Shown: positions 1 to 39,280 of the stretch, piece by piece
Layout: each line of letters begins with the position of its first letter
Position numbering within the stretch: the first letter of the stretch is position 1
IMG/VR virus record: IMGVR_UViG_3300036851_000281
Span: 1-39,280 of that record
Source of the DNA: a virus
Length of the DNA stretch: 39,280 nt
Reading direction: 5' to 3' (one strand)
Notes under the pieces: generated by a model
Told to the model about the DNA's origin: nothing
Seen by the model: only the letters and a program-made list of their open reading frames with translations
Databases searched by the model: none
Translations under genes and position numbers: made by a program

Positions 1-184
1 GAGGGCGAGGTAGGCGCGGCGGGCCATCCGCGACAACGTGCCGGCCGCCAGGGCATCGACCTTGCGCTTCGACTGGCGATGCTCCTTGCCGAAGGTCACG
101 CCCCAGGCGTTGACCCGCTGGCGCGCGTTGTGGACGTGCTGACGCACGCGTGGGTTGGCGTCATGGCGGAATGCCCGCTCGACG
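1..184. repeat. Left copy of the 184-bp contig-terminal direct repeat
   Basis: Bases 1-184 match 39097-39280 in the same orientation, with one difference (C at 61, T at 39157). The terminase reading frame passes through the joint unbroken if one copy is removed. This is best read as assembly overlap of a circular or circularly permuted genome of about 39,096 bp. A true short terminal repeat is possible but not needed. The mismatch falls in the third base of a lysine codon (AAG or AAA on the minus strand), so it is silent. Confidence 0.95.
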
Positions 185-1572
185 ACTTCGTCGTAGGTGC
201 GCATCGCGCCCTCGACCGTGAACTCCTTGGAGCGGATGCGCATGTCCCAGGCGATTGGGTGGCGTGGTGAGGCCTTGGCGCATAGGCCCCGACCGAGCTC
301 CTCGGCCCAGCGGTCGACATAGCTCTCCCACTCGGCCAGGTCGGCGAAGAAGGCGACCACGTCACAGCGCTCGAAGGCCCGCCGCACGGTGCCGTCGATC
401 AGTTCGCGTGGTGCCTCGCCGCCGTATTCTTCGGGATCCCAGACGCCGAGCGTCAGCCAGGCGCCATCGGTGATGCGAGTCGCGATTAGCGCGCAGTGGT
501 CATCGCTCTTCGAGCCGTCGAAGCCGAGCGCGACCTGATCATCGTCCTGCAGGCTGAGCCCTTCGTCGGCCAGGGCATCCCACGCGTAGGGCGCGCACCA
601 GGCGTCCTCGGCGGCCACGATCTGATTCAGGTACTTGCGCCGAGCCTCGCTGGGTGTCGTGCGCGGATCCCAAATCTCGCGGACGTGACGATCGACGTCT
701 AGCCAGTGCGAATCTCCGCGGGCCAGCACCAGCCCCCGACGCAGCGAGCCCTCGTCATCGAGCCGCGTGTCGGGCGGCGCCTCGAGCGAGTCGTACAGGA
801 CGTCGCTGGACCGGGTGCGCCCCTGGGCGATGGCCTGGTAGGCATCCCACTCGCGCTCGCCGACCGAATCGCGCCCCGGGACATGGGCGTTGCAGATCGA
901 CAGCGCGCGCGCCGCACCATCGCGGCTCTTGGCCAGGTTGCCGTCGATGACCTCGGCCATCTCGTGGCCGTCGTTCGAGCTCAACCAGTTCTGAATCTCG
1001 TTGCGCAGTACGAAGGTGACACGCGGCCCCTCGGCTGAGGTCGGCGCTGCGGTGATGGCCTCGATGGTGGCCCTCCCGCCGCGCCCGTAGGCCACCGTCT
1101 GGTGGACCTCGATGCCCTGCATCGTCTTGGCGTGCGGTGTAAGCAGCGGCTCGAAGAGCTTGAAGGTGGTCCGCGTCTGGTGGCGCGCCACGGCGAAGAT
1201 TTGGATCCACGGCGACGGATGCTCGACCGTGATTGGCGACCCGTCGCCTGCCCAGCCGCCGAAACGACAGGGGCCGGCGAACTCGACCAGGGCCATCACC
1301 GCGCCGAGCGGGTCCTTGCCCCAGCCCTTGACCCGGCGTAGCGTGCCGCGACGGAAGAGCCACCGGCCATCGCCGTCGACCGCGTACCACCACGCCAGGA
1401 AGCGCGCCTGCTCGTCGGTGAACTGCCACGCCGCGCCGGCGTCCGGCCCGTCTGGCTGCCGCAGGTTGCGCCGGCACCACCTGGCGACCGGGAGGTAGAG
1501 GGTGTGCTCTGGCCAGCCGCTCGGACCGATGCGGATCGGTTCCGAGAAGAGCTCAGCCCTTGCCTGCGACAC
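1..1572 (-). CDS. terL: Terminase large subunit, 5' part (continues at 39096-39043)
   Basis: DNA-packaging motor: ATPase plus headful or cos nuclease. Across the joint the gene is 1626 nt, 541 residues, ending at 39043. The frame opens at a GTG at 1572 that overlaps the end of terS by 20 nt; no start lies further upstream in frame close by. Visible motifs are a divergent Walker A-like stretch (RRVKGWGKDP) typical of actinophage-type TerL, a Walker B-like region (RVTFVLRNEIQNW) followed by a conserved NLAKS, and an RNase H-like nuclease start (LGFDGSKSDDHCAL). Length and motifs fit a full TerL. No single in-window open frame shows it because it is split by the contig ends. Confidence 0.93.
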   Translation of the reverse strand, partial: MSQARAELFSEPIRIGPSGWPEHTLYLPVARWCRRNLRQPDGPDAGAAWQFTDEQARFLAWWYAVDGDGRWLFRRGTLRRVKGWGKDPLGAVMALVEFAGPCRFGGWAGDGSPITVEHPSPWIQIFAVARHQTRTTFKLFEPLLTPHAKTMQGIEVHQTVAYGRGGRATIEAITAAPTSAEGPRVTFVLRNEIQNWLSSNDGHEMAEVIDGNLAKSRDGAARALSICNAHVPGRDSVGEREWDAYQAIAQGRTRSSDVLYDSLEAPPDTRLDDEGSLRRGLVLARGDSHWLDVDRHVREIWDPRTTPSEARRKYLNQIVAAEDAWCAPYAWDALADEGLSLQDDDQVALGFDGSKSDDHCALIATRITDGAWLTLGVWDPEEYGGEAPRELIDGTVRRAFERCDVVAFFADLAEWESYVDRWAEELGRGLCAKASPRHPIAWDMRIRSKEFTVEGAMRTYDEVVERAFRHDANPRVRQHVHNARQRVNAWGVTFGKEHRQSKRKVDALAAGTLSRMARRAYLAL

Positions 1573-1975
1573 GCCGGTACTGGGCGAGGATGGCGACGTC
1601 GTCATCATCGCCCGCATCGTCGTCGGAGCGCTCGACCTCGATCCGCATCCGGCGCCGGTCGCTCTCCGTGGTGCCCAGCTTGCTCATCGAGGCCAGGATC
1701 GCGTTCACCATTGTCGCCCGCGGTGACCCGGCCAACTCGGCGGTCAGGAGGTCGGCCAGCAGCTGCGCGTAGGCCCAATCAGAGGGCTCGAAGAACTGCG
1801 CCTGCCCCGAGGCGGCGAGGGCGTGAAACCAGCGTCGTGCCTGGGGCTTCCAGTCTTTCGAGGCCCTTGGCACTCGCACTTTGCCGATGACCGAGACGTG
1901 ATCGGGCTCCTGGTCGCTGCTGTGGTGACCGGCTCGCTGACTGGAGCGCTTTGGGACGGGTCCGCGGGTGCCCAT
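1553..1975 (-). CDS. terS: Terminase small subunit
   Basis: 140 residues. It recognises the packaging site on phage DNA and loads the large subunit. The N-terminus (MGTRGPVPKRSSQR) is the basic GxRGPxPK opening common in small terminases of actinophage-type siphoviruses. A central helical part is followed by an acidic patch (DDDAGDDDD) near the C-terminus. The ATG follows a GGAGG-type ribosome site. It lies directly upstream of terL and directly downstream of an unusual repeat-rich intergenic stretch that could be its DNA target. Confidence 0.85.
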   Translation of the reverse strand: MGTRGPVPKRSSQRAGHHSSDQEPDHVSVIGKVRVPRASKDWKPQARRWFHALAASGQAQFFEPSDWAYAQLLADLLTAELAGSPRATMVNAILASMSKLGTTESDRRRMRIEVERSDDDAGDDDDVAILAQYRRVAGKG

Positions 1976-2083
1976 GGCGGTGCCTCCTGCCCGGCTGGGC
2001 GATTCTGAAACCCGGGGGCGGTGCGTGATGCTATCCCTGCCGGTTTTGGCGGCGTGGGGGGAGGCGGTCCCTCCCCACCCTTT

Positions 2084-2205
2084 GTCTACACCGGGTCCAC
2101 CCTCTCCATGACCTCAGTCCACGGTCTACGTAGGGTGGACCCTATTAGGGTCCACCACCTGGTAGACAACATGGTGTCTACGAAGAGTCCACGATCAGTC
2201 CACGA
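2084..2205. repeat. Repeat-dense intergenic region upstream of terS
   Basis: The sequence between the HNH gene and terS is packed with two short words. GTCTAC or its complement occurs at 2084-2089, 2124-2129, 2162-2167 and 2176-2181. TCCAC or GTGGA occurs at about seven places. The centre is a near-ideal palindrome, GGTGGACCCT-ATT-AGGGTCCACC (2134-2156). A second inverted pair is GTAGAC/GTCTAC (2162-2181), and AGTCCACGA is directly repeated (2186-2194, 2197-2205). The rest of the gap (2033-2083) is G/C-rich with no gene. Position next to terS suggests a packaging (pac/cos) recognition site; an operator or replication iterons are alternatives. Confidence 0.6.
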
Positions 2206-2755
2206 ACCCCGAGAGGGGGAGAGGGAAGCGTGGACTGACCGCCAGACCATCGAATAGAGGAGCAACATCGCTGATCGGGCGCCCCTCCCAGAAGGTCTCA
2301 AAGATGGCAGTGACATCGTCCAGCGGCTCATCCTCACGCTGGTGTCGCTCGAGCCACTGCAGGAACCGAAGGCGGGCCTGCTTCTCGGGGAGGGGGATCC
2401 GACTGCCATGCGGGCAACTCATCCAGTATTGGCTGGCCCGGTGTTGAGGTCGGGAGATCGCGAAGTTGCAGGGCTTGCAGGCAACCAGCAGATCTTCGTC
2501 GCGCTCATCGCCTAGATGGGCATAGGTCAGGTGGTGCACCTGAACAGGAACTAGACCCCAAACTGTGTAGATGTTGAGTTCAGGTAGCGGTGTCCGCTCG
2601 GCGATGCTCGCGAACCCACAGACCTGGCACGAAGGACCCCGAGCCTGAAGCACCGCATCGCGCAGCGTTAGCCAGTGGTGCGAGTTGGTGTAGTCGCTGT
2701 AAGAGATTGAGCGCAGGTACCAGACTGGCTCGCTGACATCGAAACGTAGACCCAT
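2195..2755 (-). CDS. HNH endonuclease-like protein (186 aa)
   Basis: The HNH core reads CQVCG, then VQVHHLTYAHLGDE, then LLVACKPCN. This is the usual two-CxxC zinc frame around a VHH..LG.E nuclease motif. The ATG at 2755 has an AGGTG ribosome site. It lies between a second, smaller HNH gene and terS. HNH proteins beside terminase genes help packaging cleavage in several cos phages, but homing-type HNH genes also sit here. This one is longer and of a different HNH subtype from its neighbour, so one may be the packaging helper and the other an intruder. Confidence 0.8.
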   Translation of the reverse strand: MGLRFDVSEPVWYLRSISYSDYTNSHHWLTLRDAVLQARGPSCQVCGFASIAERTPLPELNIYTVWGLVPVQVHHLTYAHLGDERDEDLLVACKPCNFAISRPQHRASQYWMSCPHGSRIPLPEKQARLRFLQWLERHQREDEPLDDVTAIFETFWEGRPISDVAPLFDGLAVSPRFPLPLSGFVD

Positions 2756-2766
2756 CGTTCACCTCC

Positions 2767-2820
2767 ATCACAGGTATTCGGGGCGGGCGGTGATGGCACC
2801 CGCCCCGACTCAATCACAGG
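2767..2820. repeat. GC hairpin flanked by 8-bp direct repeats between the HNH genes
   Basis: A perfect 9-bp inverted repeat (CGGGGCGGG at 2779-2787, CCCGCCCCG at 2799-2807, 11-nt loop) sits in the 58-bp gap. It is bracketed by direct repeats ATCACAGG at 2767-2774 and 2813-2820. There is no U-tract on either strand, so it is not a classic terminator. It could be a processing or U-less termination structure. Confidence 0.55.
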
Positions 2821-3092
2821 AGCCCTGGGTGTGGCTCCTCATTCCTCCTCAGCCGCGGTCGAGCGGCCTGTCCCTGCCGCCCTGACCGACTGCGATGGCA
2901 CGGCGTGCAGGCCGCCCGCAGGCTGTCCGGGGAATGGTCATCGGGGTCCCCGGAGTGATCCACCTCGGTGGCGGTGCCGATGCACCCCGGCCCCCTGATC
3001 CGGCACTGGTAGCCGTCCCGCTGCAGGACGAAGAGCCGGCGCCGTGGCCAGTCGGGGGGGAGTGGGTTACGGCGCCAGCTGCTGCTAGACAC
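2814..3092 (-). CDS. Small HNH endonuclease (92 aa)
   Basis: The GTG at 3092 overlaps the stop of the upstream fibre gene (GTGTCTAG). The protein has the compact phage HNH pattern: CRIRGPGC, then ATEVDHSGDPDDHSP, then LRAACTPCHRSRSGRQG. This type is very common next to terS in actinophages and in HK97-like cos phages, where it is required with terminase for end formation. That role is inferred here from family and position. Confidence 0.85.
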   Translation of the reverse strand: MSSSSWRRNPLPPDWPRRRLFVLQRDGYQCRIRGPGCIGTATEVDHSGDPDDHSPDSLRAACTPCHRSRSGRQGQAARPRLRRNEEPHPGLL

Positions 3093-4293
3093 CCACCCTT
3101 CGAGCCCGCCGCCAAGCCAGGTGAGCAACGACCGAACCCTCGTCCATGCGCAGATAGCAGGCCTCCAGCCGGCTGTCTGCATCGACTCCCCGCCGCCGAA
3201 TGGTGAAGGCCTCCACCTGTCCTCGGCCTGCAAGAGCCACGAGCACGTCCTCCAGAGCGGCAGCCAGCGCTGAGCCTGATGGGAAGGCGACACCACCACC
3301 GCTAGTGACGGTCAGCGTGCCGAGGTGATCGCCTCGCCAAGCCACGGTAACGCCGCCGCCGCCACCCACTGCAAGGGTACCGAAGTGCTCTTCGCTCCCA
3401 CCGCCCCCGGCGATCGCCTCGATCGTGACACCGCCGCCGGTGGAGATGCTGAGCGCCGACTCGCGGGCCGCCACTGAAGTGGCCAGGACCGACCCGCCGC
3501 CAGTGACAGTCAGGGGCCCAGCTCGACTCGCGACAGTAGCTGGCGTCACGCCGCCACCGCCTGCCACGCCCAGAGCAGCCTGGCGCCCGCTGACTGTGGC
3601 GAACGATGCGGATCCACCGCCTGCCACCCCGAGCGCCACGCCTGCGCCCCGACTGGCCATGATCGCCGCTGAGCCGCCGCCGCTTAGCACGAGGGCGGTC
3701 ACGCCACCCTTCGCTGCGGTCGGCGTCACCCCACCGCCACCACTGACGCTCAGCGTGCCCGAATGCTCCTCAGGCGCTGGCGGGGTGTAGTGGACCGTGA
3801 CCCGAATGAAGTCGACACCGATGTCGGCATTGGCGATGTTGGCCTTCGCCGATAGGACCACCCCGAAGTCGGGGTCGTTGACCATTGCCACGGTCGGATT
3901 GGCGGTCCAGGTGTCCGCCGCCCCGCCGTAAGTGGCGATCGTCGCCGAGGTGGGCCAGACGGTGGCGGTGGCCTTGTTGGCGCCGACCAGCGCACCAGCC
4001 GCATCGCGGAGCTGGACCCGATTATCCACGCCGCTGTTGGCGATGATCGAGCGGCGCTCCACCTCGACCACGATGCCGTCGATGGTAGACCCGACCGGGA
4101 TGGTGAAGCCGTAGCCCGACGTGCTCAGCCGACGCGAGATGTCCGGGGAGTCGAACGAGGCGGCGGTGATCTGCGCCTCGGCCCCGTTGTCCGAGCCGAC
4201 GTTAGTCGGGTTGACCCAGGCATCGTCGTCTTCCGGAGCGACTGCGGCGTCGCTCGTCATGGTGGTCGGATAGAGCGGCCCCTGACTGGCCAC
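3085..4293 (-). CDS. Tail appendage protein with glycine-rich repeats (402 aa)
   Basis: The N-terminal half (about residues 1-170) is beta-rich, with the pattern of a jelly-roll-like fibre domain (FTIPVGSTIDGIVVEVERRS; VRVTVHY-like end). It is followed by about eight degenerate 18-22 residue repeats of the form LxVxGGGxVTxxxxASRxxx (about residues 180-335). The last 60 residues are a separate, charged tail. Start is GTG at 4293, 9 nt after the upstream gene. Appendage function is inferred from the repeats and from its place beside another fibre-like gene. The repeats may form a glycine-rich triple-stranded or beta-helical shaft. Confidence 0.6.
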   Translation of the reverse strand: MASQGPLYPTTMTSDAAVAPEDDDAWVNPTNVGSDNGAEAQITAASFDSPDISRRLSTSGYGFTIPVGSTIDGIVVEVERRSIIANSGVDNRVQLRDAAGALVGANKATATVWPTSATIATYGGAADTWTANPTVAMVNDPDFGVVLSAKANIANADIGVDFIRVTVHYTPPAPEEHSGTLSVSGGGGVTPTAAKGGVTALVLSGGGSAAIMASRGAGVALGVAGGGSASFATVSGRQAALGVAGGGGVTPATVASRAGPLTVTGGGSVLATSVAARESALSISTGGGVTIEAIAGGGGSEEHFGTLAVGGGGGVTVAWRGDHLGTLTVTSGGGVAFPSGSALAAALEDVLVALAGRGQVEAFTIRRRGVDADSRLEACYLRMDEGSVVAHLAWRRARRVGV

Positions 4294-4302
4294 GGCGTGG
4301 GC

Positions 4303-4677
4303 CTACGCCGGATCGTTGTTCAGGTTGAGGTCGGCGTCGGTGACGGTGTAAGTGCCCTGTGCACCGAAGGCCTCGTCGGTCACGTTCTTTTTGAAGTAAC
4401 GCACCGTGCCGGCCGTATTCCAGCCGCTGATCCAACTGACGGTGGCGCCGGCCGGCACGTCAAAGACAGCGCCGTTGGTCGAGTCGTCCATGGTCCCGCC
4501 GCTGGCCGCGCTCCAGGCGATCGCCTTGCGCGCGTAGGCGGGTGAGCCGCCAGACAGCTCGTTGTCGGCGGCGTTGGCAGCCCCGGGATCTCCGGAGTGC
4601 AGAGCCAGCCTGGTGCAGACCGTAGCGAGCTGGTCGAGCATCAGGTTCTTGGCTGTGTTGTCGTACTCGACAGCCAT
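4303..4677 (-). CDS. Phage minor tail/fibre-type protein (124 aa)
   Basis: It resembles a small virion protein found in many siphoviruses. The N-terminus has LALHSGDPGAANAADNELSG, then YARKAIAWSAASGG, then FDVPAGATVSWISGWN. In that family this pattern marks a compact beta domain attached to tail tips or fibres. The ATG is preceded by GAGGAGG, and that ribosome site lies beside a stem-forming sequence (4690-4723). It sits between the lysis genes and the repeat fibre, so the two probably work together in host contact. Confidence 0.65.
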   Translation of the reverse strand: MAVEYDNTAKNLMLDQLATVCTRLALHSGDPGAANAADNELSGGSPAYARKAIAWSAASGGTMDDSTNGAVFDVPAGATVSWISGWNTAGTVRYFKKNVTDEAFGAQGTYTVTDADLNLNNDPA

Positions 4678-4689
4678 GTCGGGTGCCTC

Positions 4690-4733
4690 CTCGTACCAGG
4701 CTATGAGGGCGCCGGGTACGAGCCGACGCCCTC
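4690..4733 (-). promoter_or_regulatory. Two competing hairpins before the fibre gene
   Basis: CTCGTACC (4690-4697) pairs perfectly with GGTACGAG (4716-4723). Read on the minus-strand RNA, this stem runs into the GAGGAGG ribosome site of the gene starting at 4677. A second stem, GAGGGCG (4705-4711) with CGCCCTC (4727-4733), encloses one arm of the first, so the two cannot easily coexist. This could tune translation of the fibre genes. The rest of the 97-bp gap shows nothing else. Confidence 0.4.
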
Positions 4734-4774
4734 GATCTCAGTGTCTCCCGCTGGACCAGCGTCCGCGTATCGGA

Positions 4775-4867
4775 CTATCGGGCCAGTACTAGGTCACCTC
4801 CCACAATCAGCCCAATCGCCATCGCCAACAGGAAGGCGACCAGCAACAGCCAAGCGTGGCGCCGCAT
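4775..4867 (-). CDS. Tiny single-span membrane peptide (30 aa)
   Basis: The ATG at 4867 shares a base with the stop of the holin-like gene (TGATG), which is a translational-coupling arrangement. The peptide is MRRH followed by a continuous hydrophobic segment of about 19 residues and a short tail, ending with TAG at 4775. It has the form of a one-span membrane peptide and could be an accessory holin, an antiholin or a pinholin-like protein. There is no sequence family to lean on; the evidence is coupling, hydrophobicity and lysis-module position. Confidence 0.5.
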   Translation of the reverse strand: MRRHAWLLLVAFLLAMAIGLIVGGDLVLAR

Positions 4868-5181
4868 CAGCCCCCGGTGGTCTCATTTGTAACGGGTGCC
4901 GTAGCGCCGCTGCCCAGGCCCTTGCCGGCGTCATAGATACCAGCCGCCGAGGCGCCTGCCAGGATGCCGGTGAGGACCGCCTCGCCCCATCCCAGGCGGA
5001 CCTCTGCCAGCGCCGTGGCGTTGGCTCCGGCCACGATCACGATGCCCAGCCCGACGGCCAGCGCGGCGCCAAAGCGGGCTGAGTCGAAGTTCGGAAGCGC
5101 CGTCTTAATGACGCCCGTCAGGATGAGGACGACCACCGCCGCGCCGGCAACGGTCAGCACGTCCTGTACAGAGAGTTCCAC
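4867..5181 (-). CDS. Holin-like membrane protein (104 aa)
   Basis: The GTG at 5181 follows a strong GAGGAGG site. Three hydrophobic segments are visible: VLTVAGAAVVVLILTGVI (about 8-25), AALAVGLGIVIVAGA (about 39-53) and AVLTGILAGASAAGIY (about 66-82). A short hydrophilic, glycine-rich C-terminus follows. Size, topology and the place directly after the endolysin fit a phage holin that permeabilises the inner membrane. The tiny downstream peptide overlaps it. Confidence 0.7.
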   Translation of the reverse strand: MELSVQDVLTVAGAAVVVLILTGVIKTALPNFDSARFGAALAVGLGIVIVAGANATALAEVRLGWGEAVLTGILAGASAAGIYDAGKGLGSGATAPVTNETTGG

Positions 5182-5195
5182 GAGCCCTTCCTCCT

Positions 5196-6086
5196 CTATG
5201 CGAGATCGATGGCTTTGACGTAGCCGAAGTGGTCGCCGTTGGTCTGGTACCACGGGACGATGAGAACGTCGCCGTAGACCTGCTCAGCGGCCGGCAGGTC
5301 AGCCTTGGGGATGTAGCCGACCGCGAAGATGCGCGTCTCGGTGGGAACGGTCGCCCACAGTCCAGAGCTGGTCAGGGCGCCCTTGCGGATCGGCTTGCCG
5401 GCCCTGAGGCGATAGGACGGTGCAGCCCCGTCAGGGGCGAGACGGGATCGGAACCTCATGGGATATGGGTCTCCATCTGCGATGTAGCCGGTCGTCGGGG
5501 TCGGGGTCGGGGTCGGTGCAGGACCGACGACGACCTTGTCCGCGTCTGGGACGATCGCCCACTTGCCCGCGTCCCAATAAGCACGCTTCACGACCCAATC
5601 AGGGTAGAAGCGGCGCCCGCGGGTGGGGTCTAGGCGATTGGTGCGAGTGCTGAAGTTTGGGTCGGCCAGCGAGAAGCCGCCGCTCGCATTGGCCCGCAGC
5701 GTGACGCCGTGATCGTCCTGAAAGTCGTGGCCGGCGATCGAGTCCGGCACTAGGCCCATGTCCATGCCGATGATCACCGGACGCCTGCCGGTCGCCAGCA
5801 TGGCGTGGAGCTGGGCGATGGTGGGCCTCGCCAGCCGGCACGGCACGCCCCGCTTGCGGAGCGCATCGCGCTGCTCGGTGACAGTGGTTGACAGCTTCAG
5901 GCTGGTCGTGACCAGGCGCCGGGTGGCGTAGATGCCATAGCGATAGTCGCGGTAGTACCAAGCGACCTGCACCACGGCTGCCATGCCGCAGTTGCCCGGA
6001 GCCGTGCCGGGATCCGGCAGAGGAAGGCGACTGTCGGGGTCCCACTGCATCACCAGCGGGACGTCGATCGCGCGGGCGTAGGCCAT
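5196..6086 (-). CDS. C39-like cysteine peptidase endolysin (296 aa)
   Basis: Predicted cell-wall lytic enzyme. Residues about 10-170 match the peptidase C39-like (papain-fold) layout: catalytic Cys33 in APGNCGMAAV, His126 in DDHGVTL, Asp142 in SLADPNF. A PTPTPTPTT linker (about 191-199) joins a C-terminal domain of about 90 residues with repeated short beta elements, likely an SH3-type wall-binding domain. There is no signal peptide, so it would need the neighbouring holin. The GGGGTC repeats in the DNA at about 5500-5517 encode the Pro-Thr linker. It cuts peptide bonds of the wall by family inference; the exact bond is unknown. Confidence 0.8.
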   Translation of the reverse strand: MAYARAIDVPLVMQWDPDSRLPLPDPGTAPGNCGMAAVVQVAWYYRDYRYGIYATRRLVTTSLKLSTTVTEQRDALRKRGVPCRLARPTIAQLHAMLATGRRPVIIGMDMGLVPDSIAGHDFQDDHGVTLRANASGGFSLADPNFSTRTNRLDPTRGRRFYPDWVVKRAYWDAGKWAIVPDADKVVVGPAPTPTPTPTTGYIADGDPYPMRFRSRLAPDGAAPSYRLRAGKPIRKGALTSSGLWATVPTETRIFAVGYIPKADLPAAEQVYGDVLIVPWYQTNGDHFGYVKAIDLA

Positions 6087-6277
6087 CAGGCGATGTCCAT
6101 CGGGCGGCAGTGCTCACATGGGCGCGCCTCGCCCTTGTCGATCAGGTGGGCCGCGGTGCTGGTGTCGACGCTGATGTCGGCCTCGGTGTCGTCGAGGTTG
6201 CATTCCTCGAAGGCGGGCCAGCGGTGGACGGTGGAGACGCCCTCGCGCACGGTGAGGCGATAGCCAGCTTCGCTCAT
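6086..6277 (-). CDS. Small protein with C-terminal CxxC (63 aa)
   Basis: The start at 6277 has GGGAGGA upstream, and the stop overlaps the endolysin start by one base. The end reads ARPCEHCRPMDIA, a single CxxC that could bind metal as a dimer or be structural. The N-terminal half is a plausible small beta domain. It is translationally coupled to the endolysin, so a lysis-related or virion role is possible. I do not recognise a family. Confidence 0.6.
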   Translation of the reverse strand: MSEAGYRLTVREGVSTVHRWPAFEECNLDDTEADISVDTSTAAHLIDKGEARPCEHCRPMDIA

Positions 6278-6399
6278 GGGTCCTCCCTGTCGGGGTCAAC
6301 GGCGGCCCGACCGGTGCATGACAACCATCGGCTCACTGCCTCAGGAGGAGATCGGGCACGTATTCGCTTGCCGCTCGGGCAGCCGTTGTTCAGTGGGGT

Positions 6400-6426
6400 G
6401 GCCGGCCCCGTCCGGCAGGGCCGACC
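6400..6426. repeat. GC hairpin in the 6278-6430 gap
   Basis: GGCCGGCCC (6400-6408) can pair with GGGCCGACC (6418-6426) with one wobble and a 9-nt loop. It lies between the lipoprotein gene and the CxxC gene. No U-tract follows on the minus strand, so it is more likely a processing or pausing structure than a classic terminator. The remainder of the gap holds no gene I can support. Confidence 0.4.
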
Positions 6427-6430
6427 ATGC

Positions 6431-6715
6431 TCAGAGACAGAGCTCAATGAGCGGAAGACAAAGCAGCGATGGCGATGGCGATGGCGATGGCGTTGGCGTT
6501 GGCGTTGGCGTTGGCGTTGGCGTTGGCGTTGGCGTTGCCGTGGGCTCCACGCTGGGCTCAGGCGTCGGGGTGGCCGTAGGTGCTGTGGTGGTGGCTGACA
6601 CAGCCGGCGGTGCCATCGTCACGGGCGCATCACTGGTAGGCGGCGACTGGTCCGGTGGGACGGGGTAGCAGCCGACCAGGACCACCATGAGCAGCAGCGC
6701 GCTACATCGCGTCAC
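6431..6715 (-). CDS. Thr-Pro-rich lipoprotein (94 aa)
   Basis: It starts MTRC, then a hydrophobic core ending in the lipobox LVGC (Cys16), so export and lipid anchoring are expected. After the cysteine it is Pro/Thr/Ala-rich, with about nine TP or SP dipeptides in a row encoded by a hexanucleotide repeat (6467-6538), then a hydrophobic LLCLPLIELCL end. It overlaps the upstream membrane gene by 14 nt. A small proline-rich lipoprotein behind a membrane/coiled-coil protein recalls Rz1-type outer spanins, which would imply a diderm host. A surface lipoprotein of a monoderm host is equally possible. Confidence 0.65.
   Translation of the reverse strand: MTRCSALLLMVVLVGCYPVPPDQSPPTSDAPVTMAPPAVSATTTAPTATPTPEPSVEPTATPTPTPTPTPTPTPTPSPSPSPSLLCLPLIELCL
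6467..6538. repeat. Hexanucleotide tandem array (12 units)
   Basis: Four CGATGG units (6467-6490) are followed by seven CGTTGG units and one CGTTGC (6491-6538). The array codes for alternating Ser-Pro and Thr-Pro in the lipoprotein. Because the unit is 6 nt, slippage changes linker length without breaking the frame. Confidence 0.95.
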
Positions 6716-7025
6716 GGTGCTGCCGGACCTTCCACTCGGCGCGCTTCACCTCGAGCCACAGGCGGATGCGGCGCCCGACCGGCAGGGCCGTACACAGCAG
6801 CAGCCAGAGCACCGACCGCGCAGCGACCCGCTCCCAGACAACGCTGTCGTCCCGTAGTTCGGTGGCAAAAGCGAGGATGATCGTTGAGCCCACGCCCAGG
6901 ATGGCCAGCAAGGTCGCGCCGCCGCCTGAGCGCCAGCCGTAGGTCGCGCCGAAGACGATGCCGAACACCAGCGTGATGGTCAGCGAACTGGGGTTGAAGG
7001 TGAGGAAGAACTCGGACCAGTTCAC
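6702..7025 (-). CDS. Membrane protein, holin-like (107 aa)
   Basis: Three hydrophobic stretches are visible: LTITLVFGIVFGATYGW, ATLLAILGVGSTIILAFA and AARSVLWLLLCTALPVG. They are followed by a basic C-terminus (RLWLEVKRAEWKVRQHRD). The start overlaps the coiled-coil membrane gene by 4 nt (ATGA). Size and topology suit a second holin or antiholin. It has no catalytic motif. Confidence 0.6.
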   Translation of the reverse strand: MNWSEFFLTFNPSSLTITLVFGIVFGATYGWRSGGGATLLAILGVGSTIILAFATELRDDSVVWERVAARSVLWLLLCTALPVGRRIRLWLEVKRAEWKVRQHRDAM

Positions 7026-7351
7026 TCGCCCGCCCCCTGGCCGAGCCGCCGCAACAGGCGGTTGATTTGGACCTGCTGGTCGTCGACCTTGTGCTCGAGC
7101 TCCTCGCGCCGCTGGACCTCCTTGCCCAGCTCGAGCAGACAGTCGCGCTCGGCCTGCTTGCGGCGGTCGACCTCCTTCTCGAGCTCGCCGATGAGCTCCT
7201 CGCGCAGGTCGACGATGCGCTGTGCCGTGTCGGCCGGCAGGCCGAGGTCCTTGGCCGTGCGTCGGTCGACCCAGGACTTGAGATAGGCACCGCCGACGCC
7301 GGCGATGGCCCCCACCAGGGCGAGGAGTGCGGCCTGCAGGAGAGGATCCAT
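7022..7351 (-). CDS. N-anchored coiled-coil membrane protein (109 aa)
   Basis: One N-terminal membrane segment (LLQAALLALVGAIAGVGGAYL) is followed by about 80 residues of charged heptad-like sequence rich in E, K, R and L (VDLREELIGELEKEVDRRKQ onward), typical of a long coiled coil. This is the build of inner-membrane spanins and of some phage lysis regulators. The ATG has a GGGAGGAT site. It is the first gene after the terminator at 7381-7401 and so would be the first late gene. Confidence 0.65.
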   Translation of the reverse strand: MDPLLQAALLALVGAIAGVGGAYLKSWVDRRTAKDLGLPADTAQRIVDLREELIGELEKEVDRRKQAERDCLLELGKEVQRREELEHKVDDQQVQINRLLRRLGQGAGE

Positions 7352-7380
7352 GGGCTAATCCTCCCTCCCGCGCGGCACAG

Positions 7381-7401
7381 AAAAGCCGCCATCAGGCGGC
7401 T
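7381..7401 (-). terminator. Strong intrinsic terminator upstream of the lysis genes
   Basis: On the minus strand, AGCCGCC-TGAT-GGCGGCT forms a perfect 7-bp stem followed directly by TTTTCTG. It separates the early unit from the lysis module, 30 bp before the first lysis start. It is the clearest rho-independent terminator in the window. Confidence 0.85.
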
Positions 7402-7476
7402 GGTGCGGGGCGTGCCAAAGCACGCTTCAGGTGGGCCCTCCGCGGCTCTCAGGTGCGCCCCGCCATCTTCTCGGTT
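7402..7476 (-). ncRNA. Candidate short leader RNA ending at the terminator
   Basis: A promoter-like site just upstream would start RNA near 7476, giving a transcript of about 95 nt that ends at 7381. It could fold a GCGTGC-CAAA-GCACGC hairpin (7410-7425, written on the plus strand). A competing long-range pairing exists between 7405-7412 and 7456-7463 (8 bp). A possible five-codon frame (MAGRT) near the 5' end follows a GAGAAG. The layout mimics the lambda PR'-6S RNA-tR' arrangement. Existence is inferred only. Confidence 0.4.
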
Positions 7477-7482
7477 GGCGGC

Positions 7483-7512
7483 ACCCTAGCACAGCCGTCG
7501 AATGGCGCGCAA
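7483..7512 (-). promoter_or_regulatory. Candidate late promoter
   Basis: On the minus strand, TTGCGC (7512-7507) and TAGGGT (7488-7483) are spaced 18 bp. It lies between the last early gene and the terminator at 7381-7401, where a regulated late promoter would be expected. By-eye match only. Confidence 0.45.
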
Positions 7513-7524
7513 CGTTTGGCGCGT

Positions 7525-8241
7525 CTAATGCCGCAGCTCGAGCTGGTTCACCGTCTCGCTCACCCGGCGCCAGAGCCAGGGCAGAATGTCCTCGAGCAGC
7601 GGCCGGATGCGCCGGGCTGGGACGAGGTCAGGGACGAGCTCCTCAGGCGGAACGCCGGCGCCGAAGAGCAGCCATGCCACGCGCCCGCACAGCGGCTGGC
7701 CGGCGTGCTCGGTCCACAGGTCGGGGCGGGTCACGTGACGCTTGCGGCAGTAGCCGACCAGCCGGCGCTCGATGGCGAAGGCCCACGGGAAGATGCGGTA
7801 GTCGCGATGGTCGAGGCCCTGCTCGCCGAGCAGCATGGTGACCCCACCGAATCGCCGATGGGCGCGCGAGGCCCAGGGCCAGCCGCCCAGCGGCCCGCGA
7901 TCGGGGACGTCCATCATCGGGCCATCGAGCCGCCGCGCCTCGACCGGGATCGCCACCAGCCCGGTGGCGGTGGCACCATGAAACGGGTGCAGCTGCTCGG
8001 GCAGCTCGGCCTGGTACTCGGCGGCGATGACGTGCACCAGGCAGCAGCGTGGCCGCCAGTCGGCGCCGGTCCAGTAGGCGTTCACGTCCAGCGGGCCGCA
8101 GTACAGCCGCCCGGGGTAGGGCGGCATCGGGTCCCAGGCGCTGGCCGCCGGGCGGTGGTGCTTGTGCGGGTAGCCCTCGAGCTCGTCGAGGAAGCAGACC
8201 GGGCAGGGGTGGATATCGGCGCGGATGGCCGCCTGGCTCAT
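7525..8241 (-). CDS. Unknown Cys/His-containing protein, last early gene (238 aa)
   Basis: I do not recognise the family. Near the N-terminus is CPVC with a following HKHH, and further cysteines occur in RPRCCLVH, GYCRKRHV and QPLCGRV, so metal binding is plausible. The middle (PMMDVPDRGPLGGWPWASR) is poor in charge; the C-terminus is basic and helical. It overlaps the upstream gene by 4 nt (ATGA). It is the final gene before the candidate late promoter and terminator, the position of antiterminator Q in lambdoid phages. That is a positional argument only. Confidence 0.6.
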   Translation of the reverse strand: MSQAAIRADIHPCPVCFLDELEGYPHKHHRPAASAWDPMPPYPGRLYCGPLDVNAYWTGADWRPRCCLVHVIAAEYQAELPEQLHPFHGATATGLVAIPVEARRLDGPMMDVPDRGPLGGWPWASRAHRRFGGVTMLLGEQGLDHRDYRIFPWAFAIERRLVGYCRKRHVTRPDLWTEHAGQPLCGRVAWLLFGAGVPPEELVPDLVPARRIRPLLEDILPWLWRRVSETVNQLELRH

Positions 8242-8870
8242 CGTCCCTCCTCGCTACCCGCTGCTTGGAGGCGGGCGTACTCGGCGCGTTTCCAGTGAAT
8301 ATCCCGGCCCGAGAAGTGGCCCTGGTCCTGGCACTCGGGCTCGTAGCAGCGAGCCATCAGATAGCGAATCAGCTTGCCCTGAGCGACGGCGTAGTCGATC
8401 TCGCTGCGAGTGGAGTCGCCGATGTAGCCGTCCACGTTGAGGACGTAGACCTCATCGGCTAGGTCGATCTTCCGCTTGTGCAACTCGTCCAGCGCCACCT
8501 TCTCGGACGAGTCGTGACCGACGCCTTCACCGTGGCCCTGTGTCGCCTTAGCGTGCGGGTAGAAGCCCACCGACAGCACGATCCGACCCGCCATCGTCTC
8601 CTCATAGTTGGCCTGTTGGAACTCGTCGTAGAAGCGAGTCGAGCCGCACAGACAAACGATGCGCGGTCGGTCCAGCCCGCCAGACCCCGCAGCGCGGGCC
8701 TCGGCCTCCGCATCTTGGAGAAACTGCGCCGCGCGCTGAAGGCCAACAAGATGACCGTCCCCGTATTCGGTCCGGTCGATGCTTTCCATGTACGAAATCT
8801 CTTTGGCGAGTCGCTTAGCAAGTCGCTCGTTCAGCGTTCGGGGGGTCGGTGCTGCGGGCTTGGCGGTCAC
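8238..8870 (-). CDS. Nucleoside 2-deoxyribosyltransferase-like protein (210 aa)
   Basis: An N-terminal helical extension of about 70 residues precedes a domain starting PRIVCLCGSTRF, with a later VYVLNVDGYIGDSTRSEIDYAVAQGK. This is the G-S-T opening and the DxYIGxSTxxEIxYA signature of the nucleoside 2-deoxyribosyltransferase-like / DUF4406 superfamily found in many phages. Members act on (deoxy)nucleosides or nucleotides. In phages the role is often nucleotide salvage or making unusual nucleotides. Coupled by 4-nt overlaps on both sides. Confidence 0.75.
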   Translation of the reverse strand: MTAKPAAPTPRTLNERLAKRLAKEISYMESIDRTEYGDGHLVGLQRAAQFLQDAEAEARAAGSGGLDRPRIVCLCGSTRFYDEFQQANYEETMAGRIVLSVGFYPHAKATQGHGEGVGHDSSEKVALDELHKRKIDLADEVYVLNVDGYIGDSTRSEIDYAVAQGKLIRYLMARCYEPECQDQGHFSGRDIHWKRAEYARLQAAGSEEGR

Positions 8871-9049
8871 TCGGAACCGCCTTTCTCTTGGAGAAGATCA
8901 CGAGCCTCTGAGATAAGACCCCACGGCACGATGTAGCGGTATGGCGGGTCTTTCGCATCGTGGTTCCGGTCCACTTCCTTCACGATCCGCCGAAGCACGT
9001 TCTCGATTCGAGCACCCAGCTCCTCCAAAGAAGGTCGGGGGTCAGCCAT
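8867..9049 (-). CDS. Small helical protein (60 aa)
   Basis: ATG at 9049 overlaps the upstream gene by 8 nt; an earlier in-frame start at 9070 is possible but lies deeper in that gene. It is mostly charged helix (SLEELGARIENVLRRIVKEV). The end overlaps the deoxyribosyltransferase-like gene by 4 nt. No family recognised. Confidence 0.55.
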   Translation of the reverse strand: MADPRPSLEELGARIENVLRRIVKEVDRNHDAKDPPYRYIVPWGLISEARDLLQEKGGSE

Positions 9050-9278
9050 CAGCGGCCTCCAACTCGTCAATGTAATCGAGGAGCAGGGCTTCCTCCTCGG
9101 TCAGGGGGGCCTTCTGCCTTATGCGGATTGGTGCGAAATCTGCGCTACCCCGATTGAATGCCCGGATGTTGTGGACCAACGCCCGATGGACGGCGGCCCC
9201 ATGCTTTGAGGCCAACTGCCGCCCACACTCAGGGCACCGATCGCCGATCAAAGGCAGAGGGTCTACGCGGTCAGCCAT
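9042..9278 (-). CDS. Small C2H2-type zinc-finger protein (78 aa)
   Basis: A classical finger-like pattern, CPECGRQLASKHGAAVHRALVH, lies at about residues 15-36: two Cys spaced CxxC, then two His. The C-terminus (LDYIDELEAADG) resembles the end of the next upstream small protein (FLQESEAADG), suggesting the two share a tail by duplication. Likely nucleic-acid or protein binding; target unknown. It overlaps the upstream gene by 8 nt. Confidence 0.65.
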   Translation of the reverse strand: MADRVDPLPLIGDRCPECGRQLASKHGAAVHRALVHNIRAFNRGSADFAPIRIRQKAPLTEEEALLLDYIDELEAADG

Positions 9279-9522
9279 CAGCGGCCTCGCTTTCTTGGAG
9301 GAAGGAAACGATGGATTCGACTTCAGACCTTGACCGGACTCGCCCTTGCCCGAGCTTCACACGCTCCAGGTCGTAATCGAAGTGCGATCGCCACGTCTTC
9401 TCGCTGTAGTGGTCGCGGAAAAAGGGCGAGCACCCTGCATCACTCGCATGGAGCCGGGCAACCCTCCGCATCATCGTCAAAGAAATCGTGGATCGGGGCA
9501 CGGGGTCAGGTCGGGGTGTCAT
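9271..9522 (-). CDS. Small unknown protein (83 aa)
   Basis: ATG at 9522 overlaps the preceding stop by 4 nt (ATGA). The sequence is basic with an aromatic middle (FFRDHYSEKTWRSHFDYDLE). The C-terminus ends SFLQESEAADG, similar to the neighbouring zinc-finger protein. No family recognised. Confidence 0.55.
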   Translation of the reverse strand: MTPRPDPVPRSTISLTMMRRVARLHASDAGCSPFFRDHYSEKTWRSHFDYDLERVKLGQGRVRSRSEVESIVSFLQESEAADG

Positions 9523-9815
9523 CGCTGGCGTCCTCCATGCACTCTGGCGACGAGACGGGGCAGGCCGGCCCTCGCACGGCGCTTCGACTCGCGGCCCGCC
9601 TGCCGCCTCGCTGCGACGCGCTCCTCGGCGGTGTCGTAGCGCCGCGTGTACTTCGTCGAGTCGCCCGACCGTGGATGAGGGAACCAGCCGCTGGCCCACT
9701 CCTGCGGTGTCCAGGCCTCGTCGCCGACGATCAGCCAGCCCTCCTCGCAGACGTACGAGCCAGGCGGGGCGCCGGGGAAGTCGCGCCGGTCTGGTGACTC
9801 ACCGGGCTGGGTCAC
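9519..9815 (-). CDS. Small unknown protein (98 aa)
   Basis: The GTG at 9815 overlaps the stop of the decayed gene upstream (GTGA). The middle contains a Trp-rich stretch (EEGWLIVGDEAWTPQEWASG). The C-terminal 40 residues are strongly basic (EERVAARRQAGRESKRRAR), suggesting nucleic-acid contact. No family recognised. It is the first intact gene downstream of the attachment site. Confidence 0.55.
   Translation of the reverse strand: MTQPGESPDRRDFPGAPPGSYVCEEGWLIVGDEAWTPQEWASGWFPHPRSGDSTKYTRRYDTAEERVAARRQAGRESKRRARAGLPRLVARVHGGRQR
9794..9803. repeat. Outlying GTGACTCACC site
   Basis: One copy of GTGACTCACC, preceded by G so that the 11-mer GGTGACTCACC is a perfect inverted repeat around one base. 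The other four copies lie at 10146-10167 and 10314-10335 around the attachment core. It may be a distal arm-type site for integrase or excisionase. Confidence 0.5.
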
Positions 9816-10104
9816 TCGAGCCCCGCCTCGAGGATGACCTGGGGCCGGCGGCCGTGGCCGCCTTTCGTCACGCCGCACTTGCGCCATCCCGCCATGAGGA
9901 AGCAGTAGCCAGGGTTCGAGCTCGTCGCCCTCGTTGCGGAATACCGCGCAGTTGATCCCGTCCTGCCCATCGTCGCTCTGGAATCGCCGCCACGCGAAGA
10001 GCGCCCGACTGTCGCGCGCCAGCAGGACGAGCTTCTCGCCCGGCCCCCACGAAGAGCCGCCGATGCCGCCCGTCCCGGTACCGCCGCGCCGAGTAGTCGG
10101 GCAT
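9812..10104 (-). pseudogene. Decayed copy of a common phage hypothetical gene
   Basis: Three frames must be joined to recover a familiar protein. It opens MPDYSARRYR at 10104, shifts to GIGGSSWGPGEKLVLLARDS and GINCAVFRNEG, then shifts again to SSNPGYCFLMAGWRKCGV, ending ILEAGLE at 9812. Intact relatives, as I recall the family, run from NCAVFRNEG through about 30 residues (an LI.EAD..A..RWPG.R.YTYV stretch) to NPGYCF. That middle is missing here. So there are two frameshifts plus an internal deletion. Function of the intact family is unknown. Sequencing error could explain the shifts but not the deletion. Confidence 0.65.
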
Positions 10105-10144
10105 CGCCTGGAGCTGCTCGATCGCGCGGGTCGGAGCGTGGCGC

Positions 10145-10170
10145 GGTGACTCACCGCGTGACTCACCTGG
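10145..10170. repeat. attP arm repeat, copy 1
   Basis: A 25-bp direct repeat occurs perfectly at 10146-10170 and 10314-10338. Each copy holds GTGACTCACC twice, 2 bp apart. The two copies flank the tRNA-like core at 37 bp and 57 bp. Tandem sites either side of the core are what arm-type integrase sites look like. Confidence 0.7.
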
Positions 10171-10206
10171 CGCTTCAGCCTGAGCGTGGTCTGAGCGTGA
10201 CGAGCA

Positions 10207-10256
10207 GGAGGCTGTTAACCGCTTGGTCGTAGGTTCGAATCCTACCGCCGGAGCCA
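10207..10256 (+). other. attP core: 3' half of a tRNA-Asn gene
   Basis: On the plus strand the sequence carries an anticodon loop CTGTTAA (10212-10218, anticodon GTT = Asn), then a perfect T arm (GTAGG-TTCGAAT-CCTAC), a seven-base acceptor strand CGCCGGA, discriminator G and CCA (10254-10256). No matching 5' acceptor or D arm precedes it, and the 5' side of the anticodon stem pairs with a mismatch. So this is a 3' tRNA fragment, not a tRNA gene. Temperate phages carry such fragments to rebuild the host tRNA on integration. Predicted attB: the 3' end of a host tRNA-Asn gene. Confidence 0.85.
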
Positions 10257-10265
10257 CTCTCACGC

Positions 10266-10952
10266 TCATCTAGGGCGCTCCAGCCCGCCCGAGTCCGCTG
10301 CATTCGCAGTCGCGTGACTCACCGCGTGACTCACCTGGGCCTCGATGCGGACCCGGCCGACCGCTCGCTCTTCTGGTTCCACCCATGCCTGGCCGACGGC
10401 CGCGAAGAAGTCACGCTCCTCGGGACAGGGCACGTACTGCCCGGAGCGGTAGACACGGCCACCCTCGACGCGGCGCAGGTAGCGGTGACAGTCGGTGACG
10501 AGGCGGGTGTTCCAGTCGCCTGGGCCAGTACGCAGCGCGTAGATGACGCCCCAGTCGGCCGGTGGCCGGACAATGAACAGGTCGACCGGCAGGCCGCGGA
10601 AGACGAGGGCCTGGTACGCCTCACCCTGCCGCGTCTGCTGTTCGATCTCCCCGCTGGCTCGGTGCACGTCGACCTGCCGCAGCCCGATCTCACCAGCTGC
10701 GAGCAGCTCCACGAGGCGGCCGGTCATGGCTCCAGTGAGCAGGTTGACCTCCTGAGGCGTGCCCCACAGGTCGCCGCCCACGACCTGCGCGATAGTCGGC
10801 ACGGCGACGATCTCGATGTCGGCGACCATCGCCTTTCGCCGGCGGATGCTGCCAGCGACCGCGATGCGATCGCACGCGGGCCACAGCAGGATCGTCAGCT
10901 CTTCGGCGATGGGCTCTGCTACTGCGAGGGGGACTGGCTGGCCCTGACTCAC
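10266..10952 (-). CDS. PolX-like nucleotidyltransferase (228 aa)
   Basis: Polymerase beta-type nucleotidyltransferase fold. The motif VAGSIRRRKAMVADIEIVAV holds Gly34-Ser35, Asp45 and Glu47; the third acidic residue is Asp124 in GLPVDLFIV. This matches the catalytic set of DNA polymerase X enzymes but without the helix-hairpin-helix or PHP domains, so it is a minimal version. Possible roles are gap filling, nucleotide addition or end processing. The C-terminal 25 residues (QVSHAVSHATANAADSGG) are encoded by the attP arm repeat. It starts at 10952 with a 4-nt overlap and ends 10 bp from the tRNA fragment. Confidence 0.75.
   Translation of the reverse strand: MSQGQPVPLAVAEPIAEELTILLWPACDRIAVAGSIRRRKAMVADIEIVAVPTIAQVVGGDLWGTPQEVNLLTGAMTGRLVELLAAGEIGLRQVDVHRASGEIEQQTRQGEAYQALVFRGLPVDLFIVRPPADWGVIYALRTGPGDWNTRLVTDCHRYLRRVEGGRVYRSGQYVPCPEERDFFAAVGQAWVEPEERAVGRVRIEAQVSHAVSHATANAADSGGLERPR
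10314..10338. repeat. attP arm repeat, copy 2
   Basis: Second perfect copy of the 25-bp repeat (other copy 10146-10170), again with two GTGACTCACC boxes (10314-10323, 10326-10335). It lies inside the 3' end of the PolX-like gene. Confidence 0.7.
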
Positions 10953-11182
10953 TGCCGTCGCCTCCTCGCCTTCCGGTTCGGCCGCACCAGTACCGACAGG
11001 CGCTGCACGATCGCCTCGCGTGTCTTCGGATCCTGCAGGTGGGCCGCCAGCTCCTCGTGGCTGATCGTCAGCTGCACCGGGATCTGTGGCTTCTCGTCGC
11101 CCTCGCGATAGGCCAGCAGGGCGGCCAGGTAGGCGAGGACCTCGGGCTTGTCGAGCTCAGGGGCGAGCGGCAGTAGGCTCAT
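10949..11182 (-). CDS. Small unknown protein (77 aa)
   Basis: The ATG at 11182 overlaps the ASCH gene stop by 4 nt. The N-terminal half is hydrophobic-helical (APELDKPEVLAYLAALLAYR); the middle reads IPVQLTISHEELAAHLQDPK; the end is strongly basic (RPNRKARRRRQ). It may be a small DNA-associated protein. No family recognised. Confidence 0.55.
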   Translation of the reverse strand: MSLLPLAPELDKPEVLAYLAALLAYREGDEKPQIPVQLTISHEELAAHLQDPKTREAIVQRLSVLVRPNRKARRRRQ

Positions 11183-11562
11183 GGCGACCACTCCCACAGC
11201 CCCAGCCGTCCTCGTGCCGGGATCAGGTCAACAAGTTCCACGGCCTCATCCAATAGCCACCCGAAGCGTCCGACTGAATAGTCGCCCAGACTCAACTCGT
11301 AAGGCGTCAGGCGTGGTGCCAGAGTTTCGATGCGTACGACGTCGAGCAGGACCGTGGAGCCGATGATGCATCCGAGCGGCAGCGTGTCGGGATCGAGTCT
11401 CAGCTCTTTCGCGAACTCACGAGCCCATGCTGGCATCGTCTTCGCTGCGTGAATCAGCAGCTGCCCACGATGATCAGTCGCCCATGTCCTGGTTTCGATT
11501 CGCTTGTCACCTCGGACCACCATCGTGGCCCACGGCTGCGTCAGGGTTAGCACCTTTGTCAT
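11179..11562 (-). CDS. ASCH domain protein (127 aa)
   Basis: The N-terminus reads VLTLTQPWATMVVRGDKRIE, then TRTWATDHRGQLLIHAAK. This is the ASCH signature: W-A-x(n)-G-x-K-x-I-E-x-R-x-W followed by G-x-L-x-I-H. ASCH is a PUA-like fold that binds RNA or modified bases, and in some enzymes acts as an amidohydrolase on modified cytidine. It is common in phages; the target is unknown. ATG at 11562 overlaps the integrase stop (ATGA). Confidence 0.8.
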   Translation of the reverse strand: MTKVLTLTQPWATMVVRGDKRIETRTWATDHRGQLLIHAAKTMPAWAREFAKELRLDPDTLPLGCIIGSTVLLDVVRIETLAPRLTPYELSLGDYSVGRFGWLLDEAVELVDLIPARGRLGLWEWSP

Positions 11563-12689
11563 CCCAGCAGCGCTCCCACCGCCGCCAGCGCCCTGACCTG
11601 ATCGCCGTTGGCGGTGTCGATGTAGTGCCCGTGGGTGGTGGTCGTGCGCCGATGCCCGAGCCAGTCGGCGATCGTGCGATCGGGCACGCCGGCCTCGAAC
11701 AGGCGCGACCCGAAGGTGGTGCGCAGATTTTTCCACGCCAGCCGTCGCACGCCCGCGCGTTGCTCGATCTCATACAGCCAATGCGTCAGGACCGCCGAGT
11801 GCAGCGGCTCCCCGCCGGGCCGGTCGGCGCGGCCAGGCCTCGTTACGAACACCGGGCCCGTCGTGATCGGCACGAACCCGACGGCTCGCACCTGGGCCTC
11901 CTGAGCCCTCAACGCATCGAGAAGAGCCAGCGCTAGCGGCAGGACGCGGCGCGAGCGGCTGCCGGTCTTCAGCTCGTCTCGGACGTACTGCCCCTCCCGG
12001 CGCGTGGGGCCGATGATGCGGCGCAGGGCGCGCCTGACGTGGAGCCTGGCGCCGTCGTAGTCGATGTCCTCCCACGCCAGCCCGAGCAGCTCGCCCTGAC
12101 GGATTCCCGTACCGATCGAGAGTCGGAGGGCCGGCTCGAGCCACTCGCCGCGCGCGGCGGTGAGCAGACGCGCGATCTCCCGCTCGCTGAAGGCCTCCGG
12201 CTCACGATCCGGCACGCGCGGTGCGTCGATGTACTCGCGACTCGCGACGTTGCGCGCGACGAGTCCCATGCGGCGAGCGTCGCTGAGCGCCTTCCGCAGC
12301 ACAGCGTGGACGTTGCGCAGGTGCTTTGGGCTCATGCGCTCTGCCAGCCCGGATAGCGCGTGCTCCACGTCGAGCGGGGTCAGGTCAGCCAAGCGGATCG
12401 GTCCCACGGTGGGCAGCAGGTGCAGCTCGATCGCCGTCGCGTAGCCGTGTCGGGTGGCGGGTCGGATGTTGCGCACGTCAGCCACCCATCCGACGAGGTA
12501 GTCGCCAGTCGTCTGGCGGCTTCTGCTTACGCCGGCGCGCCGATCGGCCTGCATCTCGGCGAGGGCCACGGCGGCCTCGCGCTGGGTGAGGCGCTTCCGC
12601 CTCTCGTAGCGGCGGGTCTCCCGCCCGCCCGTCGACAGTTGGGCGATCCACCACCGCCCGCTGCGATAGACGCTGCCCTCGCCGGGCAT
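11559..12689 (-). CDS. int: Tyrosine-family integrase (376 aa)
   Basis: Integrates phage DNA at attB and excises it with the excisionase. The start chosen is ATG at 12689 (MPGEGSVYRS), with AGGAGG 6 nt upstream; a GTG at 12704 is possible but has no such site. Residues about 1-50 are an arm-binding beta domain, 60-150 the SAM-like core-binding domain, 165-370 the catalytic domain. Catalytic residues: Arg197 (GTGIRQGEL), Lys241 (DELKTGS), Arg323 in KNLRTTF, His346 (WLGHRR), Tyr356 (HGHYI). The usual box II histidine is replaced by Lys320, a known kind of variation. It transcribes toward attP, 1.3 kb away. Confidence 0.93.
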   Translation of the reverse strand: MPGEGSVYRSGRWWIAQLSTGGRETRRYERRKRLTQREAAVALAEMQADRRAGVSRSRQTTGDYLVGWVADVRNIRPATRHGYATAIELHLLPTVGPIRLADLTPLDVEHALSGLAERMSPKHLRNVHAVLRKALSDARRMGLVARNVASREYIDAPRVPDREPEAFSEREIARLLTAARGEWLEPALRLSIGTGIRQGELLGLAWEDIDYDGARLHVRRALRRIIGPTRREGQYVRDELKTGSRSRRVLPLALALLDALRAQEAQVRAVGFVPITTGPVFVTRPGRADRPGGEPLHSAVLTHWLYEIEQRAGVRRLAWKNLRTTFGSRLFEAGVPDRTIADWLGHRRTTTTHGHYIDTANGDQVRALAAVGALLG

Positions 12690-12873
12690 CCTTCGCCTCC
12701 TCACCGTTCGACGAGTGTAGCCACTCCTGCAACGCTTCGACCGGGATCAGCCACCGCCGCCCGAGCCGGCGCGATGGCAGAGTGCCGCTGTCCAGCGCGC
12801 GGCGCACCGTAGCCTCCGAGACGCCGAGGATCGCGGCGACCTCGGCTGGGCTGTAAGCCAGGCGCTCGCTCAC
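12478..12873 (-). CDS. Excisionase-type HTH protein (131 aa)
   Basis: Residues 1-60 are a MerR-like / HTH_17 DNA-binding domain: LAYSPAEVAAILGVSEATVR, then GTLPSRRLGRRWLIPVEAL. This is the form of small excisionases and other DNA-bending factors. The frame then continues about 70 residues of basic low-complexity sequence that overlaps the integrase start by 212 nt. The overlapping part is probably a by-product of high GC, and an earlier end in ancestors is likely. GTG start at 12873 overlaps the upstream stop (GTGA). Adjacent to integrase, so a recombination directionality role fits. Confidence 0.75.
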   Translation of the reverse strand: MSERLAYSPAEVAAILGVSEATVRRALDSGTLPSRRLGRRWLIPVEALQEWLHSSNGEEAKDARRGQRLSQRAVVDRPTVDGRAGDPPLREAEAPHPARGRRGPRRDAGRSARRRKQKPPDDWRLPRRMGG

Positions 12874-13181
12874 CTGGGCGCCTTCTGGCCGGCGACGAGC
12901 AACTCCTCAGCGCGCCGTTTGCAGCGATCGACTGTCGCCTCGTCCGTCCCGTCGACCAGCAGCGCGACGCTGAGTACGGTCCGTCGGATTGCCACGTCGA
13001 CGACGATGCGCGCGCCCATGCGACCAGCGTCTAGCGTGTGCTCGACGACGCCATCGCCCGCGCTGTGCTCCTGCCAAGCCGGCATCACCACGCCTGGCCA
13101 TAGCGACAGAAGTTCAGGTGCCCACGCCGGTGTCCGCACACCGGGCACCCGAAGATCCACATCCGCAGTCGGCGGTGCCAC
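12870..13181 (-). CDS. Small unknown protein (103 aa)
   Basis: Start GTG at 13181, just after the acyltransferase stop, with a GAGG nearby. The C-terminal half looks like a compact alpha/beta domain (GARIVVDVAIRRTVLSVALL, then a helix ATVDRCKRRAEELLVAG). No family recognised. It links the glycan cassette to the excisionase by a 4-nt overlap. Confidence 0.5.
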   Translation of the reverse strand: MAPPTADVDLRVPGVRTPAWAPELLSLWPGVVMPAWQEHSAGDGVVEHTLDAGRMGARIVVDVAIRRTVLSVALLVDGTDEATVDRCKRRAEELLVAGQKAPR

Positions 13182-13182
13182 C

Positions 13183-13857
13183 TCATGCCAGCGCCGCCAT
13201 GATCCGCGCGTGCAGCGCCTCGATGCGGGGCCAGGCCTCGGGTGGGTAACCGTCGCGCAGGTAGCCGGTCCAGGGGTAGGCGTAGTCGGCGCCGTGGAGC
13301 TCGGTGACCGGCTTCAGCCTGCCGCCCACCAGCGCCATGCCATCAGGCACGTCGCGGGTGACGGTGGTGTTGGCGCCCACGAAGGCACCGATCCCGACCC
13401 TGACGCCGGCCACCACCACGCAGCCGATGGTCAGCACCGCCCCCTCATCGATGGTCGCCGGGGTCGTGGCTCGGCCAGGCGGCGGGGGCAGCCGCACGTC
13501 GGTGATGTAGCAGTCGGCATAGATGCGCGCGAAGTGACGCAGCTGGCCCTCGGTCATCTCGCAGCGGCCGTGGATGCGGACGTAGTCGCCGACCACGCCG
13601 CCGCCCTCCAGCGAGGAGCCGGTGCCGATCCGCAGGTTCGCGCCGACCTCGTTGCCGGTGCGCAGCAGGACGTGATGGCCGGTCTCCAGCCCGGGCCCGT
13701 AGCTCGAGCCGCCCTCGATGATCGAGTGGCTGCGGATGATGCTCCCCGGCCCGAGCTCCAGGTAGCCGTGGTGAGAGCCGATCAGGCAGTACGGCTCGAT
13801 CACCACCGACGGGTCGATCTTCGTGTTGGGGTGGATGATGGCGGTCCGGTGGATCAT
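13183..13857 (-). CDS. Left-handed beta-helix acyltransferase (224 aa)
   Basis: Hexapeptide-repeat (LbH) fold: imperfect [LIV]-G-x(4) turns run from residue 5 to about 180 (IIHPNTKIDPSVVIEPYCLI; GVVGDYVRIHGRCEM; TIGCVVVAGVRVGIGAFVGA; NTTVTRDVPDGMALVGG). The closing VPDGMALVGG loop is typical of O-/N-acetyltransferases of the WbbJ, VatD and sugar-acetylase group. It probably transfers an acyl group to a sugar. It forms a coupled trio with the SGNH hydrolase and glycosyltransferase upstream (4-nt and 1-nt overlaps). Confidence 0.85.
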   Translation of the reverse strand: MIHRTAIIHPNTKIDPSVVIEPYCLIGSHHGYLELGPGSIIRSHSIIEGGSSYGPGLETGHHVLLRTGNEVGANLRIGTGSSLEGGGVVGDYVRIHGRCEMTEGQLRHFARIYADCYITDVRLPPPPGRATTPATIDEGAVLTIGCVVVAGVRVGIGAFVGANTTVTRDVPDGMALVGGRLKPVTELHGADYAYPWTGYLRDGYPPEAWPRIEALHARIMAALA

Positions 13858-14402
13858 CCTCGCCTCCAGGCGTCGAGCGCGGCCTGCACCCTGTGCGCGT
13901 AGCGGCGATGACCCTCGGCGGTTGGGTGAACGCCGTCGGGCAGCAGCAGGTCGATCGAGTCCCAGGCGGCCCGCACGTCGATCAGGCGGGTCCGGGTGTC
14001 CTCAGCCACCTCGCGCAGTGCCTGGTCGTAGTGACACAGGTCGCGGCTGTGGCGCAGGTTCTTGTGCGAGGGGATCAGGGTGCACAGGAACGGCTCGGCG
14101 CCGAAGGCCCGGCAGCGGTCGACCATCTCCGTCAGGTTGGCGGCGTAGGCCCGCTCCGACACCCGCGGCAGGCCGCGGTCGGTCAGCCAGCGATTCGCGT
14201 CGTTGTGGCCGAACTGAATCACCACCGCCTCAGGCTCGTGCCGCTGCACGTCGCTCGGGAAGCGCTCGAGGCCCAGCCGGCTGGTGTCGTCCGGCACCCC
14301 GGCAGCGTGCACCTTGTAGAGCTGCAGCAGCGCCGGCCAGGCCTTCTCGCCATCGGGCAGGTACTGGCCGGCGGTGATGCTGTCACCGATGCACACGATC
14401 AT
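13854..14402 (-). CDS. SGNH/GDSL-type hydrolase (182 aa)
   Basis: All four SGNH blocks are visible: block I VCIGDSITAG (Ser8), block II glycine around residue 38, block III FGHNDANRW (Asn67 region), block V LPDGVHPTAEGH (Asp and His near 159-162). Family members are esterases, lipases or sugar O-acetylesterases, and some transfer acetyl groups. No signal peptide, so it acts in the cytoplasm or in the virion. Between a glycosyltransferase and an acyltransferase, it may edit or add sugar acyl groups. Confidence 0.88.
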   Translation of the reverse strand: MIVCIGDSITAGQYLPDGEKAWPALLQLYKVHAAGVPDDTSRLGLERFPSDVQRHEPEAVVIQFGHNDANRWLTDRGLPRVSERAYAANLTEMVDRCRAFGAEPFLCTLIPSHKNLRHSRDLCHYDQALREVAEDTRTRLIDVRAAWDSIDLLLPDGVHPTAEGHRRYAHRVQAALDAWRRG

Positions 14403-15211
14403 CAGTAGGGCACCGTCTCGTAGTCGAACACCGGCGGCGGCAGGCCTGGGACGTCGTCCTCTTGGCCGGTCTGGGCGACCACCATGACCCGGTCGTTGCA
14501 GAAGGCGCGATTAGCCAGCATGTGGCGCCGGTCGCGCAGCAGCGTCACGTGCTCGACCTCGTAGCGCGCTCGCAGCTGATGCACCGGCCGCACCGGGTAG
14601 CGCGCGGCGCCATGCTGGCGAGCGGGGCGACCGCCGAAGGGCAGCCACACCCGGCGCCCGTGCTTCATGGCGCTATACCAGTAGTGAAAGCGCTCGACCC
14701 GCAGCCCGGGCAGGGCCCGCAGGAAGTGGCAGTGCATGATCCGCTGGCCGGCCAGCTTGCTGTGCCAGTGCGAGGCCGACGACGCCTCGAGGCTGCGCAC
14801 CGGGTGGAGCGGCGTGTAGAACGGGACGCTGAGGATGTCGACGCGACGGTGCACACCTGCCAGCTCGGCACGGGCCGCCGCCCGGTCGGCGTGGATGATG
14901 TGATCGGCGTCGATCAGCGCCAGCCACTTCGAGCCGACAGCCGCCCGGCGCACCAGAAAGGACCGCTTCTCGACCTGGCCCGCCCACAGCTGCTCGGGCA
15001 CGTGGATGTCGCACTCCAGCCCGACCTCGGCCGCGACCCTGCGAATGGTCTCAGCCTGCTTGCGCGGGCTGGCCGGCCTGGCGTCGGGATAGCGGCGGTA
15101 GGCGCCGTCGACGGCCACGATGCGATCGGCGATCTCGCCCGCACCGCGCACGCACGCCTCCAGCAGCGCGGGTGGCTCGTCGTACCAGGCCAGGGCGGCG
15201 GTGATGATCAT
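14402..15211 (-). CDS. Glycosyltransferase, GT-A fold (269 aa)
   Basis: GT2-like start (IITAALAWYDEPPALLEACV, then DRIVAVDGAYRRYPD) and a DxD motif in WLALIDADHII (about residues 96-101), which binds the divalent metal and nucleotide sugar. The second half has the His/Tyr-rich acceptor region (ERFHYWYSAMKHGRR). It is cytoplasmic and has no membrane segment of its own, but a two-span membrane protein is coupled just upstream. Together with the SGNH hydrolase and LbH acyltransferase it forms a three-enzyme cassette. Donor and acceptor are unknown. Confidence 0.8.
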   Translation of the reverse strand: MIITAALAWYDEPPALLEACVRGAGEIADRIVAVDGAYRRYPDARPASPRKQAETIRRVAAEVGLECDIHVPEQLWAGQVEKRSFLVRRAAVGSKWLALIDADHIIHADRAAARAELAGVHRRVDILSVPFYTPLHPVRSLEASSASHWHSKLAGQRIMHCHFLRALPGLRVERFHYWYSAMKHGRRVWLPFGGRPARQHGAARYPVRPVHQLRARYEVEHVTLLRDRRHMLANRAFCNDRVMVVAQTGQEDDVPGLPPPVFDYETVPY

Positions 15212-15372
15212 GGCCGCTCTTCCGGTGTGGCGAGGCCGCGTACGAAGGCATAGGCCAGCGCACTACCCACCAGCGTCTCGATGATCAGCAGGGTCACCAC
15301 GCCTTGCCAGCTGTCGAGCCGATAGGCGGTGGCTAGGGCCACCAGGTTGAGGATGACCAGCACGGCGATCAC
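15208..15372 (-). CDS. Small two-span membrane protein (54 aa)
   Basis: The GTG at 15372 overlaps the RusA stop (GTGA), and the end overlaps the glycosyltransferase start (ATGA). Two hydrophobic segments (VIAVLVILNLVALATA and GVVTLLIIETLVGSALAYAFV) are joined by YRLDSWQ, with a charged tail. It could anchor the cassette enzymes at the membrane or act separately. Confidence 0.6.
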   Translation of the reverse strand: MIAVLVILNLVALATAYRLDSWQGVVTLLIIETLVGSALAYAFVRGLATPEERP

Positions 15373-15806
15373 AGCGGTCGCACCCTGACGTCGACGCCGG
15401 GGCCCGCCATGTCGGCGTAGCGCTTGCTCAGGGTCAGGTCGACGACCTGGGCGTCGTCGGTCCACACCACGCCCGTCAGAGCATCGAGGATGGCGCGCGC
15501 CAGCTTGTCGAGGTCGGGCATCCCGATGGGCAGCTCCGGTGCTCCGGCGCGCAGGACCGCTGCGCGGCTGCCGGTCCCGTAATGGCCCTTCGGCCGCGGC
15601 CAGCGGAAGGCGAGCTCGATGGCGACGCCATCCTCGAGCACCGCATCGTCGCCCATCGCGGTCATGGCACCCTGCCGCACGTCGGCGCGCCACGGCGCGA
15701 CCCGGGGCGAGGACTCACGAAACCGCGGCTTGCCACCCTTCGATGCCCCGAGGTAGGACTTCGAGCCCTGCGGCGCCGGCATCCCGCGCACGGTGAAGGT
15801 GATCAT
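15369..15806 (-). CDS. rusA: RusA-type Holliday junction resolvase (145 aa)
   Basis: Resolves four-way junctions during recombination and replication. The conserved acidic set is present: MPDLDKLARAILDALTGVVW followed by TDDAQVVDL, matching the PDxDN...DAL...VWxDDxQV core. The N-terminus (ITFTVRGMPAPQGSKS) is also typical. ATG at 15806 overlaps the zinc protein gene by 4 nt. Length is close to family norms. Confidence 0.92.
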   Translation of the reverse strand: MITFTVRGMPAPQGSKSYLGASKGGKPRFRESSPRVAPWRADVRQGAMTAMGDDAVLEDGVAIELAFRWPRPKGHYGTGSRAAVLRAGAPELPIGMPDLDKLARAILDALTGVVWTDDAQVVDLTLSKRYADMAGPGVDVRVRPL

Positions 15807-16024
15807 CTCGACGAGTGCCCCACGTGCCAGTCGCCGCACGAGGCGCAGTGGTAGGTGTTCAGCTTGCGGGGCCGCTTGTCGCCCAGCCCGCGCAGGCGGC
15901 GCAGATGCTCGCGCGCCAGGTGGCGGCTGGCATAGCGCTTCTTTCCCGACGCGCAGGCGACGTGGATCCACGGCGGTGCCAGCCCGGCGTTCTTGCGCCG
16001 CCGCGAGCTATTCGATCGGCTCAT
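15803..16024 (-). CDS. Small zinc-ribbon-like protein (73 aa)
   Basis: The pattern is HVACASGKKRYASRHLAREH, then a basic helix, then YHCASCGDWHVGH. This C...C-x2-C..WHxGH form is frequent in small actinophage proteins near recombination genes. Probably nucleic-acid binding. Start ATG at 16024 overlaps the helicase stop by 17 nt; an upstream start at 16072 is less likely. Confidence 0.65.
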   Translation of the reverse strand: MSRSNSSRRRKNAGLAPPWIHVACASGKKRYASRHLAREHLRRLRGLGDKRPRKLNTYHCASCGDWHVGHSSR

Positions 16025-17234
16025 CGGGAAGCTCGTCGAAGAGGGGGTCGTCGCTGTCGCGCAGCCGCTCATAGGGCGCCCGCTTGGAGATGAGCCCAGC
16101 CTGGTGCAGCCGCCCCAGCGCCTTGTAGGTGCCGGCCCGCGACAGGCCGGTCCCGATCGTGATCTCGTCGACCGTGCGGGCCCCAGAGTCGATCGCGCCC
16201 AGCACCCGCCCGTCGGTGGTCTGTCGCCTGGTCTGCGAGGTCGTCTCGTCGGCGACCACCGTCAGCCCGCCGGCCTGCTGCTGCTCGAGGATCAGCGCTG
16301 AGTGCGGGACTCGCTTCAGCAGCTCCCAGCGAATGCGGCGCTCGCCGAGGCTGCGCACGATGGCGACCACGTCGGGCGTCTGGCCCCACTGGCCGCGCAC
16401 GTCCTCGATGGTCGACGGCGCCCCGCGCTGCGGGCCCTGGCTCTTGCGGTTGTGGTGCACCAGCACCGTGGCCAGCGTCGGGTAGTCGACCTTCAGCTGC
16501 TTCAGGAAGCGGAGCATCGAGCGGAAGGCCGGGTCGTCGCGCAGCTCCTTGCCGCCATGCATCTCGCTGACCGGGTCGAGGATGATCAGGTCGAGGCCGA
16601 GGCCGATGATCAGCCCGCGGATCCACCGCTGCCAGCGCTCCTGATCGAGCTCCACCCCGGCTAGGCTCAGGCGCCAGACGTTGACCATGTCCGCGCGCTT
16701 CAGCTCGAGGAAGCCGAAGAGCGCCTCTTCGCGGCGCCACTCCTCGCGCTCGCCGTTGTCCTCCTCGAGGATCAGCACCTTCAGCGGATGGGCGACGGTG
16801 TAGTGATCGAGGAAGGTGCGGCCCACCGCGGCGCACATCGCCAGCTGGCGGGCGACCCACGACTTGGCCGCGCCCGGTAGGCCGGTGATCATCACCGTCG
16901 TGCCCGGGCGTATGAAGCCCTCCACCAGCCAGGAGTCGCTGTTGTCCGGCTCGCCGATCTCGTCCAGGCTCTGGGGTCGCGGCCCCGTCCCGATGGCCTC
17001 GACGTCGTCGAACTTGCGGCGCAGGCGGTCGAAGGCCGCGCTCTGCTGCTCGTCGGGCTTGGCGCCCTCCTGCCAACTGAAGATGATCGGCGGCAGCCCC
17101 GCCGCCCTGGCTTCGACGTGGACCTGCTCGATAGCGAGCTCGAGCGGTGTGGGCGACGAGGCGCTCGGCTTCGTGCCGTTGTCGGGTTGCACCGCCTTCC
17201 TGGGCCGGACGCGCGGGTCGGGGCGTGGCGGCAT
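16008..17234 (-). CDS. RepA/DnaB-like ATPase, replication helicase (408 aa)
   Basis: RecA-fold AAA_25/RepA type. Walker A is GLPGAAKSW (residues 118-126), Walker B lies in LDLIILDPVSEMHGG (about 205-219), and a sensor-type LVHHNRKS follows. The C-terminal 80 residues (TDGRVLGAIDSGARTVDEIT onward) form a winged-helix domain. Likely unwinds phage DNA or loads the replisome. ATG at 17234. It is the only clear replication ATPase in the genome; there is no DNA polymerase I or III-type gene. Confidence 0.85.
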   Translation of the reverse strand: MPPRPDPRVRPRKAVQPDNGTKPSASSPTPLELAIEQVHVEARAAGLPPIIFSWQEGAKPDEQQSAAFDRLRRKFDDVEAIGTGPRPQSLDEIGEPDNSDSWLVEGFIRPGTTVMITGLPGAAKSWVARQLAMCAAVGRTFLDHYTVAHPLKVLILEEDNGEREEWRREEALFGFLELKRADMVNVWRLSLAGVELDQERWQRWIRGLIIGLGLDLIILDPVSEMHGGKELRDDPAFRSMLRFLKQLKVDYPTLATVLVHHNRKSQGPQRGAPSTIEDVRGQWGQTPDVVAIVRSLGERRIRWELLKRVPHSALILEQQQAGGLTVVADETTSQTRRQTTDGRVLGAIDSGARTVDEITIGTGLSRAGTYKALGRLHQAGLISKRAPYERLRDSDDPLFDELPDEPIE

Positions 17235-17237
17235 CGG

Positions 17238-17438
17238 TCAACTCAGTCCGCATCGGTCCAGGAGCTCCATGCGCTCAGCGCGCACTAGGCTGGCCTCCAT
17301 GAACAGGCGCTGCGCGGCGGCCCGGGCGGCCGGGGTCGGGATCAGCTCGACGAACCGCGCCTGCTGGCGCAGGGCCTGCTCCTCATCGCGCAGCGCGATC
17401 AGTTGCTCGACATCGCGGGCCATGGCGGGCGACAGCAT
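17238..17438 (-). CDS. Small helical protein (66 aa)
   Basis: ATG at 17438 directly follows the TAG of the preceding gene. All-helical, charged sequence (ARDVEQLIALRDEEQALRQQ) with no motif. It sits 3 bp before the replication ATPase gene, so a replication accessory is possible but not shown. Confidence 0.55.
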   Translation of the reverse strand: MLSPAMARDVEQLIALRDEEQALRQQARFVELIPTPAARAAAQRLFMEASLVRAERMELLDRCGLS

Positions 17439-17693
17439 CTAGCCGCCTCCCCATTCCGGATCCTTCAGGTCCTCGAGGATGCGAAGGCCGGCGCGAATGA
17501 AGGTCGCTGCGCGGCGTGTTTGCTTGCAGCGGCCGCACAGTCGGGCCCGCCGCCCGACGTGTCCTGGCTCGACAACAGGCAGGGGCCTACCACAGGGACA
17601 TGCCCTGTGGTTTGTGTACTCAAACTCCCTCGGGCCCGAATCGCCCGAGGATGCTGGGACATGGTCGCCCGGAGGAAGGCTGAAAGCGGCCAT
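17439..17693 (-). CDS. Small zinc-binding protein (84 aa)
   Basis: Four cysteines in CPCGRPLPV and ARLCGRCKQTRR fit a zinc ribbon. The C-terminus is helical (TFIRAGLRILEDLKDPEW). The start chosen is ATG at 17693; an earlier in-frame start at 17777 overlaps the neighbour more deeply. Two strong inverted repeats (17589-17649) fall inside the coding sequence. Confidence 0.6.
   Translation of the reverse strand: MAAFSLPPGDHVPASSGDSGPREFEYTNHRACPCGRPLPVVEPGHVGRRARLCGRCKQTRRAATFIRAGLRILEDLKDPEWGGG
17589..17649. repeat. Pair of adjacent inverted repeats inside a gene
   Basis: First: ACCACAGGG (17589-17597) with CCCTGTGGT (17603-17611), perfect 9 bp, 5-nt loop. Second: CTCGGGC (17629-17635) with GCCCGAG (17643-17649), perfect 7 bp, 7-nt loop. 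The 17 bp between them are relatively A/T-rich. Two perfect hairpins this close are unusual and may mark an origin, a regulator site or an RNA structure. Confidence 0.55.
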
Positions 17694-17703
17694 TACAGTG
17701 CCG

Positions 17704-17946
17704 TTACCGGGCGGTCGTCTGGAGCCGCCCCTCCATGACCTGCAGCCCCGCTCGGTCGATGCAGGGCCGGCAGGCACGCTGGGCCAGGCCGCTGGTCACC
17801 GGCTGCCGGCGGGGCCGTTCGCAGGCCCGGAAGCAGAGCGCCGCGTCGCCATGGGGCGGCACCAGGTGCGCCGTGCCATCGCGCACGGCTGCCCAGCGCC
17901 AGCCAAGATCGAGGAGCAGCTGATAGGTCTCGGGCTGCTCGGGCAT
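17704..17946 (-). CDS. Small Cys-containing protein (80 aa)
   Basis: ATG at 17946 with GGGGA just upstream. The N-terminal part (PETYQLLLDLGWRWAAVRDG) is a helix plus strand, then cysteines in LCFRACERP and RACRPCID that could bind zinc. No family recognised. Lies 10 bp after the upstream stop in the early operon. Confidence 0.6.
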   Translation of the reverse strand: MPEQPETYQLLLDLGWRWAAVRDGTAHLVPPHGDAALCFRACERPRRQPVTSGLAQRACRPCIDRAGLQVMEGRLQTTAR

Positions 17947-17956
17947 TCCCCACGAC

Positions 17957-18265
17957 TCAGTCGCCGAGGAACGCGATGCTGACCTGGCTGCGGGGATCGA
18001 CATCGAAGTCGACGTGGCGGCCCGGGATGGCGGTGCGCGTGATCCGGAAGCGGCCGATCCGCACGGCGTGGCCATCGGGCAGCTCGAGCTTGGCGATGCC
18101 GACCTTCGTCGCCTCGTTGGCTTCCTTGTAGGCCTTGCGCTGCTCGCTCAGCGCCGACTTCTCGACCTGGCGCTTCTCGAGCGCGTCCTCGAGCTCGGCG
18201 TCCTCGATGGTGGTCTCGTCCATGCCGGTCTGCGGCTGGACGACGGATAGGTCTCGCTTGGCCAC
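17957..18265 (-). CDS. Unknown helix-plus-beta protein (102 aa)
   Basis: GTG at 18265 with AGGAGG 9 nt upstream. Residues about 20-55 are a charged helix (ELEDALEKRQVEKSALSEQR), and the second half is beta-like (HAVRIGRFRITRTAIPGRHV). Small proteins of this form often accompany recombination nucleases in phages; I do not recognise this one. Confidence 0.6.
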   Translation of the reverse strand: MAKRDLSVVQPQTGMDETTIEDAELEDALEKRQVEKSALSEQRKAYKEANEATKVGIAKLELPDGHAVRIGRFRITRTAIPGRHVDFDVDPRSQVSIAFLGD

Positions 18266-18277
18266 GGGTCAGTCCTC

Positions 18278-19816
18278 CTATGGGGTGGGGTCGTATTCGC
18301 CGGCGTGGCACCTGAGGCCCCAGGCGACCCACTCGGCCACCCCGACCTCGTCGGGCTGCTTGCCGTAGGCGGCGGTCACCAGTGGGTCGATCACGTCCCA
18401 GCTCTTCAGACCGCGGGCCTCGGCGATCGGCCACACCCAAAGCGTCGAGGCGTCGACGTCGAGGTTGGCCGGCAGGCGGCGCATGAGCTTGTCGAGGCCT
18501 TCCCACTCGCTGTCGCTCAGCGAGGTCATCGACCAGGCAGCGACGCCATCGGGCGGGATCCTCTTCAGCGCGGCGCCGATCAGGTGCAGGCCGTCGTGGT
18601 CGATGCTCTTCTCGGCAGCGGCGGCGTGGACCCGCGCCGGCCAGTAGCCCTCGTCGTCGGGTGTCTTCGTCTGGCGAGCAGGGGGGGATTCCTGCCCGCC
18701 AGGCTCGGCGGCGAGCTTCTCGCCGCACTGGCTGCAGACCACACCCGCGCGAGTGCCCACGCGCAAGTCCTCTGGGTGGTCGCAGGCAGCATCATTCGAC
18801 AAGGCGGTGGAGGGCTGGGCAGTGCCGCCCTCCACCGTTGGCTCCTCGTCGGCCGGGCTCACGTCCCGGTCGGCCGGTGCAGGCGCCTCGCGGGCGGTCA
18901 CATCCGTCACCTGCGCCGGCTGTTCAGTCGACACCGGGACAGGAGGGGTCGCCGCCGGCGGTGATTCGGCTCCCTCCTGCCCCGGCTGTTCAGTGCTCCG
19001 GCGCGTCCGGCCGGAGGCGGGGATGTCGGGCGCCGCATTGCGGCGGCGCGGGCGCGGCTGCGGGGCGGCCGACTGCTCGGCGATCGACGGCCCGCCGCCT
19101 GGCAGCTGCGGCACCGGCGTCAGTGGCGCTCGCGGCGTGTCGACCAGCTGCAGCGGGGTCAGCGCCCCGGCCAGCAGCTGCGCCGGGCTGACCTCGATGT
19201 CGAGCACCGGCACCGCGAAGCGGAACGTCTGCGGCTTGCCCTTCTCGTCCGGCCGTTTCACCGAGCGCTGCTCGAGGCGCAGCCGCGCGGGCAGGAGGGC
19301 ACCCCGCCCGGCGGCTGCCTGAATGACCTGCACCGCGCCCGCGAGCTCGACGGCGGCGTAGTAGCCCTGGGTGTCGATGCGCCACACGCCCAGCCCGGGC
19401 AGGTCGCGCAGCATGACCGACAGGCGGGTGTGGATGTCGCACTCCCGGTTGGCGGGGTCGCAGAGGCACTCCTGGTCGCTGAGCGACTCCCAGGCCCCGT
19501 CGCAGCGGCGCTTGCAGCCGCCGGCGCTCCACAGCTCGTAGGACTGGCTGAAGGACAGGTCGGAAGGCGGCACGATCACGTCGAGGCTGCTGACCTTCGT
19601 GATCACCTGCCACTGCTTGCCGGCCGGCGCGGCCCACTCGGTGACGTCGCCGCCGTAGGCCTTGGCCGCCTGCTCGATGCGGAGCTTGTCGGCGCTGGTC
19701 AGGCGGAAGGTGTCGAGCTTGGACGGGCGGGTGCCACCGCGCTCGGTGGCCACCTGCTGCCCGATCCGGATGCGCCCCGACTCCACGATGCGGCGCTGCA
19801 GGTCGATGATGGCCAT
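18278..19816 (-). CDS. Gp3-like (recombination directionality factor-family) protein (512 aa)
   Basis: The N-terminal 210 residues match the family that includes phiC31 Gp3: IIDLQRRIVESGRIRIGQQV, KLDTFRLTSADKLRIEQAA, YELWSAGGCKRRCDG, LPGLGVWRIDTQGYYAAVEL, FAVPVLDIEVSP. Six cysteines in the GGCKRRCDG and CLCDPANRECD regions suggest zinc. A long Pro/Ala-rich linker (about 230-350) carries a CxxC pair (VCSQCGEK), then a C-terminal helical domain follows. phiC31 Gp3 directs serine integrases; most relatives are uncharacterised. Here the integrase is a tyrosine enzyme, so a replication or ssDNA role is as likely. Confidence 0.75.
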   Translation of the reverse strand: MAIIDLQRRIVESGRIRIGQQVATERGGTRPSKLDTFRLTSADKLRIEQAAKAYGGDVTEWAAPAGKQWQVITKVSSLDVIVPPSDLSFSQSYELWSAGGCKRRCDGAWESLSDQECLCDPANRECDIHTRLSVMLRDLPGLGVWRIDTQGYYAAVELAGAVQVIQAAAGRGALLPARLRLEQRSVKRPDEKGKPQTFRFAVPVLDIEVSPAQLLAGALTPLQLVDTPRAPLTPVPQLPGGGPSIAEQSAAPQPRPRRRNAAPDIPASGRTRRSTEQPGQEGAESPPAATPPVPVSTEQPAQVTDVTAREAPAPADRDVSPADEEPTVEGGTAQPSTALSNDAACDHPEDLRVGTRAGVVCSQCGEKLAAEPGGQESPPARQTKTPDDEGYWPARVHAAAAEKSIDHDGLHLIGAALKRIPPDGVAAWSMTSLSDSEWEGLDKLMRRLPANLDVDASTLWVWPIAEARGLKSWDVIDPLVTAAYGKQPDEVGVAEWVAWGLRCHAGEYDPTP

Positions 19817-20127
19817 CAGAAGGGGATGTCGTCGGCGCTGCCGACCGCTTCCATCTCGGCTGCAGCCGCCTCGATCGGGTCATGCGGCGCGGGGCGGTCG
19901 CTCACGGCCAGTGGCGCCGGCTCCCAGGCGGCAGTGATGGCCTCACGGAACCATGTCGACGCGCAGTACTGATCCTCGAAGGTCAGGAGCGAGCCGGTGT
20001 TGGGATCCGGGTGAGCGAACTGTCGCCAGCCTTCGGGCAGGGTGGCCAGGTCAGCGGGAAGGGTGTGGTCGACGACCTCGGTGCGATGGCATCGGTCGCA
20101 TTCCACGATCGTCTGATTGCGCTTCAC
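19816..20127 (-). CDS. Zinc-knuckle protein with SSB-like acidic tail (103 aa)
   Basis: The N-terminus has CDRCHRTEVVDH, a CxxC with following His. The last residues are EAVGSADDIPF. A disordered stretch ending in acidic residues plus IPF is the hallmark tail of bacterial single-stranded DNA-binding proteins, used to dock replication and repair partners. The body is too short for a normal OB fold, so this is not a standard SSB. GTG at 20127 overlaps the nuclease stop (GTGA), and its stop overlaps the next start by one base. Confidence 0.6.
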   Translation of the reverse strand: MKRNQTIVECDRCHRTEVVDHTLPADLATLPEGWRQFAHPDPNTGSLLTFEDQYCASTWFREAITAAWEPAPLAVSDRPAPHDPIEAAAAEMEAVGSADDIPF

Positions 20128-21068
20128 GTCACGAATCCTCTAGCTGGTAGCAGTGGGTCGCCCATGACCGTGCGCGACATCTGAAACACCCAGCGCGCGG
20201 CGTCCTGCACGGCGAGGTAGGCCTCGAACACCGACTCGTCGCAGACGATCGGGAAGGCCTCGCAGGCCTCCGGGGTGATGTGGATCACGAGCCCGGTATC
20301 GACCTCGGGCACCGGTACCGCCATGGCGCGTTCGTCGGGACCGAGCAGGTAGTAGCGGCGCCGGAACTTCTCGAGCCGCCGCGGACGCCACACGGCCGCG
20401 TACTTGGCGTGCCGGTAGGCGGCCAGTTGCAGCCCGTCCTGCTCGGGGTAGGGGCTGGTCGGCTTGCCCTTCGAGTCGCGGGCCTTGCGGGTCGACTTGT
20501 AGTCCCCCAGGTAGCGGATGGCATCGGTCCCGGGCAGCGTCGGGGAGCCGTGGCCGCCGATGGTCAGGAAGGCGTCGGCGGTGCCGGCGTAGCCGAGCTC
20601 GGGGTGGTAGACGGTGACCTCGACCGCCTGGTAGGACGGGCTGAAGCGCTGCAGCCAGCCGTCGAACTGGTCGAGGAAAGGCCGGACCTCGTCGTCGACG
20701 ACGGGCCGCACGCCGGTCAGGGCGTACTCCTCGACCGCAGTGTGGATGTCGGTGCCCAGCTCGTTGGCGCTGCGCAGGCCCTTCGGACGGCGGAATCGCG
20801 CCTCGGCCAGCCACTTCAGCGCGGGGCAGTCGCTGTCGCGGTGCAGGCAGTTGGGGTCGTCATCGGCCAGCATGCCGCGCCAGGTGGCCTCGAAGTGCAG
20901 GGCCGCCTTGGCGGTCTCCTCGGCCGACCAGAAGATCAGGCCGCTCTTCTCGAGCACCTTCAGGATGGTTGTGACCGACCACAGCTGCAGGTCGTCGTCC
21001 TGGGCGGAGGCGTCCTCAATGGCGGGCTGCCCGAGCTGCGGAGCGGGGACGGCGGCGAGGGCGGTCAT
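20124..21068 (-). CDS. RecB/Cas4-like PD-(D/E)XK nuclease (314 aa)
   Basis: Active-site elements are visible in order: a His in GTDIHTAVEEY (about 100-110), Asp in GYAGTADAFLTI (about 157-168), the D-x-K motif in YLGDYKSTRK (about 187-196), and a QLAAYRHAKY motif. This is the exonuclease fold of RecB, lambda exonuclease-like and Cas4 proteins, used by phages in recombination or replication. N-terminal cysteines (NCLHRDSDC) do not make an obvious iron-sulphur set. Overlaps the methyltransferase stop by 4 nt. Confidence 0.85.
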   Translation of the reverse strand: MTALAAVPAPQLGQPAIEDASAQDDDLQLWSVTTILKVLEKSGLIFWSAEETAKAALHFEATWRGMLADDDPNCLHRDSDCPALKWLAEARFRRPKGLRSANELGTDIHTAVEEYALTGVRPVVDDEVRPFLDQFDGWLQRFSPSYQAVEVTVYHPELGYAGTADAFLTIGGHGSPTLPGTDAIRYLGDYKSTRKARDSKGKPTSPYPEQDGLQLAAYRHAKYAAVWRPRRLEKFRRRYYLLGPDERAMAVPVPEVDTGLVIHITPEACEAFPIVCDESVFEAYLAVQDAARWVFQMSRTVMGDPLLPARGFVT

Positions 21069-21758
21069 GCCGCGGGCCTAGCGATGGCGGTGAGGAGTTG
21101 GCGTCCGATGAGCTCCGTGTAGTCGGGGGGGATCGCCTGGCTCAACTCCTTCACGTTCATCCAGTCGATGCCCATGGCCATCTTTCGAGCCTCCTGCTCA
21201 CCCTTCGCGTGGGTGTTGCCGTAGACCGCCACGTAGCGGGTGCGAATGTCCTGGCGGCCCTGACGCAGGGCCTGGCGAATAGAAGCGGAGCCGAAGGCCA
21301 CATTCACAGTGCGCGGAAGTTGGCGGTGCGCGCACGGTGGGACCAGTAGCGCGACATTGGCCTCGAACAGCCGATGCCGGCGCCGCGGACGGCCAAATGA
21401 AGAACCGCACAGCCGCACGGGATGGATGAGCGGGGCACCGACCACGTTCTCGATTACGTAAATGCCGCCCCACCCCAGCAAGCGATCGCGAATCGGCTCA
21501 ATCAGGCGGGGATACTCCCGGCCTCGATTCGACGGGAAATGGCGTAGCGGCCCGTAGGCCTGGCACGGCGGGCTGGCATGGACCGCATCGAAGTCTTCCA
21601 GCGGGAAGGTCAGCGCGTCCGCCTGGTGGAACTCGAAGGGGTAGTGCGGCTGGGGTTCGATGTCGACACCGACAACTTCGAAACCGGCACGGCTATAGCC
21701 CATCGATGTCCCCCCCCGCCTTGCAGCAGAGATCGAGCAGGCGCGGCCTGATTGTCAC
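21065..21758 (-). pseudogene. DNA cytosine-5 methyltransferase, frameshifted at a G8 tract
   Basis: Two frames together give a complete short C5 methyltransferase. From GTG at 21758 the protein reads RLLDLCCKAGG (motif I), then the frame is lost at a run of eight G (plus-strand C, 21710-21717) and hits TAG soon after. Removing one G continues it as TSMGYSRAGFEVVGVDIEPQ. Later motifs are intact: ASPPCQAYG (motif IV, catalytic Cys), ENVVGAP (VI) and FGRPRRRHRL (VIII). With seven G the gene is exactly 693 nt (230 aa). Either phase variation, an inactive gene or a homopolymer read error. An internal ATG at 21703 would make a protein lacking motif I. Confidence 0.85.
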
Positions 21759-22033
21759 CGGCCCCACGCCTCGCGGGCCTCGGCCTCAGTCGGGCAGCGC
21801 CCGTCGTGCAGGTCGGTGGCGTAGCCGCAGGCGGGGCACCACACCTCACCCTCGTCGATGACCGCGACCAGCTCCTCGCCGTGCTCGACGATGCCGGCCC
21901 GGGCGCGCAGGGCGCCGGCGCTGAACCACTCCGGCTCGCGGCGGATCAGGGTGCCGTCAGGGCGCCGCTCGGCGGACCAGTTGCCGCGGCCCGAACCGTC
22001 CGGGTTGGCATAGCCCACGATCTGCTCGCTCAC
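21755..22033 (-). CDS. Small zinc-binding protein (92 aa)
   Basis: The GTG start overlaps the upstream stop (GTGA), and its stop overlaps the methyltransferase start. The C-terminal third has CPACGYATDLHDGRCPT, a CxxC plus distant Cys with a His, a likely zinc site. The N-terminal half is beta-rich. No named family; probably an early regulator or nucleic-acid binder. Confidence 0.6.
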   Translation of the reverse strand: MSEQIVGYANPDGSGRGNWSAERRPDGTLIRREPEWFSAGALRARAGIVEHGEELVAVIDEGEVWCPACGYATDLHDGRCPTEAEAREAWGR

Positions 22034-22161
22034 CGCAGCGGGCCCAGGGCCTGCGCGATCGCCTCGCCCAGCTGGCGGCCGATGCCGTCAGCCAGGACCA
22101 CGAAGGCAATGAACAGGACGACGGCGACGGTGCCCCACAGGAGGGACTTCGGGCTGGTCAT
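22030..22161 (-). CDS. Small single-span membrane protein (43 aa)
   Basis: ATG at 22161 with AAGGAG upstream. The protein has one strong hydrophobic segment (SLLWGTVAVVLFIAFVVLAD) followed by an amphipathic helix (GIGRQLGEAIAQALGPLR). It is early and coupled to the next gene. Small early membrane proteins in phages often serve in superinfection exclusion or host takeover, which would be inference here. Confidence 0.6.
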   Translation of the reverse strand: MTSPKSLLWGTVAVVLFIAFVVLADGIGRQLGEAIAQALGPLR

Positions 22162-22182
22162 CGGATAGACTCCTTTTCGTTG

Positions 22183-22221
22183 GACCGCCGGCGAGCGTTC
22201 GCGTGCTATGACCCGGCGGTC
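22183..22221. promoter_or_regulatory. Long hairpin between the first two early genes
   Basis: GACCGCCGG (22183-22191) and CCGGCGGTC (22213-22221) pair perfectly over 9 bp around a 21-nt loop that itself holds a GCGA/TCGC mini-stem. It fills most of the 68-bp gap after the Fis-type gene. No U-tract follows, so an antitermination-like or processing signal is more likely than a terminator. Confidence 0.45.
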
Positions 22222-22229
22222 TGGCTTTG

Positions 22230-22433
22230 TCAGGCGTCGACGACGGCCTGACGGGTGACCGTGATGTGGTGCTCCCGCATGAAGCGGTGGACGCTGGTCC
22301 GGTGGCGGTTGAGGATCCGGGCGGCCTCGGTCACGTTGCCGTTGGCCTCCTCGAGGGCGCGCTGCACGCGCTCATGGGTGAGCTCGTCACCCCTGGCGCA
22401 GGCCTCGCACTCAACCGTGTCCACGTCCGTCAT
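22230..22433 (-). CDS. Fis-type (HTH_8) DNA-binding protein (67 aa)
   Basis: Residues about 18-56 form a Fis-family helix-turn-helix: THERVQRALEEANGNVTEAA, then RILNRHRTSVHRFMREH. The first segment carries CEAC. It is the first gene of the leftward early unit and is divergent from the repressor, the place of Cro or an early activator. An extended -10 box sits so close that its transcript could begin at the ATG. Confidence 0.8.
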   Translation of the reverse strand: MTDVDTVECEACARGDELTHERVQRALEEANGNVTEAARILNRHRTSVHRFMREHHITVTRQAVVDA

Positions 22434-22461
22434 GCCTCGACTGTAGCAGGAAACGCCACGG

Positions 22462-22490
22462 AGTGTAGCGTCTGCTTACACCACCTGCAA
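22462..22490 (-). promoter_or_regulatory. Candidate leftward early promoter
   Basis: On the minus strand, TTGCAG (22490-22485) and TACACT (22467-22462) have the ideal 17-bp spacing. The -10 box overlaps one TGTAGC repeat, so repressor binding could block it. Start would be near 22455, about 22 nt before the Fis-type ATG. Confidence 0.55.
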
Positions 22491-22520
22491 GGCGATTCCT
22501 GCGATACCTGTTGCATGGCG

Positions 22521-22529
22521 TGCTACAGT
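22521..22529 (+). promoter_or_regulatory. Candidate repressor promoter (extended -10)
   Basis: TGCTACAGT is a perfect extended -10 (TGnTAnnnT). Transcription would start near 22536, leaving about 8 nt before the GTG at 22544, an almost leaderless message. The mirror copy at 22440-22448 would start transcription at the Fis-type ATG. Confidence 0.45.
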
Positions 22530-22543
22530 CGTGGTCCTTGCTG

Positions 22544-22969
22544 GTGACAGAACGCACCACTTTCTCCGCGCTGCTGCAAGAGGTCATGGCATCGAAGGGG
22601 GCGACGGAATGGTCGAAGGTGCTCGACGTCGACCGCACCACCGTGCACAAGTGGTGGTCGGGCGACGCCTTCCCGCGCGGCCGTCAGCTCGAGGCAATCG
22701 CGCGCGAGACCGGGCGCCAGCTGCGATTCGTGGCGGATGACGAAGAAGCCGCCCCGCCCAAATGGGCGGAGCGGCTGGCGGATGAGACCGCGTCGAAGAT
22801 TATCGCGGCGCTGGCACCGGACGATCTGATGAAGGCTGCGGCGCTGCTGATCGCACGGCTCGAAGCGCTGCCGCCGCCTCACGGCGATTCGTCTCCCGAC
22901 TCTGGCGCAGCACCAGATCCGGGCGCCTCAGAGCGACCAGCGCCAGGAGACGAGTCACCTCGTGGCTGA
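22544..22969 (+). CDS. XRE/Cro-CI-like repressor (141 aa)
   Basis: Helix-turn-helix domain at about residues 5-60: FSALLQEVMASKGATEWSKV, then LDVDRTTVHKWWSGDAFPRG. A linker and a C-terminal helix (ETASKIIAALAPDDLMKAAA) follow, then a Pro/Ser-rich tail. No protease-like CI domain is present. Start taken as GTG at 22544, because the TTG at 22511 lies within the promoter-like sequence. One of few plus-strand genes, and divergent from the early unit, so it is the likely lysogeny repressor. Confidence 0.75.
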   Translation: MTERTTFSALLQEVMASKGATEWSKVLDVDRTTVHKWWSGDAFPRGRQLEAIARETGRQLRFVADDEEAAPPKWAERLADETASKIIAALAPDDLMKAAALLIARLEALPPPHGDSSPDSGAAPDPGASERPAPGDESPRG

Positions 22970-23148
22970 AGCGGATGGCCTCGTCGATCACGGGCGTCCC
23001 TCCCTAGAACATCTGCCCGTCATTCGCGCCACCGGGCAGCTGTGGCGAGGCACTCAACTATATTGCAACCGCGACGTGACAACGACTAGACCCACTGCGG
23101 TGGGTTGTGGTGCGATGACGCACCCGTAAGTACGTGGGGAGGAACAGG
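22970..23148 (+). other. Non-coding gap before the conversion genes
   Basis: No gene is supported here. It holds a small hairpin CCCAC-TGCG-GTGGG (23091-23104) without a U-tract, and an A/T-richer stretch (23055-23065, CAACTATATTG) with a loose TTGCAA/TAGACC promoter match. It probably separates the repressor from the two membrane genes and may carry their own promoter. Confidence 0.4.
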
Positions 23149-23472
23149 GTGAAGCTCTGGCGCCAACTGAGTGGGTCGCAGCGGATCCTGATCGTCCTAG
23201 TCGCGGTCATCGCCGTGGTGATCGTGGTCAACGCTCTTTCGAAGCCGACGGCGGACAGCGGCTCGGCGAGCGACTATGTTGACCGCTATGGCGGCTCGGA
23301 CACTGTCTACGCTCAGATCGCGGCTGACACCGACTGCGACAGCCTGCAGGAGACCTTCGACCGCGCGGCCGCCAACAACGACACGGCCGCGGCGGGAAGC
23401 GCCGAGGCTCGTTGGACGACTGGCTACATGACCGCGGCCGACGAGCGCATGCGGGCGATCGGCTGCTATTGA
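23149..23472 (+). CDS. Small exported/membrane-anchored protein (107 aa)
   Basis: The GTG at 23149 follows GGGAGGAAC. One N-terminal membrane segment (ILIVLVAVIAVVIVVNAL) is followed by an extracytoplasmic domain of about 75 residues with two cysteines (DTDCDSLQETFDRAAANND; ending DERMRAIGCY) that may form a disulphide. Similar small C-x(n)-GCY proteins are known to me from high-GC bacterial chromosomes, so this may be host-derived. Coupled to the glycosyltransferase downstream by a TTGA overlap. Confidence 0.65.
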   Translation: MKLWRQLSGSQRILIVLVAVIAVVIVVNALSKPTADSGSASDYVDRYGGSDTVYAQIAADTDCDSLQETFDRAAANNDTAAAGSAEARWTTGYMTAADERMRAIGCY

Positions 23473-24374
23473 CCGTGGAGCGCACGCTGCCCGCGCTGAC
23501 AACCATCGACCGGCTGCTCGTGCATCGCATCCTGGCCGGCGCGTTCATCGCATTCGGGCTGGTGATGGTGACGCAGCATGGCCTCGCGACAGCCGTTGTG
23601 GGCTTCGGGCGCGATGCGATCGGTTACTACGACGCCGGCGTGCACATCCGGACCGACCAACCGCTCTACTTCGACGACGGGGCGCCATTCGGCTCCGAGG
23701 TCTTCCTATTCGCGCCGTGGTTCGCCTGGGCCTGGGTGCCGCTGAGCTTCCTGCCGCGCGACCTGGTCCTGGCGGGCTGGGTGCTGGGCATGTGTGCCGC
23801 GACCGTCTGGGCGGTGGCGCCCTTCTTCCGGCTCGGGCTGGCGGGCATCGCTCTGGGCTCGCTGCTCGGCTACACCCTTTCCCAGGGTGCCTTCTGGGGC
23901 AACGTCATGCCGCTGCTGGTCGGCGTCCTGATCCATTCGCACGGCCGCCGCTCGTTCCCCGTCTGGGTCGGTCTGGCGGCCTCGTTGAAGATCCTGCCGA
24001 TCCTGTATGTCTGGCCGGACTTGGCCGCGAGACGCTGGCGCCGAGTGGCGGTCGCCATCGGCATCGCGGCTGCGCTCTGGGCGCCCGCGCTGCTGTATGG
24101 CCTCTCTGACTACCCGACCGGGTTCACACCGACCATGTCGCTGCTGTGGCTGTCAGGCTGGGTGTGGGCCGGGGTGGCTGCGCTGGCGGTGATCGCCATG
24201 ATCGCAGCCAGCCGGACGCGCTATCGCTGGCTGGCGACGACGCTGGCCATTCTGGCCCTCTACCCGCGCCTGCACTTCCACTACATCGGCCTGCTGGGGG
24301 TGGGCCTACGCCGGAATCCGCATGATGAGGAGCGTTGTGAAGCCCGCCTGCACGACGTGGGTGCCGTTCGTTGA
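23469..24374 (+). CDS. GT87-like (DUF2029) membrane glycosyltransferase (301 aa)
   Basis: Multi-span GT-C protein. The catalytic N-terminal loop reads DAIGYYDAGVHIRTDQPLYF, then FLFAPWFAWAWVPLSFLP; later hallmarks are SQGAFWGNVMPLLVG and LAASLKILPILYVWPDLAAR. GT87 enzymes move sugars, typically mannose, from a polyprenyl-phosphate carrier onto lipid or wall glycans. Start TTG at 23469 overlaps the upstream stop; GTG at 23475 is the alternative. It is shorter than usual (relatives about 400 aa), and its last 23 codons run antisense into the tail gene. Likely expressed in lysogens to alter the host surface. Confidence 0.78.
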   Translation: MTVERTLPALTTIDRLLVHRILAGAFIAFGLVMVTQHGLATAVVGFGRDAIGYYDAGVHIRTDQPLYFDDGAPFGSEVFLFAPWFAWAWVPLSFLPRDLVLAGWVLGMCAATVWAVAPFFRLGLAGIALGSLLGYTLSQGAFWGNVMPLLVGVLIHSHGRRSFPVWVGLAASLKILPILYVWPDLAARRWRRVAVAIGIAAALWAPALLYGLSDYPTGFTPTMSLLWLSGWVWAGVAALAVIAMIAASRTRYRWLATTLAILALYPRLHFHYIGLLGVGLRRNPHDEERCEARLHDVGAVR

Positions 24375-24842
24375 CGTCCTGGCGCCCACCAGCTTGACGA
24401 TGTACTCCTCACTCGCATTCAGAGCATCTCGGCTGTGGGCATACACGCTCCACCGACCGGCGCTGGCGCATTTGACGTGAGCCTCAGCGGCCATGGTGGC
24501 GTCGATGTAGGTGCGCAGCTGGCAAACGGCCGTCCCGCCAGTCGTGACGTCAACGTCCCACATCGCCCAGGTCAGCAGGATCTCGTTCGTGTCAGGCGTG
24601 AAGGTGATCGTCGCGCCCGCGACATCGGCCTCAGCAACCGCGAGGGTGAGGTTAGCGGAGGCGGCCACCTCAGCCGTGACATATGAGGCGACTGACGCCG
24701 ACTCGGCCACATCATCCCAGCTCGACCCGTTGTCGCGCTGCATCTTCACCAGCGTCGTGTCGAAGAAGAGGCGCCCCGCGATCGAAGCGGCTGGTCGGTT
24801 GGCAGTAATGTCGCGCAGGACGACCGATGCCAGGGTGCTCAT
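24306..24842 (-). CDS. Tail fibre/minor tail protein (178 aa)
   Basis: The N-terminus has the tail-fibre phrase RPAASIAGRLFFDTTLVKMQ, then RDNGSSWDDV, typical of fibre segments (GRLFxxTDTxxLxRDNGxxWxxV). The remaining 130 residues are a beta-rich domain (ATITFTPDTNEILLTWAMWD). It ends the late operon, 69 bp inside the convergent glycosyltransferase gene. 4-nt overlap with the zinc protein upstream. Confidence 0.75.
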   Translation of the reverse strand: MSTLASVVLRDITANRPAASIAGRLFFDTTLVKMQRDNGSSWDDVAESASVASYVTAEVAASANLTLAVAEADVAGATITFTPDTNEILLTWAMWDVDVTTGGTAVCQLRTYIDATMAAEAHVKCASAGRWSVYAHSRDALNASEEYIVKLVGARTSTNGTHVVQAGFTTLLIMRIPA

Positions 24843-25036
24843 GATGGCCGCCTACCGGGAGGGAGCAGCTGCACGTCGGTCAGCCGCGCGACCGTGGCCT
24901 TACGTTTGGCTGGCTCGTAAGCCTGGCACTTGCACAGGTGAGCCTTCTTCCCGGCGACTATCACGGCGTTGCACGGATCGTGGCGGTTGAGCGGGTGGCC
25001 ACAGCCCTTTCGTTCACACGGGAATAGATCAGCCAT
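24839..25036 (-). CDS. Small Cys/His protein in the tail module (65 aa)
   Basis: Metal-binding pattern: CERKGCGHPLNRHDPC, then HLCKCQAYEP. Such small knuckles occur between fibre genes in actinophages. It overlaps both neighbours (one base and 4 nt). It may be a tail-assembly helper. Confidence 0.65.
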   Translation of the reverse strand: MADLFPCERKGCGHPLNRHDPCNAVIVAGKKAHLCKCQAYEPAKRKATVARLTDVQLLPPGRRPS

Positions 25037-27918
25037 CAGTTGGGTACTCCTACGACTACGACGATGTCGCCTCCGGCGAAGATGAAGTTGCTGGCCCCGT
25101 CGGTCAGGGGCTCGTCATGGACGGTTGTGCTGCCCATGGCCGCGCCGAGCTCCTGCAGCTGGGCCTCGACGTCGGTGCCGGTGAAGTAGCCGCCGGCGTC
25201 GGCAGCCGAGATGGCCGAGGCGTCGTGCGCGTCAGTGGCGTCGTCGGTGTGCTGGTCAAGGACGAGCAGGCCATTGAGCGCCTCGACCGCCGCCAGGACA
25301 TCGTTGGCGGTGATCCCGCGCGCACCATTCTCGAAGAGGTCGCGCGTGATCTGAGCCTCGTCGGCCGTCCCGAACTCGGCCCGCGGCACGACCCCGATGA
25401 CCTGCAGCGGGGCCTGAGCGATGACATAGGCGAAGTCGGTCACGTCGTCGTAGTCGGGCGTGCCGTAGTCGATGCCGCCGACGGTGATGTTGGGGTTGAT
25501 CGCCAGAATGGCCGCGCCCTCGGCGCCGCTGGCATTCATGGCGACCCGGCTGACTATGCCGTTGTCGACCACGAACTGCGCCAGCTCCTCCTGGGTGGCG
25601 ACGCTGGCGATCTTGTTGTCGAACTGATAGGTGACGTCGTAGGGCTTCAGCGCCTCAACGATCTCATCGAGGGTCGGCACGTCGAGGGTGGTGCCGTGGC
25701 GGCCGGCGTCGTAGCCATCGCCGCCGTCGATATGCCCGGCCTTGATCGTGGCCAGGGTCGCCGCTGACACGTCGCCGGTCAGGTTGGTCGTCCGGTTTAG
25801 CGTCGCGTCGTGAAGGATGACCCACACGCCATCGGACGTCTTGCGCAGGTCGAGGTCGACGCGATGCGCGCCGCGCAGGATCGCCTGGCGGTAGCCCTCG
25901 AGCGTGCCCTCCGGGTAGCCGTCGGTCGGATTCATGTCGCCGGAGTGGGCGACGATCAGGAAGGGATGATGCGTTTCGATGTCTGACAGCCGAACGGTGC
26001 CGCTCGTCGGGCCGGCCTCGGTGCCCCACTCAACCCCGCCTTGACCATCCGGGTGGAGGACGAGCGACGTATCGCTCTCGTTGGTCTTCAGCGTCTCGAT
26101 GATGTGCAGGTGATCGCCGCGTGTGGCGCATGGATCCGTGCCGGTCAGAGAGTTGGCCCACAACTCGACCTCGCCGATATCCCAATCTGAGGTCGGATCT
26201 GTTGCGCCAGCCGTCGCCCGGAAGAGCCAGTAGCGGTAGGTGTGCTGGGTGCCGAATCCGATCTCGCCCGTGTCGCTGCTGACACCCAGCCCGCTGAAGC
26301 TGGTGAGCAGCGTCCAGCCGTTGGCGGCAGGGTCGGCGCTGATCTTGCCGGCTGGCAGCCAGGCCCAGGCCGCATCGTCGTTCGAGCCGTAGATACTGAC
26401 CGCTGAGGCCCAATCAACGGGGTCACTGTGGGCGAGGTAGCGATAGGCGTCGACGGTCTCCGCCCCGGCGGTGTCAGCGGCCAAGTAGTCCTCGGCCACG
26501 GCACCAGAGGCGACGTGGGAAAAGGCGATGGCCGTACCATCGACCGCATTCTCGCGCGGGAAAGATGCGTTTTCGCTGGCTGACTTCAGGTATGAGCCGG
26601 ACAGCCCGAGCAGGACGTTTCGTCGTGGTCTACACAGCCTGAACTGCGAACCCGCCGCTCCCTGTGCCGCCTGGGTGGGGGACCAGTTGAAGGTCGACCC
26701 GATCCCGACGATGACGACATAATCGCCGTTGGCGTCCCTGCCCGTCTTCAGGCGCCAGGTGATCGAGGCGACCGGCGTCGCCTCTTCGTTGGAGTCGTAG
26801 GTTCCCGTGCCGGTGTGATGGGTGATCGTGTCGCCCAGCCAGAAGTGGCCGTCGACGATATCTGGCGCCGGCTCATAGATGCCCACCGTCGGGTCGTCCC
26901 CGTGGTCGTGCAGCGGGATCTCCCAGGCATCGGTCTGGCGCTTGCGGCGCTCGATGTGGGCCAGTCCGGCGGCGTCGAGCTGGGTCGGGTCCGAGGCCTC
27001 CGGCACGGCCAGGAAACCCCAGCGCACGACCTCGCCGGCCGACCAGTCCGGATCCACCACTGTGCGATAGCTGAACTCGGCGCCCCCGACCAGGAGGTGC
27101 GAGACGTAGACCGAGCCGCGCACGTTGCGCGCGATCGCCTTGGCCGCGTTGACGCCCTTCTCGAGGCGCACGGTGCCGGCGCCGAAGGCGCCTGAGCGGT
27201 CGGTGCCGTGGGTCAGATAGGCGTTCAGCTTGAAGAGGTAGGTGAGCTCCCAGACGACCCCGCCCAGCTGATCCATGCGGATCAGCAGGGTCAGGCCGTC
27301 ATCGCCCACGTCGGCACCCTGGGCCTCGCCGTCGAGGAATGGCACCGCGGCCCCGTTGCTGTCCAGGTCGTAATCGAACGAGCTGTGGTCGACCTCGTCG
27401 ATGCCGCTCGGGCTGTTGAGCAGCATCTCGACGACCGCCCGCTTGTACATCGGGATCGGGTGCGCGTTCGAGGCGCCGGCGAAGTTGCCCTGGCTGTCGA
27501 GGTCCCAATAGCCGTCGATCGGATTCTTACCTCCGAGGAGGTTCGAATCGTTGTCCATCATGCCGCGCTCGAGATAGGCGAGCTGGCTGCGCCCGACCCA
27601 CTCCATCCACTCGTCGCCGGGCCCCTCAGCAGCTGAGAGGTCGATGGGCGCGCCGTCGAGGAACGCGCCACCCACCACGCCGGCGTCGGTGTGGACCAGG
27701 AGATAGCGGTCCTGTTCGAGCAGCGCCGCCTGAGTGAGGTGGCGGTTGATCTTGCCTTTGAACTTGCCCGTTCCGTGCTCGTCGACCCTGTACTCGAGCT
27801 CGGTCCACTCATTGACCGTGCCCAGCGACTTCGAGGCGATGTGCGCCTCCTCGGTGGGCAGGTCGTTCGGGGCATAGACGGTCGTGTAGAGACGCGCCGT
27901 CACGAGCTCAGATCCCAC
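25036..27918 (-). CDS. Large baseplate/receptor protein with GDPD-like domain (960 aa)
   Basis: Residues about 1-380 match Siphovirus ReqiPepy6 Gp37-like tail proteins (LYTTVYAPNDLPTEEAHIAS; GTGKFKGKINRHL; WEIPLHDHGD). Residues about 430-590 look like an F5/8-type discoidin domain (ENASFPRENAVDG; VSIYGSNDDAAW; YRYWLFRA; GEVELWANSL). Residues about 650-870 form a glycerophosphodiester phosphodiesterase-like barrel: IVAHSGDMN, GYPEGTLEGYRQAILRGAHR, VDLDLRKTSDG, ILHDATLNRTTN. The AHRG arginine is Ser here; both catalytic His remain. The C-terminal 60 residues are a fibre-like tail. Probably binds and hydrolyses a glycerophosphate-containing surface polymer such as teichoic acid. Confidence 0.8.
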   Translation of the reverse strand: MGSELVTARLYTTVYAPNDLPTEEAHIASKSLGTVNEWTELEYRVDEHGTGKFKGKINRHLTQAALLEQDRYLLVHTDAGVVGGAFLDGAPIDLSAAEGPGDEWMEWVGRSQLAYLERGMMDNDSNLLGGKNPIDGYWDLDSQGNFAGASNAHPIPMYKRAVVEMLLNSPSGIDEVDHSSFDYDLDSNGAAVPFLDGEAQGADVGDDGLTLLIRMDQLGGVVWELTYLFKLNAYLTHGTDRSGAFGAGTVRLEKGVNAAKAIARNVRGSVYVSHLLVGGAEFSYRTVVDPDWSAGEVVRWGFLAVPEASDPTQLDAAGLAHIERRKRQTDAWEIPLHDHGDDPTVGIYEPAPDIVDGHFWLGDTITHHTGTGTYDSNEEATPVASITWRLKTGRDANGDYVVIVGIGSTFNWSPTQAAQGAAGSQFRLCRPRRNVLLGLSGSYLKSASENASFPRENAVDGTAIAFSHVASGAVAEDYLAADTAGAETVDAYRYLAHSDPVDWASAVSIYGSNDDAAWAWLPAGKISADPAANGWTLLTSFSGLGVSSDTGEIGFGTQHTYRYWLFRATAGATDPTSDWDIGEVELWANSLTGTDPCATRGDHLHIIETLKTNESDTSLVLHPDGQGGVEWGTEAGPTSGTVRLSDIETHHPFLIVAHSGDMNPTDGYPEGTLEGYRQAILRGAHRVDLDLRKTSDGVWVILHDATLNRTTNLTGDVSAATLATIKAGHIDGGDGYDAGRHGTTLDVPTLDEIVEALKPYDVTYQFDNKIASVATQEELAQFVVDNGIVSRVAMNASGAEGAAILAINPNITVGGIDYGTPDYDDVTDFAYVIAQAPLQVIGVVPRAEFGTADEAQITRDLFENGARGITANDVLAAVEALNGLLVLDQHTDDATDAHDASAISAADAGGYFTGTDVEAQLQELGAAMGSTTVHDEPLTDGASNFIFAGGDIVVVVGVPN

Positions 27919-28334
27919 TCCGGCGGATCGGTGGCGTCGAACTCGATGTCAAACTCTCGGATCTCGCCGCCGACTGCGGTCGGGCCCACGAAGCGCAGGA
28001 AGCCGGCCGAGATGGTGTCGCCGTCGGAGGTCAGCATCACGTCCTCCCGGGCAGCCACGTCGCAGGCCGTCTTCAGCGCCTGAAAGCGGGTGGCGTAACT
28101 GGCCCGGCGCGCCTCCGGCGTGGCCCCATCGCCCCACACGATGCCGTGATAGCGCACCAGCAGGTGCTCGTCCTCGAAGGGGTCGGCGGTGGTGTACAGC
28201 CCAACCCTGCCGGGGATCAGGACGCGCGTGCCACGGACCGCCGCCACGCCCTCCACCGGGCCGCCCTCAACGATATCGAACCAGTAGCCCTCGTCCATGT
28301 CCTGCACATCGATGGCGCCGATCAGCTCGCTCAT
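27900..28334 (-). CDS. Distal tail-type protein (144 aa)
   Basis: It lies between tape measure and the large baseplate protein, the usual place of a distal tail (Dit) protein. The sequence is beta-rich with RGTRVLIPGRVGLYTTADPF and ends VGGEIREFDIEFDATDPPEW, a form seen in short actinophage minor tail proteins. It overlaps the next gene by 19 nt and tape measure by 4 nt. Confidence 0.65.
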   Translation of the reverse strand: MSELIGAIDVQDMDEGYWFDIVEGGPVEGVAAVRGTRVLIPGRVGLYTTADPFEDEHLLVRYHGIVWGDGATPEARRASYATRFQALKTACDVAAREDVMLTSDGDTISAGFLRFVGPTAVGGEIREFDIEFDATDPPEWDLSS

Positions 28335-30316
28335 CCCCAGGTGTCTCCCAGCTTCTCGAGCTCCTCGATGGCCTCACGCTTGGTCCCGACCGTCTTCGGC
28401 ACGCCCTCGACGTTGAGGATCCACTGCTGGGTCAGGCCGGTCCCCGACACACCACCCAGCGCCGCCTGGCCAGCCGCTCCGACACCCCCCAGCGCCAGCT
28501 GTGGCGGGCGCATGGTCAGCGCCTGAGCGGCGCGGCCCAGCACGTCATCGAGGACGCCGCGATCGCCCTTCAGCCCGCCGGCGAAGACGTCCCAGAAGCC
28601 GAAGGCGGTCGTGATGCCGCGCAGCGGCGACTGCGGATCCCTCGGCTCGGAGCCGGCGAACTGGTTGCGGACCAGTTGCAGGGCGTACTGCGCGGCGGTC
28701 CTAGCCGATGCGCCCCCCGCTCGCAGGCCGGCGGCGTAGGCCGCCATGTCGACCTCACCGGCGCGCCGGAACTCGGTCTCGGATCTGAGCGCTCCACTGG
28801 CCGCGCGCCGCGCCTCCGCTGCGGCACGGCCGGCCGCCCCAGACTGCAGGCGCAGCTGCTCGGCGAAGGTCGTGCCGGAATCGACGGCGGCGTCGGCGGC
28901 GCCCGACTCCAACAGCTCGAGCTGCTCGAGCGCGTCCGCCTGGACGGCCAGCGCGGCAGCCCTCACGTCGGCTCGCTCGTCGCGCAGGCCGGCGGCCAGC
29001 TCCTTCGAGGCCAGCACGCCCTTCAGGTGGGCGATCTTGGCCGCGTCCGACAGGCTCTCCTCCATGAGAGTCGTCAGCTCCTCCATGCCCGATTCGACGT
29101 CGGCCTGACCATCCTTCAGTGCCTGAGCAAGATCACCGGGCAGCGCGCGGGCATCAACCACCGCGGCCTTGTGCGCTTTGTCCCATTCAGTCTCGACAAC
29201 CGAGGCCATTGAACGGGCTCCGGTCTCGACCGTGCTGGCGGCGCTCTCCATCGCCCCGCCCATCGCCATGTAGTGCGAGGCTGCGGCGTCGGCGTTGCCG
29301 GCCATCTCGACGGCCGCGTTGCCCGCCTCGATCTGCGCGTCCTTCAGCTCCTCGAGGCGCCGCCGCATCTCGCTGACCCCGAACAGGTCCTCGAGGGCAC
29401 GCCAGGCCTCACCGATGTCGTGGGCGACGGCGCCGGTCACGTCGAGCAGCAGTCGTAGGGCCGGCACGACCACGTCCTTGGCGAAGCGCGATAGCTCGAG
29501 CATGAGCGGCAGCAGCGCCTCGCCGAGCTCAGCGGAGACATTCTCCATTTCGGCGGCGAGGGTGCGCTGCGTGTTCGCCAGCCCGTCCGACGTGCGCTCG
29601 TAATCGCCCTGCGCATTGGTCGTCTGCTCGAGGATCAGGGCGTAGCGGGCCTGCACCTTGGCCGCCTGGCTGACCTGACCGGTGGAGGCGGCGAGGCCCA
29701 TCTCGACCGCCTTGGCGGCGACGGCGGTCTCGGTCAGGTTGACGCCCAGCGCCCGCAGCGGCTCGGCTTCGCCGACCAGCCCGGCGCGCAGCTTCTCGAG
29801 CGCGTCCTCGACGTTGATGTTGTTGAAGCTGGCCAGGTCGGCGCCCAGCTGCAGCACGCTCTTGCTCATGTCGACGGTGGCGCGGTCGCTCAGGCCAAGC
29901 GCGTCGAACAGGTTGCCGAAGGTGCCGACCATGCCGAGCGCAGCCTTTTCAGACAGCCCCATGTTCTGCGCTGAGTCCTTGGCGAAGTCCTCGATCTCGC
30001 CAGCCAGCTCACCGAACACGACCCGGACCTTGCTCAGATTCTCGGCCCTGTCCGAGGCGTCGTCGATCGCCGTGGCGGCGATGTTCATGGCCCCGGCGAT
30101 CGTGCTGCCGACCATCTGATAGGCGCTGATCCCGGCACCCACCCCGATGCCCTGCATGATCGCCCCGAAGGAGGACGATTTGCCGAGGCGGTCGAAGGTC
30201 CCTTGGACGCGCCCGGTCCAGCCCTTGGCCTTCGCCTCGCCGGCCTGCAGGCCCGCGTCGAACTGGCGCTGGTTGGTCGCGAGCTCCAGCTCGGCGCGGC
30301 CCAGCGACTCGGTCAT
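28331..30316 (-). CDS. Tape measure protein (661 aa)
   Basis: Sets tail length. Long helical protein with a PhageMin_Tail-like core: AGAMNIAATAIDDASDRAEN, LSKVRVVFGELAGEIEDFAK, GMVGTFGNLFDALGLSD, RAGLVGEAEPLRALGVNLTE. A hydrophobic glycine-rich patch near residues 50-80 is usual. By the common rule of about 0.15 nm per residue the tail would be near 100 nm. ATG overlaps the upstream stop (ATGA). Confidence 0.93.
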   Translation of the reverse strand: MTESLGRAELELATNQRQFDAGLQAGEAKAKGWTGRVQGTFDRLGKSSSFGAIMQGIGVGAGISAYQMVGSTIAGAMNIAATAIDDASDRAENLSKVRVVFGELAGEIEDFAKDSAQNMGLSEKAALGMVGTFGNLFDALGLSDRATVDMSKSVLQLGADLASFNNINVEDALEKLRAGLVGEAEPLRALGVNLTETAVAAKAVEMGLAASTGQVSQAAKVQARYALILEQTTNAQGDYERTSDGLANTQRTLAAEMENVSAELGEALLPLMLELSRFAKDVVVPALRLLLDVTGAVAHDIGEAWRALEDLFGVSEMRRRLEELKDAQIEAGNAAVEMAGNADAAASHYMAMGGAMESAASTVETGARSMASVVETEWDKAHKAAVVDARALPGDLAQALKDGQADVESGMEELTTLMEESLSDAAKIAHLKGVLASKELAAGLRDERADVRAAALAVQADALEQLELLESGAADAAVDSGTTFAEQLRLQSGAAGRAAAEARRAASGALRSETEFRRAGEVDMAAYAAGLRAGGASARTAAQYALQLVRNQFAGSEPRDPQSPLRGITTAFGFWDVFAGGLKGDRGVLDDVLGRAAQALTMRPPQLALGGVGAAGQAALGGVSGTGLTQQWILNVEGVPKTVGTKREAIEELEKLGDTWG

Positions 30317-30555
30317 GGCCGCTTCACCCGCCGCACGCCGATTCCGTGCGTCGCCGCGATGCCGACCTGCCCCTGGCGGGTCCGGACACGCACAACGTGG
30401 CGACCGCCGGCCTCATCCCGCCACGTGCGGAGCTGGGCCCGACGGTCGCCATCGGTCATGAACGATATGGAGCTGCGCGCGGCGGCCTCGAGGGCCTCAC
30501 CGGCGTCGATCTGCGGCAGCTTGCGGGCGTGGGCGACGAGCAGCGGCAGCGGCAT
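30313..30555 (-). CDS. Tail assembly chaperone, second frame (GpT-like)
   Basis: It can start at ATG 30555 (80 aa), but the same frame is open well upstream and gives sensible sequence before that ATG (VAEELEGPRSRQDEGGPLDL, then ADLLPRLQRFYQAAGPEVWL). This frame is -1 relative to the preceding chaperone gene, whose last 20 residues are Ser/Arg/Thr low complexity. The arrangement between tail tube and tape measure matches the G/GT chaperones made by ribosomal frameshifting. I see no canonical slippery heptamer. Confidence 0.65.
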   Translation of the reverse strand: MPLPLLVAHARKLPQIDAGEALEAAARSSISFMTDGDRRAQLRTWRDEAGGRHVVRVRTRQGQVGIAATHGIGVRRVKRP

Positions 30556-30557
30556 CG

Positions 30558-31025
30558 TCAGCCAGACCTCCGGCCCCGCCGCCTGGTAGAAGCGCTGGAG
30601 CCGTGGGAGGAGGTCGGCGAGGTCGAGCGGCCCGCCCTCGTCCTGGCGGCTGCGCGGGCCTTCGAGCTCTTCTGCAACGCGGCCCGCAACGTCGCCCTCG
30701 TGAAAGCGTCCAGGATCCCCAGACGCTGTATGTCGTTGAGCTTGGCCATCACCTCCGGCGGGATCGGGTCGAACATGATGAGGCCGACTCCCTCGCTGAT
30801 CAGCTCGCCGAGGCGCTCGGCCTGCTCTGGGGTCGCCTTGCCGTCGGCCTCGCTGCGGATCCCGGCGATCTCGTCGCGCGCCCGCTCGATGCGGGCCAGG
30901 TCAACGAGATTGAGGTCCATGTCGGCCCGGTAGCGGTACTCGACCCCGTCGACCCGTATGAACGAGCGGACGGGCTCGAGCGAGCCAAGGTCGAGGACCG
31001 GCTTAGCGGTGGTCGTCGCGGGCAT
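30558..31025 (-). CDS. Tail assembly chaperone, first frame (GpG-like, 155 aa)
   Basis: Start taken as ATG 31025 (MPATTTAKPVLDLGS), with GGAGG 12 nt upstream; a TTG at 31058 is possible. Acidic helical body (VDLARIERARDEIAGIRSEA; PPEVMAKLNDIQRLGILDAF), as expected of a chaperone that coats the tape measure. The end (RSTSPTSSHGSSASTRRRGR) looks like out-of-frame sequence, so the functional product may partly shift to the next frame. Confidence 0.7.
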   Translation of the reverse strand: MPATTTAKPVLDLGSLEPVRSFIRVDGVEYRYRADMDLNLVDLARIERARDEIAGIRSEADGKATPEQAERLGELISEGVGLIMFDPIPPEVMAKLNDIQRLGILDAFTRATLRAALQKSSKARAAARTRAGRSTSPTSSHGSSASTRRRGRRSG

Positions 31026-31209
31026 GGTGGTTCTGTGCCTCCGGGGCTCTGAACTCAACGCGGATGCCGATCTGCGCCAGGATCGCGGCGCGGGCCCGCA
31101 TGGCGGCCCGAGCTGCTTCCCGATTGGCCGACTCCGCCCGCTTGTGAGCGCGGGCGGCGTCGTACAGGGCGTCAGCGGCGGCTGTGGCGATCGCCTGTGC
31201 CGTCGTCAC
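31003..31209 (-). CDS. Small Ala-rich helical protein (68 aa)
   Basis: One long helix of Ala, Arg and Glu (ATAAADALYDAARAHKRAES onward), with a His-rich end. It lies between tail tube and chaperone genes and overlaps the latter by 23 nt. Could be a virion or assembly protein; no family recognised. Confidence 0.55.
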   Translation of the reverse strand: MTTAQAIATAAADALYDAARAHKRAESANREAARAAMRARAAILAQIGIRVEFRAPEAQNHHARDDHR

Positions 31210-31219
31210 GAGTGGGGGC

Positions 31220-31840
31220 CTACGAGGCCTCGGCGTCCTGAATGACCAGCCGCCCGAACCGCTCGTCTTCGCTGACGGCGTCGAGGTCCTCGAGCGCCAT
31301 GAACTCGCAGAGCAGGCCGGCGGGTCCGTTCTTGCGGTAGGCCGGGGCGGGCGTGCCGGCGGCGTAGGCGCGCGGCACCTCGTACTGCATGGCCAGGTCG
31401 TCCCCGTAGGGCGAGCCGTTCAGGGAGCGGACCAGTAGGGCGTGGGTGGCGACCACCACGCCGCGGCGCAGGGGCACTGAGCGCGTGCCAGGCGTGCCTG
31501 AGCCAGCCGGAGTGTCGGTCACATCGGCGTCGTTCAGCAGCTTGGCGTAGGTCTCGGCGCTGACATCGAAGACAGTCAGCGCGATCTTCAGCTCCTCGGC
31601 CGTGCGCCAGGCCTTGATATTGCCGGTGCTCTTCCCGCCCCGGAAGGTGCTGAAGGTCTGGGAATGCTCGACGGTGACCCCGCTGTCGTCGCCCTGGTTG
31701 TCGGCGCCGTTGACGCCGAGCAGCTCCCAGCCGGGTGGCGAGGAGGTCGACGGGTCGACGTCGACGTCGGGGAAGGCGGTTCCGTCCGGGGCGAGCCACA
31801 CCTCGAACGGCGACGCCAGGATCTCATACGGCTCTGCCAT
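31220..31840 (-). CDS. Major tail (tube) protein (206 aa)
   Basis: Opens YEILASPFEVWLAPDGTAFP, then GWELLGVNGADNQGDDSGVT, then VEHSQTFSTFRGGKSTGN, the usual head of siphovirus tube proteins (a value for the sample, then sequence from which the beta sandwich is built). Position before the chaperones and tape measure agrees. Size is in the normal range. Confidence 0.85.
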   Translation of the reverse strand: MAEPYEILASPFEVWLAPDGTAFPDVDVDPSTSSPPGWELLGVNGADNQGDDSGVTVEHSQTFSTFRGGKSTGNIKAWRTAEELKIALTVFDVSAETYAKLLNDADVTDTPAGSGTPGTRSVPLRRGVVVATHALLVRSLNGSPYGDDLAMQYEVPRAYAAGTPAPAYRKNGPAGLLCEFMALEDLDAVSEDERFGRLVIQDAEAS

Positions 31841-31846
31841 GGGTGA

Positions 31847-32059
31847 TCAGTCCTCCTCGCCGCTGTCGGCGTGCTCGTCCGCCTTCGTGGCGGTCCTGTT
31901 GGCCGGCTCCGGGTCAGCGATGACCTGGAGCGTCATGGATGGGTCGCGCGCCAGCTGCTTGTAGAGCTCGTCGCTGATCTCGGTCGGCACGCCGCGACGG
32001 ATCCGATGCTTGCCGGCAGCCAGGACGTGCCCCGGGCCGGTGTAGATGATGGTCTTCAC
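31847..32059 (-). CDS. Small protein before the tail tube gene (70 aa)
   Basis: Begins KTIIYTGPGHVLAAGKHRIR and ends in an acidic tail (ADEHADSGEED). Small proteins of this kind are common between connectors and tail tube in actinophages. It follows the terminator gene stop by one base. Role unknown. Confidence 0.6.
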   Translation of the reverse strand: MKTIIYTGPGHVLAAGKHRIRRGVPTEISDELYKQLARDPSMTLQVIADPEPANRTATKADEHADSGEED

Positions 32060-32512
32060 TCAGGCGACCTCCTGCTCGGCGTAGAGGGCCACGTAGGTGC
32101 GGATGACCCGTGGCCAGTGGGTGACCGGCTCGCGCAGCGCCACGAAGCCGGAGCTGACGGTGTAGCCGTGGATCAGGACCGAGACGGGGTCGCCATTCTC
32201 GTCGTCGTAGATGACCGTCTCGCGGCGCACGGCCTTCAGCTCGTCGTGGACGATGCGGGCCAGGCGCCGCGCCAGGAATAGGGTCTCGGCGTAGCAATCG
32301 ACGTCGATGCGCTGGCCGCCCAGCGGCAGGTAGCTGCTGTCTCCCGGCCCGATCCCGCCGGCCGACTGCAGCGCGATGGCGGCCTTCGGCATGCTGGTCA
32401 CGAAGTCGTCATCGTTTGGCAGCTCCTCGCCGTAGACGGTGTCCACCTCATCGCTCACCGCCTGGCGGGCGGCCAGCAGCGCGGCGGTGGCGGCGATCGG
32501 GTCTGCGCTCAT
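32060..32512 (-). CDS. Tail terminator-type protein (150 aa)
   Basis: ATG at 32512 overlaps the neighbour by 4 nt. Helix then beta layout (IDVDCYAETLFLARRLARIV; TVIYDDENGDPVSVLIHGYT; WPRVIRTYVALY) fits minor capsid/tail terminator proteins that cap the tube. Order (adaptor, stopper, gp10-like, terminator, tube) agrees. Confidence 0.7.
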   Translation of the reverse strand: MSADPIAATAALLAARQAVSDEVDTVYGEELPNDDDFVTSMPKAAIALQSAGGIGPGDSSYLPLGGQRIDVDCYAETLFLARRLARIVHDELKAVRRETVIYDDENGDPVSVLIHGYTVSSGFVALREPVTHWPRVIRTYVALYAEQEVA

Positions 32513-32856
32513 CTCATGCGGCTCCTGATGCGCTGCACTAGGCCCGGCCTGTAGGTGGCGTCGGCGGCTCTGACCAGGAAGTGCCCGCCGGCGCGGCCGC
32601 GCACACCCTTCTCGATGAACAGGTAGCGCCATCCGGCCGGATGCTCGGGGTCAGCGCCCCAGCGGCCGACCACGCGCGAGCCCTCGTCCTGCACAGGACG
32701 GGGGTGCTGACGCACGGCCTCGGCGGCTTGGCCAGTCCGGCGCCAGGTCTCAGCGGCGGCCTGCTCGCTGGCGGCCTCCATGGTGTCGGCGATCGCGCCG
32801 CGGCTGGCGGCACGCACGCGGGCGCTGATCTGCTTCCCACGCCAGACGAGCGGCAT
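32509..32856 (-). CDS. HK97 gp10-like neck protein (115 aa)
   Basis: Basic N-terminal helices (WRGKQISARVRAASRGAIAD) and a C-terminal GWRYLFIEKGVRGRAGGHFL fold back as in HK97 gp10-like / tail completion proteins. Overlaps the next gene by 4 nt and the previous by one base. Confidence 0.65.
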   Translation of the reverse strand: MPLVWRGKQISARVRAASRGAIADTMEAASEQAAAETWRRTGQAAEAVRQHPRPVQDEGSRVVGRWGADPEHPAGWRYLFIEKGVRGRAGGHFLVRAADATYRPGLVQRIRSRMR

Positions 32857-33215
32857 CAGCTGACCACCTCCAGACTGATGGCCCGATGACTGATGCCGAT
32901 GTGGCCATCGCCGCGGCGCTTCACGCCGACAACCTTCAGCCTGCGCCCCTCAATCACCGCGCCAGCTAGGTCGGTGACCTGGGTGACCTCGTCGTCGTCG
33001 GTGATGTCCGCGTCGTAACGGACCAGCATCCGCAGCTGGTCGACCAGCACGTTGACGCTCTCGCCGGTCGTCTCCAGCGTCGGCCCTGGCTGAAAGAGCC
33101 AGCAGGCAATCTCGTGCGTGCTCGTCGTGCCGGTGGGCTGGCGATCGGGATCCGTGCCGGTGGCAGTGAAGCGCTCAACGGTGGCGCGCATGCGCAGGGG
33201 CGCCGTCAGCGACAT
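32856..33215 (-). CDS. Head-tail stopper/closure protein (119 aa)
   Basis: A beta-barrel-like pattern (RMRATVERFTATGTDPDRQP; VNVLVDQLRMLVRYDADI; IEGRRLKVVGVKRRGDGHIG) typical of gp16/SPP1-type stoppers that gate DNA exit. It lies between adaptor and gp10-like proteins. Confidence 0.7.
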   Translation of the reverse strand: MSLTAPLRMRATVERFTATGTDPDRQPTGTTSTHEIACWLFQPGPTLETTGESVNVLVDQLRMLVRYDADITDDDEVTQVTDLAGAVIEGRRLKVVGVKRRGDGHIGISHRAISLEVVS

Positions 33216-33218
33216 GAC

Positions 33219-33647
33219 CTAGCTACCCAGCAGGTCGTCGTCGGATTCGCTTTCGTCGCCGGTCAGGAACTGCACGTGGCCCAGACTCGCCAGGCCGGCG
33301 GCCTTGCGGATGATGCGTTCCTCGCGCCGCGTGGCGTAGATGGTGGCCGACGAGATGCCCTGGCCGGCCTGCCACTGGTAGTCGCCGAGCTGCTCGCCCG
33401 ACAGGCCGCGCGGATTCTCGATCGCGCGCCGCACCATGCTGACCACGACCGGAATGACGGCGGCCGGGGTGTCGTCGGGCGTCTCCCACTCGTTGTCGGC
33501 GTCACTGAAGGCGATCTGCACCACCAGGGCCGAGGCGTCGTCAATGAAGGCCTCGATCTGCTCCTGCTCGGCTGACGGCGACGAGTCCTCGGCGTCGTAG
33601 TCGACGCCGACGCGGAGGCCGTACTGCTCGACGGTGATCAGCGCCAT
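33219..33647 (-). CDS. Head-tail connector/adaptor protein (142 aa)
   Basis: Helical adaptor: EQEQIEAFIDDASALVVQIA, then AAVIPVVVSMVRRAIENPRG, ending in an acidic tail (DESESDDDLLG). This is the gp15/gp6-like connector family that binds below the portal. First of four neck genes in the usual order. Confidence 0.75.
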   Translation of the reverse strand: MALITVEQYGLRVGVDYDAEDSSPSAEQEQIEAFIDDASALVVQIAFSDADNEWETPDDTPAAVIPVVVSMVRRAIENPRGLSGEQLGDYQWQAGQGISSATIYATRREERIIRKAAGLASLGHVQFLTGDESESDDDLLGS

Positions 33648-33656
33648 GGTGCCCTC

Positions 33657-34361
33657 TCAGCTCTTCTCGTAGGGGCTCGGATCGGGAAAGCGCTGGTGCA
33701 GCAGCTTGCCCACCGCGCCGCCCTCGAAGGCCCGGTCGTCGGTCGAGACGAAGAGCCAGTCGCGCTCCGGCCGGCGGTGCATGTCGGCGATTTTGTGGTT
33801 GATCGACTCGCGGCCACCGATGCCGGTCAGGTTGCCGTACAGGGTCCGGTAGTGGAGAGCGGGCAGGCGCTGGCCGGCGATGAGCGCCTGGCGCATGCCG
33901 GCCTTCGATACCGGCATCGGAGTGTGCAGCGGCTCGTAGGCCAGCGGCTCTGTGAACCCCAGCTCGGCCAGCAGCTGCGCCGTGGCCTCGCGGCCGCCTC
34001 TGTAGTTGGCCATCGGCCGGCGCCGGCGCCGGCGCGGATGACTGAGTTGCAACATCCGATTCAGCGGGCCGCGGTGCAGCACCGGCACCTCAGCGAGCGG
34101 CTGCAGGACGAAAAAGTCATCGTTGAAGTAGACGAACTCGGCGCTGACCTCCGGGTGCTCGCAGGCGGCGCGCATGTTGGCGGCGCTGTTGTGGTACTTC
34201 AGCCGCGTCTGTGCCACCGGGATCTGCCCCACCCCGGTCACCCAGGAGGGACAGAACCCGGCGACCCAGACTCGGTCGTGGGCCAGCAGGCTCAGCGAGC
34301 GAAGCGAGAAGCGAAGCGCCTCATTCCGCTCGCCGGGCCCGACGATGTAGACGACGTCCAC
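33657..34361 (-). CDS. Stealth-type sugar-phosphate transferase-like protein (234 aa)
   Basis: Two hallmark blocks of the Stealth family: CR1-like MDVVYIVGPGERNEALRFSL and CR2-like AEFVYFNDDFFVLQPL (NDD at about residues 98-100). A CR3-like LHTPMPVSKAGM follows. Stealth enzymes transfer hexose-1-phosphate onto capsule polymers. Shorter phage versions like this one are usually called glycosyltransferases. It lies between coat and connector genes, so the acceptor could be a virion protein. It would act in the cytoplasm. Confidence 0.7.
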   Translation of the reverse strand: MDVVYIVGPGERNEALRFSLRSLSLLAHDRVWVAGFCPSWVTGVGQIPVAQTRLKYHNSAANMRAACEHPEVSAEFVYFNDDFFVLQPLAEVPVLHRGPLNRMLQLSHPRRRRRRPMANYRGGREATAQLLAELGFTEPLAYEPLHTPMPVSKAGMRQALIAGQRLPALHYRTLYGNLTGIGGRESINHKIADMHRRPERDWLFVSTDDRAFEGGAVGKLLHQRFPDPSPYEKS

Positions 34362-34367
34362 GTCGCC

Positions 34368-35264
34368 TCAGGTGGCGACGCCGACCTTCACGAAGCGCAC
34401 CGGGGTCGGTGGCGAGGACTCGCCCTCGTACACCGCCGCTGCCCCGGCGAAGGTGCTGAGCACCGACGCCTCGGACAGGTAGCGCGTCTCGTACTGCAGG
34501 ATCGAGCGCATCCCGATCCCGCCCTCGCTCGCCGCCGCCGACTGAGCCGTGTTGCTCCGCGGTGCAACCGGAACCCGGTTGGCGAAGCAGAAGCCCGAGC
34601 GGTGGTAGAAGAGCGCGGTGTCGTCCTCCAGCGCGTTCGACTCCACGAAGGTGAAGCCGAAGATGCGCCCGATGGTCGCGTCGCGCAGCGCGTCGCTGCT
34701 CCCCGCCTCACTGACCCGGGTGAGGTTGGGAATGCTCAGGATGCGCGTCGCGATCTGCGGCGAGACGGCCGCCCAGCGGTCGTCCGGTGGGGCGTCGTTC
34801 TCGCCCAGGGCCTCGCGCGCGGCGAGGATGGTGGCCAGGGTGTCGTCCGGATCCGCGACGTTGGCGAACTCGATCGTCGCGTCGACGTCGAGCGCGTTCA
34901 TCACGTCGGCCAGCTCGTCCTCGGCCTCCCGGGCGACGGCGTCCACCTGGACGCGCAGAATCTGGCGCGCGAAGTCTTCGAGCTCGAGGTTGGCCTCCTC
35001 GTCGCTGATCAGCTTCGCGTGGTAGAGGTGCGCCAGGGTCACCTCGACCGGGATCTCGTCGATGTCGTCGTACGTGATCTCGGTGCTGGGAGTGGTCTGC
35101 TCGCGGGCAGCCCCCGGCTGCGGGACGCGGACGGTGATCGTATCACCGTTGCTCCCGCTGAACTCGGAGCCGGGAATGGGGGTGACGGTGCGGGGCAGCA
35201 CGATGGACCGGCGCAGCAGCGCGATGGCCACCTGGCTGATGCCCTGAGCGGTGAGCAGTGCCAT
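34368..35264 (-). CDS. Major capsid protein, P22 coat-like (298 aa)
   Basis: HK97-fold coat of the P22-like branch: VAIALLRRSIVLPRTVTPIP, GDTITVRVPQPG, EVTLAHLYHAKLISDEE, AREALGENDAPPDDRWAAVS, GFTFVESNAL. It follows the scaffold gene. ATG at 35264 has GAGGAGG upstream. No N-terminal delta domain is visible, consistent with a separate scaffold protein. Confidence 0.88.
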   Translation of the reverse strand: MALLTAQGISQVAIALLRRSIVLPRTVTPIPGSEFSGSNGDTITVRVPQPGAAREQTTPSTEITYDDIDEIPVEVTLAHLYHAKLISDEEANLELEDFARQILRVQVDAVAREAEDELADVMNALDVDATIEFANVADPDDTLATILAAREALGENDAPPDDRWAAVSPQIATRILSIPNLTRVSEAGSSDALRDATIGRIFGFTFVESNALEDDTALFYHRSGFCFANRVPVAPRSNTAQSAAASEGGIGMRSILQYETRYLSEASVLSTFAGAAAVYEGESSPPTPVRFVKVGVAT

Positions 35265-35315
35265 GGGGTGTGTGTCCTCCTCGTGGGGCCACGGCGCGGC
35301 AGACCGCCCGTGGTG

Positions 35316-35888
35316 CTAGAAGCCGCTCGATTTCGCGACTTTGTCGGCGATCTCGTCGGCCTTCTTGGCGTCGATCTCCTCCTCCTCGCCGGCGTCGGTG
35401 CGCGCGCCAGAGCGGAGGTCCTCGGTCGGTCGACGGCGGACATCGGGCTTCCCGCCCTTGCCATCCTTGTCGTCGCCGCCCGTCTTCGACCCGAAGGCCT
35501 CGAGCAGCTCGTCGGCGTCGGCCTCGAGCTCCTCGCGTGACGAGCCGACCAATCGCTTCGCCTGGGCCACACTGAGGCCCTTCGCGGCAGCGATCTCGAG
35601 CCGCAGGCTCTTCGACTCGGCGTCCTCGGCCCGCTTATCAGCGGCCGCGGCCCGGTCGATCGCCTTCTGCAGCTCAGTCTTGTCGGCGTCCTCGGCATCC
35701 TTCAGTCGCTTGGCGGCGTCGGCGTTGACCTTGGCCTCGGCCTCAGCTGCTCGCCGAGCCTTGCGCTCTTTGTCGAGCGCCGACTTCAGACCGGCGACGT
35801 CGTCGTCGGGCTTCTTGTCGTCGTCGGGCTTCCCGCCCTTGTCGTCGTCCTGGTCCTCGGGCTTCCCGCCCTTGTCGTCGTCGGCCAT
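35316..35888 (-). CDS. Scaffolding protein (190 aa)
   Basis: Acidic, coiled-coil-rich and lacking aromatic residues: repeated DDDKGGKP near the N-terminus, then KSALDKERKARRAAEAEAKV and AEDADKTELQKAIDRAAAAD. This is the classic scaffold composition, directly before the coat gene. Start taken at ATG 35888 (GAGGAG 9 nt upstream); an ATG at 35915 is possible. The DNA around 35815-35880 contains matching direct repeats. Confidence 0.85.
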   Translation of the reverse strand: MADDDKGGKPEDQDDDKGGKPDDDKKPDDDVAGLKSALDKERKARRAAEAEAKVNADAAKRLKDAEDADKTELQKAIDRAAAADKRAEDAESKSLRLEIAAAKGLSVAQAKRLVGSSREELEADADELLEAFGSKTGGDDKDGKGGKPDVRRRPTEDLRSGARTDAGEEEEIDAKKADEIADKVAKSSGF

Positions 35889-35924
35889 CTCGGCCTGCTC
35901 CTCTCGTTCCGCCATCCCGGCGGG

Positions 35925-36230
35925 CTATGACTCCTCAGCTCCCAGGTGGTTGCGAAGGTGTCGGTTGACGGCCTCCCTCTCGGAGGCCGGGATGTTCGAC
36001 TGCGGCACCCTGGCCAGGGCGTTTCTCACGCCCGGCAGGACAGCCGCAGAGCCACGGCTGGGGCCGTGGTGGGGGAATCGGTAGGATCCCTTCACGTCAG
36101 GGTTTTCACCGGCGTACCAGGCGTGCATGTGGCGCAGCACGGCCGACTCGTTGGGCGCAGCCGCGACGGCCGCCGGACCGTCCCAGGCGCGCTCGACGGT
36201 CGGTGTGTCATGCGACCCGATCGCCGGCAC
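35925..36230 (-). CDS. Small head-module protein (101 aa)
   Basis: Start GTG at 36230 with GAGG upstream, overlapping MuF by 23 nt. Sequence WDGPAAVAAAPNESAVLRHM, then KGSYRFPHH, then IPASEREAVNRHLRNHL. This resembles the small helical domain often fused to prohead protease or capsid-linked proteins (WDG...GSYKLP...IP.ADR.AV..H...HY). Here it stands alone. No protease active site is visible, and no separate prohead protease was found in the window. Confidence 0.6.
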   Translation of the reverse strand: MPAIGSHDTPTVERAWDGPAAVAAAPNESAVLRHMHAWYAGENPDVKGSYRFPHHGPSRGSAAVLPGVRNALARVPQSNIPASEREAVNRHLRNHLGAEES

Positions 36231-36966
36231 TGCTGACCTCTTCTCGCTCCTCGACGACTCGCCTGAAGGCGTTGAGCGCGTCCGTGCCGGACAGGCCGGC
36301 GGTTGATTCGGACCACTGCTCGCGGAGCCGTCGCGACACGGCCGGCAGCTGCGACCCGTCGTAAGCCGGCTCTGGCGTGCAGGAGCAGTGGTCGTGGGCC
36401 TGAAAGTCGGCGCCCGCCTGGCTGCGGTAGGCCGGGCCCCGGGTGGCCAGCATCGCGCAGAAGGCGCACGGCCGACTCGAGGTGACGCGCTGCCAGCGCG
36501 GCCGCGCTGGGTCGCGTGCCATGCCCTCCAGCAGGGCCCGCCGGCCGCCGGCCAGCACCAGCGAGCCGGAGGCGCCGGCCACGCGCACGAAGCCGTTGCG
36601 GCGGGCCGCCTCGGGCGGTAGGCCGGCCCGGCGCGCGTTGAGGGTGCCCAGCAGGCCGGCGCCGCGCAGCGAGCTGCGGATGACATCCGGGTCCAGCGGC
36701 GCAGGCAGTGCGCGCCGCAGCGTGCCGTCGACGCCCTCGATCGCCCGGAAGGTGGCCAGGTAGGACGACGCCAGCCCAGCCGAGTCGGCGTGGCGGGCGC
36801 GGAGCAGGACCTCGGCGGCAGCCACGAAGGCGTCGAAGGTGGCGAACTCGGTGACGTCGAAGAGCGGCCACAGCAGCGCCAGGTCGCGGAGCAGCGCGGC
36901 GCGCAGGGCGAGCTGCGCCAGGCGGTGCTGCTGGGTCAGCAGCGCGCCCTCAGGGGTCCTAGCCAC
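36208..36966 (-). CDS. MuF-like minor head protein (252 aa)
   Basis: Start GTG at 36966 overlaps the glycosyltransferase stop by 8 nt. Helical N-terminus (QHRLAQLALRAALLRDLALL), C-terminal signature SRPCAFCAMLATRGPAY, then FQAHDHCSCTPEPAY, the CxxC...HxHCxC pattern of MuF/SPP1 gp7-type proteins. These bind the portal inside the capsid and may be ejected with DNA. No toxin domain is attached. Confidence 0.85.
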   Translation of the reverse strand: MARTPEGALLTQQHRLAQLALRAALLRDLALLWPLFDVTEFATFDAFVAAAEVLLRARHADSAGLASSYLATFRAIEGVDGTLRRALPAPLDPDVIRSSLRGAGLLGTLNARRAGLPPEAARRNGFVRVAGASGSLVLAGGRRALLEGMARDPARPRWQRVTSSRPCAFCAMLATRGPAYRSQAGADFQAHDHCSCTPEPAYDGSQLPAVSRRLREQWSESTAGLSGTDALNAFRRVVEEREEVSSAGDRVA

Positions 36967-37660
36967 CGATCGCGCTCCGCGCGGTGTCGACGAGCTCGGG
37001 CGGCCAGTGCTGGGCCAGCAGCGGCCATGGGTCGCGGTGCTCGCTGACGCCCCACTTTCGCACCAGCGCGTCATAGCGCGTGTTGTGCGGCGTGCCGCGA
37101 AAGCTGATGTGCTGAAAGCGGTGCAGGTCGCGCAGCCCCCACACCACCGCCCCGTCCAGGCCCTTGCGCGTCGAGCGGTCGGTGGCCCGGTTGATCCGGT
37201 CCTTGGCCGGCCGGAAGCCAGAGCGCTCGAGGCGCGAGCGGTGAATCATGTACGGCCCCGCCCCGTTGTCAGGTGCCACCTCGAGGTGTGCCAGCGCCCG
37301 CGGCGCGACCGTGCACAGGAAGGTGGCGGTGCGGATCACGTCCGGGTCGGGCAGCGGCCAGAAGTAGGCCGGGTCGACCCAGCTGTCGGAGCCGACCGGC
37401 ACCACCCACTCGGCGCCCTGGCGGCAGGCGTGCTCAGTGCCGTCGTTGAAGCGCCGCCCCAGCCACTGGTTGTCGCGCTCAACGGTGTCGAAGCCGGCGG
37501 CCCGGGCCAGCTCGAGATTCTCGTCGTCGGCGACCACCACGCAGTGCGCCTCGATGCCGTGGCGGGCCAGCTCCTCGATCGTCTGGCGCCGCTGCTCGAA
37601 GCACACCGCCGACAGGGCGAGGCGACGCCACGCCGGCGTCACGAACCACAGGCTGATCAC
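36959..37660 (-). CDS. GT2-like glycosyltransferase in the head operon (233 aa)
   Basis: Start GTG at 37660 overlaps the portal stop (GTGA). GT-A features: ISLWFVTPAWRRLALSAVCF, CVVVADDENLELARAAGFDT, and a DxD-like VPVGSDSWVDPAYF (about residues 94-107). Acceptor side: GAGPYMIHRSRLERSGF. No membrane segment. Similar enzymes sit between portal and MuF in some actinophages and are thought to glycosylate virion proteins; that target is inferred. Confidence 0.75.
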   Translation of the reverse strand: MISLWFVTPAWRRLALSAVCFEQRRQTIEELARHGIEAHCVVVADDENLELARAAGFDTVERDNQWLGRRFNDGTEHACRQGAEWVVPVGSDSWVDPAYFWPLPDPDVIRTATFLCTVAPRALAHLEVAPDNGAGPYMIHRSRLERSGFRPAKDRINRATDRSTRKGLDGAVVWGLRDLHRFQHISFRGTPHNTRYDALVRKWGVSEHRDPWPLLAQHWPPELVDTARSAIGG

Positions 37661-39033
37661 AGCCCGGCGCCGTTGCCCCCTGCCGCCCCGGCGGCGACCC
37701 CCGCCTGGCGCTCGAGCAGGTTCTGCAGGTTGGCGAAGGCGTCGCCCTCGCCGGCGCTGGCACGCCAGCGCTCGACGTCCTGCTGACTGACGCCCGGGAT
37801 CCGCTCCCACAGCTCCCTGGCCGGCACGCCGAGCATGGTGGCCAGCTTGCCGAGCCCGTCGACGATGGCCGCGAACGAGCGGGCCGAGGTGTCGCGCCAA
37901 ATGACCTGCGCGCCGTCGGGCACCTCGATGCTGGCCAGCGCGGCGGCCAGCCGCAGCGTCTGCTCGTGGGCCTCGCCGAGCACCGTCTGGCGGTCGTCGA
38001 CCTTGCGGTCGCGGCTGGCCTCGGCGGCCGCCAGCGCCTCGGCCGACAGGTTGATCAGCTCGCCGATCAGCTCGTGCGCCGGCGTCTGCGACAGGGTCGC
38101 GGCGTGCCGCAGCGAGGCCTCCCGGCTCTTGATATAGCCCTCCAGGTTTGTGGCCTCGAACTCGCCGAGCTTCATGCGCTCGGGGTCCTCGTCGAAGGTC
38201 ATCATCCGCGCCGCCCCGACCTTCGCCTTCTGGTCCTCGCTGTCGGGCACCCAGCCGATCGCCCAGCGCTGACGGAAGGCGGCATAGTGCTGGGCGATGA
38301 GCAGGTTGAAGGTGATCAGGTCGATCTGATCCTGAATGCTCATCAGCGGCGCCACCTGGCCGGCCACCAGCCGGCTGCGGCGCCCGGGCCCGACCCGCGA
38401 GTCGTCGCTGGGCTCGTCATCGTCGTCGAGGTCCTCGCGGTCGAGGTAGCGCACGATCGGCGTGACTTCACTGCGGTGCTCGAGCTGGTCGGTGAGCTCG
38501 AAGGCGTCGTCGGTCCGGCGCAGGACGTAGACCGCCGCGTCGTCGTAGAGGCGATAAACCGTCTTCGAGCGCCGCTCGAGGGCGTGCACCGGCCAGTCGG
38601 GGTCGTCGCCGTACTCGGCGATCAGCTTGCGCGGCGAGACGCCCCGGATGACCGGCACCGGATCGCCGGGCAGCACGACCGCGTAGGCGGTGCCGTAGGC
38701 CAGCGCCGCGCGGTGAATGCCGGCCTGCCGCGCGTCCAGCCGATTGGCCTGCCAAATGTCCCAGACGCTGGAGTTATCCGCCTCGCGCTGACCGCGAAAG
38801 CCCTCGACGAAGAGCGACTGCGTCAGCGACTCGACGACGATGTCGATCACGTTGACCCGCGCGATGCGGGCCATCTCCTTCACCTCGACCGGCGAGGCGG
38901 CCGGGATCACGTCGGGCAGCCGCTGGCGCCCGGTGGCGTAGCGGCGAACGTCGTCGAGCTTGCCGCGGTCCGCCTCGTGGCGCTTGTGGAGCTCCTTGGC
39001 GGTGCTCTGCACCTGCTCAGCGGTCAGCGCCAT
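37657..39033 (-). CDS. Portal protein (458 aa)
   Basis: SPP1 gp6-like portal: dodecameric ring for DNA entry and exit. Features: RVNVIDIVVESLTQSLFVEG, ADNSSVWDIWQANRLDARQA, AALAYGTAYAVV, MSIQDQIDLITFNLLIAQHY, and a long C-terminal helix with SAEALAAAEASRDRKVDDRQ. ATG at 39033 has GAGGAGG. It follows terL by 9 bp. Confidence 0.93.
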   Translation of the reverse strand: MALTAEQVQSTAKELHKRHEADRGKLDDVRRYATGRQRLPDVIPAASPVEVKEMARIARVNVIDIVVESLTQSLFVEGFRGQREADNSSVWDIWQANRLDARQAGIHRAALAYGTAYAVVLPGDPVPVIRGVSPRKLIAEYGDDPDWPVHALERRSKTVYRLYDDAAVYVLRRTDDAFELTDQLEHRSEVTPIVRYLDREDLDDDDEPSDDSRVGPGRRSRLVAGQVAPLMSIQDQIDLITFNLLIAQHYAAFRQRWAIGWVPDSEDQKAKVGAARMMTFDEDPERMKLGEFEATNLEGYIKSREASLRHAATLSQTPAHELIGELINLSAEALAAAEASRDRKVDDRQTVLGEAHEQTLRLAAALASIEVPDGAQVIWRDTSARSFAAIVDGLGKLATMLGVPARELWERIPGVSQQDVERWRASAGEGDAFANLQNLLERQAGVAAGAAGGNGAGL

Positions 39034-39042
39034 GCATCCTCC

Positions 39043-39280
39043 TCACCACGCCACGGCCTTGCCGGTGCGCTTCTTGCGTCGCTGGCGACTCGCCGGGAGG
39101 GCGAGGTAGGCGCGGCGGGCCATCCGCGACAACGTGCCGGCCGCCAGGGCATCGACTTTGCGCTTCGACTGGCGATGCTCCTTGCCGAAGGTCACGCCCC
39201 AGGCGTTGACCCGCTGGCGCGCGTTGTGGACGTGCTGACGCACGCGTGGGTTGGCGTCATGGCGGAATGCCCGCTCGACG
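39043..39280 (-). CDS. terL: Terminase large subunit, 3' part (second copy at the contig end)
   Basis: Same frame as 1-1572; bases 39097-39280 duplicate 1-184. Unique sequence 39043-39096 supplies the last 17 codons (ending KKRTGKAVAW) and the TGA. It joins the left-hand part without a break when the terminal repeat is collapsed. Confidence 0.93.
   Translation of the reverse strand, partial: VERAFRHDANPRVRQHVHNARQRVNAWGVTFGKEHRQSKRKVDALAAGTLSRMARRAYLALPASRQRRKKRTGKAVAW
39097..39280. repeat. Right copy of the 184-bp contig-terminal direct repeat
   Basis: Matches 1-184 except T39157 (C at 61). Confidence 0.95.

Follow-up and report, generated by a model that had tools for sequence, protein, structure and literature searches.

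How a phage withholds its lysis and virion genes until late in infection is well studied for processive antitermination in the lambdoid phages, where Q proteins are encoded at equivalent positions yet show no significant likeness of sequence or structure (PMC7171158). The locus considered here, positions 7381-7512 of an uncultured phage, raises the question of whether the same logic operates in a virus related to phages of actinobacteria. A preliminary description had likened the segment to lambda PR'-tR', with a promoter, a short leader RNA and a strong terminator ahead of all late genes, and had placed the preceding gene in the position of Q. Our analysis makes a late promoter and terminator gate, with read-through regulated by a factor, a plausible reading to which we give about even chances. 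If true, late control in a phage of high GC content could be studied on one compact, testable segment, and there would be a candidate for yet another kind of Q.

Genome organization and the early-late junction

The window (the whole stretch of DNA analysed, 39,280 nucleotides) is an IMG/VR virus record whose ends, 1-184 and 39097-39280, repeat each other over 184 bp with one mismatch; joined at these ends, it is a circular genome of 39,096 bp. Nearly all genes are carried by the minus strand (Table 1). Because the ends overlap, the late genes run on in one direction round the circle, TerL being joined across the contig ends, and all lysis, packaging, head and tail genes therefore lie downstream of the segment. 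The claim that these genes follow on a single strand is thus borne out, as is the claim that they are not interrupted by a further clear terminator: no other good co-directional terminator was found between genes. The order TerS, TerL, portal and head is conserved in relatives.

The TerL relatives with named hosts are mostly from Actinomycetota, the minority being a few MAGs labelled Chloroflexi, Dehalococcoidia or Clostridia and one Algoriphagus contig. Moreover, the portal is similar to actinophage portals and the early gene 18278-19816 to genes of the Streptomyces phages mu1/6 and VWB. Judged by these similarities, the virus is an uncultured phage, kin to viruses of actinobacteria.

Table 1. 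Features of the junction and of the surrounding genome.
Feature	Position	Strand	Remarks
Repressor-like gene	22544-22969	plus	
Repressor promoter, extended -10	22521..22529	plus	TGCTACAGT; ahead of the repressor-like gene
Early promoter, extended -10	22440..22448	minus	TGCTACAGT; 6 nt upstream of the ATG of the first early gene
Early operon	22433 down to 7525	minus	methyltransferase, exonuclease, AAA protein, glycosyltransferase, integrase, others
Last early gene	7525..8241	minus	238-aa Cys/His-containing orphan; coding signal; 4-nt overlap with preceding gene
Imperfect dyad	7505..7522		GCGCCAAACGTTGCGCGC; overlaps the -35; palindrome search; single copy in the window
Late promoter candidate	7483..7512	minus	-35 TTGCGC 7512-7507, N18, TAGGGT 7488-7483
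Extended -10 of late promoter	7491-7483	minus	TGCTAGGGT; TGC before TAGGGT
Predicted leader RNA	7380..7476	minus	about 95 nt, GC-rich; expected start 7476 to end of T-run
Leader hairpin	7405..7463	minus	predicted; closing 8-bp GC helix, 7463-7456 with 7412-7405
Candidate antiterminator pairing	7375..7456	minus	7456-7442 with terminator 3' arm and T-run 7389-7375; weak
Predicted intrinsic terminator	7380..7401	minus	AGCCGCC-TGAT-GGCGGCT; 7-bp stem, TTTTCTG tail
Ribosome-binding site of first late gene	7359..7369	minus	GGGAGGGAGGA; downstream of the terminator
Late genes	from 7351 to 24306	minus	via lysis, TerS, TerL, portal, head and tail
First late gene, holin-like	7022..7351	minus	one membrane segment and coiled coil; weak PHROG match
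Membrane protein, probable lysis gene	6702..7025	minus	sequence and position; G720 7203-7595 alike in plan
Endolysin candidate	5196..6086	minus	position; C39-like Cys motif by reading
Small multi-helix membrane protein, second holin candidate	4867..5181	minus	32% alignment with G720 8832-9200
Second promoter-like match	2139..2169	minus	TTGTCT-N19-TAGGGT; upstream of TerS and within a repeat cluster
TerS-like protein	1553..1975	minus	
TerL	39043 across join to 1617	minus	after TerS
Portal	37657-39033	minus	
Major head protein	34368-35264	minus	
Tape measure	28331-30316	minus	
GT87-like gene, membrane protein	23475-24374	plus	

Candidate promoter, leader RNA and terminator

Promoter, leader and terminator all lie on the minus strand, a point that the preliminary description left unstated. 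The TTGCGC-N18-TAGGGT match that it reported ahead of the lysis genes is present on that strand and exceeds what chance predicts. It agrees with six of the 12 bases of the consensus, which is that of Escherichia coli, and was missed by an E. coli-type scan. Because only half of that consensus is matched, the extended -10 pattern TGNTANNNT was tested; a TGC precedes TAGGGT, so that the late -10 counts as an extended -10, a feature of greater weight in GC-rich hosts. Both strands of the genome together hold four TGNTANNNT sites, against 8.3 +/- 2.9 in shuffles; three are at expected control points (repressor, early and late), where they have TGCTANNGT in common, and the fourth is inside a gene. 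Among the four, only the late site has a TTG -35 at 16-18 nt, and it is the sole TTGN3-N16..18-extended -10 of the genome (0.0033 per kb per strand in simulation, or about 0.26 expected). The extended -10 pattern is good evidence for a late promoter, if short of proof, and its occurrence at the repressor, early and late points was counted in favour of late control at 7381-7512. Transcription would start at about 7476, as judged from the position of the -10.

Other elements around this promoter are less distinct. The dyad over the -35 is a possible protein-binding site. A Q-binding element, one of two cis elements known for Q, was sought in the 18-nt spacer and no clear direct repeat was found there, by eye or by repeat search; for the other, GAAGAT at +7 to +12 matches a -10-like sigma pause element, but a match of this kind is present in about 10% of 25-mers. 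The lack of a clear Q-binding element and the chance-level pause match were both counted against the gate. As to the early promoter, the first early gene (22230-22448 region) encodes a Fis-type HTH protein and begins 6 nt past its -10; with so short a distance, its mRNA is probably leaderless, a common state in actinobacteria.

The RNA from 7476 to 7376 has a predicted folding energy of -50.4 kcal/mol (z = -3.06 against shuffles). The leader had been described as having competing hairpins, and an alternative pairing that would open the terminator does exist, in which 7450-7442 meets the 3' arm and T-run and, over the whole of 7456-7442, 13 of 15 positions pair; however, at -44.4 kcal/mol it lies about 6 kcal/mol above the terminator state, which is thus favoured. 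An equally good partner for the 3' arm of the terminator is offered by 1.5% of shuffled leaders. A search of the leader against Rfam gave no match. A 5-codon leader ORF (7468-7451) was considered and set aside, as the purine run is too close to its ATG.

The terminator at 7401-7380 is the top hit of a standard terminator scan. In a second-order Markov simulation, hairpins as good as 7401-7384 arise at 0.011 per kb per strand, and 1.2 Mb of simulated sequence did not once yield the combination of stem and T-run; out of 3000 shuffled versions of the region, 19 come up to this hairpin, and about 0.002 terminators this good are expected in such a gap. TTTT occurs at just five places on the minus strand, one of which is the tail of this terminator. 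By these counts, both the promoter-like and the terminator signals exceed chance. The terminator had been called the best in the window, which stands for the coding strand between genes; a stronger stem is found inside a gene at 22747-22776. That hairpin (13-bp stem and, on the minus strand, a TCTTC tail) is the strongest of the genome; it sits antisense in the repressor-like gene and was for this reason rejected as a rival, as was the hairpin 17589-17653, which lies in ORF 17439-17777; with both inside genes, the description is a fair one within its narrower scope. The hairpin 22747-22776 might itself end late transcription. About 30 nt separate the T-run from the first late gene, and they hold its ribosome-binding site and no promoter. 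Since this site and the ATG fall within 35 nt after the terminator, a terminated RNA carries no gene. In vivo, termination would be expected at 7401-7380.

Relatives, known systems and the last early gene

Only two cousins, IMGVR_UViG_3300043595_000047 (G720) and IMGVR_UViG_3300018432_000009 (G721), share the lysis cassette. Both have the replication gene of the window and a lysis cassette of the same plan, and the plan of the holin-like first late gene recurs in G720 (6862-7206) and G721 (33595-33906). Upstream of its junction G720 carries an integrase and a relative of the window gene 10949-11197, and its lysis cassette includes a relative of the window gene 6086-6277; with related genes on both sides, G720 has the same early-late junction as the window. 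The G720 junction (76 nt) is AT-rich, with a promoter-like patch as AT-rich as just 0.3% of its 45-mers and a dyad, but no terminator; that of G721 (78 nt) has a hairpin but no T-run, and hence no terminator either. The absence of a terminator from both junctions was counted against the gate. The patch in G720 makes it plausible that late transcription starts there; the late start is therefore probably conserved at this junction, whereas the leader and the terminator are peculiar to the virus in the window. Moreover, the last early protein of G720 is unrelated to that of the window. The comparison fits a swappable module of gate and factor, and equally fits an incidental insulator.

An extended -10, a terminator and a downstream gene occur in this arrangement once in the window and only four times across the loci retrieved (1.56 Mb), and none of those four sits at a late junction comparable to this one. 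Loci identified through TerL have a different lysis module and thus provide no test of the leader. Four relatives (L019 1109-1127, L021 9499-9517, L023 9544-9566 and L024 3293-3315) carry a hairpin about 20 nt upstream of TerS; the CCGACA core is common to them, the stems differ and the tail is TTTC. It looked like the same device and could be a terminator that precedes the first late gene, or else a cos/TerS site; with a tail of only TTTC and a possible role in packaging, it was not counted as support.

The likeness to lambda PR'-tR' with Q extends to the order of last early gene, promoter, short leader, intrinsic terminator and lysis genes, and to the terminase and virion genes that come next on the same strand. 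The leader is about half as long as that of lambda. In contrast to lambda, the window has no Q-family match, no recognized Q-binding element, a pause element at chance level and a GC-rich promoter of actinobacterial type. At the level of sequence, the comparison with PR'-tR' holds for gene order, position, promoter, terminator and the downstream ribosome-binding site; it fails for the Q families, and the cousins are without a terminator. The junction may be PR'-tR'-like in its working but cannot be assigned to a Q family. Among other systems, Xanthomonas phage Xp10 provides in p7 a phage factor for processive antitermination at intrinsic terminators, as proposed here, but p7 is a 7-kDa protein whereas that of the window has 238 aa; P7 complexes have been solved and are in the PDB (PMC6624301), and a phmmer search of the 238-aa protein against PDB sequences gave no p7 match.

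Related in host range, as judged by TerL, portal and early-gene relatives, are the actinophages L5/D29 and mu1/6. Streptomyces phage mu1/6 resembles the window in its unidirectional early-to-late order with a Cys-type regulator as last early gene: its gene 17056-17694, annotated as WhiB-like, is the last before a 123-nt gap that contains a strong GC hairpin without a T-run and is followed by the late genes. The Wbl domain PF02467 (WhiB) was matched neither by the window nor by its cousins G720 and G721. The late start of L5/D29 was until recently not well understood (PMC5712189), and in the open-access literature searched we found no described case of late processive antitermination in actinophages.

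The gene 7525-8241 ends 12 nt ahead of the -35 and thus has the position of a last early gene before a late promoter. The Cys/His pairs of its product suggest metal binding. Up to E = 10 the protein matches nothing in Pfam or PHROG, and it has no meaningful phmmer match among PDB sequences; relatives were found neither by tblastn in 50,697 phages, nor by peptide-pattern scans of IMG/VR or GTDB, nor in 697 genomes sampled from the phyla to which L104 and L103 belong; the searches left three hits at E 0.02-0.09. A single-sequence AlphaFold model reached a pLDDT of 36, too low to permit a search by fold. The absence of a relative or usable fold was counted against the gate. Known Q proteins have position and function in common but differ in sequence and structure; they belong to three Pfam families, PF03589, PF06530 and PF06323 (PMC7171158; PMC6606751). 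Six-frame searches of the window detected neither PF03589 nor PF06530, the positive controls for both being detected; PF06323 also gave no match, but neither did its controls. A weak PF06530 match in G721 (20373-20495) was rejected, being below cut-off and 13 kb from the junction. Because known Q proteins are themselves dissimilar in sequence, lack of homology does not exclude an antiterminator. The placing of this gene where Q would be thus stands as to position, while its sequence gives no evidence for the role, and that it encodes the antiterminator is doubtful. The wider proposal, that the protein founds a new, unrelated Q-type family working with RNA polymerase of actinobacterial type, and that lambda-like late control arose independently in a lineage resembling actinophages, we likewise consider rather unlikely.

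Alternative readings of the junction

In the reading that we favour, 7381-7512 would be the control point of the late operon. Host-type RNA polymerase would start at about 7476 from the extended -10 promoter, and the structured RNA of about 95 nt would stop at 7401-7380, short of the ribosome-binding site that serves the first lysis gene; transcripts of the early operon that come in via the gene 7525-8241 would meet the same terminator. The late genes would be expressed once polymerase is made to pass it, most likely by an early phage product that modifies polymerase at or near the late promoter, for which the last early gene is the leading, if unproven, candidate. In favour of this reading were counted the extended -10 sites at the three control points, the improbability of the terminator in this gap, the rarity of the joint arrangement, the promoter-free stretch after the T-run, the closed circle and the patch in G720. 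The same terminator could instead serve only to insulate: it would end the early operon and keep early polymerases out of the lysis genes, control of the promoter would lie at initiation (a factor bound to the dyad over the -35 is one example), and enough polymerases would leak past late in infection, with no antitermination. The G720 junction, with its promoter-like patch and dyad and no terminator, agrees with this, as does a six-of-12 promoter match that could need an activator; the last early gene of an actinophage can encode a transcription factor, as the annotation in mu1/6 illustrates. However, a terminator downstream of the promoter would also cut late transcription, so that an upstream placement would be better; the dyad is a single weak palindrome, and WhiB was not matched in the three genomes. 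We consider insulation rather unlikely.

A gate might also control only the lysis genes, if packaging, head and tail genes start from a promoter of their own at 2139-2169 ahead of TerS. This match has the same -10 hexamer and is one of only seven TTNNNN-N16..19-TANNNT matches in the genome, and the site was counted against a gate for all late genes. Its spacer is 19 nt, however, it lacks an extended -10, and its -10 makes up one half of a 21-bp palindrome within a cluster of GTRGAC repeats resembling a packaging or binding site; such a restricted gate is unlikely. That the leader itself drives read-through, by alternative pairing or as a put-like RNA acting on polymerase, has a precedent in the put RNAs of HK022, of about 70 nt with two stem-loops (PMC9378689), which are likewise short structured RNAs near a phage promoter that could modify elongation. 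The compact fold and the alternative pairing, rarely equalled in shuffled leaders, point the same way. The put RNAs, however, act in early operons, whereas the leader has no Rfam match and no homologues from which sequence or covariation support could be drawn, and its terminator state is the favoured one; we hold this to be very unlikely. Finally, the signals could be chance matches, or could belong to a free-standing small RNA that plays no part in late control. The half-matched promoter would allow this, and abundant intergenic RNAs without known role occur in actinophages (PMC5712189; PMC10986025), but each signal by itself is unlikely, and the one early-late junction has both of them in the expected order, which makes this most improbable.

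The repeat cluster directly ahead of TerS (2084-2203) contains 10 of the 46 GTRGAC hexamers of the genome, in both orientations and several of them 11 bp apart, together with the 21-bp near-palindrome; elsewhere GTRGAC never exceeds two per 130 nt. It is a candidate TerS-binding or packaging site. In the lysis cassette, the endolysin candidate had no library match, and a tRNA-Thr call at 6129-6220 (plus strand) is probably a false positive; it lies antisense over the gene 6086-6277, which has a relative in G720 (46%). Genes at 13183-15211 and 23475-24374 encode a hexapeptide-repeat protein, an SGNH-type esterase-like protein, a glycosyltransferase and the GT87-like membrane protein, a possible surface-modification set carried by the phage.

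Follow-up and report, generated by a model that had tools for sequence, protein, structure and literature searches.

The 39,280-base virus record analysed here, referred to as the window, carries two genes in a slot between its repressor-like gene and its tail region, and the second of these encodes a GT87-like glycosyltransferase of the GT-C fold. We consider it fairly probable that this is a lysogenic-conversion slot, in which a complete, compact Chloroflexota GT-C enzyme alters a surface glycan and thereby blocks related phages. The evidence comes from the layout of the slot, from comparison of the enzyme with its cellular relatives and with PimE, and from a related phage (L023; record G002, 34,132 bases) in which the same slot holds a different GT-C.

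Downstream of the repressor-like gene, between minus-strand gene blocks, lie two adjacent genes on the plus strand (Table 1), as the first-pass annotation had stated. That annotation called both products membrane proteins, and the pair is indeed present, but only the second is multi-spanning. The GT-C gene opens with a GTG 2 nt past the stop of the small transmembrane (TM) protein gene, and GTG 23149 and GTG 23475 are likely the starts of the two slot genes. The leader in front of them is likely a divergent control region and carries Shine-Dalgarno-like sites in both directions, GGGAGGG before the minus-strand GTG at 22991 and GGGGAGG six bases upstream of the plus-strand GTG at 23149, along with the inverted repeat GGTGCG-ATGA-CGCACC at 23109-23124. 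A promoter scan of the slot gave nothing above threshold and a terminator scan nothing of note, and PADLOC and NCBIfam searches returned no useful match.

Table 1. Coordinates of the slot, the attachment site and other features of the window.
Feature	Position	Strand	Observations
attP core	10210..10257	+	48 nt; 3' half of tRNA-Asn(GTT); adjoins integrase
Tyrosine integrase	11559..12704	-	Pfam Phage_integrase E 2.3e-17; PHROG integrase
Sugar-related cassette	13183-15211	-	Three consecutive genes close to integrase: glycosyltransferase (phrog_7009), GDSL esterase, hexapeptide acyltransferase
phrog_7009 glycosyltransferase	14402-15211	-	55% identical in G002
Repressor-like gene	22541..22969	+	PHROG transcriptional repressor matches; exact start uncertain
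Antisense ORF	22800-22991	-	Overlaps repressor 3' end; ribosome-binding site upstream in window and L023
Leader	22992..23148	.	Conserved; part of the 75.5% L023 DNA match
Small single-TM protein gene	23149..23472	+	107 aa; two Cys in the extracytoplasmic part
Compact GT87-like GT-C glycosyltransferase gene	23475..24374	+	299 aa
Convergent overlap	24306..24374	.	69 bp, from ORF coordinates
Tail-region gene, right bound of slot	24306..24842	-	178 aa

The stretch had been described as plus-strand. This holds for the two slot genes, but it is probably not purely so, given the antisense ORF over the 3' end of the repressor-like gene. The protein of this ORF is better conserved between the window and L023 than the repressor tail, and the third codon positions of the ORF carry an excess of the substitutions between the two (15/57 versus 13/110, p 0.03). 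With one sequence pair as a thin basis, the ORF may be a real gene. On the right side, the GT-C gene runs into the convergent tail-region gene. The antisense overlap is as first described except in its count: it comprises the last 22 codons of the GT-C gene and its stop, rather than 23 codons, lies opposite the 3' end of the tail-region gene and encodes only the variable charged tail of the enzyme. The tblastn match of the window enzyme stops at residue 278 (base 24308), in agreement with the island boundary that had been placed near 24305. PHROG matches of the tail-region gene are weak and for the most part hit families without an assigned function; the gene adjoins a tail protein gene (25036-27918, minus strand). 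In the product of the latter, Pfam recognises a glycerophosphodiester phosphodiesterase (GDPD) domain (E 6.8e-18), and the L023 relative of this protein matches the N-terminal half only.

The window enzyme matches the Pfam GT87 family (PF09594) at 22.3 bits (E 1.2e-4, profile positions 1-156 of 237). As this misses the gathering cut-off of 25 bits we refer to the enzyme as GT87-like; close cellular relatives exceed the cut-off, with 31-35 bits. Since the match is partial and sub-threshold, the enzyme looks short against canonical GT87 proteins. It is in fact about 100 aa shorter than canonical GT87/PimE enzymes (about 400 aa), as the initial description had it, but is no shorter than the members of its own clade: Chloroflexota relatives in this clade have about 275-335 aa and the same end point. 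The distance from the catalytic Asp to the C-terminus is 253 residues in the window enzyme and has a median of 252 in the relatives (range 234-288, n=28). When 301 Chloroflexota genomes were searched with a profile, genes of this kind turned up in arrays in G001, G042, G229, G023, G101 and others. Most of the array proteins stop 0-26 residues past the domain, with one at 48 and one, partially aligned, at 86; longer Chloroflexota GT87-like proteins have about 25-210 additional residues past it. Some array matches from this search run across a stop codon. Several short GT87-like genes also form arrays on the Chloroflexota contigs L056 (6657-16212), L057 (7590-15712) and L058 (7208-12613). Scanning 84,980 species for a peptide pattern yielded a single relative, L002, a Chloroflexota MAG contig with two adjacent genes encoding about 281 and, depending on the choice of start, 289-303 aa. 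The array proteins of L002, L056 and L057 belong to the same clade as the window enzyme and agree with it in length, in the invariant residues and in where the C-terminus lies, at about 30-39% identity; unlike the window gene, their genes lie on chromosomal contigs with several copies close together. Peptide-pattern searches of viral contigs found no relatives of the window GT-C and, for the L023 GT-C, only L023 itself, and phage and plasmid collections held no match to the window GT-C.

AlphaFold prediction on 29 sequences gave a confident GT-C fold (pLDDT 88.8, pTM 0.85). The top PDB matches of this predicted fold in Foldseek were PimE and GPI mannosyltransferase 1. PimE is a mycobacterial GT87 polyprenyl-phosphate-mannose-dependent mannosyltransferase (PDB 9dm5), and VIA-align superimposed it with a Z of 16.6 and an rmsd of 4.7 over 264 residues (PimE 21-332) at 18% identity; the Z values for ALG3 and ALG6 were 11.6 and 10.1. 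The alignment stops at PimE residue 332, and nothing in the window enzyme corresponds to the last helices of PimE. The family sequence profile alone also reaches PimE (E 6e-12), and this match and the predicted fold clearly support the original GT87-like assignment, for which the Pfam match is weak. In a viral structure library the best match was an archaeal virus membrane protein (E 7e-3).

Asp47, Tyr51 and Lys172 of the window enzyme are invariant in the 29 sequences and align to PimE Asp58, Tyr62 and Lys195, which are essential for PimE (PMC12041525). The enzyme thus has the features that define the GT-C superfamily (GT-CA core), namely the multi-helix fold, the first-loop catalytic Asp (Asp47), the Lys for the donor phosphate (Lys172) and the Tyr that holds the Asp (Tyr51). 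At the position of PimE Tyr92, where an Ala mutant is dead, the window enzyme has Phe79, and all 28 other sequences have Tyr. Asn143 occupies the position of PimE Gln163. PimE Trp319 and His322 fall beyond the aligned stretch and have no clear counterpart. Many relatives contain a Pro-Arg pair (264-265) near the C-terminal end, which may take over phosphate binding.

The first-pass annotation suggested that a host GT87 gene had been captured and trimmed by recombination, which would leave a non-functional or altered remnant that lacks its C-terminal helices. This reading would account for the deficit of about 100 aa relative to canonical GT87 and for the unusual Phe79, and homology does end near 24308, at the start of the tail-gene overlap. 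Against it, the same length and ending are found in same-clade cellular relatives, the enzyme retains its catalytic residues and a full GT-C core, and its gene has an uninterrupted reading frame without signs of decay; we regard the trimmed-gene reading as highly unlikely. Truncation of the gene itself was ruled out by length, because the same-clade cellular relatives share the end point of the window enzyme and lack additional C-terminal helices; full-length relatives with this end point are what the annotation itself had named as refuting evidence. The window enzyme is apparently a complete compact GT-C, of which only the last ~20 codons could be phage DNA gained at capture.

L023 is related to the window phage across the tail protein (80% identity), the integrase (54%) and the repressor-like gene product (54% over 108 aa). 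At the DNA level, L023 matches window positions 22739-23133 at 75.5%, and the match stops just before the cargo. Its slot has the same order, with repressor, leader, a 35-aa TM peptide, a 310-aa GT-C and the convergent tail-region gene, which the GT-C gene overlaps by 25 bp at the same place. A tree built from 68 sequences places the window enzyme in a clade of 26 rows (100/99) and that of L023 in a separate 8-row Chloroflexota clade (100/100); the L023 enzyme is without the Pro-Arg motif. Because the two enzymes fall in different clades, the tree is most simply explained by at least two independent fillings of the slot from different Chloroflexota lineages. A search of viral contigs with the leader DNA pattern matched only the contig of L023, and no GT-C was found in a further 12 virus records that are related or share the slot (L068, L069 and ten portal-related records), many of which are fragmentary.

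The presence of a different-clade GT-C in the same slot of a related phage adds weight to the idea of lysogenic conversion. Both the slot position and the refilling fit a moron of the lysogenic-conversion type. What stands of the conversion island first described is thus a cargo slot in a temperate phage with a GT-C that has cellular relatives; the trimmed gene does not. In the mechanism we propose, the leader would drive the small membrane protein and the GT-C as one unit from the prophage. Outside-facing GT-C enzymes of the PimE type use polyprenyl-phosphate sugars, and the window enzyme, placed in the cytoplasmic membrane, would take a sugar from a host-made polyprenyl-phosphate carrier at the outer face. 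Asp47 would act as the base, Tyr51 would hold Asp47 and Lys172 would bind the donor phosphate. The sugar would be moved onto a surface glycan or glycolipid of the host, and the altered glycan would prevent adsorption of related phages by changing their receptor. We infer the donor type and the acceptor, and likewise that the gene is expressed in the lysogen and excludes superinfecting phages. Weighing against this reading are Phe79, the lack of clear counterparts to PimE Trp319 and His322, the failure to find a GtrA-type flippase in the record, the empty promoter scan and the 12 virus records in which no GT-C was found.

A comparable arrangement is found in P22-like phages: GtrABC of P22 alters the O-antigen receptor (PMC11436027). 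GtrC types, too, are exchanged at fixed loci (PMC3688519). There as here, a temperate phage carries, at a fixed position, a membrane sugar transferase of variable type, and by analogy a similar effect on the receptor may be proposed for the window slot. The window slot differs in consisting of a single GT-C and a small TM protein. A GtrA-type flippase, a hallmark of Gtr serotype conversion, was not found in the window record (no PF04138 match; control genomes were positive), and the donor would therefore come from the host. The host and its glycan are also unlike those of the enterobacteria in which GtrABC acts. Near the integrase, the window carries a second sugar cassette (Table 1), which fits a glycan-modifying phage. 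Literature that pairs 'GT87' with 'phage' contained nothing judged relevant by title and abstract.

The same fold and residues would also serve a GT-C that acts in the lytic cycle or for another purpose, such as glycosylation of a virion or wall component or a change of the envelope that makes lysogens fitter, rather than phage exclusion. The second sugar cassette, whose glycosyltransferase is found in G002 as well, can be read in this way too. However, the position beside the repressor, on the strand opposite to the structural and replication genes, fits expression from the prophage better, and we hold such a role to be rather unlikely while keeping it in view. A different view is that exclusion is in truth due to the small TM protein, with the GT-C gene as incidental or neutral cargo. 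Relatives of the small protein (42-43% identity) are present in the phages L068 and L069, where they follow a repressor-like gene, directly so in L068, and where no GT-C was found, and the 35-aa TM peptide of L023 sits at the same place; phage collections gave no match to the small protein. A neutral cargo would not predict that two related phages independently gained GT-Cs of different clades, and we judge this explanation to be very improbable.

Phage receptor conversion by sugar transferases is known mainly from enterobacteria and Pseudomonas, and to our knowledge Chloroflexota phages are almost unstudied. Receptor conversion by lysogeny would, if our preferred reading is true, extend to the phages of Chloroflexota. 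The window enzyme represents a sugar transferase reduced to its catalytic core, with cellular relatives of equal size. We tentatively propose that the chromosomal GT-C paralogue arrays of Chloroflexota form a pool of surface-glycan transferases from which temperate phages would repeatedly, and each time independently, fill one repressor-adjacent slot, resulting in single-gene, flippase-free receptor conversion; we give this proposal somewhat less than even weight.

The window phage is temperate, with a tyrosine integrase next to its attP core, and the 48-nt core is identical in G002. Chloroflexota genomes carry the core sequence at the 3' end of their tRNA-Asn gene. In a search confined to Chloroflexota, the exact core occurred in 11 of 400 genomes, 10 of which are among the 21 that encode relatives of either enzyme, these related genomes not being independent. 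Since the intact core occurs in Chloroflexota genomes that carry these enzymes, the host probably belongs to this phylum; tRNA sequences are conserved, and the tRNA-Asn match supports this assignment and does not prove it. A search for the host by tRNA-Thr gave no full-length match, and portal homologues in Chloroflexota were found in two genomes only, at 34-40% identity. The tRNA-Asn site provides a testable link between phage and host. In one Chloroflexota genome (G023, contig C4), two tRNA-Asn 3' halves lie 5.8 kb apart at 978407 and 984228, one exact and one with 1 mismatch; the pair could flank a small integrated element or represent two tRNA genes.
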